Assembly: GCF_019968905.1 (NCBI RefSeq)
Contig: NZ_CP079946.1
Span: 8,343,356-8,407,355 of the forward strand
Reading direction: 5' to 3'
DNA: 64,000 bases
Source: Corallococcus sp. EGB
GTDB lineage: Bacteria; Myxococcota; Myxococcia; Myxococcales; Myxococcaceae
Made by a program: the position numbers and the translations under genes. The notes under the pieces were generated by a model, which saw only the letters and a program-made list of their open reading frames with translations, was not told where the DNA came from and did not search any database. Shown here piece after piece: positions 1 to 64,000 of the stretch; position 1 is the stretch's first letter; every line of letters starts with the position of its first letter.

Positions 1-125
1 TCGTTGAGCTCCTCGGGGCGGCCTTCGGCGGGCACCCGGTCGCCCTCCTCGTCCGGGTCCTTCTGCTTGCTGGGGTCCAGCGGGATGCCGGCGCTCTTCT
101 TGAGGTAGTCATCCTTGGGGTCCAT
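1..125 (-). CDS. Hypothetical protein, N-terminal part only (runs off the window)
   Basis: The gene reads leftwards out of the window, so only the first 41 codons are visible. The ATG at 125-123 is preceded by GGGAGG nine bases upstream, a good ribosome binding site that fixes the start. The visible peptide begins MDPKDDYLKKSAGIPLDPSK and is very rich in Asp, Glu and Lys, without a signal peptide or membrane segment, which suggests a soluble, partly disordered N-terminus. I do not recognise the family and the rest of the gene is outside the window. Confidence 0.6.
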   Translation of the reverse strand, partial: MDPKDDYLKKSAGIPLDPSKQKDPDEEGDRVPAEGRPEELN

Positions 126-206
126 GCCGTCATTCCTCCCTTGAGCCCTCAAGGTGGTGACGGCGCACCGTTCCGGGAGCGGCCGGGCGGCCGGGGGCCC
201 CGCTCC

Positions 207-545
207 TCAGTTGAGGTACTGCGGCTTCCTGGCGACTGGCGCCGGGGGCTGGGCCTTCATCATCTCCAGGCCCTGGCGGGTGAGGACGAAGCGGACGACG
301 CCGGAGCCGCGCTCGGTCTCGATTTCGGCCTCGAAGGCGGGCCCGGCGATGCCGCCCAGGGACACGTCCCTGCGCAGGTTGTTCACCCGGCCGGAGAGCA
401 GATCGCCCGCCACCTCGCGCGAGCCCTCGCCGCGCGTGTACAGCTCATAGGCGGCCTCGTGCAGCGTCATGGCCAGCGCCGGGGTGAGGGGCTGGGAGCT
501 GAAGAGCACGGAGATGAGGAGCCAGTAGGGCGTCTGTTCAGCCAT
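207..545 (-). CDS. Hypothetical protein, 112 aa
   Basis: A short soluble protein starting MAEQTPYWLLISVLFSS and ending RKPQYLN. The middle alternates helix-like and strand-like stretches and ends in a short Pro/Ala linker. It looks like a small regulatory or structural protein, perhaps with a winged-helix shape, but no diagnostic motif is visible and I do not assign a function. The longer reading upstream of the ATG at 545-543 runs into the radical SAM gene in another frame and is not real. It lies 22 bases downstream of the radical SAM gene on the same strand, so the two are probably co-transcribed. Confidence 0.6.
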   Translation of the reverse strand: MAEQTPYWLLISVLFSSQPLTPALAMTLHEAAYELYTRGEGSREVAGDLLSGRVNNLRRDVSLGGIAGPAFEAEIETERGSGVVRFVLTRQGLEMMKAQPPAPVARKPQYLN

Positions 546-567
546 CGCTGGAGTGTAACGGGTGCGG

Positions 568-1854
568 CTAGCGGGCGCGCGGCTGTCTGCGGGCGGCGAT
601 GGCCTCCGCGAGCACGCCCTGGGCCTTCCAGTGGCCATACAGGCGGCCCTGGGACGCGAGGAAGTCCAGCCGCTGCCGGGTGCGCGCGTCCAGACGCCCG
701 GGGGCCGCGTCGCGGAAGGGCGTGCCGGGCAGCGGCATGAAGGTGTGGCCATGCACGCGGGCGCCCAGGTCCGACAGCCGCTGCATGAGGTCCAACGTGG
801 CGTCCACGTCCGAGGGCTCTTCCCCGGGCAGGCCCAGGATGAAGTCCACGTTGGGCACGAAGCCGCCCTCCACCGCGAGCCGGGCGGCGCGCACCACGGT
901 CTCCACGTCATGGCCGCGCCGGGTGGACTGGAGGATGCGTTCGGAGCCGGACTGGCCGCCGATGATGAGGTTGTCGTTGGCCACGTAGCGCTTGAGCAGC
1001 GCCAGGGCCTCGGGCGTGACGTGCTCCGGGCGCACCTCCGAGGGGAAGGTGCCGTAGAAGATGCGCCCGTCCGGGGCCGTGGCCTCCTTCACGGCGGCGA
1101 GCAGCTCCTCCACGGCGGCCAGGTTCACGGTCTCGTCGGCGGTGCCGTAGGACAGGGACGTGGGGGTGATGAAGCGCACGTCGCGCCGGCCCATGCGCAG
1201 CAGCTCGCGGGCCCAGTGGGCGATGTTGGGGACGGTGCGGTGCCGGAAGCGCGCCTTGGACATGAAGGGCGTCTGGCAGAAGCGGCACGCGTAGATGCAG
1301 CCGCGGGTGATTTCGATGGCGCCGTACTTCACGTGCTTCACGGCGAACGCGGGGAAGTCGTCCAGGCGCACGCCCTCGCCGTGGCCGTGCTGCACGAGCT
1401 TGCCGTCCTTGAGGTGCGCGGTGCCGTGCGTGGCGCGCGGGTCTTCGCCCTTGAGGACGCGAAGGAGGATGGCGCGCAGGGTGTGCTCGCCCTCGCCCAC
1501 GGCGACGAGATCGAAGCCGGCCTGGAGCGTCTGGAGCGTCTCCGCGGTGGCGTGCACGCCGCCGGCGATGCAGAGGACGTCGCGGCCCTCCAGGCGTTCG
1601 CGCACCCAGTTCAGCTCCTCCACGGAGGGGCCGAAGCTGGCGGAGTAGAAGGACCACGCGGCGACGACGGTGTCGCCCGCGTCCACGCGCTGGCGAAGGG
1701 TGTCCAGCAGGGCCTCGCGGCTGCGAGGGAAGTGCAGCGACACCTCCGCGAGCGCGGGGTCCGACTCCACGGCGCCGGCGAGCACGGTGAAGGCGTACTT
1801 GCCGGGGTACTGGAAGCTCAGGACGAGCGAGACCTTGCGAGGCGTCTGCGACAT
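568..1854 (-). CDS. B12-binding/radical SAM domain protein (TIGR04013-like)
   Basis: A 428-residue protein. The N-terminal ~140 residues look like a cobalamin-binding Rossmann domain (AGGVHATAETLQTLQAGFD followed by GEGE). Next comes a radical SAM core whose cluster motif is CIYACRFC (CxxxCxxC spacing), then GLPGEEPSDVDAT and a TFMPLPGTPF segment typical of methylthiotransferase- and B12-type radical SAM enzymes. It resembles the uncharacterised TIGR04013 family; the substrate is unknown. The start ATG at 1854-1852 is chosen because the longer reading adds a low-complexity extension outside the family. It lies about 0.6 kb from the first cobalamin riboswitch but is transcribed away from it, so it is not under that switch. 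Confidence 0.85.
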   Translation of the reverse strand: MSQTPRKVSLVLSFQYPGKYAFTVLAGAVESDPALAEVSLHFPRSREALLDTLRQRVDAGDTVVAAWSFYSASFGPSVEELNWVRERLEGRDVLCIAGGVHATAETLQTLQAGFDLVAVGEGEHTLRAILLRVLKGEDPRATHGTAHLKDGKLVQHGHGEGVRLDDFPAFAVKHVKYGAIEITRGCIYACRFCQTPFMSKARFRHRTVPNIAHWARELLRMGRRDVRFITPTSLSYGTADETVNLAAVEELLAAVKEATAPDGRIFYGTFPSEVRPEHVTPEALALLKRYVANDNLIIGGQSGSERILQSTRRGHDVETVVRAARLAVEGGFVPNVDFILGLPGEEPSDVDATLDLMQRLSDLGARVHGHTFMPLPGTPFRDAAPGRLDARTRQRLDFLASQGRLYGHWKAQGVLAEAIAARRQPRAR

Positions 1855-1919
1855 GGCGGCCGGGGATACTGCCACAGGGCCTGTCTCCAGCGGGGCACGC
1901 CTGCCCGGTGCGCGGTCAG

Positions 1920-2386
1920 AGGAAGCGGCGCTCCCACTGGCGGGGCTCTTCTTCGGTGAAGAAGCCCCATTCGCCCGTGTGCGCACAGCACGCCCCGCTT
2001 CGCGGTCCGGCCGCTCGCGTCCACCACCTGCTCCTCGCAGATTTGGCGATTCGCCCGCTGCCCGGGCCCCAGAATCCGCTCATTCACCTCGCCGTTCGCC
2101 CGCTTCGCGCACTCCACCAGCACGTGCTCCACGCGGGCCACCTCCGCCGCCTCCTACAGGCGCATCACCGCCGCGGCCTCCGCGGCGCGCGCCGCTGCCC
2201 GTGACAGCCACGGCAAGATGGCGTCCTGGCCCACCTGCGACGCACACGCTGAATGCGCAAGCATCCCGCCGTCGCCGAGTCCATCGTGAACTGCGAGTAG
2301 CTTCGCGGCGTTCGCATCTCCGGGTCCGCGCACGCGGACCACAACGGCAGGCAGCACAGCCACCCCATCCACCGGAGAGGAGTCAT
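1920..2386 (-). pseudogene. Decayed SitA-like / polymorphic-toxin lipoprotein remnant
   Basis: Three pieces in order on the minus strand rebuild the start of a myxobacterial lipoprotein. The first is a lipoprotein signal peptide at 2386 (MTPLRWMGWLCCLPLWSAC, lipobox WSAC). After a frame change near 2240-2260 comes a segment ending AAARAAEAAAVMRL. An in-frame TAG at 2156-2154 interrupts it, and the same frame then continues EAAEVARVEHVLVECAKRAN through GEVNER. The VEHVLVECA...NEV pattern recalls putative lipoproteins of the polymorphic (SitA-type) repertoire; this is from memory, not a search. The C-terminal effector part is missing after about 1950. One frameshift, one nonsense codon and loss of the 3' end make it non-functional. 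Confidence 0.55.
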
Positions 2387-2492
2387 GCCGCGCCTCCTCG
2401 CATGGAGGCACGGGTTCCTTCAATCCGTGACATCCGGCACCGTCCTTGATGCTTGGCGGAGGCGCAGCACACGTCTAACTTGCGCCCTGCCG

Positions 2493-2700
2493 ACGGTGCC
2501 TCACGGGAGTCCGCGAGGTTTAGCAAGGGAATCCGGTGGAACTCCGGAGCTGCCCCGCAGCGGTGAGTGGGAACGAACGCCGTCAGACGCACTGGTCCGG
2601 CAGTCGGACTGGGAAGCGACGGCCAGTAGGCGCCACGGACGTGTCCTCTCGAAAAGAGGCGCGCTCCCGAAGCACGCCCACGAGCCCGAAAACCTGCCGC
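2493..2700 (+). promoter_or_regulatory. Cobalamin riboswitch 1 (upstream of thioesterase)
   Basis: The leader carries the ordered landmarks of an AdoCbl-type aptamer: GGTGCC at 2495, AAGGGAATCCGGTG, the near-invariant GCTGCCCCGCAGCGGTGAG block, ACTGGGAAGCGACGGCCAGTAGG and the B12 box CGAGCCCGAAAACCTGCC ending near 2698. A variable stem-loop (CTCTCGAAAAGAGG) sits where the peripheral arm is expected. The downstream gene starts at 2878, about 180 bases after the aptamer. No strong U-tract terminator is visible there, so control may act on translation or by another structure. Confidence 0.92.
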
Positions 2701-2877
2701 CGGCCCCTGCGGAGAATCGTCTCCTCCAGGGCGGTACCCCGGACCCTCGCGGGAAGGCCCGGCAACCCTTCGCGGTCCGCGCGTCCGCCACCGCCCGTGC
2801 CCCGGGCCCGGGAGTCGTGTGTCCCGGTGTCCCTCCCGCACATGGCGCACGTCCGCTCGGGCCTGGAGTCCCCTCTC

Positions 2878-3288
2878 ATGACGTCCCCTTCCATCCCCTC
2901 GTCCGCCACGGAGACCCGCATGGTGGACATGGTCTTCCCGGATCAGACCAACCACTACGGCACCCTCTTCGGCGGACAGGCGCTGCGCCTGATGGACATG
3001 TCCGCGTTCATCACCGCCAGCCGCTACGCGCGGCGCACCGTCGTCACCGCGTCCAGCGAGCGCGTGGACTTCCACACCCCCGTGCGCCAGGGACAGCTGG
3101 TGGAGCTGGTGGGCCGCGTCGTCGCCACCGGCCGCACCTCCGTCACCGTGGACGTGGAGCTGTTCGCCGAGGACCTCCTGTCCGGCGCGCGACAGCTGTG
3201 CACACGCGGACGCTTCATCCTCGTCGCGCTCGACGCGGAGCGCCGTCCCACCGCTGTACCTCCGCTCGCGCCGGAGAACCAGACATGA
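2878..3288 (+). CDS. Acyl-CoA thioesterase, hot-dog fold (YciA/4HBT type)
   Basis: A 136-residue single hot-dog domain. The segment MVFPDQTNHYGTLFGG followed by ALRLMD is the classic central helix and catalytic loop of YciA/BFIT-type thioesterases, which hydrolyse acyl-CoA to free acid and CoA in the cytoplasm. The segment ending RVDFHTPVRQGQ is the typical following strand. ATG 2878 is preceded by GGAG at proper spacing; the earlier ATG at 2842 lacks a ribosome binding site. The gene sits between two cobalamin riboswitches and is led by the first, so its expression is probably B12-responsive. Its acyl-CoA substrate is not evident; the adjacent operon makes 3-oxoadipyl-CoA, acetyl-CoA or succinyl-CoA possible candidates. 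Confidence 0.88.
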   Translation: MTSPSIPSSATETRMVDMVFPDQTNHYGTLFGGQALRLMDMSAFITASRYARRTVVTASSERVDFHTPVRQGQLVELVGRVVATGRTSVTVDVELFAEDLLSGARQLCTRGRFILVALDAERRPTAVPPLAPENQT

Positions 3289-3299
3289 CAGACATTGCC

Positions 3300-3329
3300 T
3301 TGACACCTGAAACAAGCCGGGCGTATAGA
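3300..3329 (+). promoter_or_regulatory. Sigma70-type promoter ahead of riboswitch 2
   Basis: A perfect -35 hexamer TTGACA (3300-3305) and a good -10 hexamer TATAGA (3324-3329) are separated by 18 bases. The aptamer begins about 12 bases after the -10 box. This placement suggests that the second riboswitch and its operon have their own transcription start rather than relying on read-through from the thioesterase gene. Confidence 0.7.
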
Positions 3330-3339
3330 CGATGCCATG

Positions 3340-3527
3340 CTGGTGCCTGGGTTTGCCCAGGCTGAAAAGGGAACCCGGTCCGAAGCCGGGGCTGCCCCGC
3401 AGCGGTAGGTGAGAACGACCGCCGTCCATCACACTGGCGCCCACGTGGGCGCTGGGAAGTGACGGCCAGTAGGCAACCCGGCACCCCGGTGCCGGACCCG
3501 CTCACGAGCCCGAAGACCTGCCTGCAT
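3340..3527 (+). promoter_or_regulatory. Cobalamin riboswitch 2 (leader of aminotransferase operon)
   Basis: A second full set of cobalamin aptamer landmarks: GGTGCC at 3342, AAGGGAACCCGGT, GCTGCCCCGCAGCGGTAGGTGAG, ACTGG...GCTGGGAAGTGACGGCCAGTAGG and the B12 box CGAGCCCGAAGACCTGCC ending near 3523. The conserved core resembles riboswitch 1 closely, but the variable arms differ (a GGCGCCCACGTGGGCGC arm and a CCGGCACCCCGGTGCCGG stem), so it is not simply a recent copy. It precedes the operon that starts at 3956. Confidence 0.93.
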
Positions 3528-3594
3528 CCGTGCCGTGGGAGACATCCACGGTCGGTTCGACCTGGAGCCCCGAGGGAGGGCGGGAAGGTCCGCG

Positions 3595-3621
3595 CAAGCC
3601 CTTGTTTCTACAGGGCTTTTG
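3595..3621 (+). terminator. Probable intrinsic terminator of riboswitch 2 leader
   Basis: The sequence AAGCCCTTGTTTCTACAGGGCTTTTG forms a 7-bp stem (AAGCCCT/AGGGCTT) followed by a short T run. It lies about 70 bases past the B12 box and 335 bases before the coding region, a suitable place for an expression platform. An alternative pairing with the aptamer side was not computed, so the ligand-dependent switch is inferred. Confidence 0.5.
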
Positions 3622-3955
3622 CCCGGAACATTCCCTCTCTTCCCTTCTGTCTCCAGCCACCCGCGGGGGTGGAGGTCGGTGTCTTCGGGCCCTTTCGCGG
3701 CCTGGGCGCGCGGCAGCGTGCCTGGACACCCCTGCCTCCACCTTCGTGGGTCACTTGCCGGGCGACGCGGGTCGCCCGTGAGGACGGACGACAATGCGTG
3801 GAGTGGTGCGGAGACGGCGCGAGGCAGTGACAGGACACGGAAGCCAGACACGGCCCGCCCGGCCCCGGCTGCGGCGCGGCTGACGCCCTTTCCCGTTTCA
3901 CGTCGCAATTCCTCGCATCCATCGCGGCGTACGCCGCGTGGGGAGACGTCTGCCT
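3622..3955 (+). other. Untranslated leader between terminator and operon start
   Basis: No convincing gene is present; the open frames here are GC-rich shadows. A small hairpin (CCACCCGCGGGGGTGG, near 3657-3672) is the only clear local structure. The final bases GGGGAG at 3940-3945 are the ribosome binding site of the aminotransferase gene. Confidence 0.5.
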
Positions 3956-5302
3956 TTGAACGCCATCCGCTATCCCGACGGGAACGTGCTCCTGCGCAAC
4001 CTGTCGCGCGAGTTCCCCGTCGTCACCCATGGCGAGGGCATCTACCTGTACGACGCCCGGAGCCGCCGCTACCTGGATGGCTCGGCGGGCGCGCTGGTGG
4101 CCAGCGTGGGCCACGGCAACCGCGAGGTGGCGGACCGTATCCATGAGCAACTGCTCCAGGTCGCGTACGTCAACGGCACCCACTTCACGACGGACGTCAC
4201 CGAAGCGCTCGCCACGCGCCTGTGCGCGAATGCGCCCGCGGGGCTGAAACGGGCGGCCTTCCTCGGCTCCGGTTCGGAGGCCATCGAGGCGGCAGTGAAG
4301 TTCGCGCGGCAGATGTGCGTGGAGCGCGGCCAGCCCCAGCGCACGCGCGTCCTCACCCGCGTGCCCGGCTACCACGGCAACACACTCTACGCGCTGTCCA
4401 TGTCCGGACGGCCCCACTACCAGACGTTCTTCGGTCCCATGCTGTCGGAGGTCGTCACCACGCCCGCGCCCTACCCCTACCGCAGCGGCCTGGAAGACTA
4501 CGCGCGGGACGGAGCCGCGCACTACGCGCGGCTGCTGGAGGAGACCCTCCAGCGCGTGGGGCCGGACACCGTCGCCGCGTTCGTCGCGGAGCCGGTCATC
4601 GGCTCGTCGGCGGGAGCGTCCGTGCCTCCGCCCGGATACTTCGAACAGGTGTCCGCCATCTGCCGCCGCCACGGCATCCTGGTCATCGCCGACGAGGTGA
4701 TGTGCGGCTGCGGGCGCACCGGGCGCTTCTTCGCGAGTGACCGGGTGGGGCTCACGCCGGACCTGCTGGTGATGGGCAAGGGCCTGAGCGGCGGCTACGC
4801 CCCGCTGAGCGCGGTGCTGGTGCGCGAGGACCACCTGGAGGAGCTGCGAAAGGGCTCCGGTGGCTTCATGCACGCGCAGACCTACCTCCAGGCCCCGTGC
4901 ATGACGGCCGCGGGCGTGGCGGTGTTGGACTACTACGAGCGGCACGGCCTGGTGGCGCATGCCGCGCGCGTGGGCGAATACCTGCAACGCCGTCTGCGCG
5001 AGGTCCTCCTGCCCCTGCCCCACGTGGGCTCCGTGCAGGGCGTGGGGCTTATCGCGGGCGTGGAACTGGTGGAGGACAAGGCCACGAAGCGGCCCTTCCC
5101 GCGCACGCGCAAGGTGGTGGAGGGGCTGCTCGCGGAGCTGTTCGCGCAAGGGCTCGTCCTCTGGCCCAACACCGGCCACGCCGACGGGACGAACGGCGAC
5201 CTGGTGATGGTGGGCCCTCCGCTGATCATCACCGAGCCCCAGGTGGACGAGCTGGTGGACCTGCTCGCCCGGGGCCTGACCTGCTTCCTGGAGCGGCCAT
5301 GA
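3956..5302 (+). CDS. Class III (PLP) aminotransferase 1
   Basis: A 448-residue fold-type I, class III aminotransferase. The PLP-phosphate loop is GSGSEAIEAAVKFARQ, the PLP-ring Asp lies in ADEVMCGCGRTGRFF, and the Schiff-base lysine is in MGKGLSGGY (about K275 from the TTG). Such enzymes move an amino group from omega- or beta-amino acids, or diamines, to a keto acid. I choose TTG 3956 because GGGGAG lies ten bases before it; GTG 3938 in the same frame is possible but has no ribosome binding site. It opens the riboswitch-controlled operon and its stop overlaps the next start (ATGA). In the proposed pathway it would serve one of two transaminations; which one cannot be told from sequence. Confidence 0.88.
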   Translation: MNAIRYPDGNVLLRNLSREFPVVTHGEGIYLYDARSRRYLDGSAGALVASVGHGNREVADRIHEQLLQVAYVNGTHFTTDVTEALATRLCANAPAGLKRAAFLGSGSEAIEAAVKFARQMCVERGQPQRTRVLTRVPGYHGNTLYALSMSGRPHYQTFFGPMLSEVVTTPAPYPYRSGLEDYARDGAAHYARLLEETLQRVGPDTVAAFVAEPVIGSSAGASVPPPGYFEQVSAICRRHGILVIADEVMCGCGRTGRFFASDRVGLTPDLLVMGKGLSGGYAPLSAVLVREDHLEELRKGSGGFMHAQTYLQAPCMTAAGVAVLDYYERHGLVAHAARVGEYLQRRLREVLLPLPHVGSVQGVGLIAGVELVEDKATKRPFPRTRKVVEGLLAELFAQGLVLWPNTGHADGTNGDLVMVGPPLIITEPQVDELVDLLARGLTCFLERP

Positions 5303-6858
5303 CCTTTCGCATCACCTATTCGGTGTTGGACGCGGACCTGACGGAGCTGCATGCGCGCTTCGACGCGGCGCTCGCCACGGTGCGCACGCGACTGGGCGCG
5401 GAGTACCCGTCGTGGATCGCCGGCAAGGCGCACGCGAGCGGCGACCTGCTGGACAGCCGCAATCCGTCGCGGCCTTCGGAGGTGGTGGGCCGCTTCCACC
5501 GCACCGCCCCCGGCGAGGTGGGCCGCGTGGTGCACGCGGCGAAGGAGGCCCAGCGCGCGTGGGGCGCCACCGCGTGGGAGGAGCGCGTCCGCATCCTGCG
5601 CCGTGCCGCGGACCTCCTCTCCGAGCGCCGGTGGGAGCTGGCGGCGGGGATGACGCTGGAGGTGGGCAAGAACCGGCTGGAGGCGCTGGGCGACGTGGAG
5701 GAGTCCGCGGACCTGCTGCGCTACTACGCCGGCCAGGTGGAGTCCGCGCACGGCTTCCACCTGCCCATGGCGCGCCTGTCGCCTCGCGAGGACACGCGCA
5801 GCGTGCTGCGCCCCCATGGCGTCTTCGTCGTCATCTCCCCGTTCAACTTCCCGCTCGCGCTGGCGGCCGGGATGAGCGCGGGCGCGCTGCTGGGCGGCAA
5901 CGCAGTCATCCTCAAGCCCAGCGAGGACGCCCCCGGCTGCGCCGAGGGCCTCTTCCAGGCGCTGCGGGACGCGGGCCTGCCGGGCGGCGTGCTCCAGGTG
6001 GTGCATGGCGAGGGGGAACTCCTGGGCTCCGCGCTGGTGCGCCACCCCGCGGTGGACGGCGTGGCCTTCACCGGCAGCACGAAGGTGGGCATGGAGATCT
6101 TCCGCCGCCTCACGGAGGAGCACGTGCGGCCCGCGCTGCTGGAGCTGGGCGGCAAGAACGCCGCCATTGTCTGCCGGGACGCGGACCTGGAGGCGGCGGT
6201 GGAGGGTTGCCACCGCTCCGCCTTCGGCATGTCCGGACAGAAGTGCAGCGCGCTGTCGCGCATCTACGTGCATGAAGACGTGCGCCAGGACTTCGTCGCG
6301 CGGCTGGCCCGGAAGGCCCGCGACACGGTGGTGGGGGACCCAGCGCTCGCGTCCGTCTTCATGGGCCCGGTCATCAACGCGGCCTCCGTGCGACGCTTCG
6401 AACAGGCCGTGGCGGAGGCGCGGCGCGACGGCACCGTGCGCGCGGGCGGCGATGTTCCAGTCCTGGACGCGTCGCTGGCGCACGGCCACTTCGTGGCGCC
6501 CACGGTGGTGGAGCTGCCCCACACGCACCGGCTGATGCGCGAGGAGCTGTTCCTGCCCTTCGTCGGCGTGGCGTCCTTCCGCTCGCTGGACGAGGCGCTG
6601 GCGCTGACCAACGACAGCGCCTACGGCCTCACCGCCGGCATCTTCAGCGCGGATCCGGACACGGTGGAGGTGTTCATGGCCCGCGCGGAGGCGGGCGTGC
6701 TCTACGCCAACCGCCGCACCGGCGCGACGACGGGCGCGTGGCCCGGCGTGCAGCCCTTCTGCGGGTGGAAGGCCAGCGGCTCCACCGGCAAGGGCGGCTG
6801 CGGTCCCTATTACGTCTCGCAGTTCATGCGCGAGCAGTCCCAGACCCGGATGGGTTGA
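5299..6858 (+). CDS. Aldehyde dehydrogenase, P5C-dehydrogenase (RocA)-like
   Basis: A 519-residue NAD(P)-dependent aldehyde dehydrogenase. The general-base Glu is E282 in LELGGKN and the catalytic Cys is C316 in SGQKCSALSR, with the usual 34-residue spacing. ISPFNFPLA and FTGSTKVG are the cofactor loops. The SGQKCSA motif and length resemble 1-pyrroline-5-carboxylate/glutamate semialdehyde dehydrogenases, so an omega-semialdehyde of an amino acid is a likely substrate. Its ATG overlaps the stop of aminotransferase 1, indicating translational coupling. The natural partner reaction is oxidation of the semialdehyde made by one of the two neighbouring aminotransferases. Confidence 0.9.
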   Translation: MTFRITYSVLDADLTELHARFDAALATVRTRLGAEYPSWIAGKAHASGDLLDSRNPSRPSEVVGRFHRTAPGEVGRVVHAAKEAQRAWGATAWEERVRILRRAADLLSERRWELAAGMTLEVGKNRLEALGDVEESADLLRYYAGQVESAHGFHLPMARLSPREDTRSVLRPHGVFVVISPFNFPLALAAGMSAGALLGGNAVILKPSEDAPGCAEGLFQALRDAGLPGGVLQVVHGEGELLGSALVRHPAVDGVAFTGSTKVGMEIFRRLTEEHVRPALLELGGKNAAIVCRDADLEAAVEGCHRSAFGMSGQKCSALSRIYVHEDVRQDFVARLARKARDTVVGDPALASVFMGPVINAASVRRFEQAVAEARRDGTVRAGGDVPVLDASLAHGHFVAPTVVELPHTHRLMREELFLPFVGVASFRSLDEALALTNDSAYGLTAGIFSADPDTVEVFMARAEAGVLYANRRTGATTGAWPGVQPFCGWKASGSTGKGGCGPYYVSQFMREQSQTRMG

Positions 6859-6871
6859 CCTGGAAGCCCTC

Positions 6872-8224
6872 ATGCACCCGCTCTATCCCGAAGTGAAGGT
6901 CGCGCCCCCGGGGCCCAACGCCCGCGCCATCATCGACGTGGACCGGCGCTACACGTCGCCCTCGTACATCAAGGAATACCCCCTCGTCGTGGAGCGGGGT
7001 GAAGGCCCCTGGGTGTACGACGTGGACGGCAACCGCTTCCTGGACTTCATGGCGGGCATCGCCGTGGCGTCCACGGGGCACGCGCACCCGCACGTGGTAA
7101 AGGCCATCCAGGAGGCCGCGGGCCGCTTCCTCCACATCTGCGGCACGGACTTCTACTACGACGGCTTCTCGCGCCTGTGCGAGCGGCTCGCGAGCTACCT
7201 GCCAGAGATGGGCCCGAAGAAGGTCTTCCTGACCAACTCCGGCACGGAGGCCGTGGAGGGCGCGCTCAAGCTGGCGCGGCACCACACGCGCCGGCAGACC
7301 ATCATCGCCTTCAAGGGCGGCTTCCACGGCCGCACCTATGGCGCCATCTCGCTCAACTCCTCCAAGGTGGCCCAGCGCGCCTTCTTCGGCCCGCTGCTGC
7401 CGGGCGTGCTGCACATCCCCTACGCCAACCCGTACCGCTGCGGGAACGGCTGCGCACCGGGCGCGTGCGGCGACGCGTGCAACCCGGTGCGCCTGTTGGA
7501 GACGGACTGGTTCGTCAACCACGTGGACCCGCGCGAGGTGGCCGCCATCTTCGTCGAGCCCATCCTGGGCGAGGGCGGCTACGTGGTGCCGCCCGCGGGC
7601 TTCCTCCAGGAGCTGCGCCGTCTGTGCGACGCGCACGGAATCCTGCTGGTGTTCGATGAGGTGCAGTCCGGCATCGGCCGCACGGGGCACATGTTCGCGG
7701 CGGAGCACTTCGGGGTGATGCCGGACATCCTGCTGTCCGCCAAGGGCATCGCGTCCGGCATGCCGCTGGGGGCCATCATCGCGCGTGAATCGGTGATGAC
7801 CTGGCCGCGCGGCTCGCACGGCAGCACCTACGGCGGCAACCCGGTGTGCTGCGCCGCCGCGCTGGCCACGCTGGACGTGGTGGAGGGCCTGCTGGGCGGC
7901 GTGCGCGAAGCGGGAGCGCACCTGGTCTCCGGACTCCAGGCACTCCAGCGCGGGCACCCCATCATCGGCGACGTGCGCGGCGTGGGGTTGATGGTGGGCG
8001 CGGAGTTCGTGCGCCCCGGCACCCGCGAGCCCGCGGCCGCGTACGTGGCGGACCTGGAGCAGCTCGCGTTCCAGAAGGGCCTGCTGCTGCTGTCGTGCGG
8101 CAAGTCCACCATCCGCTTCGCGCCCCCGCTCGTGGTGGGACGGCACGAGGTGGACGTGATGCTGGGCATCCTGGGCGCGTGCCTCCAGGAGCTGGACAGG
8201 CGCCACGGCCTGAAGGCGAGCTGA
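6872..8224 (+). CDS. Class III (PLP) aminotransferase 2, GabT-like
   Basis: A 450-residue class III aminotransferase of the 4-aminobutyrate/5-aminovalerate (GabT) kind. Visible landmarks are TNSGTEAVEGALKLAR, GFHGRTYGA, VEPILGEGGYVVPP, FDEVQSGIGRTGHMF and the PLP lysine in SAKGIASGMPLGA (about K291). The insert RCGNGCAPGACGDAC carries four clustered cysteines, which is unusual for GabT and could bind metal. It is only modestly like aminotransferase 1, so the two are not recent duplicates and probably act on different amino groups. It starts 13 bases after the aldehyde dehydrogenase stop, in the same operon. Confidence 0.88.
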   Translation: MHPLYPEVKVAPPGPNARAIIDVDRRYTSPSYIKEYPLVVERGEGPWVYDVDGNRFLDFMAGIAVASTGHAHPHVVKAIQEAAGRFLHICGTDFYYDGFSRLCERLASYLPEMGPKKVFLTNSGTEAVEGALKLARHHTRRQTIIAFKGGFHGRTYGAISLNSSKVAQRAFFGPLLPGVLHIPYANPYRCGNGCAPGACGDACNPVRLLETDWFVNHVDPREVAAIFVEPILGEGGYVVPPAGFLQELRRLCDAHGILLVFDEVQSGIGRTGHMFAAEHFGVMPDILLSAKGIASGMPLGAIIARESVMTWPRGSHGSTYGGNPVCCAAALATLDVVEGLLGGVREAGAHLVSGLQALQRGHPIIGDVRGVGLMVGAEFVRPGTREPAAAYVADLEQLAFQKGLLLLSCGKSTIRFAPPLVVGRHEVDVMLGILGACLQELDRRHGLKAS

Positions 8225-8225
8225 C

Positions 8226-9134
8226 ATGGACAAGCGCTGTTCGATGAAGGAGGCCATCGCGGCCTCCGTGCACGATGGCGATTCAATCGTCATCGACGGG
8301 TTCACCCACCTCATTTGCTTCGCGGCGGGGCACGAAATCATTCGCCAGGGCCGGCGGAACCTCACCGCCATCCGGCTCACGCCAGACCTCGTCTACGATC
8401 AGCTCATCGAGGCCGGCTGCGTGAAGCGGCTGGTGTTCAGCTGGGCCGGCAACCCGGGCGTGGGCAGCCTGCACGCGCTCCGGCGCCGCAGCGAGGCCGG
8501 CGGCTCCGAGCGGCTGGAGCTGGAGGAGTACTCGCACTTCGGGCTGCTGTCGCGCCTGCAGGCCGCGGCGGCGGGGCTGCCCTTCTGGCCGCTCGACAAC
8601 TACTACGGCGGCGACATCGCGCGGGTGAACGCGAACATCCGCACGGTGCACTGCCCATATACGGGACGGGAGCTGGCCACGGTGCCCGCGCTGCACCCGG
8701 ACGTCACCATCCTCCACTGCCAGCGCGCGGACCCGGAGGGCAACGCCCAGGTGTGGGGCCTGCTGGGCTCGCAGAAGGAGGCGGCCTTCGCGGCGAAGCG
8801 GGTCGTCGTGGTGGCGGAGGAGATCGTCCCCACGGAGGTCATCCGAGCGGATCCGAACCGCACGGTGGTGCCCGGCATCCTCGTCAGCCACGTGGTGCAC
8901 GAGCCCTGGGGCTGCCACCCCAGCTTCGTGCAGGGCTTCCACGACCGGGACAACGACTTCTATGTGAAGTGGGAGGACATCTCGCGCCAGCCGAAGACGT
9001 ACCAGGACTACCTGGAGGCCTTCGTCCACGGCGTGAAGGACCGGCGCGGCTACCTGGAGCGGCTGGAGGCGGGGCTCTTGGACCGGCTGCGGGCGAAGCC
9101 CCGGCCGTGCGCGGGGGTGGACTATGGGTACTGA
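8226..9134 (+). CDS. CoA-transferase subunit A (CatI/glutaconate type)
   Basis: A 302-residue alpha subunit of a family I CoA-transferase. MKEAIAASVHDGDSIVIDGF is the typical opening, and the body (RNLTAIRLTPDLVYDQLIEA, SWAGNPGVGSLHALRR) matches the glutaconate/3-oxoadipate CatI-type subunit rather than the shorter ScoA/AtoD type. With the beta subunit it would move CoA from succinyl-CoA or another donor to a keto acid. The ATG comes one base after the preceding stop, and the 3' end overlaps the beta-subunit gene by 11 bases, as expected for a complex made in equal amounts. Confidence 0.87.
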   Translation: MDKRCSMKEAIAASVHDGDSIVIDGFTHLICFAAGHEIIRQGRRNLTAIRLTPDLVYDQLIEAGCVKRLVFSWAGNPGVGSLHALRRRSEAGGSERLELEEYSHFGLLSRLQAAAAGLPFWPLDNYYGGDIARVNANIRTVHCPYTGRELATVPALHPDVTILHCQRADPEGNAQVWGLLGSQKEAAFAAKRVVVVAEEIVPTEVIRADPNRTVVPGILVSHVVHEPWGCHPSFVQGFHDRDNDFYVKWEDISRQPKTYQDYLEAFVHGVKDRRGYLERLEAGLLDRLRAKPRPCAGVDYGY

Positions 9135-9897
9135 CGCGGCGATGGGCGCCACCGCCAGCGAGCGCATGGCCTTCCGCGCCGCGCGTGAGCTGCGCGATGG
9201 GGACGTGGTGTTCGTGGGCATCGGGCTGCCGAACCTCGCGTGCAACCTGGCGCGGGCCACGCACGCCCCGGGCCTGTTCATGATCTACGAGTCCGGTGCG
9301 GTGGGCGCCATGCCGGAGCGGCTGCCGGTGTCCATTGGCGACCCGTCGCTGGTGACGGACTCGCTCGCGGTGGTGGGGCAGGCGGACATCTTCCAGTCCC
9401 TGCTCCAGCGGGGGCACATCGAGGTGGGCTTCCTGGGCGGCGCACAGGTGGACCGCTGGGGGAACCTCAACACCACCGTCATTGGCGACTACGCGAACCC
9501 GAAGGTGCGGCTGCCCGGCAGCGGCGGCGCGTGTGAGATCGCCGTCCACGCGCGGCGGCTGCTCATCATCATGCGGATGAGCCCGCGCACGTTCGTGGAG
9601 CGGTGCGACTTCATCACCAGTCCGGGCCACCAGATGAACGGCCGCACCCGAAAGGAGCTGGGCATGCCCGGCGGCGGCCCCACGCGCATCATCACCGACC
9701 TGGGCGTGCTCACCTTCGACGAGACGGGCGAGGCGGTGCTCACGGAGGTGTACGAGGGCGTGACGGTGGAGCAGGTGAAGGCCGCCTGCGGCTGGCCGCT
9801 CAGGGTGGCCCCCACGCTGGCGACGGGCGCATCTCCGGACGCGGCGGTGCTGCACCTCTTGCGCGAGAAGCTGGATCCGAAGCGCCTGTATCTCTGA
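9124..9897 (+). CDS. CoA-transferase subunit B (CatJ/glutaconate type)
   Basis: A 257-residue beta subunit. The catalytic Glu that forms the glutamyl-CoA thioester is expected in IYESGAVGA (E56). [29 protein letters not shown] and [16 protein letters not shown] are conserved family features. Together with the thiolase immediately downstream, the best substrate guess is 3-oxoadipate (activity of CatIJ); acetoacetate or another 3-oxoacid is the main alternative. Confidence 0.87.
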
Positions 9898-9925
9898 ATC
9901 CCGCCGTCCCACGGAGCCAAGGGTC

Positions 9926-11125
9926 ATGTCGTCGGAAGCCTTCATCGTCGATGCGGTGCGAACGCCCATCGGGCGCTACCGGGGCGCGCTCCAGGCCGTG
10001 CGGCCGGATGACCTGGCCGCGCACGTGCTCGCCGCGCTGGTGGCGCGGCAGGGCCTGGACGCCGCGCGCGTGGACGAGGTGTTCCTGGGCTGCGCGAACC
10101 AGGCGGGCGAGGACAATCGCAACGTGGCGCGCATGGCGCTGCTGCTCGCGGGACTGCCCCAGGAGGTGCCAGGCGTCACCGTCAACCGCTTGTGCGCCAG
10201 CGGCCTGGAGGCCGTCATCCAGGGGTGCCGGATGATCCGCCTGGGCGAGGCGGACGTGGTGCTGGCGGGAGGCGTGGAGTCCATGACGCGCGCGCCCTGG
10301 TCCATGCCGAAGCCCGAGGAGGGCTTCCCGTCCGGGAAGGTGGAGGCGTGGGACACGGCGCTCGGCTGGCGCTACCCGAACCCCCGGCTGGCGGAGCGCT
10401 TCCCGCTGGAGCAGATGGGAGAGACGGCGGAGAACGTGGCCGCGAGGTGGGGCATCGCGCGCGAGGCGCAGGACGCCTTCGCGCTGGCGTCGCACCAGAA
10501 GGCGGTGGCCGCGCGCGCGGAGGGCCGCTTCGGCAGGGAGCTGGTTCCGGTGGAGGTGCCCCAGCGCAAGGGACCGCCCCTGCGGGTGACGGAGGATGAA
10601 GGCCCCCGCTCCGACACGTCGCTCGCCCGGCTGGGCACGCTGCGCGCCGCGTTCCGCGAAGGCGGGAGCGTCACGGCGGGCAACGCGTCCACGCTCAACG
10701 ATGGCGCATCCGCGGTGCTGCTGATGAGCGAGCGGGCGCTGAAGGCCACCGGCAAGACGCCCCTGGCGCGCTTCGTGAGCAGCGCGAGCGCGGGCGTGGA
10801 CCCGCGCTTCATGGGGGTGGGCCCCGTGCCGTCGACGCGCAAGGCGCTGGAGCGCGCGGGCTGGACGGCGGACGCCCTGGACCTGGTGGAGCTCAACGAG
10901 GCCTTCGCGGCGCAGGCGCTCGCATGCATGCGGGACCTGGAGCTGCCGCCGGAGCGGGTGAACGTGAATGGCGGCGCCATTGCCCTGGGGCACCCGCTGG
11001 GCGCGAGCGGGGCGCGCATCGTGACCACGCTGGTCCACGAGTTGGAGCGGCGGGGCGCGCGGCGCGGGCTGGCCACGCTGTGCGTCGGCGTGGGCCAGGG
11101 ACTGGCGATGACGGTGGAACGATGA
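9926..11125 (+). CDS. pcaF: 3-oxoadipyl-CoA thiolase (PcaF/PaaJ type)
   Basis: A 399-residue thiolase that would cleave 3-oxoadipyl-CoA with CoA to succinyl-CoA and acetyl-CoA. The acylated Cys is C90 in [10 protein letters not shown] (most relatives have NRLCGSG). [17 protein letters not shown] holds the catalytic His and CVGVGQG the second Cys. The stretch [17 protein letters not shown] is the hallmark of PcaF/PaaJ beta-ketoadipyl-CoA thiolases rather than general acetyl-CoA acetyltransferases. The stop overlaps the next start (ATGA). No aromatic-ring catabolic genes are nearby, so the 3-oxoadipate probably comes from the amino-acid steps encoded upstream. Confidence 0.88.
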
Positions 11126-11451
11126 GCCCGCATCCGCCCGAGCCCCGGTCGCTGGCGGTCGCGCTGCGCATCGCCTTCGAGCCGGCCTCTCCGCACGGCC
11201 CCGGCTGGTGCTACCGCGCGACGTTCCACGACGGCGCCAGCGAGTCCGGCCTCCTGCGGAGCCTGGAGGACCTGGCCGCCGTGCTCCAGCGCTGGGGCCA
11301 CGGACTGGAGGGCCTGCCCTGGGCGGAGCTGCCCACCTTCGGAGGCGTTCCTCCCCGCGAGACCGAGGGCGTGTGGAGCTGGGATGCGACGCGGCTGCTC
11401 GTCGGAGACCGGCCGGGCGCCGTGAGGCTGCTTCCCCGCCTGGAGCGCTGA
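11122..11451 (+). CDS. Hypothetical protein, 109 aa, last gene of the riboswitch operon
   Basis: A small soluble protein, translationally coupled to the thiolase by an ATGA overlap. The sequence contains [20 protein letters not shown], then [20 protein letters not shown] and a closing [13 protein letters not shown] segment. No known domain is recognised. A strong hairpin follows directly, so this is the end of the operon. Its position suggests an accessory role for one of the enzymes, but nothing in the sequence tells which. Confidence 0.7.
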
Positions 11452-11460
11452 AGCCCCCGC

Positions 11461-11495
11461 GGAGTCCGCGCCTCGTCATGGGAGGCGCGGACTCC
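11461..11495. terminator. Bidirectional terminator, 14-bp perfect stem
   Basis: GGAGTCCGCGCCTC (11461-11474) and its exact reverse complement (11482-11495) flank a 7-base loop. It lies between the end of the riboswitch operon and the convergent polysaccharide lyase gene and can terminate both. There is no long U tract, as is common in high-GC genomes. Confidence 0.75.
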
Positions 11496-11506
11496 CTCAC
11501 CTGCCC

Positions 11507-12547
11507 TCAGCTCCGACGGCGGCGCGCACGCGCCAGGCCCAGCAGGCCCAGCAGCGAGAACGCGGCCAGCGACCCGCCGCTCGCGGAGCAGCCCCCCTTG
11601 AAGTCCGCGTCACCCTCGCCCTGGTCCAGCGGCGCCGGCTTCACGCCCGTGCCCGGACCCGTGCCAGTGCCCGTGCCCGCATCCACCACCGGGGCCGGGT
11701 CCTGCGGCGTGCCCGCGTCCACCACCGGATCCGGCTCCACCGGGCTGCCCGCGTCCACCACCGGGGCCGGGTCCTGCGGCGTGCCCGCGTCCACCGGCGT
11801 GCCCGCGTCCACCGGCGTGCCCGCGTCCACCACCGGATCCGGCTGCGCCGCCGGGAACACGTCCTCGCGGGTCGTCGCCTGGATGAACCCGTCGTGGTAG
11901 ACGACGCCCACCGGCTTGATGGTGTCGTCCCGGTACAGGCCCAGCTTCAGGTAGTTGTTCTGGCCGGAGAACATCGTCTTCGCCTTGGTCTTCTTCAGCA
12001 CCTGGGTGCCGTTGAGCCACAGCTCCACGTAGCCCACGGTCGCGTCCGGGGACCACTTCACGTGGAAGATGAACTCCTGCCACGCGCCGCGCTTGAGCGG
12101 CGTGCTCCACACCGTGCCGCTGTCGTTCAGCGTCAGGCGGACCTGCTCGCCCTTCACGAAGAACTCCACCGGCGGCGACCCGCAGCACCCGTCGTGGTGC
12201 CACTGCGTGAAGAGCTGCCACGAGTCCACGCTGGGGAAGTCGTTCGCGAACATCACCTTCCAGCGGTACCAGTACTCCGAGCCCACCTTCTCGTTGCTCA
12301 GGTAGACCAGCTCGTTGCGGTTGCCGCTGGAGTTGATGGGGTCATCCCCCTGCTTCACCGTCGCCTTGAGGGCGTACCTGCCTTCGGCCACCGGGCTCGT
12401 CACCACCTGGAGCCGGTCCGAGCTCACCATCTGTTCCGCGCTGTACTGGCTGCGGTTTCCCGTCTCGAAATCGCCCCGCCAGACGATTTCCGCCGCAGCG
12501 AGGCTCGGGATGAGACAAGCCACGAGCCAGAGGTGCAGTGCTTTCAA
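11507..12547 (-). CDS. Secreted polysaccharide lyase-like protein with MYXO-CTERM tail
   Basis: A 346-residue exported protein. A signal peptide (MKALHLWLVACLIPSLAAAE) leads into a ~215-residue beta-jelly-roll domain with features of heparin-lyase-I-like (PF14099) and PL20 lyases: WRGDFETGN, RNELVYL, WLNGTQVL and YLKLGLYRD. A linker of DAGTP/DPAPVVDAG repeats follows (about residues 237-300). The end GGCSASGGSLAAFSLLGLLG plus an Arg cluster is a MYXO-CTERM sorting signal: Cys, hydrophobic helix, basic tail. It is probably processed and anchored at the cell surface, where it would cleave a uronate-containing polymer. The start is TTG 12547, preceded by AAGGA seven bases upstream. Confidence 0.85.
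   Translation of the reverse strand: MKALHLWLVACLIPSLAAAEIVWRGDFETGNRSQYSAEQMVSSDRLQVVTSPVAEGRYALKATVKQGDDPINSSGNRNELVYLSNEKVGSEYWYRWKVMFANDFPSVDSWQLFTQWHHDGCCGSPPVEFFVKGEQVRLTLNDSGTVWSTPLKRGAWQEFIFHVKWSPDATVGYVELWLNGTQVLKKTKAKTMFSGQNNYLKLGLYRDDTIKPVGVVYHDGFIQATTREDVFPAAQPDPVVDAGTPVDAGTPVDAGTPQDPAPVVDAGSPVEPDPVVDAGTPQDPAPVVDAGTGTGTGPGTGVKPAPLDQGEGDADFKGGCSASGGSLAAFSLLGLLGLARARRRRS
11660..11850. repeat. DAGTP-coding short repeats in the lyase linker
   Basis: Near-identical copies of a GTGCCCGCGTCCAC unit code for repeated VDAGTP and DPAPVVDAG steps. The repeats are in frame, so copy number could vary by slippage without breaking the gene. They form a Pro/Asp-rich spacer between the catalytic domain and the surface anchor. 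Confidence 0.7.
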
Positions 12548-12888
12548 TGCTGAATCCTTGGGGGAGGGGGGAGGGAAGCGCTTGATGCTTTGACGGCAAA
12601 GCTTTGACAGACATTACCCCAAACCATTCCCCAGCTTCATTCCCCCCCAAACCCATTCCCAGACGCCTGGCAACGCAGCGGCCAACCAGACAAGCCCTCA
12701 TCCGGCTTGAGACATGTTTCACGACGGGACCCGGCTCTCCGGACCCACCGGGCGGGCGGCGGAGCGGTGTCCTAAACGCAACGCGTCATTGACAAGGGGG
12801 CATCCAGGGGGCTGACGGGACGGGGGCGTGGTGTAAGGTCACGGGCCCTTCCGGCGCTCCCTTCCCGGGGCGCTCATCAGCGTGCCCC
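12548..12888. other. Intergenic region between divergent lyase and astA genes
   Basis: This 341-base gap holds the regulatory regions of both divergent genes. A TTGACA hexamer at 12789-12794 points towards astA but has no good -10 partner at normal spacing. Several pyrimidine-rich stretches occur near 12640. No coding potential, tRNA or repeat is convincing. Confidence 0.4.
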
Positions 12889-13914
12889 ATGCTCGTGCTG
12901 CGAGACGTCCAGAAAACCGACTTGCCCGGCCTGAAGCGTCTTGCCGCGGTGCTGAACACGGTCAACCTGCCGAACAACGAAGAGACGCTCGAGGCCATCA
13001 TCGACAAGTCGGTGAAGAGCTTCGCCGGCAAGGTGAAGAACCCGTTCGAGCGCGAGTACCTCTTCGTGCTGGAGGACGTGCGCAACAGCCTCATCATCGG
13101 CACGTCGATGATCATCGCCCAGCACGGCACGTACGAAGCGCCGCACATCTACTATGAGGTGAGCGAGCGCGAGCACTACTCGGCCTCGCTGGAGCGGCAC
13201 CTGCGGCACAAGGTGCTGTCCATCGCGTACAACTACGAGGGCCCCACGGAGATTGGCGGCCTGGTGGTGGACCCGCCCTACCGCGCGACGCCGGACAAGC
13301 CCGGCAAGCAGCTGTCCTTCGTGCGCTTCCTCTTCATCGCGATGCACCGGCGGCTGTTCCGGCCGCGCGTGCTGGCGGAGCTGTTGCCGCCGCTGCTCCC
13401 GGACGGACGCAGCCTGCTGTGGGAGGCGTGCGGCAAGAAGTTCACCGGCCTCACCTACCTGGAAGCGGACCGGCTGAGCCGCCAGAACAAGGAGTTCATC
13501 AAGGAGCTGTTCCCCGCGTCGGACATCTACGCGTCGCTCTTCCCGGACCGCGTGCAGAAGGTGCTGGGCGAGGTGGGCCCGGCCACGCGCGGCGTGCAGC
13601 GGATGCTGGAGCGGGTGGGCTTCCGGTACGTGGAGCGCATCGACCCGTTCGACGGCGGCCCGCACTTCGAGGCGGACACGGCGGACATCTCCCTGGTGCG
13701 CCGCTACCGCACGATGAAGCTGGCGGAAGAGGACTTCGAGCTGGAGGGCGACGACGTGCTGGTGGCCGCCGAGCGCGACTCCGGCCGCAACCGCTTCCGC
13801 TCCGTGCGCTGCACGGCCCGGCTGGACAACACCGTCATCCACCTGCCCGCGCGCGCCAAGGAGCTCCTCGAAGTGAAGCCCGGCGCGAAGCTGTCCGTCA
13901 TTCCCTTCGAGTAG
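12889..13914 (+). CDS. astA: Arginine N-succinyltransferase
   Basis: A 341-residue AstA-family GNAT-like enzyme, which succinylates L-arginine with succinyl-CoA in the first step of the AST route to glutamate and succinate. The opening MLVLRDVQKTDLPGLKRLA, the blocks NPFEREYLFVLED and LFIAMHRRLF and the C-terminal LEVKPGAKLSVIPFE fit the family and its usual length. No astB-E genes follow here, so the rest of the pathway would have to lie elsewhere. Its 3' end overlaps the convergent neighbour by 17 bases. Confidence 0.85.
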   Translation: MLVLRDVQKTDLPGLKRLAAVLNTVNLPNNEETLEAIIDKSVKSFAGKVKNPFEREYLFVLEDVRNSLIIGTSMIIAQHGTYEAPHIYYEVSEREHYSASLERHLRHKVLSIAYNYEGPTEIGGLVVDPPYRATPDKPGKQLSFVRFLFIAMHRRLFRPRVLAELLPPLLPDGRSLLWEACGKKFTGLTYLEADRLSRQNKEFIKELFPASDIYASLFPDRVQKVLGEVGPATRGVQRMLERVGFRYVERIDPFDGGPHFEADTADISLVRRYRTMKLAEEDFELEGDDVLVAAERDSGRNRFRSVRCTARLDNTVIHLPARAKELLEVKPGAKLSVIPFE

Positions 13915-14941
13915 CGCGCGCCACGCGGAAGTCCCCGCGCAAGAGCGCCAGCCAGCGCTCCCCGGCCTCCAGCGAGGGGCCCTCCGGCGGCACCAGCGCC
14001 AGCGCCAGGTGCGTGTCCGCGCGCACCGGGTCCAGCGACGTGGGGTCCAGGTCCAGCGTCCCGCCGCCCTTCAGCGCCACCCGCACCCAGGCGTGTGGCC
14101 TCGCGGGGCCGCCGTCCACCACCAGCAGCCCGTGCACCAAGCCAACGCGCTGGCCTCGCGCGCTCGCCAGGGCTGCGTAGCGCAGGGCGTGCGCCAGGCA
14201 GCCTCCGGCCTCGCCCTCCCCGCCCTCGCGCCAGTCCGCCGCCGTGGGGCTCTTCTCCGGGAAGGCCGCGTGCACCTTCGCGGCCAGGGCCCGCGCCTCG
14301 GGGGGCGTCCACTCCGTCATGTCCGGCAGGCGCGCGGGGACCGTGAAGGCCGATGCTTCACCGCGAGGTATCAGCCTCAGCGCTCCTGAGGTGCCACCCT
14401 CCACGGGCACGCCGTCCGCGAAGAGCTCCGGCGGCGGCCGCAGCCGCTCCCCCGGGGCTGCCCGGGTGAAGCGGGCGTCGCCCACCTCCAGCACCTGGAG
14501 CCGCCCCTGTTCGTCGTAGCGGGCGCGGAAGCGGGCGCCCAGCATCGTGCCCTCGGCGGTCGTGGCGCTCCGGGCCGTGACGCAGTGGGGGCCCTCCTGG
14601 CCGGACAGCTCCTCGCGGCCCTTCACGCAGCCCTCGGGCGGAGGGCCTCGCCACAACCACAGCGCCTGGGGCACCGCGTCGCCGTCCTTCACGCGGCCCG
14701 CGGCGTCCACGGGCAGCGTCACCTCGCGCACGCGCTCCCCTGCCTGGCCGTCGCGCACGTGCAGGTGCCGGCTGGTGTACGTGAAGCGCCCCGCCTGAAG
14801 GGACAGGCCCACCGTCCCCACCGGCACGCCCCGCCAGGCGAAGACGAAGCGGGCCGAGCTCTTGGCCCTGGCGGCCTCGTCACCGGTGCTGGCAGGGATT
14901 CCCGGGAGCGCCAGCAGGCAGGTGACGAAGAGGGCCTTCAT
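13898..14941 (-). CDS. Secreted transglutaminase-like protein
   Basis: A 347-residue protein with an N-terminal signal peptide (MKALFVTCLLALPGIPAST) and a C-terminal transglutaminase-like core. GGCLAHALRYAALASARG would hold the catalytic Cys, RPHAWVRVALKGGGTLDLDPTS the His and Asp. The N-terminal half (VFAWRGVPVGTVGLSLQAG, TYTSRHLHV) resembles the beta-rich domain seen before such cores in periplasmic proteins. It is probably a periplasmic protease-like or peptide-crosslinking enzyme; the substrate is unknown. It converges on and overlaps astA. Confidence 0.7.
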   Translation of the reverse strand: MKALFVTCLLALPGIPASTGDEAARAKSSARFVFAWRGVPVGTVGLSLQAGRFTYTSRHLHVRDGQAGERVREVTLPVDAAGRVKDGDAVPQALWLWRGPPPEGCVKGREELSGQEGPHCVTARSATTAEGTMLGARFRARYDEQGRLQVLEVGDARFTRAAPGERLRPPPELFADGVPVEGGTSGALRLIPRGEASAFTVPARLPDMTEWTPPEARALAAKVHAAFPEKSPTAADWREGGEGEAGGCLAHALRYAALASARGQRVGLVHGLLVVDGGPARPHAWVRVALKGGGTLDLDPTSLDPVRADTHLALALVPPEGPSLEAGERWLALLRGDFRVARATRRE

Positions 14942-15006
14942 GTTTCATGAAGCATGCGTCGAAATCAGGACCGGCGCGAGAAGGCGGGTTAGCTTTGCCC
15001 CCGTCC

Positions 15007-18000
15007 ATGGGCGCCAAACGGTACCTCTTCTCGTTCGGGCTGGCGGCGGCCCTGGTCTCCGCACTCATCCTGGGCTTCGTCTTGTGGTGGGTGACGGGCA
15101 AGCCGGATGACACGGCCGGCTGGGCGGTGCTGCTCCTGGGCGTGCCGTTCCTCTGGCTGACGGGCAGCTACCTGTCGTGGTTCCGCTTCGCGGCGGTGCG
15201 CCGTCGCGAGCGGCGCGACCTGATGTCCCGGCTGGCGGAAGGCGACCTCACCACGCCCATCCACACGGGCTTCGAGGGCCAGGAGGACCTGCGCCGCCTC
15301 ATCCTGTCCCTGCGCCGCGCCCTGTCCCAGGTGCAGCGCGTGACGAGCAATCTGCACCGCACCGGCAACGGCGTGAGCGAGCAGGCCCGCATGCTGCTGG
15401 AGGCCGCGCGCCGTCAGGGCGGCGCCGTGGAGCGCTCGCTCGCTGCCGTGGGCGGCAACGGCACCAGCCTCCAGGTGGCCATCAAGCGCGTGCAGCACAT
15501 TGAAACCTTCGCGCATGAGACGACGGGCGCCCTGCTGGAGATGACCGAGCGGCTGCACCAGGTGGTGGACGGCCTGGAGACCGTGAACGACTTCAGCCAG
15601 CGCACCAGCGGCCTCACCCAGGCGATGACGGAGCGGCTCACGCACATCGCCGCGTCGGGTGACGAGCTGGGCCGCTTCGCCTCGGAGGCGGAGGACTTCG
15701 TCGCGCTGGTGGAGGGCGGCATCTTCGCCGTGCGCCGCCGCGCCATGGAGACCAACAGCATGGCCGTCGCCGTCACCACCACCGCCCAGCGCGGCGAGGC
15801 GCTGGTGAACGACAGCGTGCAGGGCATGTACCGGGTGGAGGAGACGGTGCGCAAGGCGGCCGAGCTGATGGAGATGCTCGGCACGCGGTCGCTGGAGATT
15901 GGCCGCATCGTGGACGTCATCCAGGAGATCGCCGACCAGACGAACCTCCTGGCCCTCAACGCCGCCATCATCGCCGCGCAGGCCGGCGAGCACGGCCGCC
16001 CCTTCGGCGTGGTGGCCAACGAGATCCGCAGCCTCGCCGAGCGCACCACGCGCTCCACGCGCGAGATTGGCACCATGGTCACCGGCATCCGCGACGCGGT
16101 GGAGACCGCCGTGGCGCTGGTGCAGGAGGGCCGCGAGCAGGCCACCGCGGGCGTGGCCCTGGGCGACCGCGCCGCCGAGGCCCTGAGCGAGATCCGCACC
16201 ATCACCCAGCGCACCTTCGCCGCCGTGGAGGCCACGGTGATGGAGACGCAGCAGCTGGAGGCGCAGGGCGCCACCGTGGTGGAGGCCAGCAAGCGCGTGG
16301 CCCAGCGCGTGGAGGACATCACGCGCATGGCCATCGAGCAGTCCGGCAACGCGCGGGACCTGGTGCGGCAGATCCAGGAGATGTCGCGCGTGGGCCAGAG
16401 CGCCGGCCAGAAGGCCGAGGCCCAGGCGCGCACCGGCCGCGACCTGTCCGAGGCGGTGATGCGGCTGAGCGCCGCCATCGAGGAACTGCGCTCCGCGCAC
16501 CAGGTGCTCACCCGGGGCGACGCATCCATCCGCGAAGAGGTGGCGCAGGTGCGCGAGGACGCGCGCCGGGTCATCCGCATTGGCGACGGGTTGGACCGCA
16601 CGGTGGATCAGCTGGGCCACGAGACGTCGAGCCTGGAGGCGGAGGTGTTCCGCTTCCAGCTGCCCCGGGCCCGCGCGGGCGGCACGCTGCGGGTGGGGTT
16701 GCACCAGGCGGGCTCGCTGCGCACGCGCCAGTCGGTGGATCCGCTCTTCAGCGTGGAGAACCAGATGACGGAGCTGACGGCGTGCCTCTTCTCCTGCCTG
16801 GTGCGGCTGGAGGACGGCATGCTGGTGCCCGACCTGGCCGAGCGCTGGGACGCGGATCCGTCCGCGCGCCGCTACCGCTTCTACCTGCGCCGGGGCGTCA
16901 CCTTCCACGACGGCACGCTGCTCACGGCGCTGGACGTGAAGCGCCACCTGGAGCGGCTGATGGACCCGGCGCTGCGCTCGCCGGACCGCAGCCTGCTGGA
17001 GGACGTGGAGGGCGCGCGCGAGTACTCCAGCGGCATGGCGCGCGAGGTGACGGGCATCGAGGCCCTGGACGAGGGCACGCTGGAGATCCGGCTGCGCGAG
17101 CCCAAGGTGTTCTTCCTCCAGCTGATGGCGCTGACCGCCACGGCCGTGGCGAAGATGGACAGCGCGGGGAAGCTGGTGGGCACGGGGCCCTTCCGCGTCG
17201 TGGGCATGCAGGCGGACCGGATGGTGCTGGAGCGCAACGCCAGCTACTGGCGCGGCGGGCTGCCGCTGTTGGACCGGCTGGAGTTCGTCCTCGCGGAGAC
17301 GCGGCCCCAGGCGGTGCGGCTGGTCGTGGACGGGCAGGTGGACCTCGTGTCGTTCCTGCACGTGGAGCACACGGAGGCCAAGGGGCTGGACGCGCACCAG
17401 GTGGTGACCAGCACCACGCCCTCCACGGCGTTCCTGGGGCTCAACCTGAACGAGGCGCCCTACAACGACGTGCGCGTGCGGCGGGCGCTGCGCGCGGGCA
17501 TGGACATCCCGGCCGTGGTGGCCCAGTTCCATCCGGGCGCGCGCGTGGCGCGCACCTTCACGCCGCCGGAGCTGCTGGACGGGGCCCAGGAGCTGGGGCC
17601 CACGCCGATGCCGGACGTGGCGCTGGCGGAGCGGCTCTTGCGCGAGGCGGGCGTGCGGCGGTTGCAGCTCACCCTGCACCACCCGGTGGGCCGCGACACG
17701 TCCGCCGAGGACGCCGTGCTCTTCCGGCCGCTCATCCAGGCGGGGCTCCTGGAGCTGCGGCACGAGCAGATGCCCGTGGAGGAGTACCTGCCGCGCCTGC
17801 GCGAGGGGAAGGTCCCGGCGTTCCGCACGCTGTGGCTCGCGGACTTCCCGGACCCCGACGCGTTCCTGCACTTCCTGCTCAACTCCAGCGCGCAGACGGT
17901 GTACCCGATGGGCTACCGCAACCCGGAGCTGGACCGGCTCACGGCGGAGGCGCGCGTGTCCATCGACCCGGAGCTGCGCTCGCAGCTCTACCGGCGCGCG

Positions 18001-18156
18001 GAGATGCTGGCGCGCGAGGACTGCCCGCTCATCCCGCTGTACCACGACCGCACGCACGCGGTGGCGGCGGCGTCCGTGCAGAACCTGCGGCTGCACCAGA
18101 CCCCGCCGCAGGTGCGCTTCGAGGACCTCTGGGTGGACCCGGCCGTGGGCGGCTAG
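15007..18156 (+). CDS. Chemoreceptor (MCP) signalling protein fused to family-5 solute-binding domain
   Basis: A 1049-residue fusion. Residues ~6-60 hold two membrane helices joined by a very short loop, so there is no periplasmic sensor. A HAMP-like segment (RLAEGDLTTPI) and a long coiled coil follow. The MCP tip is near residues 299-360 (VDVIQEIADQTNLLALNAA, then AGEHGRPFGVVANEIRSLAERT). From about residue 556 (GGTLRVGLHQAG) to the end lies a complete SBP_bac_5 peptide/nickel-binding domain (LVPDLAERWDADPSARRYRF, YNDVRVRRALRAGMDI). No membrane helix separates the parts, so the binding domain should face the cytoplasm. ATG 14947 in the same frame is possible but sits six bases from the divergent start; 15007 is preferred. 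Confidence 0.85.
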   Translation: MGAKRYLFSFGLAAALVSALILGFVLWWVTGKPDDTAGWAVLLLGVPFLWLTGSYLSWFRFAAVRRRERRDLMSRLAEGDLTTPIHTGFEGQEDLRRLILSLRRALSQVQRVTSNLHRTGNGVSEQARMLLEAARRQGGAVERSLAAVGGNGTSLQVAIKRVQHIETFAHETTGALLEMTERLHQVVDGLETVNDFSQRTSGLTQAMTERLTHIAASGDELGRFASEAEDFVALVEGGIFAVRRRAMETNSMAVAVTTTAQRGEALVNDSVQGMYRVEETVRKAAELMEMLGTRSLEIGRIVDVIQEIADQTNLLALNAAIIAAQAGEHGRPFGVVANEIRSLAERTTRSTREIGTMVTGIRDAVETAVALVQEGREQATAGVALGDRAAEALSEIRTITQRTFAAVEATVMETQQLEAQGATVVEASKRVAQRVEDITRMAIEQSGNARDLVRQIQEMSRVGQSAGQKAEAQARTGRDLSEAVMRLSAAIEELRSAHQVLTRGDASIREEVAQVREDARRVIRIGDGLDRTVDQLGHETSSLEAEVFRFQLPRARAGGTLRVGLHQAGSLRTRQSVDPLFSVENQMTELTACLFSCLVRLEDGMLVPDLAERWDADPSARRYRFYLRRGVTFHDGTLLTALDVKRHLERLMDPALRSPDRSLLEDVEGAREYSSGMAREVTGIEALDEGTLEIRLREPKVFFLQLMALTATAVAKMDSAGKLVGTGPFRVVGMQADRMVLERNASYWRGGLPLLDRLEFVLAETRPQAVRLVVDGQVDLVSFLHVEHTEAKGLDAHQVVTSTTPSTAFLGLNLNEAPYNDVRVRRALRAGMDIPAVVAQFHPGARVARTFTPPELLDGAQELGPTPMPDVALAERLLREAGVRRLQLTLHHPVGRDTSAEDAVLFRPLIQAGLLELRHEQMPVEEYLPRLREGKVPAFRTLWLADFPDPDAFLHFLLNSSAQTVYPMGYRNPELDRLTAEARVSIDPELRSQLYRRAEMLAREDCPLIPLYHDRTHAVAAASVQNLRLHQTPPQVRFEDLWVDPAVGG

Positions 18157-20480
18157 GGCACCGCCCGGCGCGTCCCCGCGGGACTGGCATTGCGCTGGGG
18201 CCAGCCCCGGGCTTCGGCGCGGATCCCGACGGGATAGGACTCCAGCCGCCAGACGCCGTCGCGGCGCAGGGCCACGTGCAGGTACTCGCCCGCGAACACC
18301 GCGCCCGCCACCTCCACGCGGCCCGGCAGGGAGCACTGGCTGAGCTTGTTGCCGGAGGAGATCCACTCCAGCCACGCCTGACGCTGGCCGTTGGGCAGCT
18401 CCGCGTCCGCGAGCACGCCCACCGTGTTCAGCTCCAGCAGCGCGGCTTCGTGGAAGGTGCCGGGCAGGAGCGGCGAGGGCAGCACGTCCACGTCCGAGAG
18501 GAAGTGGCCGTCATCGGTGCTGAAGGAGCGCAGCACGGTGCGCAGCTCCGCGCCGACGCAGGGCGCGCCGTCCGCGTGGTCGCACGCGAGCGCCAGTGCG
18601 TGACCGACCTTGCCGCCAGGGGCCAGGAGCACGGGCTCGGCCAGGGGCGACAACTTGCGCGTGCCCGCGCCCCAATCCAGCGCGCCGAGCACGCCCCCAT
18701 CCGCGTCCACGACGGCCCGCGCGCCCACGAGCAGCCGTCCCGACGCGAGCGCCAGTGATGGCGCGCCCCCTGGGACACCGGGCCCGAGCGGCTCCAGGCG
18801 CAGCGAAGCGATGCCGCCGCCCTCGAGCGCGGAGACGCCAGGCACGCCCCCATGCAGCGGGACCGATGCACTGGCTCCTGTCGCCATCGCGGTCCATGCG
18901 GAGCGCGCATCCCCAGAGGAAGCCGCGCCCTGGTGCGAGGCCAACGCACGGCCCCAGCCTGGAGCCTCCTCGGAGGACAAGCCCGCGCCTGAAGTCCCGC
19001 CGTCCGTCCCCTGCTCGGGCGGTGCCCCCCCGGTGAACGCCAGCCGGCCATCCCACGGCGTGTAGAGGTACGCGCCGCGCGCATCGTCCACGGCGAGCCT
19101 CGCCGCACCCCCACCGTCCTCCTCCGGCCCCATCGCCAGCGGCGCACCCGTGTTCGCGCTCAACACCACCAGCCGGGAGCGCAGCGGCTCCGAGCCCGCG
19201 TCTCCGCTCCACGTGACGTGCGCCAGCACATCCCCTTCCTTCGTGAGCGCCACCCTGCCCGCTCCCGTGCTGGCCACTTCTTCCAGCGTCCCTCCGTCCA
19301 GCTCCGCATCCGCGAACGCCAGCGGCGTGCGCCAGCGCAGCTCACCCACGCCGCGAGGCGCGTATGCCTCCAGTGCCTCCGGCGCCATCACCACCACGCC
19401 CGCGTCCGACGCCGCGAGCAGCGTCCTTGCGCCCCCACCGGCATAGGGCGACTCGTAGCGCAGCAGTCCGCTCTCCGTGTACGCAGCGAGCCAGCAGCCC
19501 GCGTCCCCACCGCACACCGACGCGTAGACCGTCCCGTCGTCCGCCAGCAGCACCGGCCCGCCGTCCTCCGCGACCGGCGCTCCTCCCAGCTCCGCGCTGA
19601 AGACGGACTCCAGGTCTCCCGCGTCCGGGCGCACGCACTCGCCCGCGTTGCACTTGCCCTCGTCCTGGCACGGAGTGGCCGGCGCGCACACGAAGCCGTC
19701 CGGCGGCGTCACCGTCCGGCACGTGCCGCTGAAGCAGACCCGCGCCGCCTTGCAGCTCACCGCGCCGCAGGGGCTGAAGTCCGCCACGTCCACCTCCTTG
19801 CAACCCGAGTTGCGGTCGCACACGCCCACCTTGCAGGGGTTGCTCGGCACCGGGCACGCGACGGCCTCCGTCACGCAGCCCTGCGTCGGCGAGCAGCTGT
19901 CCACCGTGCACGGGTTGTCGTCATCGCACGTGCGCGGCTGCCCCAAACAGGCCCCCGCCTGGCAGCGGCCGTTCTCCTGGCAGCGGCTGCTGGGGATGCA
20001 CGACGCGCCGTCCGCCTGCGGAGTCTCGATGCACTGGCCGGAGTCCACGTCGAAGCGCGAGTCGTGGCACTCGGACTGCGGGATGCACACCCGCGGACGC
20101 ACGCCCACGCCGGTGAGCTTCACCTTCGCCGTGGTGCGCCCCGCGGTGAGCGTCAGCTCCCCCTCCACCGGCGTGCTGCCCGCGGAGAACAGGATGTCCA
20201 CCGTGCCCGTGCCGCTGCCTCCCACCACGATCTGGGACACGACGACGAAGAAGGGCGCGTCCGTCACCGCGTCCACCGTGACGCCCGCGCGGCCCGTGGC
20301 CACCAGCGTCAGCGAGCGGCGCGCCTGGGTGCCCTCCAGCACCCGGCCGAAGTCCACCACCTCTTGCTGCGGCCGGAAGCTGGCGCTCGAACCGCCCACG
20401 TTGGGACTGTCGCCACAGCGGCACCCTCCCACCAGGACGAGCAACAGGAGCCACCACCAGCGAGCACGGGCGCGGAACAT
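18153..20480 (-). CDS. Cys-rich lipoprotein with propeller-like C-terminus
   Basis: A 775-residue lipoprotein with lipobox VGGC after a hydrophobic signal (WWWLLLLVLVGGC). Residues ~35-125 look like an ASH/abnormal-spindle type beta domain (VVDFGRVLEGTQARRSLTL). Residues ~130-285 form a dense cysteine region with repeated pairs (CDDDNPCTVDSC, CKVGVCDRNSGC). The remaining ~480 residues are strand-rich with DGG/DAG steps like a PQQ/beta-propeller. Similar modular lipoproteins are common in myxobacteria; function is unknown. The stop overlaps the end of the convergent chemoreceptor gene by four bases. Confidence 0.75.
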   Translation of the reverse strand: MFRARARWWWLLLLVLVGGCRCGDSPNVGGSSASFRPQQEVVDFGRVLEGTQARRSLTLVATGRAGVTVDAVTDAPFFVVVSQIVVGGSGTGTVDILFSAGSTPVEGELTLTAGRTTAKVKLTGVGVRPRVCIPQSECHDSRFDVDSGQCIETPQADGASCIPSSRCQENGRCQAGACLGQPRTCDDDNPCTVDSCSPTQGCVTEAVACPVPSNPCKVGVCDRNSGCKEVDVADFSPCGAVSCKAARVCFSGTCRTVTPPDGFVCAPATPCQDEGKCNAGECVRPDAGDLESVFSAELGGAPVAEDGGPVLLADDGTVYASVCGGDAGCWLAAYTESGLLRYESPYAGGGARTLLAASDAGVVVMAPEALEAYAPRGVGELRWRTPLAFADAELDGGTLEEVASTGAGRVALTKEGDVLAHVTWSGDAGSEPLRSRLVVLSANTGAPLAMGPEEDGGGAARLAVDDARGAYLYTPWDGRLAFTGGAPPEQGTDGGTSGAGLSSEEAPGWGRALASHQGAASSGDARSAWTAMATGASASVPLHGGVPGVSALEGGGIASLRLEPLGPGVPGGAPSLALASGRLLVGARAVVDADGGVLGALDWGAGTRKLSPLAEPVLLAPGGKVGHALALACDHADGAPCVGAELRTVLRSFSTDDGHFLSDVDVLPSPLLPGTFHEAALLELNTVGVLADAELPNGQRQAWLEWISSGNKLSQCSLPGRVEVAGAVFAGEYLHVALRRDGVWRLESYPVGIRAEARGWPQRNASPAGTRRAVP

Positions 20481-20573
20481 GGCCCCGACTCAACCGCGCC
20501 TCCCCGGGCCCGCGCAACGTGCTCGCCGCGCCGTCACGCCGCCCCCGCACATTTCCCTGCCCGCCCGGGCGCG

Positions 20574-21197
20574 CTACGGTTCCACGGCCGACGCACGCCG
20601 CCGCGTCAGCGCGCGCACGCCGAACGCCAGCGCCGCCACCGCGAGCAGCCCGATGACCGCGTACTGGTAGCGAGACACCAGCAGCGTCAACCGCTCCAGG
20701 TTTCCGCCCACCGCCATGCCCAGCGCCAGGATGAGCCCGCTGTGCGCCAGCGCGGAGATGGCCCCCAGCAGCAGCGCGTTGAAGCGGGGCACGCGCGCCG
20801 CCCCCGCCGCGATGAAGATGACGCCCCGGATGCCCGGCAGGAACCGGTTCACCAGGAGCAGCCACGGCCCGGTGTGCCGCATCCTCGCCTGCACCTGCTC
20901 CAGACGCGCGTGCGTGAGCCCGAAGAAGGAGCGCCCCGGCTGTGCCTCGAAGCGCTTCGCCAGCCACTGGCCCACCGCGTAGTTGATGAACGCACCCACC
21001 ACGCTGCCCGCCGTCACCACCGCGAGCACCAGCCACCAGGGCTTCACCCCGCGCACGGCGTAGACGCCGCCCATGAGCACGATGGTGTCCCCGGGAAACG
21101 GCGGCACCACGTACTCCAGCATCGCCGCCACGCCGAGCACCAGGTACCCGAACGGCCCCAGCATCCCAATCAGCTTGTCGACGTGCTCGATCCACAT
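20574..21197 (-). CDS. DedA-family inner-membrane protein
   Basis: A 207-residue membrane protein of the DedA (SNARE-associated) family, whose members act as lipid-carrier transporters or scramblases and affect envelope homeostasis. Typical features are LEYVVPPFPGDTIVLMGG (the FPG.....G re-entrant loop) and RFLPGIRGVIFIAAGAA (the second loop with F.PGxR). Several membrane helices follow. The short hydrophilic end RRRASAVEP would lie in the cytoplasm. It stands between other minus-strand genes with gaps over 90 bases, so it is probably its own unit. Confidence 0.87.
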   Translation of the reverse strand: MWIEHVDKLIGMLGPFGYLVLGVAAMLEYVVPPFPGDTIVLMGGVYAVRGVKPWWLVLAVVTAGSVVGAFINYAVGQWLAKRFEAQPGRSFFGLTHARLEQVQARMRHTGPWLLLVNRFLPGIRGVIFIAAGAARVPRFNALLLGAISALAHSGLILALGMAVGGNLERLTLLVSRYQYAVIGLLAVAALAFGVRALTRRRASAVEP

Positions 21198-21279
21198 CCG
21201 CGCGGTGCCCTCCTGGCCCGGAAGCCCTCCGCGCGAGACATAAGTCGTCTCCCCGCCTGGGGGAACCCATGCCCCCCTC

Positions 21280-21323
21280 GGCCCGCGCGCGGGTGAACAC
21301 GCGCGGGCCCGGGTACCGGGCCC
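21280..21323 (-). terminator. GC-rich double hairpin downstream of SDR gene
   Basis: GGCCCGCGCG/CGCGCGGGCC (21280-21289 with 21300-21309) overlaps a second palindrome GGGCCCGGGTACCGGGCCC just upstream of the SDR stop codon at 21327. It most likely ends SDR transcription. Confidence 0.55.
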
Positions 21324-21326
21324 CCC

Positions 21327-22088
21327 TCAGACGAGCGAGACCCCTCCGTCGGCCGTGAGGACGGTCCCCGTGACGAAGGACGACTCCCCGCTGGCCAGGA
21401 ACACCGCCGCGTGGGCGAGTTCCTCCGGCTCCGCGATGCGCTGGAGCGCATGCAGCCGGGCGGCGGCGGCGCGCTGCTCCTCGGAGGGGTTCCAGCTCCG
21501 GAACATGGGCGTGTCCGCGCCACCGGAGACGAGCACGTTCGCGCGGATGCCTTGCGATGCGTACTCGGCCGCGACGGTGCGCGTGAGCCCGATGAGCCCC
21601 GTCTTCGCGGCGGCGTACCCGGACGTGCCGGGCACCGCCTTCGTGTGCCCCACGAACGTCCCGATGTTGATGACGCTCCCCCCGCCCGACTTCAACATCG
21701 CGCCCACCTCGTGCTTCGTCGACAGGAACGCACTCACCAGGTACCCGTCGAGCCACTCCCGGAAGGTCGCCGCGTCCAGCGTGTGCGCCGGTCCACCTCC
21801 GAACGTCCCGCCGGCCGCGTTGACGCCCACGTCGAGCCGCCCGAACGTCTCCAGCGTGAAGCGGACCAGCGCTTCGACGTCCTCCTCCCGCGTCACGTCC
21901 GCGGCATGGGCCACCACCCGCCCTCCCTTCTCCGCGGCCAGCCGCACCGTCTCCTCGAGCGGCCCGGTGCGTCTGCCGGCCGCCACCACCCGCGCGCCCG
22001 CATTGGCCAGCGCCAGCGCCGTCGCCCGGCCAATCCCCGAACCCGCCCCCGTCACCAGGGCAACCCTTCCTTCCAATCGATGCGTCAT
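21327..22088 (-). CDS. SDR-family oxidoreductase
   Basis: A 253-residue classical short-chain dehydrogenase/reductase. The cofactor motif is VTGAGSGIGRATALA (TGxxxGxG) and NAAGG follows. The catalytic pair is YAAAKTG (YxxxK) with an upstream residue in VINIGTFVGHT, where the usual Ser position reads as Gly/Thr, a mild deviation. The C-terminal EPEELAHAAVFLAS and GTVLTADGG close the fold. AAGRR after the second strand suggests NADP preference. The substrate is not evident. The start ATG 22088 is used because the longer frame upstream overlaps unrelated sequence. Confidence 0.88.
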   Translation of the reverse strand: MTHRLEGRVALVTGAGSGIGRATALALANAGARVVAAGRRTGPLEETVRLAAEKGGRVVAHAADVTREEDVEALVRFTLETFGRLDVGVNAAGGTFGGGPAHTLDAATFREWLDGYLVSAFLSTKHEVGAMLKSGGGSVINIGTFVGHTKAVPGTSGYAAAKTGLIGLTRTVAAEYASQGIRANVLVSGGADTPMFRSWNPSEEQRAAAARLHALQRIAEPEELAHAAVFLASGESSFVTGTVLTADGGVSLV

Positions 22089-22270
22089 CCGACGGTGCTC
22101 CCGAACACTGGCCCGTTCACGAGGTCGCGCCAGCAGGGGCCATCGCCGCGGCGCACGGTCCTCGTAGCGCCGCGAGCCCAGGGCCCGCGCTCCGGTTCTT
22201 GCCGTCGAATCACGAACGCCGCGCGAAGCCACGCCGCCGGGCACGCAGCCCAGGTCGGCGGGCCGGAGCC

Positions 22271-23344
22271 TCAGGCCTCGCGGGACGAAGAAACCGCGGG
22301 CGTCGGCAGCACCGTGCCGCCGTACTGGCTGGCCGCCAGCGTGCCGCACGCCGCTCCAATCTCCTTGCCGCCTGAATAGCGCCGCGCGATGGGCGCCTTC
22401 AGGATCTGAAGGTGGTCCCGGAACGCGCTCAGCTCCTCCGCCGTGGGCGGCAGGTACTTGCCCGTCGGATCCGTCACGTCGATGAGGTCCACCTTGATGG
22501 GGATGCCCTCGAACGCCGCCTTCAGCGCCTCCGCGTCCTCGCGCTCCAGGTTGAAGCCCTGGATGGCCACGTAGGCGATCATCGCCCGCTCGCGCCGGGC
22601 CTCGCTGTACTCGCGGATGGCCTGGATCAGCTCCGGCAGCGGGTGCGTCTTCTCGATGGGGAGCACCTTCGCGCGCTTCTCCGGGATGGCGCTCGTCACG
22701 CTGAACGCCAGGCGGAACGGGTGCCCCTCCCGCGTGTAGCGGCGAATCGCGGGCACGTGCCCCGCCGTGGAGAACGTGATGGCCGTGCCGGAGATGGAGA
22801 AGCCCGCGGGGTGCGAGAGGATCTGCGCCGCGCGGATGGTCTCCTTGTAGTTGAGCAGCGGCTCGCCCATCCCCATGAACACCACGCCGCCCACGCGCCG
22901 GTCCGCCTCCGCGCGCACCTGCATCACCTGGTCCAGGATCTCCCAGGTCTGGAGGTTGCGCTGGAAGCCCAGCTTGCCCGTCATGCAGAAGTCGCACGCC
23001 AGCGCACAGCCCACCTGGCTGGACACGCAGACGACGTACTTCTCGTCGAAGATGGGGATGCGCACCGCCTCGATGCGGCCGCCCAGCGGCGACTCGAAGA
23101 GGTACTTCACGAAGCCGTCTTCCGCCTGACGCCGCTCGACAATCTTGAGGGACGGCAGCTCGGCCTGGGCGCGCAGCAGGTCCGCGACACGGCGCGGCAC
23201 CTGGGGCGCCAGCGCGATGGCGTCCACCGTGGGACGGGCGTGGGCGAAGACGCCCGCGAACACCTTGCGGACCGCGGTCGCGGACGGCTGGGCCGGCGCG
23301 AGCGCCGCTTCCAGCTCCGGCAGCGACAGTTGTTTCAGGTTCAC
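22271..23344 (-). CDS. RlmN/Cfr-family radical SAM RNA methyltransferase paralogue
   Basis: A 357-residue RlmN-family enzyme, which methylates C2 of adenine (23S A2503 or tRNA A37) through a Cys-bound methyl intermediate. The radical SAM cluster is C113/C117/C120 (CALACDFC). The methyl-carrying Cys C333 (GAACGTLAAS) and the second catalytic Cys C106 (CVSSQVGC) are both present, so the enzyme should be active. GMGEPLLNY, the AISLHAP-like segment FSVTSAIPEKRAKVLPI and RRYSGGKEIGAACG fit the family. The start is GTG 23344, overlapping the anti-sigma stop as GTGA. It may be an RlmN paralogue placed under stress control by the sigma/anti-sigma pair upstream. Confidence 0.85.
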   Translation of the reverse strand: MNLKQLSLPELEAALAPAQPSATAVRKVFAGVFAHARPTVDAIALAPQVPRRVADLLRAQAELPSLKIVERRQAEDGFVKYLFESPLGGRIEAVRIPIFDEKYVVCVSSQVGCALACDFCMTGKLGFQRNLQTWEILDQVMQVRAEADRRVGGVVFMGMGEPLLNYKETIRAAQILSHPAGFSISGTAITFSTAGHVPAIRRYTREGHPFRLAFSVTSAIPEKRAKVLPIEKTHPLPELIQAIREYSEARRERAMIAYVAIQGFNLEREDAEALKAAFEGIPIKVDLIDVTDPTGKYLPPTAEELSAFRDHLQILKAPIARRYSGGKEIGAACGTLAASQYGGTVLPTPAVSSSREA

Positions 23345-23580
23345 GAGCAGGACTTGATCTTCGCGCGCAGGTATTCGGTCAGCTTCGCCGACACTTCCCG
23401 GGGCATCTTCAGCGCCATGGCGCGCTTGCACAGGCCGGGAGTCGCCCGATAGGTGCTGAGGAACTCCTCGCAGGGCTTGCAGCCCGACAGGTGCTCCTTC
23501 AGATGCCGCGCCTCCTCCTCGGGCATGTCACCCTCGAGGAACTCGAGCAGGAGGTTGATGGAATCTTTGCACGTATACAT
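23341..23580 (-). CDS. Zinc-finger anti-sigma factor-like protein, 79 aa
   Basis: A short protein starting MYTCKDSINLLLEFLEGDMP. The HLKEHLSGCKPCEEFL segment is the HxxxCxxC zinc-binding motif of ZAS-type anti-sigma factors. No membrane segment is present, so it would be a soluble anti-sigma, possibly redox-sensitive through its cysteines. It lies between the ECF sigma gene and the RlmN-like gene and overlaps the latter, which supports a sigma/anti-sigma/target operon. ATG 23580 has GAGG just upstream. Confidence 0.8.
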   Translation of the reverse strand: MYTCKDSINLLLEFLEGDMPEEEARHLKEHLSGCKPCEEFLSTYRATPGLCKRAMALKMPREVSAKLTEYLRAKIKSCS

Positions 23581-23645
23581 CCGAACCTCGGCTGGCTGCG
23601 GCTCCCCTCGTTCCAGTTCGAAGATGCCGAGGCGCCCTGGGGGTT

Positions 23646-24275
23646 TCACACCCCGCGATTGTCCCGGTTGTAGAACAGGTCGATGGCCTCTCGCAGCGCG
23701 AGCCGTGCCCGGTGCAGGCGGCTCTTGATGGCGGGGATGGAAGCCCCCGTCACTTCTGCGATCTGTTCGTAGCTGAGGCCGTCCACGTCTTTCAAGAGGA
23801 AGACTTCCCGGTAGCCCTCCGGCAGGCGGTCGGCCGCCTGCTGGATGGCCTGCCCCAACTCCGCGTCCAGGGCCTTCTCCTCGGCGTCCCGGCTCCAGTC
23901 GGTGACAGGGTAGTCCGCCAGGGTCCCCCGCTCCGTGAATTCAGGGGCCTGGAGCTCCGCCTCGGCCGCCTGGGCCACCCGGCGGTGCCGCAGGCGCATG
24001 AGCGCATGGTTGGCCGCGATGCGGTGGACCCAGGAGCCGAAAGCCGCCTCCCCCCGGAAGTCCTTCAGGTGCTGGTAGGCGGACAGGAAGGTGTCCTGGG
24101 TGATTTCCGCCGCGTCCGCCTCCGAGCGCGTCATCCGCAGCGCCAGGCCGTACACCCGGTCCTGGTGCAGGCCCACCAGGGCCTCGAAGGCGGAGACGTC
24201 ACCGTCCTGGGCCCGCGCCAGGAGCCGCCGGTCTTCTTCCTGCCGGTCTTCTTCCTGGGGAGCCTCTTGGGACAT
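23646..24275 (-). CDS. ECF-type RNA polymerase sigma factor
   Basis: A 209-residue group IV sigma factor. Region 2 reads DVSAFEALVGLHQDRVYGLALRM followed by AAEITQDTFLSAYQHLKDFRG and FGSWVHRIAANHALMRLRHRR. Region 4 reads LPEGYREVFLLKDVDGLSYEQIAEV followed by TGASIPAIKSRLHRARLALRE. ATG 24275 starts MSQEAPQEEDRQEEDRR, an acidic N-terminus; the longer frame reaches into the glycosylase gene. The following gene is its probable anti-sigma factor. Confidence 0.92.
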   Translation of the reverse strand: MSQEAPQEEDRQEEDRRLLARAQDGDVSAFEALVGLHQDRVYGLALRMTRSEADAAEITQDTFLSAYQHLKDFRGEAAFGSWVHRIAANHALMRLRHRRVAQAAEAELQAPEFTERGTLADYPVTDWSRDAEEKALDAELGQAIQQAADRLPEGYREVFLLKDVDGLSYEQIAEVTGASIPAIKSRLHRARLALREAIDLFYNRDNRGV

Positions 24276-24310
24276 GACGTTTCCCACCCAACCAGTCGAA
24301 AGGTTCCGCG

Positions 24311-24895
24311 TCAAGGCCGACGGCGAGGCCGCCGGGAGACGAAGCGGCTGACGTGTCCACTGTCCCGGTCCCACAGCCGCAAGGGTTCAGCGGCCCACGC
24401 CCCGGCGTACTCCACGCCAATGCGCGGTCCCCGCTCCACGCGCGCGTCCGGCACCGGCGTCCCCGGCAGGAGGTGCAGCCCCTCCGAGTCCAGCGTGAGG
24501 CCGTTGTGGTTCAGGTTCAGCCCCAGCACCCGGCACAGCTTCCCCGGCCCGTCCGTCCGCTCGCCGGGCGGGATGCCCTCCACCGGCTCCACGCCCCGCA
24601 CGAGCACCGCCGCCGCAACCCCGGGCGCGTCCGTCACCACGTTGAAGCAGTGGTGCATTCCATAGATGAGGTAGACGTACGAGCGCCCCGCCGGCCCGAA
24701 CATCACCTCCGTGCGCGGCGTGCGCCCCTTGGACGAGTGACACGCCAGGTCATGCTCGCCCAGGTAGGCCTCCACCTCCACGATGCGGCCCACCCGCTTC
24801 CCCCGGACTCCGTTCACCACCAGCAGGGTGCCCAGGAGGTCGCGCGCCACCTCCAGGGTGGGCCGGGCGTAGAAGGACAAGGGGAGGGGTTTCAC
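24311..24895 (-). CDS. DNA-3-methyladenine glycosylase (AAG/MPG family)
   Basis: A 194-residue glycosylase that removes alkylated purines in base excision repair. VEVEAYLGEHDLACHSSKGR holds the catalytic Glu, and VMFGPAGRSYVYLIYGMHHC with FNVVTD is the diagnostic active-site block. RTDGPGKLCRVLGLN is the usual C-terminal motif. The start is GTG 24895, with GGAAGG nine bases upstream and the family-typical opening KPLPLSFYARPTLEVARDLLG; the in-frame ATG at 24937 has no ribosome binding site. Confidence 0.92.
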   Translation of the reverse strand: MKPLPLSFYARPTLEVARDLLGTLLVVNGVRGKRVGRIVEVEAYLGEHDLACHSSKGRTPRTEVMFGPAGRSYVYLIYGMHHCFNVVTDAPGVAAAVLVRGVEPVEGIPPGERTDGPGKLCRVLGLNLNHNGLTLDSEGLHLLPGTPVPDARVERGPRIGVEYAGAWAAEPLRLWDRDSGHVSRFVSRRPRRRP

Positions 24896-25041
24896 GAGTG
24901 CGGTCCTTCCCGCCTCACGGGGGTGTTCGTCAACCATTGAGCGTCTTGGGTCCGACGGTGGGCCCTTCAAGCAGGCATGTGTGCACCGCGCCGCGACAGC
25001 AGTTCACACCGGCGCAGGGCTGGGGCAGATTGCGCCGCACC

Positions 25042-26595
25042 ATGTCCACTCCTGGCCGGCTCTCCGGTCTCCTGCTTCCCCTCTTCTCGCTGCGTTCACG
25101 GACGGACTTCGGCATCGGTGACTTCGGTGCCATGGACGGGCTCTTCTCCTGGATGAAGGCCGCGCGTCAGCGCCTGCTGATGGTGCTGCCGCTCCTTCCC
25201 ACCGCGCCGGGGGACCCGAGCCCCTACGCCACGCGGTCCGCGTTCGGCCTGAACCCGCTCTTCATCGACCTGAGCCGGGTGCCGGAGTTCCAGGCCACCG
25301 GCGGCGAGGGAGCGCTCAGCGACGCGCAGAAGCAGCAGCTGGCGGAGGCCCGCTCGGCGCCGCGCGTGCGCTACGACCTGGTGTTCCCGCTGAAGGACGC
25401 CGCGTTCGCGCGCGCCTTCGACCACTTCGAGAAGCACGAGTGGAGCCCGCGCACGCCGCGCGCGCAGGAGTTCCAGAACTGGCGCGAGGCGCAGGGCGAG
25501 TGGCTGGAGAGCTACGCCCTCTTCACCGCCATCAGCGAGAAGGAGGACCGCCGTCCCTGGTGGCAGTGGCCCGAGGGGCTGCGCACCCGCCAGCCGGACG
25601 CGCTGCGCGCCATCCAGGCGCAGGGGCTGGAGCGCCGCGTGCGCTACCACGCGTGGCTCCAGTGGCTGGCCGAAGCGCAGTGGAACCAGGTCCGCGCGCA
25701 GGCCAAGGCGAAGGACGTGCTCCTGTGCGGAGACGAGCCCTTCATCATCGGGCAGGACAGCTCCGACTGCTGGGCCCACCCGGACATCCTGCGCCGCGAC
25801 GCGCGCCTGGGCGTGCCGCCGGACGACTTCTCCGCCACGGGCCAGGACTGGGGCCTGCCCTACTTCGACTTCGCCGCGATGGAGAAGGACGACTACGCGT
25901 GGCTGAAGAAGCGCGCGGCCAAGGCGGCCAGCTACTACGACCTGCGCCGCGTGGACCACGCGGTGGGCTACTTCCGTCAGTGGATCCGCGACGAGAAGAA
26001 CCCCACCGGCTACTTCGTCCCCGGAGACGAGCCCACCTGGCGCCGCCAGGGTGAGAAGCACTTCCGGCTGTTGTCGGAGGGCGCGGGCATCGTCGCCGAG
26101 GACCTGGGCGTGATCCCGCCGTTCGTGCGGCAGATCCTCGCGGACCTGAAGCTGCCCGGCTACCGGGTGATGCGCTGGGAGCGCGACGACAACACCTACC
26201 GCGACCCGCACCAGTTCCCCGCCGTGTCGCTGGTCACCACCGGCACGCACGACACGGAGCCGCAGGCCGAGTGGTGGGAGCAGGCGCGCGACGACGAGCG
26301 CCACAACGCCGCGCGCGCGTGGCCGGAGTTCCAGGGCGTGGCGGTGACGCGCGAGTTCACCCCGGACATCCACCGCGCCACGCTGGCCGCCGCGCTCAAC
26401 GCGGGCTCGGACCTGTGCGTGCTGCCGTGGCAGGACGTGCTGGGCACGCGCGACCGCATCAACCTGCCTGGCACCATGGGCGACGCCAACTGGGCCTACC
26501 GCATCGCGCAGGACACGGACGCGCTGCTCACGGAGCGCCAGACGAAGGACGCCGCGGAGCGCCTGGCGTGGCTCACCGCCTCATCGCGCCGCTAG
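25042..26595 (+). CDS. malQ: 4-alpha-glucanotransferase (amylomaltase, GH77)
   Basis: A 517-residue GH77 enzyme that transfers alpha-1,4-glucan chains between maltodextrins or glycogen fragments in the cytoplasm. The opening GRLSGLLLPLFSLRSRTDFG matches the N-terminal sugar-binding region. GQDWGLPYFDFAAME, LRRVDHAVGYFRQW (nucleophile Asp), EDLGVIPPFVRQIL (acid/base Glu) and GTHDTEPQAEWW are the conserved catalytic blocks. ATG 25042 is chosen because the upstream part of the frame lacks family similarity and covers the promoter region. Confidence 0.92.
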   Translation: MSTPGRLSGLLLPLFSLRSRTDFGIGDFGAMDGLFSWMKAARQRLLMVLPLLPTAPGDPSPYATRSAFGLNPLFIDLSRVPEFQATGGEGALSDAQKQQLAEARSAPRVRYDLVFPLKDAAFARAFDHFEKHEWSPRTPRAQEFQNWREAQGEWLESYALFTAISEKEDRRPWWQWPEGLRTRQPDALRAIQAQGLERRVRYHAWLQWLAEAQWNQVRAQAKAKDVLLCGDEPFIIGQDSSDCWAHPDILRRDARLGVPPDDFSATGQDWGLPYFDFAAMEKDDYAWLKKRAAKAASYYDLRRVDHAVGYFRQWIRDEKNPTGYFVPGDEPTWRRQGEKHFRLLSEGAGIVAEDLGVIPPFVRQILADLKLPGYRVMRWERDDNTYRDPHQFPAVSLVTTGTHDTEPQAEWWEQARDDERHNAARAWPEFQGVAVTREFTPDIHRATLAAALNAGSDLCVLPWQDVLGTRDRINLPGTMGDANWAYRIAQDTDALLTERQTKDAAERLAWLTASSRR

Positions 26596-26617
26596 CGGTG
26601 GAAGCCTTCCGCTCCAG

Positions 26618-26636
26618 GGCCGCTGCACTCGCGGCC
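26618..26636. terminator. Small GC hairpin after malQ
   Basis: GGCCGC and GCGGCC (26618-26623 with 26631-26636) form a short stem between convergent malQ and the small lipoprotein gene. It has no T run, so it is only a candidate terminator. Confidence 0.4.
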
Positions 26637-26660
26637 GCCCCGGGCGCGGGAGGGGACGGC

Positions 26661-26963
26661 CTAGTCCCCGATGCACTTCACCTGGCCGGGGAAGCCGTCG
26701 AACACGGCGCAGCGGCGCCCTGGCTTCGCGCACTCCAGCCGGTCGCAGATGTCCTCCACGACGCACAGGGGCGGCGAGCGGCCGAAGTCCAGGAACAGCT
26801 CCGCGCAGAAGCGGAACGGATCCGCGCACCCGAGCGAGCCGCAGTAGGGCGTGTCGGCGAGGCTCTCCCCCTCCTTGAGTTGGACCACTTCGTCTTCGCT
26901 CACGCCGCAGCCGGTGGCGAGCACCAGCGTGGCCGACAGCAACATCGCGATTCGCCGGACCAT
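26661..26963 (-). CDS. Small Cys-rich lipoprotein, 100 aa
   Basis: The signal peptide MVRRIAMLLSATLVLATGC ends in lipobox LATGC. The mature part has about eight further cysteines (YCGSLGCADPFRFCAELF, CVVEDICDRLECAKPGRRC), suggesting a disulfide-rich fold exposed outside the cytoplasm. No known domain is recognised. ATG 26963 gives the clean signal peptide; the longer frame overlaps the TamA promoter region and is not real. Confidence 0.72.
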   Translation of the reverse strand: MVRRIAMLLSATLVLATGCGVSEDEVVQLKEGESLADTPYCGSLGCADPFRFCAELFLDFGRSPPLCVVEDICDRLECAKPGRRCAVFDGFPGQVKCIGD

Positions 26964-27129
26964 AGGGCCCCGAATCTGACGCACCCCGGGCCCGGTTGCA
27001 CGCGCGACAGCGGCCCCCGGGACCTGGCGGACACTGCCCCCGTCCCCGAGGTCGTGGAATGCGACACTCGCTGCACAAAGAAACATTGCGAAACGTGTCA
27101 GGGGCTGGCGTTCCGGTAAGAAACGTGGC

Positions 27130-29301
27130 GTGGCCGACGTCCGACCTCTCCGACTCCGCTTCGCCGTGCCCCTCGCGCTGGCCGTGTTGCTGACGGCGTG
27201 CGCCACCAGCTCCAATCAGCCCACCGGGCCGAAGGTGAAGTCCCTGAAGATCGAGGGGGCGAAGCAGGTGAAGGCCGGGGACATCAAGGACCGCATCCTC
27301 ACGTCCTCCACGCCCTGGTACGCGTTCTGGCCCTTCGGCAAGGCGCACTACTTCGACACCAACGCGTGGCAGGCGGACCTGCGGCGCATCGAGCGCTTCT
27401 ACCAGGCGGAGGGCTTCTACCAGGCGCAGGTGGAATCCAACGAGGTGATCCCCGAAGGCGACGACGCCGTGAGCCTCAAGGTGGTGGTGGCCGAGGGCGC
27501 CCCCACCCTCATCGACCGCATCGAACCGCACGGCCTGGAGGCCCTGAGCCGGGGGCCGGATCAACCGTCGCTGCGCGAGCGTGAGCGCGTCCTGGAAGAG
27601 CTGCCGGTGAAGGTCGGCGACGTGTTCCGCGAGGAGGCGTGGTCCGCCACCAAGGACCTGGTGCTCCAGCGGCTCAAGGACCTGGGGTACGCGGAGGCGG
27701 AGGTCGGCGGCGAGGTGCGCGTGGACGTGGCCACGCAGAAGGCCGTGGTGGACCTCCAGATTGCCCCGGGCCTGCGCTACCGCTTCGGCAACATCTTCAT
27801 CGCCACGGACGCCAACCCCCAGGTGCCGCCCCGGCGCATCATCGAGCAGGCGCAGGGCGCCGTGCACAAGGGCGCCTTCTTCAGTGAAGCGGCGCTGGCG
27901 GAGGCGCAGGCGCGCGTCTTCCGCATGGGCGTCTTCGGCGCGGTGAAGGTGAACCGGGGCGCGCCGGACCGGCAGAACGCCACGGTGCCGGTGGTGGTGG
28001 ACGTGCGCGAGGCGCCCTTCCACTCCATCAAGCTGGGCGGCGGTATCGGCGTGGATGCCGCGCGGCAGGAAGGCCGCGTGCTGGGGGAGTGGACCAACCG
28101 CAACTTCCGCGGCGGCCTGCGCCGGCTCACCCTGCGCGGGCGCCTGGGCTACGCGTTCATCCCCAGCGCGCTGTCGACCCTCCGGAATGACATCAACAAC
28201 CAGCACGCCCCCATCTTCAGCCTCACCACGGAGTTCGAGCAGCCCCGCTTCCTCTTCCGCGACGTGGCCCTGCAGGCCTCCATCACCGCGGAGAAGGGCC
28301 TCCAGCAGGCCTACTCGTTCTACGGCGGCTACCTGAAGACGGGCGTCATCTGGACGCCCCACCCCTCCTTCTCCGTCTTCCCCTCGTACAACCTGCAGCT
28401 CTACCGGCTGACGGGACAGGTGAGCCTGCAGGAGAGCGTCCCGCCCATCATCCTCGGCTGTGAAAACACGGTGGGGAAATGCGACCAGGCGCTGAGCTTC
28501 CTGGAGCTGGCGTTCGCCTGGGACCGGCGCAACGACCGCACCGAGCCGCGCGACGGCTACTACGTGGGCTTCTCCATCCAGAAGGGCGGCGGCCCCCTGC
28601 GCGGGCAGTACCAGTACGTCCGGCTGCTGCCGGACCTGCGCTACTACCGCTCCATTGGAGAGAAGAAGGAGCTGACGCTCGCGGTGAAGGTGCGTGCGGG
28701 CACGCTGGACCCGGCGGGCGGAGGGCAGAGCTCCATCGTCACGCGCTTCTTCTCCGGCGGCGCCACCGCGATGCGCGGCTTCAACGGCCAGCGGCTGTCC
28801 CCCATGACGCCGCTGCCGCCCACGTACAAGAAGGACGACCATGGCAACGTCCTGCTGGACGCGAACGGCAACCCCATCCTGGACTCGTGGGACACGGTGC
28901 CCGTGGGCGGCAACAGCCTCTTCGAGAGCTCCGTGGAGGTGCGTTACATGCTCACGGACGCCCTGGTGCTGGCCGTCTTCTATGACTCCGGCCTCGTGGG
29001 CACACAGGCGTTCTTCGGCAAGAATTCGCCCAAGCTGTTCGGTCCCGAGCACTACCACGCGGTGGGCGCCGGCCTGCGCTACCTGACGGTGGTGGGCCCC
29101 ATCCGGCTGGACCTGGCCAGGCGCTTGAACATCGGGCAGGGATTGCCCGTCAGCGATCCCGGATACATCTATCCGTCCTCGGGTGGGTGCCTGGGCTTCG
29201 GACGCAGTTTCGACAAGGGCACGAGGTCCGCCGAGGCAGCCTACGCGGGCGCCCCGGAAGGGCTCTGCGCGATCCACATCTCCATCGGAGAGGCGTTTTG
29301 A
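27130..29301 (+). CDS. tamA: TamA/BamA-like Omp85 outer-membrane protein
   Basis: A 723-residue Omp85 protein: N-terminal POTRA domains (VKSLKIEGAKQVKAGDIKDR; LRRIERFYQAEGFYQAQVES is a clear POTRA) and a C-terminal beta-barrel (TRFFSGGATAMRGFNGQRLS is the L6 loop with the RGF motif). It would assemble or insert outer-membrane or secreted proteins with its partner. The N-terminus ends in a lipobox, LLTACATSS, unlike typical TamA with a plain signal peptide, so it may be lipidated. The start is GTG 27130. The next gene starts inside its stop (TTGA), which pairs it with TamB. Confidence 0.85.
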   Translation: MADVRPLRLRFAVPLALAVLLTACATSSNQPTGPKVKSLKIEGAKQVKAGDIKDRILTSSTPWYAFWPFGKAHYFDTNAWQADLRRIERFYQAEGFYQAQVESNEVIPEGDDAVSLKVVVAEGAPTLIDRIEPHGLEALSRGPDQPSLRERERVLEELPVKVGDVFREEAWSATKDLVLQRLKDLGYAEAEVGGEVRVDVATQKAVVDLQIAPGLRYRFGNIFIATDANPQVPPRRIIEQAQGAVHKGAFFSEAALAEAQARVFRMGVFGAVKVNRGAPDRQNATVPVVVDVREAPFHSIKLGGGIGVDAARQEGRVLGEWTNRNFRGGLRRLTLRGRLGYAFIPSALSTLRNDINNQHAPIFSLTTEFEQPRFLFRDVALQASITAEKGLQQAYSFYGGYLKTGVIWTPHPSFSVFPSYNLQLYRLTGQVSLQESVPPIILGCENTVGKCDQALSFLELAFAWDRRNDRTEPRDGYYVGFSIQKGGGPLRGQYQYVRLLPDLRYYRSIGEKKELTLAVKVRAGTLDPAGGGQSSIVTRFFSGGATAMRGFNGQRLSPMTPLPPTYKKDDHGNVLLDANGNPILDSWDTVPVGGNSLFESSVEVRYMLTDALVLAVFYDSGLVGTQAFFGKNSPKLFGPEHYHAVGAGLRYLTVVGPIRLDLARRLNIGQGLPVSDPGYIYPSSGGCLGFGRSFDKGTRSAEAAYAGAPEGLCAIHISIGEAF

Positions 29302-32300
29302 GCGACCCGACCCCCCCCTCCCCCGCCCCGCCCCACCGGCGCAAGCGCTGGGGACGGCGGCTGCTGTGGGGCCTGCTGGGTTTCCTGGGCCTCGTCGTCC
29401 TGCTGGTGGTGGGCGCGCTCGTGTACGCCACCAGTCCGGGCGGCTCCGCCCGCATCGCCCGCTTCGGCGTGGACCTGGCGAACAAGCAGTTCAAGGGCCG
29501 GCTGGAGCTGGGCGGGTTCGACCTGGACCTCAACGGCGCGGTCCTCACCGGCATCAAGCTCTACACCCCGGAAGGCGACCTGGCGGCGGAGATCGCCCGC
29601 GTGGAGGCGCGGCTCAACCTGTCCCCGCTCTTGGGCCAGCGGGTGGACCTGACGAAGGTGCGCATCGAGACGCCGCGCCTGTACCTGGTGCAGGACGAGC
29701 GCGGCCTCAACCTGATGCGCGCGCTGGAGCCCCGGGAGCCCAAGCCCGAGGAGCCCCCCACCCAGAGCAAGAGCGCGCTGCGCATCGACCTGAAGGACTT
29801 CGAGCTGAGCCACGGCTCCGTGGACTTCCAGCAGGAGCTGCCGGACGGCGGCGAGCGGCAGGTGCGCCTGGAGGAGCTGAGCGCGAAGGGCGAGGGCCAC
29901 TACGCGCTGGCGGACATGGACTTCGCCGCGGACCTGCAGGCCACGGGCGGCCTCACCCGCCCGCTCCAGGGCCCGGTGCGCCTGGCGCTCAAGGGCCAGG
30001 GCCGGGACGTGGTGCGCCAGCTGGACGCGCAGCTCGGGCTGGCGGGCATCGAGGCGGACCTGGGGGCGAAGCAGACGGGTGAGACGGCCGCGGCGGTGGA
30101 GCTGCGCCGGCTGGCCGTGCCGCCCGGGCCGGTGAAGGCCTTCGTGCCCGCGTACCCGCTGGTGGTGCCCATTGAAGCGAAGGGCACCGCGTCCATGGAC
30201 GGCGACCTCGCGAAGGCGAACCTGGCCGCCTCCGCGGGCAAGGCCACGCTGGACCTCGTGGGCGACGTGAACCTCAAGACGTTCCGCACCTCGGAGACCA
30301 CCGTGAAGGCGCGGGGGGTCAACCTGGCGGAGCTGATGGAGAACGGCATCCCCACCAACATCGCCGCGGACCTCGTCGCGCACGGCGGTGGCGACAGCGT
30401 GGAGACGCTCGACGGCGACGTGGCCCTCACCGTGACGCCGTCCAAGTTCCGGGGCCAGTCCGTGGGCCCCATCGAGCTGAAGGCGAGCGCCAAGGAGGGC
30501 CACTACCAGGTGGGCAACCTGCGCGTGCTGATGCCGGGCGCGGCGCTCATCGCGTCCGGCGAGGGCACCGCGAAGTCGCTGCAGGCGCGCGGCAGCCTGT
30601 CCGCGGGCGACCTGAAGCTGCTGTCGGCGGCGCTCGACAAGCTGCTGCCCGGCGGCACCGTGCCGCCCATGTCCGGCAGCGGTTCGCTGGAACTTCAAGT
30701 CCAGGGGCCGCCGCGCTCTCCGGGCGTGAAGGCGGACGGCAACTTCGTGGCGCTGAACTACGGCGACATCGCCATCCAGGACCTGTCGCTCAAGGCGAAC
30801 GTGCCGGACGTCACCCGCCCGCTCACCACGGACGCCACCGTGCTGGTGAGCCAGTTGAAGACCGGGGGCAAGACGTTCCGCGACCTGTCCCTGGCGCTCA
30901 CCACCGGCGAGAACCGCGCCTTGAAGGCGAGCGTGCGCGTGGACGGCGACGCGACAATCGCGCTGGGCGTGGAGGGCACCGTGGACGCGGACAACGAGGG
31001 GCTCGCCATGCGCGTCTTCTCGCTGTCCTGGCCCGAGGCCACCTGGACGCTCCAGCAGCCCACGCACCTGACCTTCGGGGGTGGGCGCATCGCGCTGCAG
31101 CCGCCGCTGTCGCTCGCGTCCGGGCCGCAGACCCTGAGGGTGGCCGCGGTGAAGGACGGCGAGCGCGTGGACGCGCGCATCGACCTGGGCGCCTTTGATT
31201 TGTCCAAGCTGCCGCGCATCGCGGTGCCGGAGGACCTGGGGCTGGGCGGCACGCTGTCCGGCCACGTCGCGGCGAAGGGGCGCATGGCGCGGCCGGACGC
31301 GGACGTGGACCTCACCCTGGTGGATGGCCGCGCTCACGGCTACCAGGGCCTGGGGCTCCAGGTGAAGGCGCGGTACGAGAAGGACCGCGCCACCGGCACG
31401 CTGGGGGCGGAGCTGAACGCGGCGCGCGTGTCCTCGAAGTTCGACGTGCCCGTGCAGGGCGTGCTGCGCCGGCGCAACGAGCCGCTGTCCCTGACGGTGA
31501 ACCTGGAGAAGCTGGACGTCGCGGAGGCGCTGAAGCTGGCCCAGCAGCCGCCCGGCCCCACGGGGCAGATGACGGGCACGCTGGTGGTGGATGGCTCCGC
31601 GAAGGATCCCCGGCTGGACCTGAAGGTGGTGGGCGCGGACCTGCGCTACCCCAACCGGCCGGAGGCCCTCTTCGCGCAGGCGCTGGGCTTCGAGCTGCAC
31701 GCGAGCTCCGACGCGAACGACGCGACGCTGGGCGCCCGGCTGGACGTGAAGGGCGTGGCGCCGCAGGCCTACGTGCAGGTGAAGACGCCCTTCACGCTGG
31801 GCGGCGTCATCTCGAAGCCGCCCACGCCCGCGCAGGCGCTGGAGGCGCCGCTGCACCTGGAGGCGCTGGTGTCGGAGCTGCCGCTGAAGCTGCTCCAGGG
31901 CGCGGACGGCGTGGACAAGCCGGACGGCACGGTGACGCTGAAGGCGGACGTGAACGGCGCCGCGCTCGCGCCGCAGGGCCGCGTGGAGCTGGTGGCCCGG
32001 GGTGTCACCGCCAACGGCCTGCCGCCCCTCAACGGCACCGCGCTGGCGCTGGCGGGCAACGAGGACGTGAAGCTGACCCTGGACGTGCAGCGCCCCAACG
32101 GCCCGCTGGCCACGCTGGAGGCGCGCGTGCTGGCGCCGCTGGCCGCGCTCCAGGACCGCGAGGTGGCCAGCCGCGTGCCCTTCCGCATGAAGGGGCGCGT
32201 GGGGCCCGTGCCCCTCACTGAGATTCCCGGCATGTCGGTGCAGCCGGCGCAGGGCAACCGCGGGCCGCAGGGCGTGCTGTCCATGGAGCTGGTGGCGCGC

Positions 32301-34034
32301 GGCACACCAGAGGCCCCGGAGCTGGAGGTGAACGCGGGCCTGCAGGGGCTGGGCGTGGCGCAGACGGCGCTGGGACAGGCGCGGCTGCACTACTCCTACT
32401 CGGAGGCGAAGTCCCTCTTCGACGCGATGCTCACCGCGCCCGGCGGCGGGTCGCTGCTGCTGGGCGGCACCATGACCCTGGACCTGTCCCTGCCCGCGTT
32501 CCAGTCCGCGCAGGGGCCCGCGAAGAAGGTGGACCGGGCGCCGGTGGAGCTGTCGCTGCGCGCGCGCCGCTTCGACCCGACGTTCCTCTCCGGCACCTCC
32601 CCGTACGTGCGCTCGCTGGGCGGCCTCATCCAGGCGGACGCGAACCTGGGCGGCACCGTGGGCGCGCCCACCTTCAAGGGCGACCTGGCGTGGAAGGACG
32701 GCCGGCTGGGGCTGATGGGCCTGGGCGAGTACCACGACATCCAGCTCGCGCTGAACGCGTCCCAGGAGCGCATCGACCTCAAGCAGCTCACCGCGAAGTC
32801 CGGCAACGGCACGCTGGAGCTGACGGCCACCGCGAAGCGCCAGGGCCAGAGCGGCGAGTTCGTCCTGGAGGGCAAGGGCAACACCAAGAACCTGCCCATC
32901 GTGGTCGAAGACCAGCTGATGGCCCTGCTGTCGCTGAACCTGTCCATGAAGGGCAGCCTCACCGAGCGGCTGGTGAACATCAGCGACCTGTCCATCCCGG
33001 AGGCGCACGTCGAATTGCCGGAGGCCAAGCGCAAGGACCTGCAGCCCCTGGAGCGCCCCGTGGACGTGGTGCTGGTCCGCAACGGCGTGCCGGTGGACAA
33101 GCGCAAGAAGAAGGAGAAGACGCCCACGCAGGTGGCCACGTCGCCCAAGGCGCAGAACCCGCGCAACGCGCCGGACTCGCCCGGCATGCCCGGCAATCCG
33201 CAGGCCACTCCGGGCGACGGCGGCCCGAGCGCCCCCACGTCGGAGGCGGAGGCAGAGGCGCTGTCGGAGGAAGGCGAGGAGGAGGCGCCGCCGCAGCGTC
33301 AGTTCTGGGTGAACATCAACGCGCCCCGCAACCTGTGGGTGCGCGGCACGGACCTCAACGTGCAGCTGGGCCTGTCCGAGGGCTTCCGCGTCGAGTACGC
33401 CAACGAGGCGCGCATCTTCGGCGAGGTGATGGTGCTGCTCGGCCGCGTGGACGTGCTGGGCCGCCGCTTCGACGTGCAGCGCGACAGCCAGGTGCGCTTC
33501 ACCGGCCCGGTGATGACGCCGTACATCAACGTCACCGCCGAGCACCGCAACGAGAGCGCGGGCGTCACCGTCTTCGTCACCGTGCGCGGCCAGGGCAAGG
33601 ACGTGACGCTGAAGACGACGAGCGACCCGGCCCTGCCCGAGTCGGAAATCTACACGCTGCTCGCCACCGGCCGGCGCACGCTGGAGCGCGGCTCCGGCGC
33701 GTCCATGAACGCGGGCGCGCAGGCCGCGTCGGTGGTGGGCTCGTTCGTCGCCAACGAGGCGCGCAAGGCCATCGCGTCGAAGCTGCCCCTGGACGTGCTC
33801 TCCATCGAAGCGGGCGACAGCGGCATCTCCGGCACCAAGCTGGAGGTGGGCACGTACGTGACGGATAAAATCTACGTGGGCTACACCGGCCGCGTGGGCG
33901 CCAACCTCCAGCGCGGCGAGAACGCCAACGCCGTGCGCTTCCAGTACCTCTTCAGCCCGCGCTGGAGCCTGGAGGGCATGTACGGCGACGCGCGCGCCGG
34001 CAGCCTGGACCTCATCTGGACCAAGGAGTACTGA
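29298..34034 (+). CDS. tamB: TamB-like translocation/assembly protein (DUF490)
   Basis: A 1578-residue protein anchored by one N-terminal membrane helix (LLWGLLGFLGLVVLLVVGAL). A long repetitive beta-strand groove spans the periplasm (AsmA/TamB-like bridge). The C-terminal DUF490 domain is clear: VTAEHRNESAGVTVFVTVRG, then SEIYTLLATGR and YTGRVGANL. TamB-like proteins work with the TamA barrel in envelope assembly or lipid transfer. A Pro/Glu-rich stretch (about residues 1270-1335) interrupts the repeats before the DUF490 part. The start TTG 29298 overlaps the tamA stop and has GGAGAGG upstream. Confidence 0.9.
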   Translation: MSDPTPPSPAPPHRRKRWGRRLLWGLLGFLGLVVLLVVGALVYATSPGGSARIARFGVDLANKQFKGRLELGGFDLDLNGAVLTGIKLYTPEGDLAAEIARVEARLNLSPLLGQRVDLTKVRIETPRLYLVQDERGLNLMRALEPREPKPEEPPTQSKSALRIDLKDFELSHGSVDFQQELPDGGERQVRLEELSAKGEGHYALADMDFAADLQATGGLTRPLQGPVRLALKGQGRDVVRQLDAQLGLAGIEADLGAKQTGETAAAVELRRLAVPPGPVKAFVPAYPLVVPIEAKGTASMDGDLAKANLAASAGKATLDLVGDVNLKTFRTSETTVKARGVNLAELMENGIPTNIAADLVAHGGGDSVETLDGDVALTVTPSKFRGQSVGPIELKASAKEGHYQVGNLRVLMPGAALIASGEGTAKSLQARGSLSAGDLKLLSAALDKLLPGGTVPPMSGSGSLELQVQGPPRSPGVKADGNFVALNYGDIAIQDLSLKANVPDVTRPLTTDATVLVSQLKTGGKTFRDLSLALTTGENRALKASVRVDGDATIALGVEGTVDADNEGLAMRVFSLSWPEATWTLQQPTHLTFGGGRIALQPPLSLASGPQTLRVAAVKDGERVDARIDLGAFDLSKLPRIAVPEDLGLGGTLSGHVAAKGRMARPDADVDLTLVDGRAHGYQGLGLQVKARYEKDRATGTLGAELNAARVSSKFDVPVQGVLRRRNEPLSLTVNLEKLDVAEALKLAQQPPGPTGQMTGTLVVDGSAKDPRLDLKVVGADLRYPNRPEALFAQALGFELHASSDANDATLGARLDVKGVAPQAYVQVKTPFTLGGVISKPPTPAQALEAPLHLEALVSELPLKLLQGADGVDKPDGTVTLKADVNGAALAPQGRVELVARGVTANGLPPLNGTALALAGNEDVKLTLDVQRPNGPLATLEARVLAPLAALQDREVASRVPFRMKGRVGPVPLTEIPGMSVQPAQGNRGPQGVLSMELVARGTPEAPELEVNAGLQGLGVAQTALGQARLHYSYSEAKSLFDAMLTAPGGGSLLLGGTMTLDLSLPAFQSAQGPAKKVDRAPVELSLRARRFDPTFLSGTSPYVRSLGGLIQADANLGGTVGAPTFKGDLAWKDGRLGLMGLGEYHDIQLALNASQERIDLKQLTAKSGNGTLELTATAKRQGQSGEFVLEGKGNTKNLPIVVEDQLMALLSLNLSMKGSLTERLVNISDLSIPEAHVELPEAKRKDLQPLERPVDVVLVRNGVPVDKRKKKEKTPTQVATSPKAQNPRNAPDSPGMPGNPQATPGDGGPSAPTSEAEAEALSEEGEEEAPPQRQFWVNINAPRNLWVRGTDLNVQLGLSEGFRVEYANEARIFGEVMVLLGRVDVLGRRFDVQRDSQVRFTGPVMTPYINVTAEHRNESAGVTVFVTVRGQGKDVTLKTTSDPALPESEIYTLLATGRRTLERGSGASMNAGAQAASVVGSFVANEARKAIASKLPLDVLSIEAGDSGISGTKLEVGTYVTDKIYVGYTGRVGANLQRGENANAVRFQYLFSPRWSLEGMYGDARAGSLDLIWTKEY

Positions 34035-34066
34035 CCGCCCGGACTTGACGTGCTCCGTCCGGGCGG
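34035..34066. terminator. Bidirectional terminator, 10-bp perfect stem
   Basis: CCGCCCGGAC (34035-34044) pairs with GTCCGGGCGG (34057-34066) directly after the tamB stop. The convergent lipoprotein gene ends at 34080, so the hairpin can serve both. Confidence 0.75.
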
Positions 34067-34079
34067 CGGTGTGCTCGCG

Positions 34080-35132
34080 CTACAGCGAATACGTCGCGTA
34101 GCAGGTGCCCATGGGCCCCACGCCCGTGGTGTCCGCGCCCGGCGCATCCCGCCACACGCCTTCCGCGCCGCACTGCTGCCAGAGCGTGCTCGTCACCTGC
34201 ACGCAGGTGCGCACGGGCACGCCGCGGCCCAGGCGCGTGGAGACGCAGTACGGGAAGGACACGTTGCAGTTGGACGGCTTCGTGGCCGTGCCGCCCATGA
34301 AGACGCCCTGCGAGCACTGGCGCCACAGCGCGTCCGAGGAGCTCTGCACGCACGAGCCCTCCGGCACCGTGGCGTCCACCGTGCCGGAGTAGCAGCCCTC
34401 CTCGGTGGGGAGCGTCCACGGGTACGCCGTCTTGTAGCGGTTGTAGATGGACGCCATCAGCGACGAGCCGCCCACCGTGGTGCGGCCGCATTGGATGGCG
34501 TACGCGCCCACCCAGGGCGTGTACGTGTAGAGCGCCGCGGTGGCGTTGTTCACCGGCTTCACCGAGCACGGGTCCGACGTGGACTTCGTCACCCCTACCT
34601 TCCAGCCGGAGATGGTGGCGCGGCCCGCCTCCAGGTCGGTGAGGTAGCCGCGCATCTTCTTCGCCGCGCACTCCACCTGCTTGCCGAAGCCCACGTATTG
34701 CGCGTCACAGCCGCTGCCGTCCGGACAGCCGCAGCCGGTGGCCTTGCTCAGGTTGGTGGACGTGCCGCTCTGGATGAGGCTGGACTCGCCCTGGATGCGC
34801 GCCAGCATGTAGAGCGGGCTGATGTTGGACGCGCGCGAGCGCTCCACGATGAGCGTCGCCGCCGTCTTGCCGTAGGCCGGGTCCGTGTAGCCCGCCAGGT
34901 ACGAGCCCTGCTGCTGGAGGAACGCCTGCACCTGGGCCGGCGTGATGCCCATCCCGCCCGTGACGTCCGAGTCCTCCAGCAGGCGATTCATGTCGTACTT
35001 CGTCGTCGCCTCCTGGAGCACCTGTCCGGTCAGCTCGTCGATGACGGGCGCGGGGGGTTCGGTTTCATCCAGGGGACCGCAGCCGGCCGCCAGCAGCGCC
35101 GGTATCAGCAGCACGCACAAACGGAGCTTCAT
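34080..35132 (-). CDS. Lipoprotein with lysozyme-like domain (predicted)
   Basis: A 350-residue lipoprotein (signal MKLRLCVLLIPALLAAGC). The middle part, ITPAQVQAFLQQQGSYLAGY through ASNISPLYMLARIQGESSLI, resembles glucosaminidase/lysozyme-like folds where a Glu after a helix is catalytic; the E in IQGESSLI is a candidate. A cysteine-rich C-terminal part has repeated SDALWRQC / STLWQQCG segments that look like two copies of a small disulfide module. It may bind or cut peptidoglycan; the evidence is structural resemblance only. ATG 35132 gives the clean signal peptide. Confidence 0.65.
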   Translation of the reverse strand: MKLRLCVLLIPALLAAGCGPLDETEPPAPVIDELTGQVLQEATTKYDMNRLLEDSDVTGGMGITPAQVQAFLQQQGSYLAGYTDPAYGKTAATLIVERSRASNISPLYMLARIQGESSLIQSGTSTNLSKATGCGCPDGSGCDAQYVGFGKQVECAAKKMRGYLTDLEAGRATISGWKVGVTKSTSDPCSVKPVNNATAALYTYTPWVGAYAIQCGRTTVGGSSLMASIYNRYKTAYPWTLPTEEGCYSGTVDATVPEGSCVQSSSDALWRQCSQGVFMGGTATKPSNCNVSFPYCVSTRLGRGVPVRTCVQVTSTLWQQCGAEGVWRDAPGADTTGVGPMGTCYATYSL

Positions 35133-35261
35133 CTCGCACACCTCGGGGGAAGGGGAACCCGGCTGTTAGCCGGTGGGGCAGGCGAGACTCAAGACTTTCA
35201 AGGAAATTAAGAATAAGCCCCCAGCGCGGAGGAAGAGGGGCGGAGTAGAGTTCTGGACATC

Positions 35262-36578
35262 ATGCGGACCCCTGCCCTGTCTCGTCGGAAGTGTTGGCCG
35301 TTCCTCGCCGCGGGCCTCCTGGCCGTGGCGGGCTGTTCGGATTCGAGTGCGCCCGGTGGAGAGCCGGGGCCGGGCACGGACGGGCCCGGGGTGACGCCGG
35401 GCGACGGCTCCGAGTGCCAGGGCGCGAAGTTCCTCACCACGCTGGGCAGGAGCACGGTGCTGGTGGGCGCGCAGATGGAGGACGCCACCGCGAAGGCCGC
35501 GCCCTTCGACGTGCGCTACCTCTACCTCGCGGCGGGCCTGTTCGACTCGAAGGACGCGTGCGGCTCGTGCGCGTCCGGGTGCACGTCCGACGGCGCGTCG
35601 TGCTCCAACAGCGGCGGCGGCTGCGGGTGGTGGGGCTGCTGGCAGTACGACCAGGAGCCGCCCGGCGCCTACGTGCGCGACTTCATCAAGGCCGCGCAGG
35701 CCAACGGGCAGCTCCCCTTCATCACCTACTACGAGGCCTATCAGGCCAGCGGCTTCGCCGAGGGCCAGGAGCAGCTGAAGGCGCTCAACGACCCGGCGTT
35801 CCTGGGGCGCTACCTCGCGGACTGGCGGTTCCTCTTGAAGCAGGTGGGCCAGGAGAAGGCACTGCTGCAAATCGAGCCGGACATGTGGGCCTACCTCCAG
35901 TTCTTCCCCAACGACGGCCGGGCGCAGTCCACGCCGGTGGCGGTGAAGGCGGCGAACCCCACGGACTGCGGCAGCCAGGAGAACAACGGCGCGGGCCTGG
36001 GCAGGTGCATGATCGCCATGGTGCGCAAGTACGCGCCCAACGCGAAGGTGGGCCTGCACGCGAGCGCGTGGGCGACGAAGACGGACGTGTCCCAGAACAC
36101 GGACGCGTCGTTCGACGTGGCGGGCGAGGCGAACAAGGTCGCGGACTTCCTCCTCTCCGTGGGCGCGGGCGACACGGACTTCGTCACGGTGGAGGCGTCC
36201 GACCGCGACGCAGGCTGGTACGAGAAGACGACGGGCAGCGCAGCCTGGTGGGATCCGGAGAACCACAAGCTGCCGCACTTCCACCAGGCGCTCAGCTGGG
36301 CGAAGGCCGTGTCCACGCGGCTCGGCAAGCCGCACATCTGGTGGCAGCTGCCGGTGGGCAACATGAGCCTGCCCAACAGCGGCAAGCAGTGGCGCGACAA
36401 CCGCGTGGACTACTTCCTCACCCACCCGGGTGAAGTGGCCGCCGCGGGCGGCGTGGGCATGCTCTTCGGTGCCGGCAACAACGAGCAGACCACGCCGGAG
36501 ACGGACAACGGCAACCTGCTCAAGCGCGTGAAGGCGTACAAGGACGCGGGCGGCCAGGCCGCGTGCGTGAAGAACTGA
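35262..36578 (+). CDS. Lipoprotein with TIM-barrel glycoside-hydrolase-like domain
   Basis: A 438-residue protein with lipoprotein signal (LAAGLLAVAGC) and a Pro/Gly linker to about residue 50. The rest reads as a TIM barrel: FDVRYLYLAAGLFDS, LPFITYYEAYQ, LLQIEPDMWAY (a likely catalytic Glu), AKVGLHASAW, DFVTVEASDRDAGW (a second acidic site) and PHIWWQLPVGNM. A Cys/Gly insert (CGSCASGCTSDGASCSNSG) sits near residue 103. It resembles secreted hydrolases of polysaccharides but I cannot place it in a known GH family. It would act outside the cytoplasm, attached to a membrane. Confidence 0.68.
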   Translation: MRTPALSRRKCWPFLAAGLLAVAGCSDSSAPGGEPGPGTDGPGVTPGDGSECQGAKFLTTLGRSTVLVGAQMEDATAKAAPFDVRYLYLAAGLFDSKDACGSCASGCTSDGASCSNSGGGCGWWGCWQYDQEPPGAYVRDFIKAAQANGQLPFITYYEAYQASGFAEGQEQLKALNDPAFLGRYLADWRFLLKQVGQEKALLQIEPDMWAYLQFFPNDGRAQSTPVAVKAANPTDCGSQENNGAGLGRCMIAMVRKYAPNAKVGLHASAWATKTDVSQNTDASFDVAGEANKVADFLLSVGAGDTDFVTVEASDRDAGWYEKTTGSAAWWDPENHKLPHFHQALSWAKAVSTRLGKPHIWWQLPVGNMSLPNSGKQWRDNRVDYFLTHPGEVAAAGGVGMLFGAGNNEQTTPETDNGNLLKRVKAYKDAGGQAACVKN

Positions 36579-36612
36579 GCCGCTCCGCCCGGCCTCCCCC
36601 GAGGTCGGCGCG

Positions 36613-36662
36613 CGCGGGGTGGCGGCAGCACTCGCTCAAACGAGTGACTGCCGCGCCCCGCG
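36613..36662 (+). terminator. Long hairpin terminator after the TIM-barrel lipoprotein
   Basis: CGCGGGG-GGCGGCAG-CACTCG (from 36613) pairs with CGAGTG-CTGCCGC-GCCCCGCG (to 36662) around a short CTCAAA loop, with small bulges. The position 35 bases after the stop codon fits a transcription end. Confidence 0.65.
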
Positions 36663-36720
36663 TCCCCTCTCCAACTTGCGCCCGTGAGGGGCGGAAGTCG
36701 CGCCACGCGAGGGAGGAGCG

Positions 36721-37185
36721 ATGACCACCGCTGAATCCCTCTCCGATGTCGAGGCCCTCGACGCCATGGACCCGTGGGACGGCGCGGACGCCCTCCACGA
36801 GCTGGAGGACCTGGCGGATGAGTTCAGCGACCTGGAGGCCTTCGAGGCCGAGGGCTTCGAGGGCGAGCCCTCCGAACCCTCGGGCTTCGAGGACAACGGC
36901 TTCGAGGCGTACGAGGCGGACCCGGCCAGCGGGCTGTACCTGCCGGCCAGCGCCCAACGCCTCGTGTCCGGCCCCGCCGCGGTGACGCTCGCGCGGACGC
37001 TCAACCCGTTCGTCCTGGAGTCGATGGACGCGGATGACGCGGAGGCGTTCCTCCGGAACATCACCCGTCGCGTGCGGAGCGCCGCGCGGTGGGCCTGGCG
37101 GCGGACCACATGGAGGCGGGGGTGCCGCTCCACAACCCGGGGCGCGACGACACCGGGCCGCGCGGCGGCTCCAACCGGGCGCTGA
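36721..37185 (+). CDS. Acidic N-terminal fragment of a surface/peptide-type protein (truncated)
   Basis: The frame starts MTTAESLSDVEALDAMDPWDG behind a strong GGGAGGAG site. Residues 1-~120 are strongly acidic and then read FVLESMDADDAEAFLRNITR, an opening seen in larger myxobacterial proteins with basic helices after it. From about 37085 the composition switches abruptly to Arg/Trp/Thr-rich shadow sequence, because the DNA now encodes part of a DUF4438 gene in another frame. The start is functional-looking, but the gene has lost its body. The 154-residue product may be made but is unlikely to have its old function. Confidence 0.5.
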   Translation: MTTAESLSDVEALDAMDPWDGADALHELEDLADEFSDLEAFEAEGFEGEPSEPSGFEDNGFEAYEADPASGLYLPASAQRLVSGPAAVTLARTLNPFVLESMDADDAEAFLRNITRRVRSAARWAWRRTTWRRGCRSTTRGATTPGRAAAPTGR

Positions 37186-37763
37186 TGTTCTACGCGTGCG
37201 TGGGCAACCGCGCGCGCGTGACGAGCGGCCCCATGGCGGGCGCCGAGGGCACGGTGGTGGGCAAGCACGGCGGCATCAACCACGTCATCGTGGACTTCCC
37301 GCCCGCCGTGAAGCGCCGCCTGTGCATCGGGGACCGCGTGCAGCTGGATGCGCATGGCCAGGGGCTGGAGCTGCCGGACTTCCCGCAGGTGCGCGCGCTG
37401 AACCTGTCGCCCCGGCTGCTGAGGCATTGGGGCGTGAGGACGGAACCGGGGCGGCTGCTCATCCCCGTGACGCACACGGTGCCCGCGGAGCTGATGGGCT
37501 CCGGCCTCGGGCGTTCGGAGGGCGTGCTGGGGGACCTGGTGGCGATATGTCCGTTGGACTACCGCTTCGGACCGTCGCGCCAGCCGGGGACCATCACGGT
37601 GGGAGTGGTGGTGCACTCGGACAGCAAGCTCGCGGGGCACGGGCCCGGGGTGACGCCGTTGCTCATCGGTCCGGGCGAGTGCGGCGGGTGTGCCGGCCGC
37701 AGGCGAACGTGGCGCTCCTGCTCGGGCTGCGCCGCAGGTGGGCCGCCACGGTCCACGCGCTGA
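37089..37763 (+). pseudogene. Truncated DUF4438 gene, broken at both ends
   Basis: The frame reads GLAADHMEAGVPLHN, GNRARVTSGPMAGAEGTVVG, VPAELMGSGLG and TITVGVVVHSDSKLAGHGPG, which match the central and C-terminal blocks of DUF4438, a family of unknown function. The usual N-terminal ~70 residues are missing and the reading begins within the acidic-fragment gene. Near 37675 a frame change separates GVTPLLIGPG from the expected end PQANVALLLGLRR, which is still present one frame over. The join at ~37735 runs directly into an opposite-strand LuxR remnant. Confidence 0.6.
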
Positions 37764-38010
37764 TGTTCAGCTTCGTGGCGTTCTGCTTGTTGCCCCAGCC
37801 CGCGCGAACGCACGAGGCGATCTGCAGCTCGCGCGAGGTGAGCAGCCGAACATCGGACGCGGGCTCCGTCGCGGGCCGCGCGGGCACCAGGTGGTAGCGC
37901 TGTCCGTTGAGGATGAGCTCTCCGGACAGGACGAGGTTCTTCTCTTGCGGAGGCACCGGGTCGCCGGGCTCGGGGACCCCGAGCAGGACATGCTCCCGGG
38001 TGGAAGGGGC
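37733..38010 (-). pseudogene. LuxR-type HTH regulator remnant
   Basis: The minus strand reads REHVLLGVPEPGDPVPPQEK, LSGELILNGQRYHLVPA, then LLTSRELQIASCVRAGWGNKQ and LNISAWTVAAHLRR, the first three helices of a LuxR/GerE DNA-binding domain. It lacks a start codon in this frame and loses the last helix exactly where the DUF4438 remnant ends. It is therefore a broken regulator. The out-of-frame ATG near 38018 suggests a frameshift at the 5' end. Confidence 0.55.
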
Positions 38011-38014
38011 ATCC

Positions 38015-39517
38015 TCATGGCGCGCGGGAGGCCGGGTCCGCCAGTTCGGGAGAGGTGAGGATGCGCCAGACCTCGGTGGCTTCGCGCGAACGACCGGTGG
38101 CGCGCAGGTCCTCCGCGAGGCGCTCGCCCGCGCCTGGGGACTCTGGCCGTTCGCGAGCGAGCGCCACGAGCCGCGCGACGCCTCTGCGGCCCAGGCGCAG
38201 CTCGGCGTGGAAGAGCAGCGCCAGCGCGCGGGCCGAAGCGAAGGGGCCCTCCGGCGCGTCCACGGCGGTCTCCCCCTGGGCGCAGGAGGCCAGCATCGGA
38301 CGGAGCACGTGCGTGACGACGGTTTCGAGCTGCGCCCGTTGCGCGCCGCGCTCCTGGCCGGCCCGGGCCAGCGCCGCGAGCAGCCGCGGGTCCTCCTCGA
38401 ACAGGGCCAGGGTGTCGTGAGTGGCATCGAGCCCCAGTCGCCCCAGGCGCGCTTCGAAGGCCTCGGGCTCGCGCTGCTTCCAGTGGTCGAGCGCGGTGAT
38501 GAGCGCGGGCCCGGACAGCGGCCAGGCCCCCCAGCGGGGTTCACGGCCGGACGGGGCCTCGGAGGTGACGGAGTCGAAGGGGCTTCCGAACCAGGCGAGG
38601 ACGAACTCCAGCGCGCGGGCCTGGGGCTCCGTGAGGCCAGACTCCATGAACTCCGCACGCGAAGGTGCGCACGGGCCGCGCATGGCGACGGTGCCGCGAT
38701 GGGTGGGCCTGCCGCCTTCGTTGCCCAGGAGGATCCGCGCGCCGTCCGGGAAGGTGACCACGTGCCCCTGGAGGCGGAGCTCGTCGCGGGCCGCGCGGAT
38801 GGACGAGCCCGGTGCTTCCGCCTCGCGCGGTGGCGCCTCGGTGAAGGGAGCCGACTCCGAGCGGAGGTGGAGGTTCTCCTCCCGGGTCGTGCGTCCGGGT
38901 TCCCTGAACGGGTCTGCTCCGAAGCGCGCGTAGCGGTTGTTCCTCCGGCATGCACGAAGGGGCGCCGCTTCGGAATCCTTGAACGGGGCTGAGTCAGAGC
39001 GCGCGTGACGGTTCAGCTCGCGGGATGAATGGAGGATCGCCTCCTCGGTCTTCCTGAGCGGGTCTGCTCCGAAGCGCGAGCGCCGGTTCGGACCACGGAC
39101 CGGCCGGTCCGATGCCGCGGGCTCTTGTTCATCGAGCGGGCCTGCTTCCGGAGGGGGCTCCTCGCGGGAAGGGGCGGAGGGATGCGTCGTCCGGGAGGAG
39201 GGCCTGGACTCGACGTGTGGACCGGCACCCGGGCGTGGAGGTCGCGCTCTCTCACGGGCAGCATGGAAATCGGAGTCAGGGGCGTCGGGGGCACGGAGCT
39301 TTGCTCCGGCGGGTGGCACACGACCAGGACGTGGAGGGCGCTCGTCGGTCGTCCGGCCAGCAGGGCCGGAGTCGCGCTGACGTGGCTCCTGCGGCTCCTC
39401 CCGCGAGAAGGGAGCGTCTCTTTCGAGGTCGGAGCCCCAGCGCTCCAGCAAGGACATCACGCCCTGGGAGGCAACGGGCGCACGGTTCCGCTTCCGCCCC
39501 GAATCATCACCAGCCAC
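38015..39517 (-). CDS. Hypothetical protein, 500 aa, with RFGADPxR repeats
   Basis: The N-terminal ~260 residues are disordered, rich in Arg, Pro, Glu and Ser, and include four imperfect units: SRFGADPLRKTE, HARSDSAPFKDSE, YARFGADPFREPG and HLRSESAPFTEA. The C-terminal ~240 residues form an ordered all-alpha region (LTEPQARALEFVLAWFGSPF, TALDHWKQREPEAFEARLGR, RALALLFHAELRLGRRGVAR). No known domain is recognised. The start is GTG 39517, with GGGGAGG five bases upstream, which beats the in-frame ATG at 39457. It may be a scaffold or regulator; nothing shows its partner. Confidence 0.65.
   Translation of the reverse strand: MAGDDSGRKRNRAPVASQGVMSLLERWGSDLERDAPFSREEPQEPRQRDSGPAGRTTDERPPRPGRVPPAGAKLRAPDAPDSDFHAARERARPPRPGAGPHVESRPSSRTTHPSAPSREEPPPEAGPLDEQEPAASDRPVRGPNRRSRFGADPLRKTEEAILHSSRELNRHARSDSAPFKDSEAAPLRACRRNNRYARFGADPFREPGRTTREENLHLRSESAPFTEAPPREAEAPGSSIRAARDELRLQGHVVTFPDGARILLGNEGGRPTHRGTVAMRGPCAPSRAEFMESGLTEPQARALEFVLAWFGSPFDSVTSEAPSGREPRWGAWPLSGPALITALDHWKQREPEAFEARLGRLGLDATHDTLALFEEDPRLLAALARAGQERGAQRAQLETVVTHVLRPMLASCAQGETAVDAPEGPFASARALALLFHAELRLGRRGVARLVALARERPESPGAGERLAEDLRATGRSREATEVWRILTSPELADPASRAP
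38800..39110. repeat. Degenerate intragenic repeats coding SAPF/FGADP units
   Basis: The unit GAACGGGTCTGCTCCGAAGC and close variants occur four times at uneven spacing within the 500-aa gene. Two encode FGADP-type and two encode SAPF-type versions in the same frame. This points to old internal duplication with later divergence. Confidence 0.55.
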
Positions 39518-39704
39518 GGCAACCTCCCCTGCGAACCCGCTTGCCCACGCACAGTAGGAATCGCCCTCGCGCGGGGGAGGTCGGCCCGGAGCAGGACTCC
39601 ACGGTTGAGTCGAGGATGGAGCCGCCACGGCGGACCGTCAGGGCGACAGTGACGTCCTCCCGGAAGGCGGGCCTCGCGCTGGCTCGCCTGCTCTCGGCAC
39701 GCGC

Positions 39705-41399
39705 TCAGAACAGGCGCGAGTACGTGGACGGCGCTCCGGGCCGTGGCGTCCAGCGCTTCGAATCGCGAGGCAGCCACAGAAGCTGGAAGGCGTCCGCACG
39801 CCCTTCGTAGCGCAGCGTGTGCTCGCCTCGGGACAGCGTGAACGCAGGCGTGGTGATGCGCTCGCCGTCGATGAACAGCGCGCCGGTGTCGAGCACGCTC
39901 GCGGGTTGGATGAAGTAGCGGTCGCTGCGCACCGCGAGGAAGTGTTCCTCCAGGGTGCCGGAGTCCAGGGGCACGCGGTAGCGCTGGCCCCACAGGAACA
40001 GGTCGCCGTCGTAGGGCTGGTAGTGCGCGTCGAGGAAGCGGCGCAGCGCGAGGGGAAGGCCGGAGGTGCGCAGGTCGTCCACGCGCATCACACAGCCCTG
40101 CTCCACGAGCACCCGGGGCAGCTCGTCGGACAACAGGCCCGCGAGCGAGCCGCGCAGATACGCGTCCGTGTAGAAGTAGAAGTGCGCGTGCGGCCGGCTC
40201 ACGTAGCCGCCGGAGTTGTCGTAGACGACATCCTCCGGGCCCGTGAGCGCCGCGATGCGCGCGAGCACCTCGCGCTGCCGCGCATTGCCGCCACCGTCCA
40301 GAAGCCTCTCCACCTGGGCGGCCTGAACGGCGAACAGGCCACCCAGTCCCGCGAGCCCCACGGTGCGCCCCACAGGCGTGCGGAGCTGTGTGAGCACCGA
40401 AAGGACGCCACGTGCGGCGAACGGCGCGAGCACGCCCAGCAGGGGCAACAGGCTGTAGGGGAACGGAGCGCGCTGAAGCGCATACGCGCCGAACGTCGCG
40501 GGCACGGCCACGGTCAGGAGCAGGTCGGGCGTGCGCGGATGCTTCCGCAACCGCCGGAACGTGGCGACGAGACCGACGGCGGCGAGGAGGAAGAACGCGG
40601 GCTGTTCCCCCAGGGCGGGCGCCAGGTATTCGCGCCACGAGAAGCCGGGGTAGTGGCGCTGATGCTCGGAAGCCCAGACGAAGCACCACTGCCACCAGGC
40701 GGTCCATGAGCCCGTCACCGTGAGGTACCCGGCCACCGCGCCCGCCGAGGAGGCGATGCCCGCGAAGAAGGCGCGAGGCGCGGCGATGAGCGCGGAAGAA
40801 GCACTCCGGCGAAGCAGGAGGTCCGCCAGGAGCACCCCGGTCACGAGCCCCCCGAAGAAGAGCGCTTTCTGGGAGCCCCATGCGGAGGCGACGAGCAACG
40901 CGCCCGCCAGGAACGACGAACGGACGGTTCCAGGCTGCACGGCCAGCGCCGCGAGCGCTCCCAGGAAGAGCGCGGCGGTGAGCGCATCCGGGCGCACCTC
41001 GGTGGCGAAGCGCAGGAAGCCCGGCGCGCCGAGCAGCATCACCGGAGCCAGGAGCGCGGCGATGCGTCCCTCCCGCCGGTTGAGGAGGAACACGGAGACG
41101 CTCGCTCCCGCGAGCGGCACGAGCATCGCCGCGCGGAGGGCGAGCACGTTGCGCGGATCATCCCCGAGCAGCAGGAACAGCGGCGCCAGCAACTGGTACA
41201 CGAGGGGGAAGTGCACCTCGAAGAAGTCGCGGTACGGCACCTGTCCGTGGGCCAGGAGCCACGCGGAGTGGGCGTACTGGAACTCGTCGATGCTGAACGC
41301 CTTGTGCAGCGCGAGGCGCGCGGCCTGGAGCGCGACCACGCCCAGGACGGCGCCGAGCCCCCACCGCACGGCCCGGGACTCCGTCATCGGCGCCGTCAT
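39705..41399 (-). CDS. GT-C type membrane glycosyltransferase (GT39/PMT-like)
   Basis: A 564-residue protein with about ten membrane helices in the first ~400 residues. FSIDEFQYAHSAWLLAHGQV contains the Asp-Glu pair in the first extracytoplasmic loop that marks lipid-phospho-sugar-dependent GT-C enzymes, and FATEVRPDALTAALFLG is the next conserved loop. The C-terminal ~170 residues are a soluble periplasmic domain. It probably transfers a sugar to a lipid or envelope glycan. The next gene upstream on the same strand is a Kdo hydroxylase, which suggests lipopolysaccharide core modification as a shared theme. Confidence 0.78.
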   Translation of the reverse strand: MTAPMTESRAVRWGLGAVLGVVALQAARLALHKAFSIDEFQYAHSAWLLAHGQVPYRDFFEVHFPLVYQLLAPLFLLLGDDPRNVLALRAAMLVPLAGASVSVFLLNRREGRIAALLAPVMLLGAPGFLRFATEVRPDALTAALFLGALAALAVQPGTVRSSFLAGALLVASAWGSQKALFFGGLVTGVLLADLLLRRSASSALIAAPRAFFAGIASSAGAVAGYLTVTGSWTAWWQWCFVWASEHQRHYPGFSWREYLAPALGEQPAFFLLAAVGLVATFRRLRKHPRTPDLLLTVAVPATFGAYALQRAPFPYSLLPLLGVLAPFAARGVLSVLTQLRTPVGRTVGLAGLGGLFAVQAAQVERLLDGGGNARQREVLARIAALTGPEDVVYDNSGGYVSRPHAHFYFYTDAYLRGSLAGLLSDELPRVLVEQGCVMRVDDLRTSGLPLALRRFLDAHYQPYDGDLFLWGQRYRVPLDSGTLEEHFLAVRSDRYFIQPASVLDTGALFIDGERITTPAFTLSRGEHTLRYEGRADAFQLLWLPRDSKRWTPRPGAPSTYSRLF

Positions 41400-41459
41400 A
41401 CCGCAACGCGCCCCCGGCTTCAGGGTTCATGGAGGCCAGGGGTCCGCCGTGCCGCGGCG

Positions 41460-42398
41460 TCACGCCGCGGCGCGGGCCGGGTGCTCCGCGGGAGCGCGCC
41501 GCAGCAGGTGGTAGGGGGACATCTCCGCATGCCGGCAGCTCGACAGGCGGATGAGGAACGTGTCCACGAGCGCGTACTGGCCGGACAGGCACGCGTGGCT
41601 CACGCCATCGGTGAGCACCATCCAGGCGGAGAAGGGAGGGAACCCGAACTCCTCATACCCGTCTCGCGACGCCTGGAACTCCGGCGTGTCCTTCATGTAG
41701 TTGTGGAAGCGCCGCATCAGCCTGTCATACGGCGACGTGTCGACGACCCGGGCCATGCGCACCCCGAGCCGCGAGGCCCCTTGCAGCAGGCCCGAATACA
41801 TCCGCCCCGCGAGCCCCGGGCTCAGGGAGCGCTCGACGCCGGGCTCGGGCGCCACGCCCGCGGTGGCGCCGTACTGCTGATAGAGCGCCTCGAAGGTCCC
41901 CCGCGTGGCCCAGCGCCGCTCCTCGGTGGGGTGCAGGTTGATGAAGAAGCGCAGGATGCGGTCCCCATGCGTCGCGCCATACGCGCCCGCGTCCACGTGG
42001 ACCAGCTCGTTGCTGGCGTGAGGCTTGAGCTGCCGCCCCTTCTCCTGGAGGGGCCGGAAGCTCGACGTGCCCACGCTCCAGTCCTTCACGAAGCCCGGCA
42101 TCGCCTGCGTGAGGAACTCCGTCACGCGCAGCGAGTGCTCGCGAAGGATGCGGTGCGTGCGCTCCGCGGAGGCGCCCTCGGACGCCAGGCCCACCAGGCG
42201 CTGGGCCTCGGGGTAATAGCTCACGTTCTTGCGCTTCAGCAGCGCCGGCAATTCCTCTCGAAGGAAGGCCGCGTCGCCCGGTGTGGGCAGCGCCACCGGA
42301 CTCTCCGGGAAATAGACGATGCGCCCCTGTTCAAGCGCATCCGACAACGCGGTCGCCCCCGCGCTCTTCAACCGCGCGGCGTCAAAGGTCTCCAGCAT
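41460..42398 (-). CDS. kdoO: Kdo hydroxylase (KdoO family, Fe(II)/2-oxoglutarate)
   Basis: A 312-residue Kdo hydroxylase-family dioxygenase, which converts Kdo to Ko in the lipopolysaccharide inner core. The iron site is expected in ELVHVDAGAYGATHGDRILR (H134, D136) and FFINLHP follows. IVYFPESPVAL, KRKNVSYYPEAQRLVGL and FVKDWSVGTSSFRPLQ are family blocks. ATG 42398 is used since the longer frame adds no family sequence and a G-rich ribosome site precedes it. Its natural partner is the lipopolysaccharide core made elsewhere in the genome. Confidence 0.85.
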   Translation of the reverse strand: MLETFDAARLKSAGATALSDALEQGRIVYFPESPVALPTPGDAAFLREELPALLKRKNVSYYPEAQRLVGLASEGASAERTHRILREHSLRVTEFLTQAMPGFVKDWSVGTSSFRPLQEKGRQLKPHASNELVHVDAGAYGATHGDRILRFFINLHPTEERRWATRGTFEALYQQYGATAGVAPEPGVERSLSPGLAGRMYSGLLQGASRLGVRMARVVDTSPYDRLMRRFHNYMKDTPEFQASRDGYEEFGFPPFSAWMVLTDGVSHACLSGQYALVDTFLIRLSSCRHAEMSPYHLLRRAPAEHPARAAA

Positions 42399-42546
42399 GT
42401 TCCCCCCCAGGGAATTGACATCAGGAATCAGGACTCCTGAGCGGGGCGACGCAACCAAGCGTGCGCCGCAACGTCAAGCGCGAAGCCGCGCGAGGATGTG
42501 GGTCAGTGGACGTCAAGCCTGAGCGCATGCCGCCGGGCGCCCCGCC

Positions 42547-45285
42547 TCAGCGCCCCGTGCGACGCCGTGCCCGCGCACGCGCGGCCTCCAGCGCGGAGTC
42601 CACTCCCGCAGGCGGTTTCGGCGGCTCGGGTTTCTGCTCGACTGGCTCTTCAGGGGCGGGCCTGGGCGGACGCGTGGGCTTCGCATCACCGCGCGGTGCG
42701 GCCGTGGGTCCTCGCGTGACGGCTTCCTTCGCGGGCCGCTCGCGCGACGCGCGCACTCGAGGCGCGGAGAGGAACCGGCGCACGGCCACCTCCGCGAGCA
42801 TCGCCGCCAGCGCGAACGCGACCAGCCATGGAGACAGCGCCACGCGCCCCTCCGACTCCGGGGCCTCCGCGAACAGGCCCGTCATCGACAGCCGCTCCTG
42901 ACCGCCGCCCACCGCCGCCAGGGCGCGCAGGAGCTTCAGCCCCTCCTTCGCGCTGCCCGGTTCGAACTCCGGCGCGTACGGCAGCGCCACCGGTGGCGCC
43001 CTCAACACGCGCCCGCCCCACTTCACCACCGGGTGCCAGGTGCCGCTGCCTGACAGCGGGTACTCGACCCCCAGCCGGTCCTCGTCTTCCCAGTGCAGCG
43101 GCTTCTCCACGCTGGAGCGGCCATCGCCCGACAGCAACACCGCCGTGGGCAGCGCGCCCGGCATCGGCTCACCCGGCGGCAGGTCCAACGTCACGCGCAG
43201 CAGGTTGCCCTGGCGCTCCGAGCGCACCACCGCCTCCTCCTTCGGCGTGGAGCGCCCCATCGACCAGCGCACCACCGCCTCCAGCGTCGCCCGCAGCGCG
43301 CCCCACTCGCGCAGCTCGCCCGTGTACCTGCCATCCACCTCCGCCGTGAGCGCCACCGTGCGTCCCGCGCCATGCGGCCACAGCGCCAGCACCGGCGCGG
43401 CGTTGGTGTCCAGCGTGCGCAGCGCCACGTTCGCCCGGGGCTTCAGGTACGTGAGGTTGTAGCCGCCCACCTGCGGCAGGCCCGTCGTCGGCAGCGGGCC
43501 CAGCAGCGGCAGGTCCGGCGCGGCCTCCAGCGATGCGGGCTCGTCCACGAACGTGGCCCTCGCCACCGCGAGCGTCTCCTGGCTGAAGATGCGCGGCAGG
43601 CTCATGGCGTCCTCCGCGAAGTAGATGCGCCCCTCGCCACGCCGGGCCACGTCGCGCAGCAGGTCCGCGTCCGGATCCGTGGGCTTGCCCAGGCCGATGA
43701 CCGACACCGTCACCTGGGCCTCGCGCAGCGCCGCCAGCGTCGCCCGGTAGTCGCCCGGCTCCTCCGAGTCCGCCGCGTCGGAGAACAGCACCACGTGCCG
43801 CGTGGGCTTGTCGCTGCGGAGGATCTCCTTGCGGCCCGCTCTCAGTGCCTCGCCCACGTAGATGCCGCCACCGCCGCTGAAGCCCCGCGCCACCTTGTCG
43901 AACGGGAGTCCCTCGCGCACCGGGCTCAGGGGGAAGACTTCATGCGGCTGCGTGTCCACCATGTGCACGGACGCTTCGTCGTTCGCGTTGAGCAGCGTGA
44001 GCGCAGCCGTGACGCCCTCCGCGGCCAGCTCCATCTTCGTGCGCCCGTCCGGCACCTGTACGCCCATGGAGCAGCTCGAGTCCATGAGCACGCTCATCGC
44101 CACCGACGCGCGCCGCTGCTCCTCGCGCATCTCCAGCGACACGGGCAGCAGCGGCTCCACGGGCGAGCGCCGGTAGCCGCCCTCGCCGAAGCTCGACCGC
44201 CCGCCCGTCATCACCAGCCCGCCGCCCGCCTGGTCCACGTAGTCCGCCAGCGCGTTCAAGCCCGTCTCGCCCAGCGCGTTCGCGTCCACGTTCTCCAGCA
44301 CCACCACGCCCACCCCGTCGAGCGCCTCCAGCGACAGGTGGAACGGCGCCTTCACCTCCAGCGCCATGCCCGTGGATGCCAGCGCCTTCGCCAGCGTGCC
44401 CGAGGGCTGCGCGGTGAGCAGCAGCACGCGCGGTGGCCCCTCCACGCGCAGCACGCCCACGCCCACGTCGTTCTCCGGGACGCCGTCGCCCGGCGCCTCC
44501 ACCGTGAGCCGGTAGTGCACGAGCCCCGGCTCCTCCAACAGGTCGCGCAAAGGCAGCAGGTTGGGCCCGGGCTTGAAGTCGAACGGTCCCTTCACCAGCA
44601 CCTTCCCGTCGCGCTCCAGGCGCACGGTGCCGGTGACGGCGGAGGTGGCCTGCACCACCGCGGAGAACTGGAAGGGCTCGCGCACGGAGACGGTGGCGGG
44701 CACGTCCAGGGACATGACGGCCACATCCAGCGCGGGCTCCGGACGGGACACCTGCCGGTAGTCCACCGCGATGCCCCGCGCCGCCAGCCGCCGCGTCGCG
44801 CCCCGGGCATCCGCGCCCGTGGCCCTGCCGTCGGACACCACCAGCACCCGGCCCGTGCGCTCGGGGGGAATGAGCGCGCCCGCGGCGTCCAGCGCGGCCG
44901 ACAGGTCCGACGCCTCCGCGTCCACCGGCCGCGTGAAGCCGCCGAAGCGGCCTACCTCCGACAGCGGGGACTCCACGCGGGCCTCGCGGCCGAAGGTGAT
45001 GACGCCCACGCGGTCCCCGGGCCGGCGCTGGGACTCCACCAGCGAGATGAGCTCCAGGGCCACGCGGTCCACGTCCAGCGGCATGGAGCGCGAACGGTCC
45101 ACCACCACGGCCACGTCGCTGCCCGCGTTCGCCAGCCGCAGCTCCGGCCCGGACAGCGCGCCCACGCCGAGCACCAACAGCACCCACCGCAGCACCATGG
45201 GCGGGCCGGGCCTCCGGCCGTAGCGCCACAGGAAGAGGCCCAGCGGCAACAGCAGCAGCCACGCCTGGGGAAGGGTGAAGGTCAT
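42547..45285 (-). CDS. Large double-VWA membrane protein with GATase-like domain
   Basis: A 912-residue protein. Two N-terminal membrane helices flank a basic loop. VWA domain 1 has MIDAS motif DRSRS (D63). A glutamine-amidotransferase-like Rossmann segment follows (PRVLLLTAQPSGTLAKALAS, GGGLVMTGGRSSFGEGGYRR). VWA domain 2 has MIDAS DSSCS (about residue 405). A beta domain, a C-terminal membrane helix and a Pro/Glu/Lys tail complete it. It is the last gene of the eight-gene operon, its ATG overlapping the previous stop. It may act as a metal-dependent adhesion-type scaffold for the MoxR ATPase in the periplasm. Confidence 0.85.
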   Translation of the reverse strand: MTFTLPQAWLLLLPLGLFLWRYGRRPGPPMVLRWVLLVLGVGALSGPELRLANAGSDVAVVVDRSRSMPLDVDRVALELISLVESQRRPGDRVGVITFGREARVESPLSEVGRFGGFTRPVDAEASDLSAALDAAGALIPPERTGRVLVVSDGRATGADARGATRRLAARGIAVDYRQVSRPEPALDVAVMSLDVPATVSVREPFQFSAVVQATSAVTGTVRLERDGKVLVKGPFDFKPGPNLLPLRDLLEEPGLVHYRLTVEAPGDGVPENDVGVGVLRVEGPPRVLLLTAQPSGTLAKALASTGMALEVKAPFHLSLEALDGVGVVVLENVDANALGETGLNALADYVDQAGGGLVMTGGRSSFGEGGYRRSPVEPLLPVSLEMREEQRRASVAMSVLMDSSCSMGVQVPDGRTKMELAAEGVTAALTLLNANDEASVHMVDTQPHEVFPLSPVREGLPFDKVARGFSGGGGIYVGEALRAGRKEILRSDKPTRHVVLFSDAADSEEPGDYRATLAALREAQVTVSVIGLGKPTDPDADLLRDVARRGEGRIYFAEDAMSLPRIFSQETLAVARATFVDEPASLEAAPDLPLLGPLPTTGLPQVGGYNLTYLKPRANVALRTLDTNAAPVLALWPHGAGRTVALTAEVDGRYTGELREWGALRATLEAVVRWSMGRSTPKEEAVVRSERQGNLLRVTLDLPPGEPMPGALPTAVLLSGDGRSSVEKPLHWEDEDRLGVEYPLSGSGTWHPVVKWGGRVLRAPPVALPYAPEFEPGSAKEGLKLLRALAAVGGGQERLSMTGLFAEAPESEGRVALSPWLVAFALAAMLAEVAVRRFLSAPRVRASRERPAKEAVTRGPTAAPRGDAKPTRPPRPAPEEPVEQKPEPPKPPAGVDSALEAARARARRRTGR

Positions 45286-47015
45286 GCCTTCCTCGTGACG
45301 TAGAAGTCCGCCAGCAGCGCGGCCAGCAGCACCACCAGGGGCCAGCGGGCGCGCTCATGGGCGCCGGTCCCCTCCGAGTCCTCGCCCGCTTCCCGCGCGG
45401 CCACGTCGGCGCTGCCCCGGCCGCGCAGGTCCGACTCCCGGGCATCCAAAGCCAGCACCTCCAGCGAGTCCACGTCGCGGCCATCGCGCTCCAGCACGTA
45501 GCGGCCGGGGCTCGCGGGCGCGGGCAGGCTCAGCGCGCCCGCGCCGAACACGGGCTTGCGGCCCGAGGGCCCCTTCAGCGCGTAGCGCGCGCCGGCCTCC
45601 GTCACCACCGGGAGCGCTTCGCCCAGGTTGAGCTGGCGCCGGGGGAAGCCCTCGCGTAGGCGCCGCGCTTCGCGCACCACGTTGCCCAGCAGCACGGGCC
45701 AGGCGGTGGTGCGCTGGAGGTTGGAGCGCGCCAGGTCCACGTTGAGGTGCAGCCGTCCGCCCTCCTCTTCCGACACGAGCACCGCGTCGCCCGCGGTCAT
45801 CAACGGACGGCCCGGAGGGTTCGCGCCCGCCGTCCACCGCACGCCCGCGAGCTGCACGTCGTCCATCAGCGCGCTGCCCTTCTCCGTGAAGAACGGCCCC
45901 ACGAAGGTGCGCAGCGCTCCCTCCGCGCCCAGCGTCACGTGAGCCTCCGCGCGCGCGGGCCCCACGGACAGCACCGAAGCACCGGGGACGGGAGGCCCCC
46001 GCGCCACATCGGGAGACACCGCCAGGAAGCGCTCCAGGGCCTGCTTCGACGCGGGCGACAACCCCTCCGTCAGCCCCACGGCCACCGGCATCACGGGAGA
46101 CGGGGGCAGGCGCACGTGACCGTCCTCGGGCAGCGCGTCGTCCGGCAGGGAGACCTCCACGTCGCCGGCCTCGCGGAAGGTAAGGCGCACGGTCGCGGCG
46201 CCCTCTTCCGGCAAGGCGATGCGCTCCGTGCGTTCGGTGCCTTCACGCGCGCCAGGGCCAGGGGCCGCGCGCACACGGGCCTCGACTTCCGCGGGCCCCG
46301 CGCCGAAGCGAGCGACCCGCAGCGTCACCGTGGCCCGGCCTCCTTCGTCGCGCCGCTGCGCGGAGACCAGCGCCACGTTGCCCTGGGGGTGCCCCAGCGC
46401 CGTCCAGCGCACGGAGGGCGGCACGGTCGCGTCCTTCGCAGGAGGCGCATCGGTGAAGAAGTGCACGCGCCTGCCCGGTCCGGCCAGCTCCTGCGCCCAC
46501 AGGAGCGACGCCGTGACGTCGTGGTCCGGCCCGCGAGCCTCGAAGGACTCCAGAGCGATCAATGCACGCGAAGGCTCGGCCTCCGGTCCCGCGATGACCT
46601 GGGGCGTGACGCCGGTCGCGAGCACCGTGACGTGCGTCGCGTGCTCCGACTCCACGCGCTTCGCGGCCTCGGCGCGCACATGTTCGAGCACGGTCCCTCC
46701 GTCCGCAGTCCGCGCGGACATGGACAGGCTGCCGTCCACGACGAGCACCAGGTGACGGCGGCGAGCCGTCTCCCCCAGACGCACGTCCGCCAGGTACAGC
46801 GCCGCGGCCAGCACGGCGAGCACCTCCAGCAGCAGCGACACCTCCCGCGTGAAGCGCTCCCACCGGGGCCCGCCCTCCGCGCGGGGACGCGGCGTGCGCC
46901 ACAGGAAGAGCGCGCTCACCACCACCGGCTTCTGCCGGCGGCGCAGGAAGTACGCCGCGACCAACGGCACCAGCGCCCCCAGCGCCAGCAGTCCCCAGGG
47001 AAGCCCGAAGCTCAC
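45282..47015 (-). CDS. BatA-like VWA membrane protein
   Basis: A 577-residue protein with a BatA-type N-terminus (LPWGLLALGALVPLVAAYFL followed by an Arg-rich turn) and a second helix. A VWA domain with MIDAS DGSLS starts near D94; the long C-terminal periplasmic part and a final membrane helix (WPLVVLLAALLADFYVTRKA) follow. The start is GTG 47015 with GGGAGG upstream, overlapping the DUF58 stop. Members of this family sit in operons with MoxR ATPases and DUF58 proteins and are linked to envelope stress or maturation of surface machines. Confidence 0.82.
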   Translation of the reverse strand: MSFGLPWGLLALGALVPLVAAYFLRRRQKPVVVSALFLWRTPRPRAEGGPRWERFTREVSLLLEVLAVLAAALYLADVRLGETARRRHLVLVVDGSLSMSARTADGGTVLEHVRAEAAKRVESEHATHVTVLATGVTPQVIAGPEAEPSRALIALESFEARGPDHDVTASLLWAQELAGPGRRVHFFTDAPPAKDATVPPSVRWTALGHPQGNVALVSAQRRDEGGRATVTLRVARFGAGPAEVEARVRAAPGPGAREGTERTERIALPEEGAATVRLTFREAGDVEVSLPDDALPEDGHVRLPPSPVMPVAVGLTEGLSPASKQALERFLAVSPDVARGPPVPGASVLSVGPARAEAHVTLGAEGALRTFVGPFFTEKGSALMDDVQLAGVRWTAGANPPGRPLMTAGDAVLVSEEEGGRLHLNVDLARSNLQRTTAWPVLLGNVVREARRLREGFPRRQLNLGEALPVVTEAGARYALKGPSGRKPVFGAGALSLPAPASPGRYVLERDGRDVDSLEVLALDARESDLRGRGSADVAAREAGEDSEGTGAHERARWPLVVLLAALLADFYVTRKA

Positions 47016-47872
47016 GCCCCGCCTCCCGAGACGAACAGCGCGCGCAGCGGTCCCGCCACCTGCGCCCGCAACCCGTCCGCCGCGTTCACGGTGAGCAGCG
47101 TGCCTCGCGCCCGCACCGCCGCGCTCCGCAGCGCGCGCTGATGCTCCGCGAAGCGTCGCGCATAGGCGGCCAGCACGCTGTCCGTCAGCAGCTCCTCCAG
47201 CGCCGCGCCGCTCTCCGCGTCCACCAGCCGCGCGCCCTCCCCGCCCGTGGGCTCCAGGTCCTCCGAGTCCAGCACCTGCACCAGGAACAGCGCCGACGCT
47301 CCGCGCGACAGCCGGGCGCACAGCGCCTCCAGGTCCGTCTCGAAGAGGAAGTCGCTCACCACCACCCGCAGGCCACACGGCCGCAGCGGCGGCAACCGCC
47401 CCAGCGCGGACGCCAGGTCATCCCGCGCCTCGAACTCCGCGCCACGCAGCGCCGCGCGGCACGCCGGTCCCTGCACCCGCTCGGACCTCGCGCCGCCCCA
47501 CAGCAGCGTCGGCGTCAGCCCCTGCCGCCCGCCCACCTCCACCGTGAGCAGCGCCACCTCGCGAGCCCCCGCCGCCTTGCGCGGCGACAGCCCCATGCTG
47601 CGCGAGCCGTCCAGCACCACCTCCACGCGCGGCGACACCTCGTCCTGGCGCACGCGCAGCACCAGCTCGCCCGTGCGCGCCACCGCGTTCCAGTCCAGCT
47701 GCCGCAGGTCGTCCCCCGGCTGGTACGCGCGGAAGTCGTGCAACTCCATCGCGCTGCCCGCGGACGTGGCGCGCACCTCGCCCACCCGTCCGCGCTGCGG
47801 CAGGCGCGGCAGCGCCAGCGTCAACCCCGGCGCCAGGCGCGCCACCTCCGCCTCATCCAGCGGCGCGCTCAC
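47012..47872 (-). CDS. DUF58 domain protein
   Basis: A 286-residue DUF58 protein. FRAYQPGDDLRQLDWNAVAR is the family signature, followed by a VWA-like fold with MIDAS DGSRS (D88). No membrane helix is seen, so it is cytoplasmic. DUF58 proteins are usual partners of MoxR ATPases and may link them to VWA membrane proteins. The start is GTG 47872, overlapping the ABC permease stop as GTGA. Confidence 0.87.
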   Translation of the reverse strand: MSAPLDEAEVARLAPGLTLALPRLPQRGRVGEVRATSAGSAMELHDFRAYQPGDDLRQLDWNAVARTGELVLRVRQDEVSPRVEVVLDGSRSMGLSPRKAAGAREVALLTVEVGGRQGLTPTLLWGGARSERVQGPACRAALRGAEFEARDDLASALGRLPPLRPCGLRVVVSDFLFETDLEALCARLSRGASALFLVQVLDSEDLEPTGGEGARLVDAESGAALEELLTDSVLAAYARRFAEHQRALRSAAVRARGTLLTVNAADGLRAQVAGPLRALFVSGGGA

Positions 47873-49392
47873 TGCTGATGGACCCGCCGCTCGCGATCCG
47901 CCAGCACCCGGTCCGCGGCGAACGCCGCCAGCAACGCCACCAGCGCCACGCACAGGAGCAGCTCCGGCGTCATCTTGAGGCCGCCCGAGCCGCTGTAGTC
48001 GTATCGGCCGAAGTTCAGCGTCCCCAGCACCGGGTTGAGCAGGTTGAGCAGCTCATCGCGCCCCTCCAGGCCCAGGAACGCCGCCAGCAGCGGCGGCACG
48101 CCGGCCCCCACGACCCCCGCCAGGATGTAGAGCAGCCGCACCGACACCGGCGACGCGAACCGCCCGGAGCCTGGCAGCCGCCCCAAGAGCAGCGCCACCG
48201 ACAGGTACAGCACCCCATAGAGCGCCAGCGCCCCTATCGACATCATCAACCGCGCGCCCCCGGTCGGGCCCTGCGACGCCCAGACCAGCGCCGAGCACCC
48301 GGCCGCCCACCCCAGGAGCAGCAGCACCGACAACCGGAACCCGCGCAGCGCCCCGGGCTTGAGCAGCGACCAGACCCGCGTGCCCGCGCGCAGCGGGCGC
48401 GCCTGACCGTCCACGTCCGTCCCCATGAAGAGACTGGCGAAGATGAGGTGCAGTCCTCCCAGGAAGCCCATCCCCGTGGGGATGTCGTCCTTGCGATCCA
48501 GGAACCACCACATCGCCGTCATCCCCACGAACGTCACGACCACCTGCGCCACCAGCGCCCTCCGGGGATGGCGCGTGTAGTCCTCCGTCACCAGCGACAA
48601 CCGGGACACCGCCACCTCGAACACCAGCCACCCGTTGGACACGAGCACCCAGAGCAGCGCGGCCAGGCCGCAGAAGAACTCCCGGTCGAACGAGAACCCG
48701 GAGCCGCGCTCCTGCGTCACCACGAAGGCGAGCGTCAGCGTCTGGAACAGCGACAGCAGCAGCGCCCCCACCAGCAGGAGCCGCACCGCGGCCCGCCCCA
48801 TCCGGCTGTCCGCCAGGGTCGCCGCGCACACCGACACGAGCGTGAGGAACACCATCCACGTCGCGCCGTAGAGCAACACCATCAGGATGGTGGGCAGGGA
48901 GATGCCGTTGAGGAAATAGCTGAACAGCAGGAACGGCCCCACCGCCGACGCATACAGCACCGCCTGCACCAGGAAGGACGCCACCTTGCCGAGCAGGATG
49001 CGCCGGGGCCCCAGCCCCGTGAGCAGGAGCAGCGACCACGTCTCGTCCTCGCGCTCACGCGCCAGCGACCGGTACGCGTTGAAGGGGATGACGCCGAAGA
49101 GCACCAGCGCCAGGCAGATGAAGAAGGAGAAGAAGTACTGGCTTCCCTCGCGCGTGTACGCGCTGTCGTGCGTGTTCGCGAAGGCAATCAGCGACAGCAC
49201 CAGGCACGCCGCCAGCAGCAACCCGAAGCTCACCCAGAAGACGCGGGTGCGCAGCCCCTGCCGCACCTCCTTCACCACCAGCGGGTTGAGCCGGTCGCCC
49301 CACTGCTCCCAGCGGTCGGACGTCATGGCGGGGACCCCCGGGGCGGGAGCGGACTCGGCCTCACCCGACGCGGGACTCGCTTGCGTGCTCAC
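47869..49392 (-). CDS. ABC transporter permease (ABC-2 type)
   Basis: A 507-residue permease with about a dozen membrane helices. DRLNPLVVKEVRQGLRTRVF is the usual cytoplasmic entry of ABC-2 permeases, and the segment NAYRSLAREREDETWSLLLL, ending LTGLGPRRILLGK, is the coupling region that contacts the ATPase. Its start GTG 49392 overlaps the ATPase stop. It is the transmembrane part of an exporter with the ABC ATPase; the substrate is unknown, and an envelope lipid or protein is possible given the operon. Confidence 0.87.
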   Translation of the reverse strand: MSTQASPASGEAESAPAPGVPAMTSDRWEQWGDRLNPLVVKEVRQGLRTRVFWVSFGLLLAACLVLSLIAFANTHDSAYTREGSQYFFSFFICLALVLFGVIPFNAYRSLAREREDETWSLLLLTGLGPRRILLGKVASFLVQAVLYASAVGPFLLFSYFLNGISLPTILMVLLYGATWMVFLTLVSVCAATLADSRMGRAAVRLLLVGALLLSLFQTLTLAFVVTQERGSGFSFDREFFCGLAALLWVLVSNGWLVFEVAVSRLSLVTEDYTRHPRRALVAQVVVTFVGMTAMWWFLDRKDDIPTGMGFLGGLHLIFASLFMGTDVDGQARPLRAGTRVWSLLKPGALRGFRLSVLLLLGWAAGCSALVWASQGPTGGARLMMSIGALALYGVLYLSVALLLGRLPGSGRFASPVSVRLLYILAGVVGAGVPPLLAAFLGLEGRDELLNLLNPVLGTLNFGRYDYSGSGGLKMTPELLLCVALVALLAAFAADRVLADRERRVHQQ

Positions 49393-50375
49393 GACACCCT
49401 CCCCTTCGTCACCGTCATGAACGCGTCCTCCAGGTTGCGCTCGCGCGGGCTGAACGCGCACACCGGCAGCCCCTGCGACACCAGCGCCGCGAGCAGCACC
49501 GCCGCGGCCGCCTCCGCCTGCGCCGGCCCCGCGTCCGCCTCCAGCTCCAACCGCACGCGCAGCGCGCCGCCGTCCCGCGCCACGTCCTTCACGCGAGGCT
49601 GCTCCAGCAGCGTGCGCTCCGTGCGCGACCACAGCGCCTCACCCGCGTCACCGGGCGCCGCCAGCCGCACCATCAACTCCATCGTCCGGGACGGGCCCGC
49701 GCTCTGGCGCAGCACGTCCTCCACCCGGCCCTGGGCCAGCAGGCGCCCCTGTTCGATGATGACGCAGCTGTCGCAGATCTCCGCCAGCTCCGTGAGGATG
49801 TGGCTGGAGATGATGACCGACTTGCCTTGATCCGCCAGCGCGCGCAGCAGCTCCCGCAGCTCGATGCGCGCGCGCGGATCCAACCCGTCCGCCGGCTCGT
49901 CCAGCAGCAGCAGCCGAGGGTCGTGCAGCAGCGTGCGCCCCAGCGCCACGCGCTGACGCATGCCCTTGGACAGCTCCGTGGTGAGCTTCTCCGCCAGCGG
50001 CCCCAGCCCGGTGAACTCCATCACCGAGTCCACCCGCTGCTTGCGCCGCGCGCCCTTCAATCCGTAGGCGCGCGCGAAGAAGTCCAGGAACTCCCTCACG
50101 GTGACGTCGTCGTAGGTGCCGTAGCGGTCCGGCATGTAGCCCAAGAGCGGCCGGGCCCGGTCCGGCGCGTCCACCAGCGACGTGCCGTCCAGCAGCACCG
50201 TGCCCGCGGTGGGCACGTCCAGCGTGGCCAGGATGCGCAGCGTGGTGCTCTTGCCCGCGCCGTTGGGCCCGATGAAGCCCAGGATGCTGCCGGCCTCCAG
50301 CGTGAACGACACGTCGTCCACCGCGCGCAGCGCCCCGTAGTCGCGCCGCAGCCCCTTCACCTCCAGCAGGCTCAT
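49389..50375 (-). CDS. ABC transporter ATP-binding protein
   Basis: A 328-residue ABC ATPase. Walker A is GPNGAGKST (36-44), the signature is ELSKGMRQR and Walker B is LLLLDEPADGLD. The C-terminal ~100 residues form the accessory domain common in ABC-2 systems of the CcmA/GldA kind. The ATG overlaps the upstream stop as ATGA and its own stop overlaps the permease start, so the transporter is made as a unit inside the MoxR/VWA operon. Confidence 0.92.
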   Translation of the reverse strand: MSLLEVKGLRRDYGALRAVDDVSFTLEAGSILGFIGPNGAGKSTTLRILATLDVPTAGTVLLDGTSLVDAPDRARPLLGYMPDRYGTYDDVTVREFLDFFARAYGLKGARRKQRVDSVMEFTGLGPLAEKLTTELSKGMRQRVALGRTLLHDPRLLLLDEPADGLDPRARIELRELLRALADQGKSVIISSHILTELAEICDSCVIIEQGRLLAQGRVEDVLRQSAGPSRTMELMVRLAAPGDAGEALWSRTERTLLEQPRVKDVARDGGALRVRLELEADAGPAQAEAAAAVLLAALVSQGLPVCAFSPRERNLEDAFMTVTKGRVS

Positions 50376-52108
50376 CGCCGTGCCTCCTCGACCTGTCCGC
50401 GCACCACGTGCACCGCGGCCTCCAGCTCCACGTCCATCGCCGCCGTGGGCGTGAAGCCGCGCCCGCCCAGCCGCGCCACGAACGTCCCGTTCTCCAGCGC
50501 CTGCATCACGGGCATCATCGCGTCCCCGAAGCGGGAGAGCGGCTCGTGCTCCAGGCCCAGCAGGTCATCCGCCTCCTCGCCTGACGGCGTGGCCAGCCCC
50601 TCCGCGCCGTCATCCAGCTCCGGCAGGGCCCAGAGCCGACCGTCCAGCTTCAACGTGCCGCCCTTCAGCGGGGCCCCCAGCGCGTTCTGCACCTGCACGC
50701 CGCCGTCCGCCTTGCGCGCCGTCAGCCGCGCGCGCGAGGGAACCACGGCGACTTCTCCCCACTCGCGGTAGCTGCGCGAGGGCAGGAAGCTGTTCTTCAC
50801 GACGAGCCCGTTCGTCCAGTCCAGCAGCAGCGGCGAATCCTCCGGTTCCTTGGGCGCCAGCAGCACGCTGGAGGCGGGCATGCTCACCCCGTCCTTCGCG
50901 AGGTTCGCGTACCAGGCGTTGAGCCCCACCGTCACCGCGCGGGAGCGCTCGCGGTCCAGCAGCGTGAGGCTGTAGCGCGCGGCGTGCACGCTGAAGCCGT
51001 CCACCAGCACGGACCACGCCACCAGGCCCAGGCTGGTGAGGACCGCCAGCGCGGGCACGGTGATGAGCACCGCCAGCGGCCCCTTGCGCCGGGCGAGCAT
51101 CCACCCGCCGGGCCCCACCGCCAGCGTGAAGAGGACGATGAGCAACATGAAGCGGCCCACGGGCGCGCGCGCGGTGGAGAGCAGCGGCAGCCGTCCGTCG
51201 TTCAGCAGGTCGTGGCGCTCCCAGCGGGGCGGCGGGCCCGCGGGCGTCACCACGGCCTGCGACCGCTGCGTGTCCTCCCAGAGGTTGAAGCCGCAGCCCG
51301 GCGTCTGCGTCCGGCATGCGCGGAACTGGCGCACGAAGCCGAAGCCATAGTTCGACAGCTCCGCCTTCTCGTCCTGGAGCAGCGGGAGGTTCAGGCGCGG
51401 GTTCGCCGGGGGCTGGTCGAGCACCAGCTTGCCGCCGCTCACCGCGTAGGACTCCAGCACCGCCCAGACGTCCGCGGGCACCTGGTCCGGCGGCACCGCC
51501 ACCAGCACCGCGTCGTAGCCCGCGTAGGCGGCCAGCTCGCGCGGCGCGGTGCGCGGATCCACGAAGCGCGTGGCGACGAGCGGCTCCATGTTCTCCGACA
51601 CGCGGCGCAGCCCCGTCGCCGCCTCAAAGGCCTTCACGTCGCCCAGCACCATCACGCGCGCGCCCCGGTAGCCGTCCAGGTAGAAGCCCCGGGCGGAGGT
51701 GTCCAGCCCGGGCGAGTCCAGCTGGAGCGTCCCCCCCTGCAGGTCCGCGGGCAGCAGCATCCAGGTGACGACGCGCTCCCGGGGCCCCACCTGCAGCGAG
51801 CGCTCCGTGAGGCGTCCCTGCGAGGAGATGGACAGGCGCACCGGACGCGGCTGTCCGCCGGCGTTGTGCACCGTCACCTGGATGGGCGTGTAGCCCCGGT
51901 TGGGGACCAGCGTGACGACGCGCATGGAGGCCTTGAGGTCCCCTGTGTCGGGGAGGTTCTCCACGGTCTCCCCCACCTCGCGGTAGCCACTGCCTTGGGG
52001 CTCGGCCGCCTGAGCCACATCCACATCCGTGCTGGTCGCGAACGCCGCGTCCGTCCAGAGCAGGGCCCCCAGGAGCGCCGCGAGGGCCCAGGACACACGG
52101 CTAGCCAC
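50372..52108 (-). CDS. Exported membrane protein of the MoxR/ABC operon
   Basis: A 578-residue protein. A signal peptide (WALAALLGALLWTDAAFA) leads to a beta-rich domain (TLVPNRGYTPIQVTVHNAGG) and a Rossmann-like GATase-type segment (ARVMVLGDVKAFEAATGLRR, YDAVLVAVPPDQVPADVW). Two membrane helices near residues 320-370 and a C-terminal beta domain follow. Its layout recalls the auxiliary GldG/DUF4350-type proteins next to ABC-2 permeases, though I cannot confirm the family. The start is GTG 52108, overlapping the MoxR gene stop by eight bases. Confidence 0.75.
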   Translation of the reverse strand: MASRVSWALAALLGALLWTDAAFATSTDVDVAQAAEPQGSGYREVGETVENLPDTGDLKASMRVVTLVPNRGYTPIQVTVHNAGGQPRPVRLSISSQGRLTERSLQVGPRERVVTWMLLPADLQGGTLQLDSPGLDTSARGFYLDGYRGARVMVLGDVKAFEAATGLRRVSENMEPLVATRFVDPRTAPRELAAYAGYDAVLVAVPPDQVPADVWAVLESYAVSGGKLVLDQPPANPRLNLPLLQDEKAELSNYGFGFVRQFRACRTQTPGCGFNLWEDTQRSQAVVTPAGPPPRWERHDLLNDGRLPLLSTARAPVGRFMLLIVLFTLAVGPGGWMLARRKGPLAVLITVPALAVLTSLGLVAWSVLVDGFSVHAARYSLTLLDRERSRAVTVGLNAWYANLAKDGVSMPASSVLLAPKEPEDSPLLLDWTNGLVVKNSFLPSRSYREWGEVAVVPSRARLTARKADGGVQVQNALGAPLKGGTLKLDGRLWALPELDDGAEGLATPSGEEADDLLGLEHEPLSRFGDAMMPVMQALENGTFVARLGGRGFTPTAAMDVELEAAVHVVRGQVEEARR

Positions 52109-53099
52109 GAGGCACCTCGGGGGTCGCCTTGAGCAGCTCGCGCACCACGTCCGGCGCGGACACCTTCTCCAGCGAGGCTTCGTAGGCCAGCACCAGGCGG
52201 TGGTTGAGGGCGGCGGGCGCGGCGGCCACCACGTCGTCGAAGCCCACGTTGGGCCGGCCCTCGAGCAGCGCTCGAGCACGGCCCGCGGCGGCCAGGGCCA
52301 GCGCCGCGCGAGGGCTCGCGCCGAAGCGCACGAAGCGGCGCACGGCTTCGGGCGCGGAGGCCTGGCGCGGGTCGGACGCCTCCACCAGCCGGCCGATGAA
52401 GTCCGCCACCGGGCCGGGCAGGTGCACGCGATCCACGGCGGCGAACAGGCGCGACAGCCCTTCGGCGTCGAGCACCGGCTCCTGCGCGGGGGGCGCGCCG
52501 CGCACGCGCGTGGTGAGCAGGGTGCGCAGCGTCCTGGCGCCCACGGGCGGCACGAGGATGCGGAAGAGGAAGCGGTCCAGCTGCGCCTCGGGCAGCGGGT
52601 ACGTGCCTTCGAGCTCGATGGGGTTCTGCGTGGCGAGCACGAAGAACGGCTCGGGCAGGGGCCGCGTCTGGCCCAGCACCGTCACGGAGCGCTCCTGCAT
52701 GGCCTCCAGCAGCGCGGACTGCGTCTTGGGGCTGGAGCGGTTGATCTCATCCGCGAGGACGAGGCTCGCGAAGAGGGGGCCTTCGCGGAAGACGAAGTCG
52801 CGGCGCGATTCACCCTCCAGCACGTAGGTGCCGGTGATGTCGCCGGGCAGGAGGTCGGGGGTGAACTGGATGCGGCGGAAGGGCAGCGACAGCAGCCGCG
52901 CCAGGGCCTTGCACAGCTCGGTCTTGCCCAGACCGGGCAGGCCCTCCAGGAGCACGTGGCCCCGCGCGAGCACGGCCGTCACGACCTGCTCGACGACCGT
53001 CTCCTGGTCGAGCATCACCTGGTTGAGCCCGGCCTTGAGCCGGGACGCCACGTCCGCCGCGCCCTGTGCTTCGGCGGGACTCAGAAGCTCCGCTGCCAC
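52101..53099 (-). CDS. MoxR-family AAA+ ATPase
   Basis: A 332-residue MoxR ATPase. Walker A is GLPGLGKT (53-60) and Walker B with the following motif is LVLADEINRSSPKTQSALLE. The sensor region ATQNPIELEGTYPLPEAQLD and the segment RFVRFGASPRAALALAAAGR are diagnostic. MoxR ATPases act as chaperones that load or mature VWA and DUF58 partners; such partners are encoded in this operon. It is the second gene, 18 bases after the coiled-coil membrane protein. Confidence 0.92.
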   Translation of the reverse strand: MAAELLSPAEAQGAADVASRLKAGLNQVMLDQETVVEQVVTAVLARGHVLLEGLPGLGKTELCKALARLLSLPFRRIQFTPDLLPGDITGTYVLEGESRRDFVFREGPLFASLVLADEINRSSPKTQSALLEAMQERSVTVLGQTRPLPEPFFVLATQNPIELEGTYPLPEAQLDRFLFRILVPPVGARTLRTLLTTRVRGAPPAQEPVLDAEGLSRLFAAVDRVHLPGPVADFIGRLVEASDPRQASAPEAVRRFVRFGASPRAALALAAAGRARALLEGRPNVGFDDVVAAAPAALNHRLVLAYEASLEKVSAPDVVRELLKATPEVPRG

Positions 53100-53117
53100 G
53101 TCGACTCCCCTTCTGGA

Positions 53118-54650
53118 CTACGAACCACCGAAGTACCGCTTCACCAGGTCGCGGTTGCGAGGCAGCAGCGGACCCGAGGTCGGTCCCGCCGTCGCATCGC
53201 CCTTCGCGCCCGTGCCCTTCGAGCCGCCGGGCCCCGCCTGCCCCGTCCGGGCTTGCGGATCCGCGGCGCGAAGGCCCCACAGTTCTTCCGCCTCGCCGCC
53301 ATGGCCCTCCGGCAGCGGCTGGAAGGCGAGCCGCTCCGGGTTCATCTCCGCCTCGCCGCCAAAGACAAGAGGCTGGCTCTCTCCGCCCCGGCTCACGCCC
53401 GCGCCGTCGCCCTGCCGGACGTTCCGGCTCGCGTGCTGACCGGCCTGCTGGCCCTCGGCGTCGCCCTCTTCGCCCTCACCTTCACCCTGCCCCTGACCTT
53501 GGCCTTTCTGGCCCTGCCCCTTCTGCCCCTGGCCGGACTGCTGCCGCCGGGTGGGACGCCGGGCCTGGGCACTGCGGTTCCCTCGCGAAGCGTTCTCTTC
53601 CTCGAAGCGCTGGGCCAGGGACTGCTGCCGCCGCTCCAGCGTGCGGCGCAGGTCCGCGATCTGATCCGGCGAGCCGGAGGCCTGGGCGCGAGCGGAAGCG
53701 CGGGCCTGGGCTTCGGAGGAGGACGCCTGCGAGCCCTGCCGCGAGTCACCATCGCGCTGCGTTGAGTCAGCCCCCTGCCCCTGCGAGCTCCGCTCGGAAG
53801 CGGGGGCGTCCTGCTCACCCGCGGCGGAGTCCGAGGGGCGCCCACTCGCGCGGGCATCGAGGGCCATGAGGGCCTGCTCCAGCGACTCACGCTCACGGGT
53901 GGCGGCCTCCGCGCCATCAGCAGCGGCGAGCGCGTCCTCCAGCTCAGCGGCGGCCTCGGACGCACGGTTGAGCTCAGCGGCGGCCTCGGAGGCGCGCTCG
54001 GCGAGCCGCTGCTCCAGGGCGTCCGCGGCTTCCCAGTCGGCGGAGTCGAAGCGGCCCTGCGCGACCTCCTCGGACAGCCGGCGCAGCTCCTCTTCGACGT
54101 CGGGGCCAAGGGGCTCCTCACGCGCCAGCGCCTCCGCCTGAGCCTGCACGGCGGCGACCTGGGTCGCGGCGGCGGCGTTGATGTTCGAGGAGCGCGGAGC
54201 CGGGAGCGGAACGAGGAACCCGACGGCCAGGAACACGAGCGCGCCCAGCAGCGCGCCCACGGGCCGACGCCAGGGGACGTCCGGAGGCTTCACCAGTTGG
54301 GCGAACTGATTGAGGCTCAGCTCCCACTCGCCCACGGGACGCTCCAGCCGCGTGAGCAGCAGGCCGCCCGCGTTGACGGAGCGATCCGCGAGCACCGCCG
54401 CGTACTCCAGCGACACGCCCCGAGACCGCGCGCGAACGAACCACCAGACAAGGCCCGCGACAAAGAGAGGCGGCAGGGCCCACACCACCCCATCGCGCAA
54501 GAGCATCCGGGACAGCACGCAAGCGGTGGCGAGGGCCCAGAGCGGAGCGACGCCAGCGCCGCTCCAGGCGACGACATCGAGCCGCCGCTGCACGCGCCGG
54601 ATGGGCGCGAGCACGAGGGACTGGAAGCGGCGTTCTTCACTGGCGGCCAT
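53118..54650 (-). CDS. Membrane protein with long coiled coil, first gene of the MoxR operon
   Basis: A 510-residue protein. About three membrane helices lie in the first ~165 residues (WALATACVLSRMLL, ALPPLFVAGLVWWFV, ALLGALVFLAVGFLVPL). An Ala/Glu/Arg-rich coiled coil (about residues 180-300) and a Gln/Gly/Ser-rich disordered stretch with (GQGQK) repeats follow. The layout is like DUF4175-type membrane proteins. It probably anchors or regulates the MoxR complex. ATG 54650 is used; the upstream frame lies in the divergent promoter region. Confidence 0.72.
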   Translation of the reverse strand: MAASEERRFQSLVLAPIRRVQRRLDVVAWSGAGVAPLWALATACVLSRMLLRDGVVWALPPLFVAGLVWWFVRARSRGVSLEYAAVLADRSVNAGGLLLTRLERPVGEWELSLNQFAQLVKPPDVPWRRPVGALLGALVFLAVGFLVPLPAPRSSNINAAAATQVAAVQAQAEALAREEPLGPDVEEELRRLSEEVAQGRFDSADWEAADALEQRLAERASEAAAELNRASEAAAELEDALAAADGAEAATRERESLEQALMALDARASGRPSDSAAGEQDAPASERSSQGQGADSTQRDGDSRQGSQASSSEAQARASARAQASGSPDQIADLRRTLERRQQSLAQRFEEENASRGNRSAQARRPTRRQQSGQGQKGQGQKGQGQGQGEGEGEEGDAEGQQAGQHASRNVRQGDGAGVSRGGESQPLVFGGEAEMNPERLAFQPLPEGHGGEAEELWGLRAADPQARTGQAGPGGSKGTGAKGDATAGPTSGPLLPRNRDLVKRYFGGS

Positions 54651-54808
54651 GCGTGGAAGCCAGTGTCGGATACCCGGCCCATGGTTCACAAGCGAAGCCC
54701 GGGAACGGTCGAATCCCGCCGTGGACGGTCGTCCGTCCGACTCCATCTGCCGAGAATCCGCGAATCCCAAGCAGCCCCCGAGACGCGGCGGTTAGGCTGC
54801 CGCCCCCT
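54651..54808. promoter_or_regulatory. Divergent promoter region between MoxR operon and aldo/keto reductase
   Basis: A 158-base gap lies between two oppositely directed starts. No clean -35/-10 pair, palindrome or riboswitch is visible. It must hold the promoter of the eight-gene operon on the left and that of the reductase on the right. Confidence 0.4.
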
Positions 54809-55801
54809 ATGAACTTCCGATTCCTCGGTCGCAGCGGTCTGAAGGTCAGCGAGATTTCTTTCGGCAACTGGCTCACCCACGGCTCCCAGGTCGAAGAGGA
54901 CGCCGCGGTCGCGTGCGTGAAGGCGGCGCTCGACTCGGGCATCACCACCTTCGACACCGCCGACGTCTACGCCGGCACCAAGGCCGAGGCCGTCCTCGGC
55001 CGCGCCCTCAAGGGCCAGCGCCGCGAAGGCTATGAGCTGTTCACCAAGGTCTACTGGCCCACCGGCCCCGGCCAGAACGACCGCGGCCTGTCCCGCAAGC
55101 ACATCTTCGAGTCCATCCACGGCTCCCTGCGCCGCCTCCAGACGGACTACGTGGACCTCTACCAGGCCCACCGCTTCGACGTGGAGACGCCCCTCGAGGA
55201 GACCCTGCTCGCCTTCGCGGACATCGTCCGCCAGGGCAAGGCCCTCTACATCGGCGTCTCCGAATGGACCGCCGAGCAGATCTCCGCCGGCGCCAAGCTC
55301 GCCCGCGAGCTGCGCGTGCCCTTCATCTCCAACCAGCCCCAGTACTCCATGCTCTGGCGGGTCATCGAATCCAAGGTCATCCCCACCTCCGACGCCGAGG
55401 GCCTGGGGCAGATCGTCTGGTCCCCGATGGCCAAGGGCGTGCTCAGCGGCAAGTACCTCCCCGGCAAGCCCCCGCCCGCGGACACCCGCGCCGCCACCCA
55501 GGGCGCGCAGTTCATGACCAGCTTCATGACCGACGACGTGCTCACCCGCGTCCAGCAGCTCAAGCCCCTGGCCCAGGAGGCCGGCCTGTCCATGGCGCAG
55601 CTCTCCATCGCGTGGGTGCTCCAGAACAAGAGCGTCTCCTCCGCCATCATCGGCGCCACCAGGCCGGAGCAGGTGCTCGACAACGTGAAGGCCACTGGCG
55701 TGAAGCTCGACGCGGAGCTCCTGCGCCGCATCGACGCCATCCTCGGGCCCGTCGTGGAGCGCGACCCCGCGCAGACCACCAGCCCCAGCCGCCGGCCCTG
55801 A
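54809..55801 (+). CDS. Aldo/keto reductase (Kv-beta/YghZ-like)
   Basis: A 330-residue AKR barrel. MNFRFLGRSGLKVSEISFGNW is the usual start. The catalytic Asp and Tyr are in TFDTADVYAGTKAE, the Lys in ELFTKVYWP and the His in DLYQAHRFD. GVSEWTAEQI and SNQPQYSMLWR fit the voltage-channel beta-subunit/YghZ branch. The C-terminal SAIIGATRPEQVLDN is the NADP site. It reduces aldehydes or ketones with NADPH; the physiological substrate is unknown. Confidence 0.9.
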   Translation: MNFRFLGRSGLKVSEISFGNWLTHGSQVEEDAAVACVKAALDSGITTFDTADVYAGTKAEAVLGRALKGQRREGYELFTKVYWPTGPGQNDRGLSRKHIFESIHGSLRRLQTDYVDLYQAHRFDVETPLEETLLAFADIVRQGKALYIGVSEWTAEQISAGAKLARELRVPFISNQPQYSMLWRVIESKVIPTSDAEGLGQIVWSPMAKGVLSGKYLPGKPPPADTRAATQGAQFMTSFMTDDVLTRVQQLKPLAQEAGLSMAQLSIAWVLQNKSVSSAIIGATRPEQVLDNVKATGVKLDAELLRRIDAILGPVVERDPAQTTSPSRRP

Positions 55802-56018
55802 AAGCCGGACGGCCGCCCACCCTGCGGGACAGGCACTCCTTCGCCCGTCCCGCTCCGTGCTCGGCATATGACATCCGCGCCCTGGTTTCGCCGCGCGCGT
55901 CCAGTGGCGCGCGGCAGCGGGGTGGACGCCCCCCGTTCCATTTGACTTTTGAGTTGGGGGGAACAAGAGACTGCGCCGCGCGTTACGCGGTCCCACTCTT
56001 GAACCGGGCATTTCCCAC
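55802..56018 (+). other. Intergenic region upstream of the ExbB-ExbD-TonB operon
   Basis: This gap holds the likely promoter of the operon: TTGACT followed by a G-rich stretch near 55940-55970, with no good -10 box. No gene or repeat is seen. Confidence 0.35.
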
Positions 56019-56711
56019 ATGACGTCCTCCTTCCTCCTGGCCCAGGCGGCCCAACCCGAACTCGGATGGTTGAGCAGCAAGCTGCTCGGGGTGACGCTGG
56101 GCAGCGCCGAGTGGGTCCTCTGGCTGCTCGTGACCCTCTCCATCGTCTCCATCGCGGTGATGCTGGAGCGCGCCGTCTACTTCTCGCGCCACCGGCTGCC
56201 CAACTCGGAGGCCCTGGCGGTGCGCCTGGCGCGCGGCGAGTTCGACGCCGTGGCCGGCGAGGTGAAGAACCAGAAGGGCATGGAGGCCGCCGTCATCCGC
56301 GAGGCCCTCGCCTCCGCGCCGCAGGGCCCGGACACCGTGGAGCAGGTCATCGCGTCCACTGTCGCCCGCGAGCGCCCCCAGTACGAGCGCGGCCTGTCCA
56401 TCCTGGGCACCCTGGGCAACAACGCCCCGTTCATCGGCCTGTTCGGCACGGTGCTCGGCATCATCAAGGCCTTCAACGACCTGGGCGCCATGAACGCCAA
56501 GGGCGGCGCCATGCAGCAGACGGTGATGGCCGGCATCTCGGAGGCGCTCGTCGCCACCGCCGTGGGCCTCGCCGTCGCCATCCCCGCCGTGGTCGCCTTC
56601 AACATCTTCAACCGCCAGCTGAAGACGCTCACCAGCCGCACCACCTCCCTGGGTCACGCGCTCGTGGGCGCCATGAAGGCGCGCAAGCCGGGCGCCGCGG
56701 GAGGCAACTAG
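56019..56711 (+). CDS. exbB: ExbB/TolQ/MotA-family proton channel protein
   Basis: A 230-residue inner-membrane protein with three helices (EWVLWLLVTLSIVSIAVMLE; NNAPFIGLFGTVLGIIKAF; SEALVATAVGLAVAIPAVVA). The LGTLGNNAPFIGLFGTVLGI motif and VATAVGLAVAIPAV block define the family. With ExbD it forms the proton-driven motor that energises TonB, or a Tol/Agl-type machine. It is the first of three genes with gaps of 3 and 16 bases. Confidence 0.9.
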   Translation: MTSSFLLAQAAQPELGWLSSKLLGVTLGSAEWVLWLLVTLSIVSIAVMLERAVYFSRHRLPNSEALAVRLARGEFDAVAGEVKNQKGMEAAVIREALASAPQGPDTVEQVIASTVARERPQYERGLSILGTLGNNAPFIGLFGTVLGIIKAFNDLGAMNAKGGAMQQTVMAGISEALVATAVGLAVAIPAVVAFNIFNRQLKTLTSRTTSLGHALVGAMKARKPGAAGGN

Positions 56712-56714
56712 GCC

Positions 56715-57152
56715 ATGGCCGGCGGCGCGAACGACAGCGACGAGGAGATCAGCGGCATCAACGTCACCCCGCTGGTGGACGTGGTGCTGGTGCTGCTCAT
56801 CATCTTCATGGTCACCGCCAACTTCATCGTCCGCGAGACGGTGGAGGTGGACCTGCCCCGCGCCGCCAACGGCGGTGAGACGGTGCAGGGCCTGGTGAAC
56901 GTCGTCCTCGACAAGGAGGGCAAGCTCTACTTCGACGGCGCGGAGGTGACGGAAGCGGACCTGTCCCGCCGCGTGACGGAGGCCGTGGCCAAGGACAAGG
57001 ACACGCGCGCCATCATCAGCGCGGACCAGACGCTCGCATATGGCCGCGTGATGCGCCTCATCGACGTGGTGAAGGGCCAGGGCATCGCGAAGTTCGCCCT
57101 CAACATCGAGAAGGACGCCGCCCCCACGCGGGCCGCGCCCGCCACGCCCTAG
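56715..57152 (+). CDS. exbD: ExbD/TolR-family motor protein
   Basis: A 145-residue protein with a single N-terminal membrane helix. The motif GINVTPLVDVVLVLLIIFMV holds the conserved membrane Asp that carries protons. The periplasmic domain (VNVVLDKEGKLYFDGAEVTE, RAIISADQTLAYGRVMRLID) is typical for ExbD. It starts three bases after exbB. Confidence 0.92.
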   Translation: MAGGANDSDEEISGINVTPLVDVVLVLLIIFMVTANFIVRETVEVDLPRAANGGETVQGLVNVVLDKEGKLYFDGAEVTEADLSRRVTEAVAKDKDTRAIISADQTLAYGRVMRLIDVVKGQGIAKFALNIEKDAAPTRAAPATP

Positions 57153-57168
57153 ACGAGGCTTCGCAACG

Positions 57169-57972
57169 ATGAGCCAGGCGGTCCTCGATCCTTCTCCCCT
57201 GCCCCAGCGCGACCGCTCCACGCGGTTCCTCGCCGTGTTCCTGCTCGTGTCGCTCGCGCTGCACGGGGTGGCCTTCGCGTACCTGTCCACCATGGAGGGC
57301 CGCAAGCTCCCGGCCCACCAGAAGCCGGTGGAGATGGTCATGGTGGAGGTGCAGAAGCCGCCCCCCCCGCCGCCTCCGGAGGAGAAGCCGGAAGAGCCCA
57401 AGCCGCCGCCTCCGCCGCCCCCGAAGGTGAAGCCGGTGAAGCCGCCGCCCATCAAGGTCGCGGAGGCGCCCAAGCCCCCGCCTCCGACGAACGCCCCGCC
57501 ACCGCCCAACGACACGCCGCCGCCGGAGCCCGCCGCCAAGCCGCCGCCGCTCGTGGTGGGCATGACCATGTCGTCCACCACCAGCGCCGGCTCCTTCGCC
57601 GCGCCCGTGGGCAACACCGCCTACGGCAAGGCCACCGGACAGGCGAAGGACCCCAAGGACGTGAAGGGCTACTCCGCGCCGAAGTACGTGCCCGTGTACC
57701 AGGTGGACCAGGAGCCCTCGGTCGCATCCGAGGTGAAGATTCCCTACCCGGACGAAGCGCGCCGCGCGGGCATCGAGGGCACCGTCACGCTGTCCATCAC
57801 CATCGACGCGGAGGGCAAGGTGACCAACGTGAAGGTCATCTCCGGGCCCGGCTACGGCCTCAACGAGGCCGCGCGCGACGCCATCCGCCGCTTCCGCTTC
57901 AAGCCCGCCATCAAGGGCGGCGAGCCGGTGGCCACGGAGATGAAGTACTCGTACACCTTCCTGCTGGACTGA
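57169..57972 (+). CDS. tonB: TonB family protein
   Basis: A 267-residue TonB-like protein: cytoplasmic N-terminus, one membrane helix (FLAVFLLVSLALHGVAFAYL), a long periplasmic linker with runs of Pro and Lys/Glu (PPPPPPPEEKPEEPKPP), and a C-terminal TonB domain. The TonB fold is shown by IPYPDEARRAGIEGTVTLSI, VISGPGYGLNEAARDAIRRF and the final YSYTFLLD. With ExbBD it transmits energy to outer-membrane receptors. No receptor gene is adjacent. Confidence 0.92.
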   Translation: MSQAVLDPSPLPQRDRSTRFLAVFLLVSLALHGVAFAYLSTMEGRKLPAHQKPVEMVMVEVQKPPPPPPPEEKPEEPKPPPPPPPKVKPVKPPPIKVAEAPKPPPPTNAPPPPNDTPPPEPAAKPPPLVVGMTMSSTTSAGSFAAPVGNTAYGKATGQAKDPKDVKGYSAPKYVPVYQVDQEPSVASEVKIPYPDEARRAGIEGTVTLSITIDAEGKVTNVKVISGPGYGLNEAARDAIRRFRFKPAIKGGEPVATEMKYSYTFLLD

Positions 57973-57991
57973 ACGCGGCCGCCCGGGCGCG

Positions 57992-58480
57992 CTACTGCAT
58001 CTTCAGCGCGCGGCGCATGATGTCGCGCAGCGCCGCCAGGTCCTCGTCCGGCATCGCGGCGATGAGCGGCGGCGGCGCGCTCAGCCGCGCCATCAGCCGA
58101 CCCCGCAGCTCCGCGCCGGCCTCCGTCAGCACCAGCATCTTCACGCGCCGGTCCTGCTCGCTGCTCTTGCGCTCCACCAGCCCGCGCGCCTCCAGCCGGT
58201 CCACCAGCCCCGTCACGTTGGACGCGTCACACGACAGGTAGTGAGCGAGCGTGCTCATCGCGAGCGGTCCCTCGCCCAGCTGCTTGAGCACGTGGGCCTG
58301 CACGGGCGACAGGTCCAGCTCCGCCGCCAGCGCGGGGAAGTTGCGCATGTGCGCGTGCAGCATCTCGTAGAGCAGCGCCCACGCCTGCTCGGGCAATCCA
58401 CTCCCGGCCTCGGGCTGGCCACGGGAGGCCGCCGACTGGCACATCACCTGCTCGCAAGGACCATCGCTGAAGGCGCTCAT
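57992..58480 (-). CDS. MarR-family transcriptional regulator
   Basis: A 162-residue winged-helix regulator. LSPVQAHVLKQLGEGPLAMS, LAHYLSCDASNVTGLVDRLE (recognition helix) and RGLVERKSSEQDRRVKMLVL (the wing with the DRR motif) are the MarR signature. It is divergent from the TolC-family gene and sits next to an 18-bp palindrome, so it most likely represses itself and the tolC-like gene and responds to a small molecule. Two N-terminal cysteines in CEQVMCQSAASR could sense oxidants. Confidence 0.9.
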   Translation of the reverse strand: MSAFSDGPCEQVMCQSAASRGQPEAGSGLPEQAWALLYEMLHAHMRNFPALAAELDLSPVQAHVLKQLGEGPLAMSTLAHYLSCDASNVTGLVDRLEARGLVERKSSEQDRRVKMLVLTEAGAELRGRLMARLSAPPPLIAAMPDEDLAALRDIMRRALKMQ

Positions 58481-58482
58481 AG

Positions 58483-58500
58483 TGAATTTACGTTAATTCA
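58483..58500. promoter_or_regulatory. Probable MarR operator, near-perfect palindrome
   Basis: TGAATTTACGTTAATTCA is an 18-base inverted repeat with a palindromic ACGT centre and only one mismatched pair. It lies immediately upstream of the MarR start at 58480 in an AT-rich island that stands out from its GC-rich surroundings. The length and symmetry fit a MarR dimer site. Confidence 0.7.
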
Positions 58501-58518
58501 TCGGAAGCACATAAACAA

Positions 58519-58548
58519 TTGACATCATCAATCATTGACCGCTACTAC
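58519..58548 (+). promoter_or_regulatory. Candidate promoter of the TolC-family gene
   Basis: TTGACA (58519-58524) is followed after 18 bases by TACTAC (58543-58548), a plausible sigma70 pair pointing to the TolC-family gene. It lies next to the palindromic operator; binding by the MarR protein could affect both directions. Confidence 0.5.
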
Positions 58549-58683
58549 ATTCCGCATATTCCAACGTCCGACAGTGCGGATTACTTCAACGCCGCGCCAA
58601 GGTCGGGTAGAGGACGCAACGCAGTCGTCCCATAGGACGGATCCGCCTCGCGCTCCCGCGGGACGGTGAGGAGGTCGAGCGGT

Positions 58684-60069
58684 ATGAGTACCCTTCTGGC
58701 GCTGTCCCTGTCGGCCACCCTGGCCGCGGCGCCCGTACTGACGCTGGATGAGGCCCTGGAGTCCGCCCGCCAGCAGAACCTCGATTTGAAGGTCGCGCAG
58801 GAGCGCTTCGAGCAGGCATCGCTCGCGACGCGCAAGGCGTGGTCGGGCTACCTGCCCACCATCACCGTGGGCGCGTCCCTCACTCGCAACAACGTGGCGG
58901 CCATCATCCCCGCGGGCCCCATCGCGCCGGTGGACATCACCATCCAGCCGCTCATCCAGAAGGGTGCGCAGGCGGAGGTCCGGCAGGCCATCATCGCGCC
59001 GCAGCTGTGGGCGGGCATCGCGGCGTCCTACCAGTCCGTGAAGCTGGCGGAGCTCAACACGCAGACGGCGCGCCGGCAGGTGCTCTTCGGCGTGGCCCAG
59101 GCGTACTACGGCGCCGCGGCGCAGCAGGAGGCCCTGCGCGCGCAGGAGCGGCTGCTGGAGCTGAACCAAGCGCGTGAGAAGGACACCCAGGCGCGCTTCG
59201 ACGCGGGCACGGTGACGCGCGTGGCGCTGCTGCGCGCCCAGCTGGACCGCTCGCGCGCGGAGCAGGACCTGGTGCGCGCGAAGAACGCGCTCGCGGGCCT
59301 GAAGCTGGCGCTGGGCACGCTCATCCAGCGCGAGCCGGACTTCGACCTGGCCCCGCCGCCGGAGCCGACGGTGCCCGCGCAGGCGTCGCCGGACGAGCTG
59401 GTGAACCAGGCGCTGCAGGAGCGCTCGGACGTGCAGGCCGCGGAAGTGGGCCTGAAGCTCAGCCGCACCAACAAGACGGGCGTCATCCTGAGCTACCTGC
59501 CCACGCTGGGCGTCACGGGCGCCTACCGCATCGCGAACGCGGCGGGCTTCACCGGCCAGAACGAGACCTGGGCCATCACCTTCGGCGCCAGCTGGACGCT
59601 GTTCGACGGCGGCCTGCGCGAGGCGAACCTCTCCGAGGCCTCGTCGCGCGTGCGTGAGGCCACCGTCACCCAGACGCTGGCGCAGGCCCGCGTGAAGGAG
59701 GAGGTGCGGCGCTCCAAGCTGGACCTGGAGAACGCGCTCGCCAACCGCGCCAAGGCCGAGGAGGCCCTGGAGCTGGCGCGCGAGTCCAACCGCCTGACGG
59801 ACGTGAGCTTCAAGGCGGGCGTCGCCACCTACCTGGAGGTCGCGGACGCCAACACCGCGCTCACCAACGCGGAGGTGGGCTTCGTCTCCGAGCGCCTCCA
59901 GGCGTCGCTCGCGGCGCTGCGCCTGCTCAACTCGCTGGGCTCCTTCGAGTCCGGCTCGGTGAGGAAGGACGCGGCCGCCCTGGGTGAGCAGCCCGGCGCG
60001 GGGGCGCCGCGGCAGACGCAGCCCGCGCAGGAGCAGCCGGCCCCGCAGCAGCCCGCGCCCCAGCAGTAG
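58684..60069 (+). CDS. TolC-family outer-membrane efflux protein
   Basis: A 461-residue outer membrane factor with a signal peptide (LLALSLSATLAAAP) and two OEP repeats (LTLDEALESARQQNLDLKVA; SPDELVNQALQERSDVQAAE), each giving the long helix pairs of the TolC channel. The C-terminus carries an unusual Gln/Pro/Ala tail (QPAQEQPAPQQPAPQQ). It forms the exit duct for an inner-membrane pump; no pump or adaptor gene is adjacent, so the partner lies elsewhere. GAGGAGG precedes ATG 58684, which is chosen over GTG 58666. Confidence 0.88.
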   Translation: MSTLLALSLSATLAAAPVLTLDEALESARQQNLDLKVAQERFEQASLATRKAWSGYLPTITVGASLTRNNVAAIIPAGPIAPVDITIQPLIQKGAQAEVRQAIIAPQLWAGIAASYQSVKLAELNTQTARRQVLFGVAQAYYGAAAQQEALRAQERLLELNQAREKDTQARFDAGTVTRVALLRAQLDRSRAEQDLVRAKNALAGLKLALGTLIQREPDFDLAPPPEPTVPAQASPDELVNQALQERSDVQAAEVGLKLSRTNKTGVILSYLPTLGVTGAYRIANAAGFTGQNETWAITFGASWTLFDGGLREANLSEASSRVREATVTQTLAQARVKEEVRRSKLDLENALANRAKAEEALELARESNRLTDVSFKAGVATYLEVADANTALTNAEVGFVSERLQASLAALRLLNSLGSFESGSVRKDAAALGEQPGAGAPRQTQPAQEQPAPQQPAPQQ

Positions 60070-60089
60070 GCGCGGCGTGAGGTGGAATT

Positions 60090-60115
60090 CCCGGCGCCAT
60101 CCCCAGGGCGCCGGG
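60090..60115 (+). terminator. Terminator after the TolC-family gene
   Basis: CCCGGCGCC (60090-60098) pairs with GGCGCCGGG (60107-60115) around a short loop, 20 bases after the stop codon. Confidence 0.7.
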
Positions 60116-60212
60116 TCCCCTGCCCTCCCGGGCGGGAGACGGGTGCTTCGTTGTGGAGGCCCGCCACCGACCCCACCCTCCTCTTGGACCCCGTTTCCAC
60201 GAGGAGGGAACC

Positions 60213-60425
60213 ATGGCGGACGCATCCTGGGGCAACTGCAAGAACTGCCGTTTCTTCGCTGGCAACAGCGATGAGCCGAGCGACGAAGAGGTGCAGAGCT
60301 GCAACCAGCCGCACCTCCAGCAGTTCGCGCTCGTGGTGTCCGGTGACAGCGGCTGCAACGCCTTCGAGGCGCGCACCGGCGAGACGATTCCCACCTACGA
60401 GGAGCCCGCGCCGTCCATGCACTGA
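60213..60425 (+). CDS. Small Cys-rich protein, 70 aa
   Basis: A short soluble protein starting MADASWGNCKNCRFFAGNSD behind a strong GAGGAGGG site. Four cysteines occur: a CxxC pair near the N-terminus and two later single ones (QSCNQPH and SGCNAFEAR). This pattern suggests a small metal-binding (zinc-ribbon-like) fold. I do not recognise the family. It stands alone between a terminator and the convergent Rieske gene. Confidence 0.65.
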   Translation: MADASWGNCKNCRFFAGNSDEPSDEEVQSCNQPHLQQFALVVSGDSGCNAFEARTGETIPTYEEPAPSMH

Positions 60426-60473
60426 CGGCCCTTTCGCCCACCGGTCCTCGCGATGCGGCGGCGCGCCTGTCGC

Positions 60474-61508
60474 TCAGGTGCCCGCGGCGTCGCGGACCTG
60501 GGGCTGCTCGGGCTCGTGCGCGTAGTAGATGCGCTCCATGAGCTTGCGCTGGTGGACGAGCGGCTTGTCGTACTTGTCCAGCCGCATGCCCTTGTGGCTG
60601 TAGGGCGTGTCCGCCACGGTGGAGATGAAGCGCGCGTCGTCGCGCACCTCCCACCAGGTGAGGCCCAGCGCGGCCTTCGCCGCCACCGGCAGGAAGGGCC
60701 TGAGCATGGGCACGTCCGTGCGCAGGAAGGAGAAGACGTGCAGGCGCGTGGTGCGCGCCGTCTCCGGCACGAAGAAGATGTGCGCCTGCGTGATGAAGGG
60801 CCGCGGTGCTCCCGAGGGCGTCCTCCAGCTCACGGTGTAGACGCTGCGCACCGGGTCGAAGCGCGTCACCCAGTCGTTGTGGAAGACGTCCCCCCTGCCC
60901 ACCATCAGCAGGCGCATGATGGGCGCGGGCCGCTGCGGGGCGCGGTAGTGCACCTCCGTGTGGTCCTCGTGGTTGTGCGCCTCGAACTCCACCTGCCCCG
61001 CCTGCGCGCCGCTCCACCCCAGCCGGGTGTGGACGAAGGGCGTGTGCTCGTCCTCGCTGAAGTTGTCGAGCGACACGTGCAGCGGCGCCTGGAACAGCGT
61101 GGAGAACGTCCCGCCGAAGACGTAGTCCCCGCCCGCGAGCCCGGGCATCGCGGACTCCGGCGTGTCCGCGTGCGCGAGCCAGAGGTAGCCGTGGCGCTCC
61201 ACCACCTGGAAGCTCTTCGCCTCGCAGTGGCGCAGCTCCGGCTGGCTGGGATTGGTGCCGTGGCCTCGCGCGTCGAAGCGCCAGCCATGGTACGGGCACT
61301 GCAGCTGGCCCTCCTTCGTCACGGTGCCCTTCGACAGCGGCGCGAAGCGGTGCGGACACGCGTCCGACAGCGCCGCGGCCTTCCCGGAGGCGTCCCGGAA
61401 GAGCGCGTAGGCGTGGCCCGCCAGCTCCACGCGGACGGGCTTGTGCCGGAGCTGACGGGCGGGGAGTACCGGATGGAAGTGCCGGACGACGTCGGGGGTA
61501 GGCTCCAT
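60474..61508 (-). CDS. Rieske [2Fe-2S] aromatic-ring oxygenase, alpha subunit
   Basis: A 344-residue Rieske non-haem iron oxygenase. The cluster ligands are C51/H53 and C71/H74 (CPHR...CPYHGW). The mononuclear iron site is in SLDNFSEDEHTPFVHTRLGW (D148 bridging, H155 and H160). The single-component layout and length are like VanA/PobA-type demethylases or chlorophyllide/pheophorbide oxygenases. No dedicated reductase is adjacent. The substrate is not evident. Confidence 0.87.
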   Translation of the reverse strand: MEPTPDVVRHFHPVLPARQLRHKPVRVELAGHAYALFRDASGKAAALSDACPHRFAPLSKGTVTKEGQLQCPYHGWRFDARGHGTNPSQPELRHCEAKSFQVVERHGYLWLAHADTPESAMPGLAGGDYVFGGTFSTLFQAPLHVSLDNFSEDEHTPFVHTRLGWSGAQAGQVEFEAHNHEDHTEVHYRAPQRPAPIMRLLMVGRGDVFHNDWVTRFDPVRSVYTVSWRTPSGAPRPFITQAHIFFVPETARTTRLHVFSFLRTDVPMLRPFLPVAAKAALGLTWWEVRDDARFISTVADTPYSHKGMRLDKYDKPLVHQRKLMERIYYAHEPEQPQVRDAAGT

Positions 61509-61571
61509 GGCGCGCGCAGTATAGCGGCCTGTCGCGGCGGACCCCGGGTGGGTGACATAGACTGCCGGGCC

Positions 61572-62465
61572 GTGAATGCCCCCGTCCCTTCGCGCCCCCG
61601 AGCCCGCTGGTCCACCGTGGCGGCCCTGGCCGCGCTGGTGGCGCTCGCCGTGGGAGCGGGGCTGTACGTGGGGGGCGCCCTGCCCGCGGCAGTGCCCCCG
61701 GCGGCCGGGCCCTTCGGCTACGCGGACTACGCGCAGGCGCTGAGCCATGTTCGCCCCAGCGGGGACCTGGACTTCGCGGGCCTTCAGCACGACCGCGCGG
61801 CGCTGGAGCGCTTCGTCGCGTCGCTCGCGGCGGTGTCGCCGCACCGCCAGCCGGAGCTGTTCCCCTCGCCCGAGGACGGGCTGGCGTACTGGATCAACGC
61901 GTACAACGCGCTGGTGCTGATGCAGCTGGTGGAGCGCTATCCGGACCGCGTGGGTGCGTCGTGGTTCGGCGGCTTCTACTGGACCCACGCGTGGCCGGTG
62001 GGCGGCGAGCGGCTGACGCTGTACGCCCTGAAGCAGCGCGTCCTCCTGGGCGAGTACGCGGATCCGCGCGTGCACTTCGCCCTCTTCGAGGGGACGCGCG
62101 GCGGGCCCCGGCTGGATGGCGCGCCCTACCAGCCGGAGCTCCTGGACGCGCAGCTCAACGACGCGAGCCGCCGGTACATGGGGGACGCTCGGCACGTGAA
62201 GCTGGAGGACAAGACCGTGCGGCTGGCGAGCCTGCTCCGGGAGCGGAAGCAGGACCTCCTCGCCGCGCTGCCGGAGGGCCGTGGCGGCAACGTGCTCCAG
62301 TTCGTCTGGGCCTTCCTGCCGGACACCTGCGAGGAGCGCCCGGGCTGCGACACGCGCGGCGACCTGGACCGCGCCTGCGGCCCCCTCCTGGACAAGTGCC
62401 GCGTCGACTTCATCCCCGAGGACACGTCGCTGCCCGACGCCGCGAACGCCGCCGGGCGGCGCTGA
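61572..62465 (+). CDS. DUF547 domain protein, membrane-anchored
   Basis: A 297-residue protein with an N-terminal membrane anchor or signal (VAALAALVALAVGAGLYVGG) and a DUF547 domain (GLAYWINAYNALVLMQLVER, RVHFALFEGTRGGPRL, LDAQLNDASRRYMG). DUF547 folds resemble papain-like enzymes, but no catalytic residues can be assigned here. The start is GTG 61572; the longer frame lies in the Rieske gene on the opposite strand. Confidence 0.82.
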   Translation: MNAPVPSRPRARWSTVAALAALVALAVGAGLYVGGALPAAVPPAAGPFGYADYAQALSHVRPSGDLDFAGLQHDRAALERFVASLAAVSPHRQPELFPSPEDGLAYWINAYNALVLMQLVERYPDRVGASWFGGFYWTHAWPVGGERLTLYALKQRVLLGEYADPRVHFALFEGTRGGPRLDGAPYQPELLDAQLNDASRRYMGDARHVKLEDKTVRLASLLRERKQDLLAALPEGRGGNVLQFVWAFLPDTCEERPGCDTRGDLDRACGPLLDKCRVDFIPEDTSLPDAANAAGRR

Positions 62466-62526
62466 CCGGTCCCTTCTCGGCTAGCGTCCCGCCCTGCGTG
62501 GACGGACACGCGGGAGGCACCGGGAC

Positions 62527-63585
62527 ATGACGACGGGAGCGGTGTGGCTGGCGACGTGGCTGGCCCTGGGGAGCGCGGGCATGCAGTGGGAACCGCAGAC
62601 GAGCGGGACGACCGTGCGCCTTCGCGGCGTGAGCGCGGTGGATGGCCGCGTGGCGTGGGCCAGCGGTGACAAGGGCACCGTCGTGCGCACCACGGATGGT
62701 GGGAAGACGTGGACGCGGGCGCCCGTGCCGGACGCGGAGGCGTTGGACTTCCGCGACGTGGACGCCTTCAGCGACCGCACGGCCTACGTGCTGTCCATCG
62801 GCGCAGGTGACAGGTCGCGCATCTACAAGACGACGGACGGCGGCGCGCACTGGACGCTCCAGTTCACCAACACCCTGCCCGGGGCCTTCTTCAACGGCAT
62901 GGCCTTCTGGGACGAACAGCACGGCGTCGCGTTCAGCGACCCGGTGGACGGACACTTCGTCGTCATCACCACGGAGGACGGCGGCGCGACGTGGAAGCCC
63001 GTGCCACCAGGGGCGCTGCCGGCCGCGCTCGCGGGCGAGGCCGGCTTCGCGGCCAGCGGCACGAGCATCGCGGTGTACGGCAAGTCCGACGTCTGGTTCG
63101 GACTGGGGGGCTCCGCGGCGCGCGTGCTGCACTCGGCGGACAAGGGCAAGACCTGGAGCGTCGCTCCGACGCCGCTGGCCACGGGTGAGGGCGCGGGCGT
63201 GTTCTCGCTCTTCTTCTGGAGCCCGCTGGCGGGCGTCGCGGTGGGCGGCAACTACAAGCAGCCGGAGGTGAAGTCGGGCACCGTGGCGCTCACGCTGGAC
63301 GGGGGCAAGCGTCAGTGGACCGTGCCGCAGAAGGGGCTCGGGGGTTACCGCTCCTGCGTGGCGCCGCTCACCCGCGAGCGGAGGATGTGGCTCGTCGCCG
63401 TGGGGCCCACGGGCACGGACGTGTCGAAGGACTCGGGGAGGACGTGGGAGCCGCTGGACACCACGGGCTTCCACGCCGTGTCCACGCCGCCGCGCACGCA
63501 TGACACCGCCTGGGCCGTGGGCGAGGAGGGGCGCATCGCGAAGCTGCGCTTCACGGACGCGACACCCGCTCCGAGGACTCCGTAG
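62527..63585 (+). CDS. YCF48/BNR-repeat secreted protein
   Basis: A 352-residue protein with a short signal-like N-terminus (AVWLATWLALGSAG) and a chain of BNR/photosynthesis-stability (YCF48) propeller repeats: TTDGGKTWTRA, TTDGGAHWTLQ, TEDGGATWKPV, SADKGKTWSV and SKDSGRTWEPL. Each repeat has the Asp-box type turn S/TxDxGxTW. It probably forms a beta-propeller outside the cytoplasm; similar proteins are called oxidoreductases or glycosidase-like, with no proven activity. Confidence 0.82.
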   Translation: MTTGAVWLATWLALGSAGMQWEPQTSGTTVRLRGVSAVDGRVAWASGDKGTVVRTTDGGKTWTRAPVPDAEALDFRDVDAFSDRTAYVLSIGAGDRSRIYKTTDGGAHWTLQFTNTLPGAFFNGMAFWDEQHGVAFSDPVDGHFVVITTEDGGATWKPVPPGALPAALAGEAGFAASGTSIAVYGKSDVWFGLGGSAARVLHSADKGKTWSVAPTPLATGEGAGVFSLFFWSPLAGVAVGGNYKQPEVKSGTVALTLDGGKRQWTVPQKGLGGYRSCVAPLTRERRMWLVAVGPTGTDVSKDSGRTWEPLDTTGFHAVSTPPRTHDTAWAVGEEGRIAKLRFTDATPAPRTP

Positions 63586-63596
63586 CGCTTCCGCGT

Positions 63597-63623
63597 GGCG
63601 CGGGGAGAGCAGCTCCCCGCGCC
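63597..63623. terminator. Bidirectional terminator, 11-bp stem
   Basis: GGCGCGGGGAG (63597-63607) pairs exactly with CTCCCCGCGCC (63613-63623) around a 5-base loop. It lies between the convergent BNR gene and the ROK kinase gene. Confidence 0.75.
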
Positions 63624-63630
63624 GGGCGCT

Positions 63631-64000
63631 TCACTTCACCAGCAGCGCCGCGCCGATGATGCCGCTGTCGTCGCCCAGCTCCGCGTCGGCGATGAGCAGG
63701 CCCTCGCGCGACACGCGGGACGACCACTGCTGCACGCCGTCCAGCACCTGCCGCTTGATGCCCGGGCAGTGCATCAGCACGCCGCCGCCCAGCACCAGCC
63801 GCGAAGGGTTGAGCACCGTCACGTAGTTGGCCACCGCGAGCGCCAGGAAGCGCGCCGCGCGGTCGTGGATCTCCCGGGCCTTCACGTCGCCCGCCTCCGC
63901 CGCCGTCTCCAGCGTCACCGGGGTGATGCTGTCCGCGTCGTCGTGGGTCAGCTTCTCCAGCACGAGCGAGCCGCCCGACGCCATCAGCTCCTTCGTCTGC
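63631..64000 (-). CDS. ROK-family sugar kinase, C-terminal part (starts beyond the window)
   Basis: The last ~122 codons of a ROK protein, probably a glucokinase or N-acetylhexosamine kinase. The block VANYVTVLNPSRLVLGGGVL is the characteristic ROK C-terminal nucleotide-binding segment, and AELGDDSGIIGAALLVK is the usual end. The first part, with the zinc-binding motif and catalytic Asp, lies outside the window, so the substrate cannot be judged. Confidence 0.85.
   Translation of the reverse strand, partial: QTKELMASGGSLVLEKLTHDDADSITPVTLETAAEAGDVKAREIHDRAARFLALAVANYVTVLNPSRLVLGGGVLMHCPGIKRQVLDGVQQWSSRVSREGLLIADAELGDDSGIIGAALLVK

Follow-up and report, generated by a model that had tools for sequence, protein, structure and literature searches.

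At its lower end, the beta-ketoadipate pathway relies on a CoA-transferase (CatIJ or PcaIJ) and the thiolase PcaF, and Pseudomonas degrades beta-lysine through an acetyl-beta-lysine route that passes via an N-acetyl intermediate and 4-aminobutyrate. Lysine fermentation, as outlined in PMC3149608, employs KamA, KamDE, Kdd, Kce and Kal or Kat; it opens with the conversion of lysine to beta-lysine by a KamA-family enzyme and ends in CoA esters. Cobalamin riboswitches are known to control B12-independent isoenzymes such as metE (PMC11260477).

The operon described here, from the myxobacterium Corallococcus sp. EGB, resembles each of these in part. It would share with lysine fermentation the formation of beta-lysine and the CoA-ester ends, but its cassette lacks the B12-dependent 5,6-aminomutase, Kdd, Kce and Kal; instead, omega-transamination and oxidation to 3-aminoadipate are proposed, and the end products would differ. 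A related CoA-transferase and thiolase, with the same proposed final two steps, link it to the beta-ketoadipate pathway, although the cassette would be fed by an amino acid and its proteins score under the curated cut-offs. Like the Pseudomonas route it would degrade beta-lysine, yet the cassette genes include no acetyltransferase. Proline and ornithine catabolism via 1-pyrroline-5-carboxylate (P5C) dehydrogenase offers analogous gamma-amino aldehyde/cyclic imine chemistry and the nearest relatives of the cassette aldehyde dehydrogenase, whose proposed substrate is one carbon longer and whose loop is longer by three residues. As with metE, a riboswitch would govern a B12-free alternative, but here an entire catabolic branch, carried on an inserted cassette, would take the place of a single isoenzyme. 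Searches of an open-access library turned up no account of such a pathway. From sequence comparison, we consider it probable that the operon is a B12-independent lysine-degradation module running through beta-lysine, 3-aminoadipate and 3-oxoadipate, and that it is switched on when B12 is scarce.

The inserted cassette and its genes

The window, a 64,000-nucleotide stretch of the Corallococcus genome (G000), contains a 9.1 kb cassette (about 2427 to 11506) that is missing from the matching place of a same-genus genome, G010, in which window positions 2426 and 11507 align to the neighbouring positions 8852984 and 8853037. The left edge is the less certain one, as the alignment there has 82% identity and the sequence is duplicated in G010. 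The features, in window coordinates, are:

2427..11506, no strand: inserted cassette with both riboswitches and all genes below (alignment to G010)
2477..2715, +: cobalamin riboswitch 1, upstream of TE (RF00174, 81.6 bits)
2878..3288, +: TE, hotdog acyl-CoA thioesterase, YciA-like, 136 aa (PF03061, 69.9 bits for a longer reading)
3324..3539, +: cobalamin riboswitch 2, upstream of the AT1 operon (RF00174, 102.6 bits, E 1.5e-24)
3956 (TTG) or 3938 (GTG) to 5302, +: AT1, class III aminotransferase, proposed beta-lysine 6-aminotransferase (PF00202, 289.2 bits)
5299..6858, +: ALDH, proposed 3-aminoadipate-6-semialdehyde (1-pyrroline-5-acetate) dehydrogenase (PF00171, 444.1 bits)
6872..8224, +: AT2, class III aminotransferase, GABA/ornithine-like, proposed 3-aminoadipate aminotransferase (PF00202, 398.8 bits)
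8226..9134, +: CTA, family I CoA-transferase subunit A, proposed 3-oxoadipate CoA-transferase (PF01144, 82.1 bits)
9124..9897, +: CTB, family I CoA-transferase subunit B (PF01144, 127.7 bits)
9926..11125, +: THL, 3-oxoadipyl-CoA-type thiolase (NF006551, 560.3 bits; cut-off 605)
11122..11451, +: SM, small ORF, 109 aa (tblastn, 50-53% identity in G032 and Hyalangium)

A first-pass annotation of this DNA had described a cobalamin aptamer heading a tight operon, and both points hold: the RF00174 match lies before the series AT1-ALDH-AT2-CTA-CTB-thiolase, followed by the 109-aa ORF; neighbouring genes are separated by -11 to +28 bases, and every frame is open on the plus strand. Its enzyme families were likewise borne out (class III aminotransferases, an aldehyde dehydrogenase, family I CoA-transferase A and B subunits and a thiolase nearest the 3-oxoadipyl-CoA type), and the 17-residue stretch that it called a hallmark of such thiolases is present. 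Riboswitch 1, which precedes the thioesterase gene, had been overlooked, as had the lack of the cassette in G010; both riboswitches score above the RF00174 gathering score of 31.5. Riboswitch 2 occupies the same position in Hyalangium and G032, and in both genomes TE belongs to the same cluster, 3' of the thiolase, where SM is also kept. No match to a slightly longer reading of SM was found in Pfam or NCBIfam, a promoter scan of 2300-4000 found no consensus promoter, and AT1 had no match in the viral contigs scanned. Three genomes share a conserved TTGACA-like box at the margin of aptamer 2, which we record as a lead only.

Model scores place the proteins near, but for the most part beneath, exact named activities: CTA, CTB, the thiolase, ALDH and both aminomutases discussed below all fall under the NCBIfam cut-offs for these. 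AT1 has the class III chain 3i4j as its nearest solved relative, followed by chains labelled 4-aminobutyrate, putrescine and omega transaminase. AT2 exceeds the cut-off of NF004426 (582.1 against 552) and is below that of the 4-aminobutyrate transaminase model TIGR00700 (377.8 against 506.65). The nearest solved chain to CTA is glutaconate CoA-transferase (1poi), and the CoA-transferase scores below both 3-oxoacid models (PcaIJ, Sco; TIGR02429, 52.8 against 128.5; TIGR02428, 68.8 against 243.55). The thiolase passes the general thiolase model TIGR01930 (488.9, cut-off 240.55) and is under that for PcaF (TIGR02430, 552.0, cut-off 597). TE was also considered as a Kal-type ammonia lyase, but its match to the Kal model is weak and local (23 bits, cut-off 160) whereas it reaches about 55-56.1 bits against the YciA model (itself under the cut-off of 162), and we therefore read it as a thioesterase.

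The eight best solved chains for ALDH are all P5C dehydrogenases or PutA proteins containing one, although its score against the P5C dehydrogenase model TIGR01237 (401.7) is below the cut-off of 659.65. The loop that is three residues longer than in these relatives is present in 56 of 56 loci with an ALDH match, as read from alignments; a strict loop pattern had fitted just 24 of 90 loci, overlooking the majority of the core operons. A longer loop is what would be expected for a longer cyclic imine.

The scheme that we infer, in each substrate, in the order of the steps and in the direction of the riboswitch, would begin with conversion of lysine to beta-lysine by a KamA-family lysine 2,3-aminomutase, encoded elsewhere in G000 and inside the operon in some Elusimicrobia. 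AT1 would take the 6-amino group off beta-lysine, leaving 3-amino-6-oxohexanoate, a compound expected to cyclise to 1-pyrroline-5-acetate; oxidation by ALDH would turn this into 3-aminoadipate, AT2 would remove the 3-amino group to yield 3-oxoadipate, CTA/CTB would form 3-oxoadipyl-CoA, and the thiolase would split it into succinyl-CoA and acetyl-CoA. With B12 plentiful, the riboswitch would turn the operon off, and lysine would instead take the B12-dependent kamDE-kdd-kce-kal route that G000 also encodes.

Aminomutases and the spread of the core operon

Searching the genome for kamA and kamDE, a check that the first-pass annotation had suggested, revealed kamA as well as kamD, kamE, kdd, kce and kal in G000. 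The last five lie elsewhere in the genome, each above its model cut-off, and Pfam and NCBIfam profiles found none of them among the cassette genes. Since G000 carries kamA, the objection that a 2,3-aminomutase is lacking does not apply. Against the lysine 2,3-aminomutase model TIGR03820 (cut-off 525.4), G000 KamA scores 490.2 and KamA2, the Elusimicrobia form, 186.9; a match exceeds this cut-off in 5 of 50 genomes with CTA. We take CxxxCxxC, R134, D293, D330 and K337 of 2A5H to be the key residues of lysine 2,3-aminomutase, the two aspartates binding the side-chain amine of lysine. The set is found in 25 of 25 KamA-group proteins (the cysteines and R134 in 24, one being a fragment) and in 18 of 18 of the KamA2 group, two of which are just 37% like KamA2; in KamA2 the equivalent of K337 lies one residue closer to D330.

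The core AT1-ALDH-AT2-CTA-CTB is spread over several phyla, and its host genomes usually encode a KamA-family aminomutase and no kamD. Some CTA loci lack an adjacent ALDH or aminotransferase, some hold only CTA and CTB, and a thiolase is near CTA in just 3 of 80 loci, which places it outside the conserved core. KamA and kamD were searched in the genomes of 50 of the 80 loci. A KamA-family match is present for 16 of 17 full-core loci, at 160 bits or more in 15 of these, and is absent from 11 of the 50 genomes, including that of L083, which has the full core, and a 5.8 Mb Planctomycetes draft whose locus, L092, reads AT1-ALDH-AT2-CTA. Such a match is common by itself, being present in 8 of the 14 controls. 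Among the 50 genomes, five gave a kamD match, at full length in Hyalangium only.

Within single classes the association can be given a number, with score cuts for CTA and KamA that were chosen after the lists had been seen and p values that all ignore shared descent. Of 149 Gemmatimonadetes genomes, 31 have strong KamA, and these include all nine with strong CTA (p 2.6e-7); four of the 13 matched by CTA, which scored 19-33 bits, had been dropped, and strong KamA meant at least 290 bits. The result is 7/7 (p 6e-6) without the previously known G073 and G075, and 9/9 (p 6e-6) if all 42 genomes with any KamA match are counted. Neither strong CTA nor a kamD match occurs in 22 of the 31, so that KamA has other uses there. 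In the Elusimicrobia class, KamA2 is found in 26 of 34 strong-CTA genomes and in 18 of 113 others (p 1e-10), or in 18/22 against 18/113 (p 3e-9) without 12 previously known genomes; a further 12 of 46 genomes, having no CTA match above 420 bits, were dropped, and KamA2 was called by eye from score and span in 44 of the 75 genomes with any match (in G294 it is in pieces). KamA2 lies downstream of the CTA operon, on the same contig and strand, in 18 of the 26 genomes with both, and at two loci, L189 and L190, it is the last gene of an operon AT1-ALDH-AT2-CTA-CTB-KamA2. The kamA gene of G000, the co-occurrence and these two operons lend genomic support to the earlier proposal that beta-lysine would be converted to succinyl-CoA and acetyl-CoA.

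Other substrates and another order of steps

The same enzymes could be arranged differently. CTA/CTB might act first, on 3-aminoadipate, with AT2 as an acyl-CoA beta-transaminase turning 3-aminoadipyl-CoA into 3-oxoadipyl-CoA, much as Kat, a class III enzyme described in PMC3149608, does with 3-aminobutyryl-CoA in lysine fermentation. We regard this order as unlikely: Kat is described as HemL-like whereas AT2 is, among the relatives compared, nearest the GABA/ornithine type, and CTA/CTB resemble transferases for keto acids or glutaconate. Considerably less probable is that the KamA-family enzymes supply another beta-amino acid, such as beta-ornithine, beta-arginine or beta-glutamate, as the substrate of the operon. 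KamA2 does miss the cut-offs of all named aminomutase models, but both aspartates presumed to hold the lysine amine are kept in 43 of 43 KamA-family proteins checked, and, on chemical grounds, beta-lysine alone among the candidates would both lead to a substrate of a 3-oxoadipyl-CoA thiolase and form a five-membered imine suited to an ALDH that resembles P5C dehydrogenase.

A route from cadaverine or polyamines, in which AT1 and ALDH would produce 5-aminovalerate, AT2 and ALDH glutarate, and CTA/CTB glutaryl-CoA, fits the same enzyme classes, the glutaconate CoA-transferase relationship of CTA and the putrescine and polyamine transaminases among the solved relatives of AT1. We reject it as very improbable because the L189 and L190 operons contain a KamA-family gene and the cassette has neither a decarboxylase nor a glutaryl-CoA dehydrogenase; the resemblance of the thiolase to 3-oxoadipyl-CoA enzymes and of ALDH to P5C dehydrogenase also argues against it. 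It is scarcely credible, finally, that the operon serves as a 3-oxoadipate branch in the breakdown of aromatics, adipate or 6-aminohexanoate. The thiolase and CoA-transferase do resemble beta-ketoadipate enzymes, and KamA without CTA in the 22 Gemmatimonadetes genomes fits such a reading; as KamA can also serve the osmolyte N-acetyl-beta-lysine (PMC3543383), its link to the operon could be an accident of shared lineages. But the cassette has no ring-cleavage or beta-oxidation genes, two aminotransferases would be left without a use, and KamA2 sits within the L189 and L190 operons.

Proposed B12 control and implications

The suggestion that B12 control makes sense for a B12-independent alternative to the 5,6-aminomutase fits the distribution of riboswitches, which stand 5' of the operon in 3 of 3 testable kamD-bearing genomes, close kin that form one clade, and are absent from the 26 other CTA loci scanned, a count that excludes L066, whose locus is cut at the operon. 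The 26 without one comprise 18 loci whose genomes gave no kamD match; L132, L153 and L080, from genomes with weak or partial kamD matches; L135 and L188, from genomes without such a match, the former with just ~230 bases before its first core gene; and L189 to L191, from genomes outside the kamD search.

Myxobacteria feed on proteins of which lysine is a main component. It seems fairly likely that the core operon represents an undescribed and widespread B12-free lysine pathway, that KamA2 is its dedicated lysine 2,3-aminomutase and that one myxobacterium acquired the riboswitch cassette as a bypass of kamDE under B12 starvation. If so, this would be a new branch of lysine catabolism, carrying beta-lysine into central metabolism without B12; it would provide functions for two aminotransferases, an aldehyde dehydrogenase and a KamA clade, all of which at present have only general annotations, and would explain part of the genomes that have a KamA-family gene but no lysine 5,6-aminomutase. 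The control of B12-free stand-ins by B12 riboswitches would, moreover, be widened from single enzymes to a whole pathway.

Riboswitches and operon in the window

In the 9.43 Mb, single-contig genome of Corallococcus sp. EGB (G000), two cobalamin riboswitches lie close together in the window.

Cobalamin riboswitches in the window
2477-2715, riboswitch 1 (Rfam, 81.6 bits), upstream of TE, a hotdog acyl-CoA thioesterase
3324-3539, riboswitch 2 (Rfam, 102.6 bits, E 1.5e-24), upstream of a seven-gene run

Seven plus-strand genes are packed behind riboswitch 2 with gaps of -11 to +28 bases: AT1 (class III aminotransferase), ALDH (aldehyde dehydrogenase), AT2 (a second class III aminotransferase), CTA and CTB (family I CoA-transferase subunits), THL (thiolase) and a small ORF. 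Profile searches returned the families that the first-pass annotation had named from the sequence; as ALDH, CTA, CTB and THL miss the NCBIfam cut-offs for exact activities, PcaF and P5C dehydrogenase are names of neighbours rather than identities. Downstream of the aptamer, bases 3540-3640 form a better fold than shuffled sequences do (z -2.7) and may hold an expression platform. The leader upstream of AT1 (3790-3955) is ~160 bases longer than in the related myxobacteria G032 and Hyalangium, which cuts the homologous ATG off from the coding sequence; AT1 thus seems to start here at TTG or GTG.

Beta-lysine and the fit of the enzymes

The proposed route begins with beta-lysine, and the genes sought in G000 as its source and as the B12-dependent alternative, kamA and kamDE, were both found, together with kdd, kce and kal. 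The kamA product (lysine 2,3-aminomutase family) scores 490 bits against TIGR03820 (cut-off 525), and adjoining it (L025:8325-10936 for the pair) is KamA2, a divergent KamA-family paralogue under every NCBIfam aminomutase cut-off. At other sites are kdd, kamD, kamE, kal and kce, each above its NCBIfam cut-off, which with kamA make the B12-dependent route complete. Judged by its gene content, this organism has beta-lysine available.

At the search thresholds, KamA and KamA2 both match a single solved sequence, lysine 2,3-aminomutase 2A5H, in which D293 and D330 bind the lysine side-chain amine. These residues are kept in 25/25 KamA-group and 18/18 KamA2-group proteins (the latter including L177 and L178, just 37% like KamA2), and, apart from one truncated fragment, every protein of both groups retains the cysteines and R134. 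Among solved structures, the eight nearest to ALDH are each a P5C dehydrogenase or a PutA protein containing one. Loss of the 6-amino group from beta-lysine would give a gamma-amino aldehyde that, on chemical grounds, should close to 1-pyrroline-5-acetate, a P5C analogue one carbon longer. At the position of the loop that binds the carboxylate in P5C dehydrogenases, the ALDH loop is three residues longer, N(R/K)xxG(A/S)(T/S)TGAWP, a length kept in 56/56 further loci with an ALDH hit. As a substituted GABA, 3-aminoadipate suits AT2's GABA- and ornithine-type relatives. The second transamination may come before or after CoA transfer; acyl-CoA beta-transamination, by the Kat enzyme, occurs in lysine catabolism (PMC3149608).

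Spread of the operon and co-occurrence with KamA

When one genome per species was searched, at least 579 loci had a CTA relative; the best 80 of these (54-83% identity) were kept and come from Myxococcota, Bdellovibrionota, Elusimicrobia, Gemmatimonadetes, Chloroflexi and others. Among these best 80, CTB lies within 8 kb of CTA in at least 73, ALDH in at least 47, AT2 in at least 43, AT1 in at least 33, all five in at least 17 and a thiolase in at least 3, lower bounds because many loci end at contig ends. In most loci the thiolase lies outside the cluster, and in some, ALDH or one of the aminotransferases is missing next to CTA. In two Gemmatimonadetes loci a permease follows CTB: an amino-acid permease related to GadC antiporters, below cut-off (L188:10268-11785), and one similar to it by eye (L100:8149-9564).

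The genomes of 50 of these 80 loci (L074 to L111, L152 and another 11, a few of them with CTA and CTB only) were searched for KamA-family proteins; a match was found in 39 (at least 160 bits in 37) and not in the other 11. Among full-core loci, 16 of 17 genomes match, 15 at 160 bits or more, the miss being L083. Since KamA matches also turned up in 8 of 14 control genomes, one in a CTA genome is weak evidence alone. A kamD match is present in 5/50, at full length in Hyalangium only.

In a sample of 149 Gemmatimonadetes genomes (the class of G075/L090), all nine with a strong CTA belong to the 31 whose KamA match is strong (p 2.6e-7), or 7/7 minus two genomes known beforehand (p 6e-6), p values that, like the one below, ignore shared descent and follow score cuts chosen after the lists were seen. 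A strong CTA and a kamD match are both missing from the remaining 22 genomes with a strong KamA (kamD occurs in 1/149), so KamA has further uses. KamA lies ~5 kb from CTB, on the opposite strand, in the genome G168. Across 147 Elusimicrobia genomes (the class of G087/L102), KamA2 is present in 26 of the 34 that have a strong CTA, against 18 of the other 113 (p 1e-10, shared descent again ignored); in 18 of the 26 it is downstream of CTA on the same contig and strand, 0.9 to 21 kb away, and in the other 8 on different contigs. Two loci, L189 and L190, read AT1-ALDH-AT2-CTA-CTB-KamA2 with zero intervening genes; in L191 other genes separate CTB from KamA2.

Near the Gemmatimonadetes operon in L188 (15448-19395), two genes resembling ATP-grasp ligases by eye follow KamA, a sign that beta-lysine may have a second use. 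In the Gemmatimonadetes sample, two genomes (G187:C410, G233:C296) pair a weak KamA-like gene with an adjoining weak CTA-like one, perhaps another aminomutase pathway.

Origin, proposed B12 control and novelty

Window positions 1-1983 and 11507-30000 align at ~92%, and 2007-2426 at 82%, with G010, of the same genus, in which the insert edges are ~50 bases apart and the intervening 9.08 kb, a cassette containing both riboswitches and all the genes, is missing at that site. The left edge is less sure, since G010 carries ~3.4 kb of its own sequence there, including a duplicated piece. Among the 16 genus genomes of the relatives search, a close CTA occurs in G000 only, the other 15 having only a 35-37% paralogue; relatives beyond the genus are in G032 (84%), G054, of another family of the order (75%), and G027 and G028 (51%). 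Conservation of the neighbourhood in other myxobacteria, to which the first-pass annotation had looked, is borne out in G032 and Hyalangium versicolor, where the same genes stand behind one riboswitch and TE is downstream of the small ORF. In the CTA tree the window groups with these two (98/95), and the next neighbours, Bdellovibrionota and L080, join at an unresolved fork. Acquisition by transfer is the more economical explanation, though the cassette may instead have been lost from all sister genomes. Flanking the cassette, outside the insert and also in G010, is a TIGR04013-type B12-binding radical SAM protein (568-1986, minus strand). A related cluster of ~50% identity (L066, in the same-family myxobacterium G027, without a kamD match) has a different order: a partial aminotransferase, then ALDH-CTA-CTB-AT2.

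Three loci carry the riboswitch in front of the operon, those of the window, G032 and Hyalangium, and each of these genomes has kamD; it is absent at the 26 other CTA loci scanned, 18 of them in genomes without a kamD match. G054 and the Archangium draft L081 stand outside these counts, as their contigs begin inside the operon. As the three riboswitch-bearing loci form one clade, gain of the riboswitch before the operon may be a single event. A single stretch (L071:6972-14001) carries three more cobalamin riboswitches, one of which seems, by eye, to precede an outer-membrane receptor gene; three or so such riboswitches occur in 14 of 15 other genus genomes, and two in one.

In the open-access literature, subscription journals being mostly outside the search, we found neither beta-lysine together with 3-aminoadipate nor beta-lysine together with oxoadipyl-CoA; 3-aminoadipate, under five names, appeared there in two papers only, one on a meteorite and the other with the name in a reference title on lysine 6-aminotransferase. 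We rate the operon as putative KamA-initiated lysine catabolism, which would start like the known form but differ in a new, B12-free lower half. From its riboswitch family, B12 would repress the operon, and a stand-in under such control is logical only in a genome that has both lysine routes.
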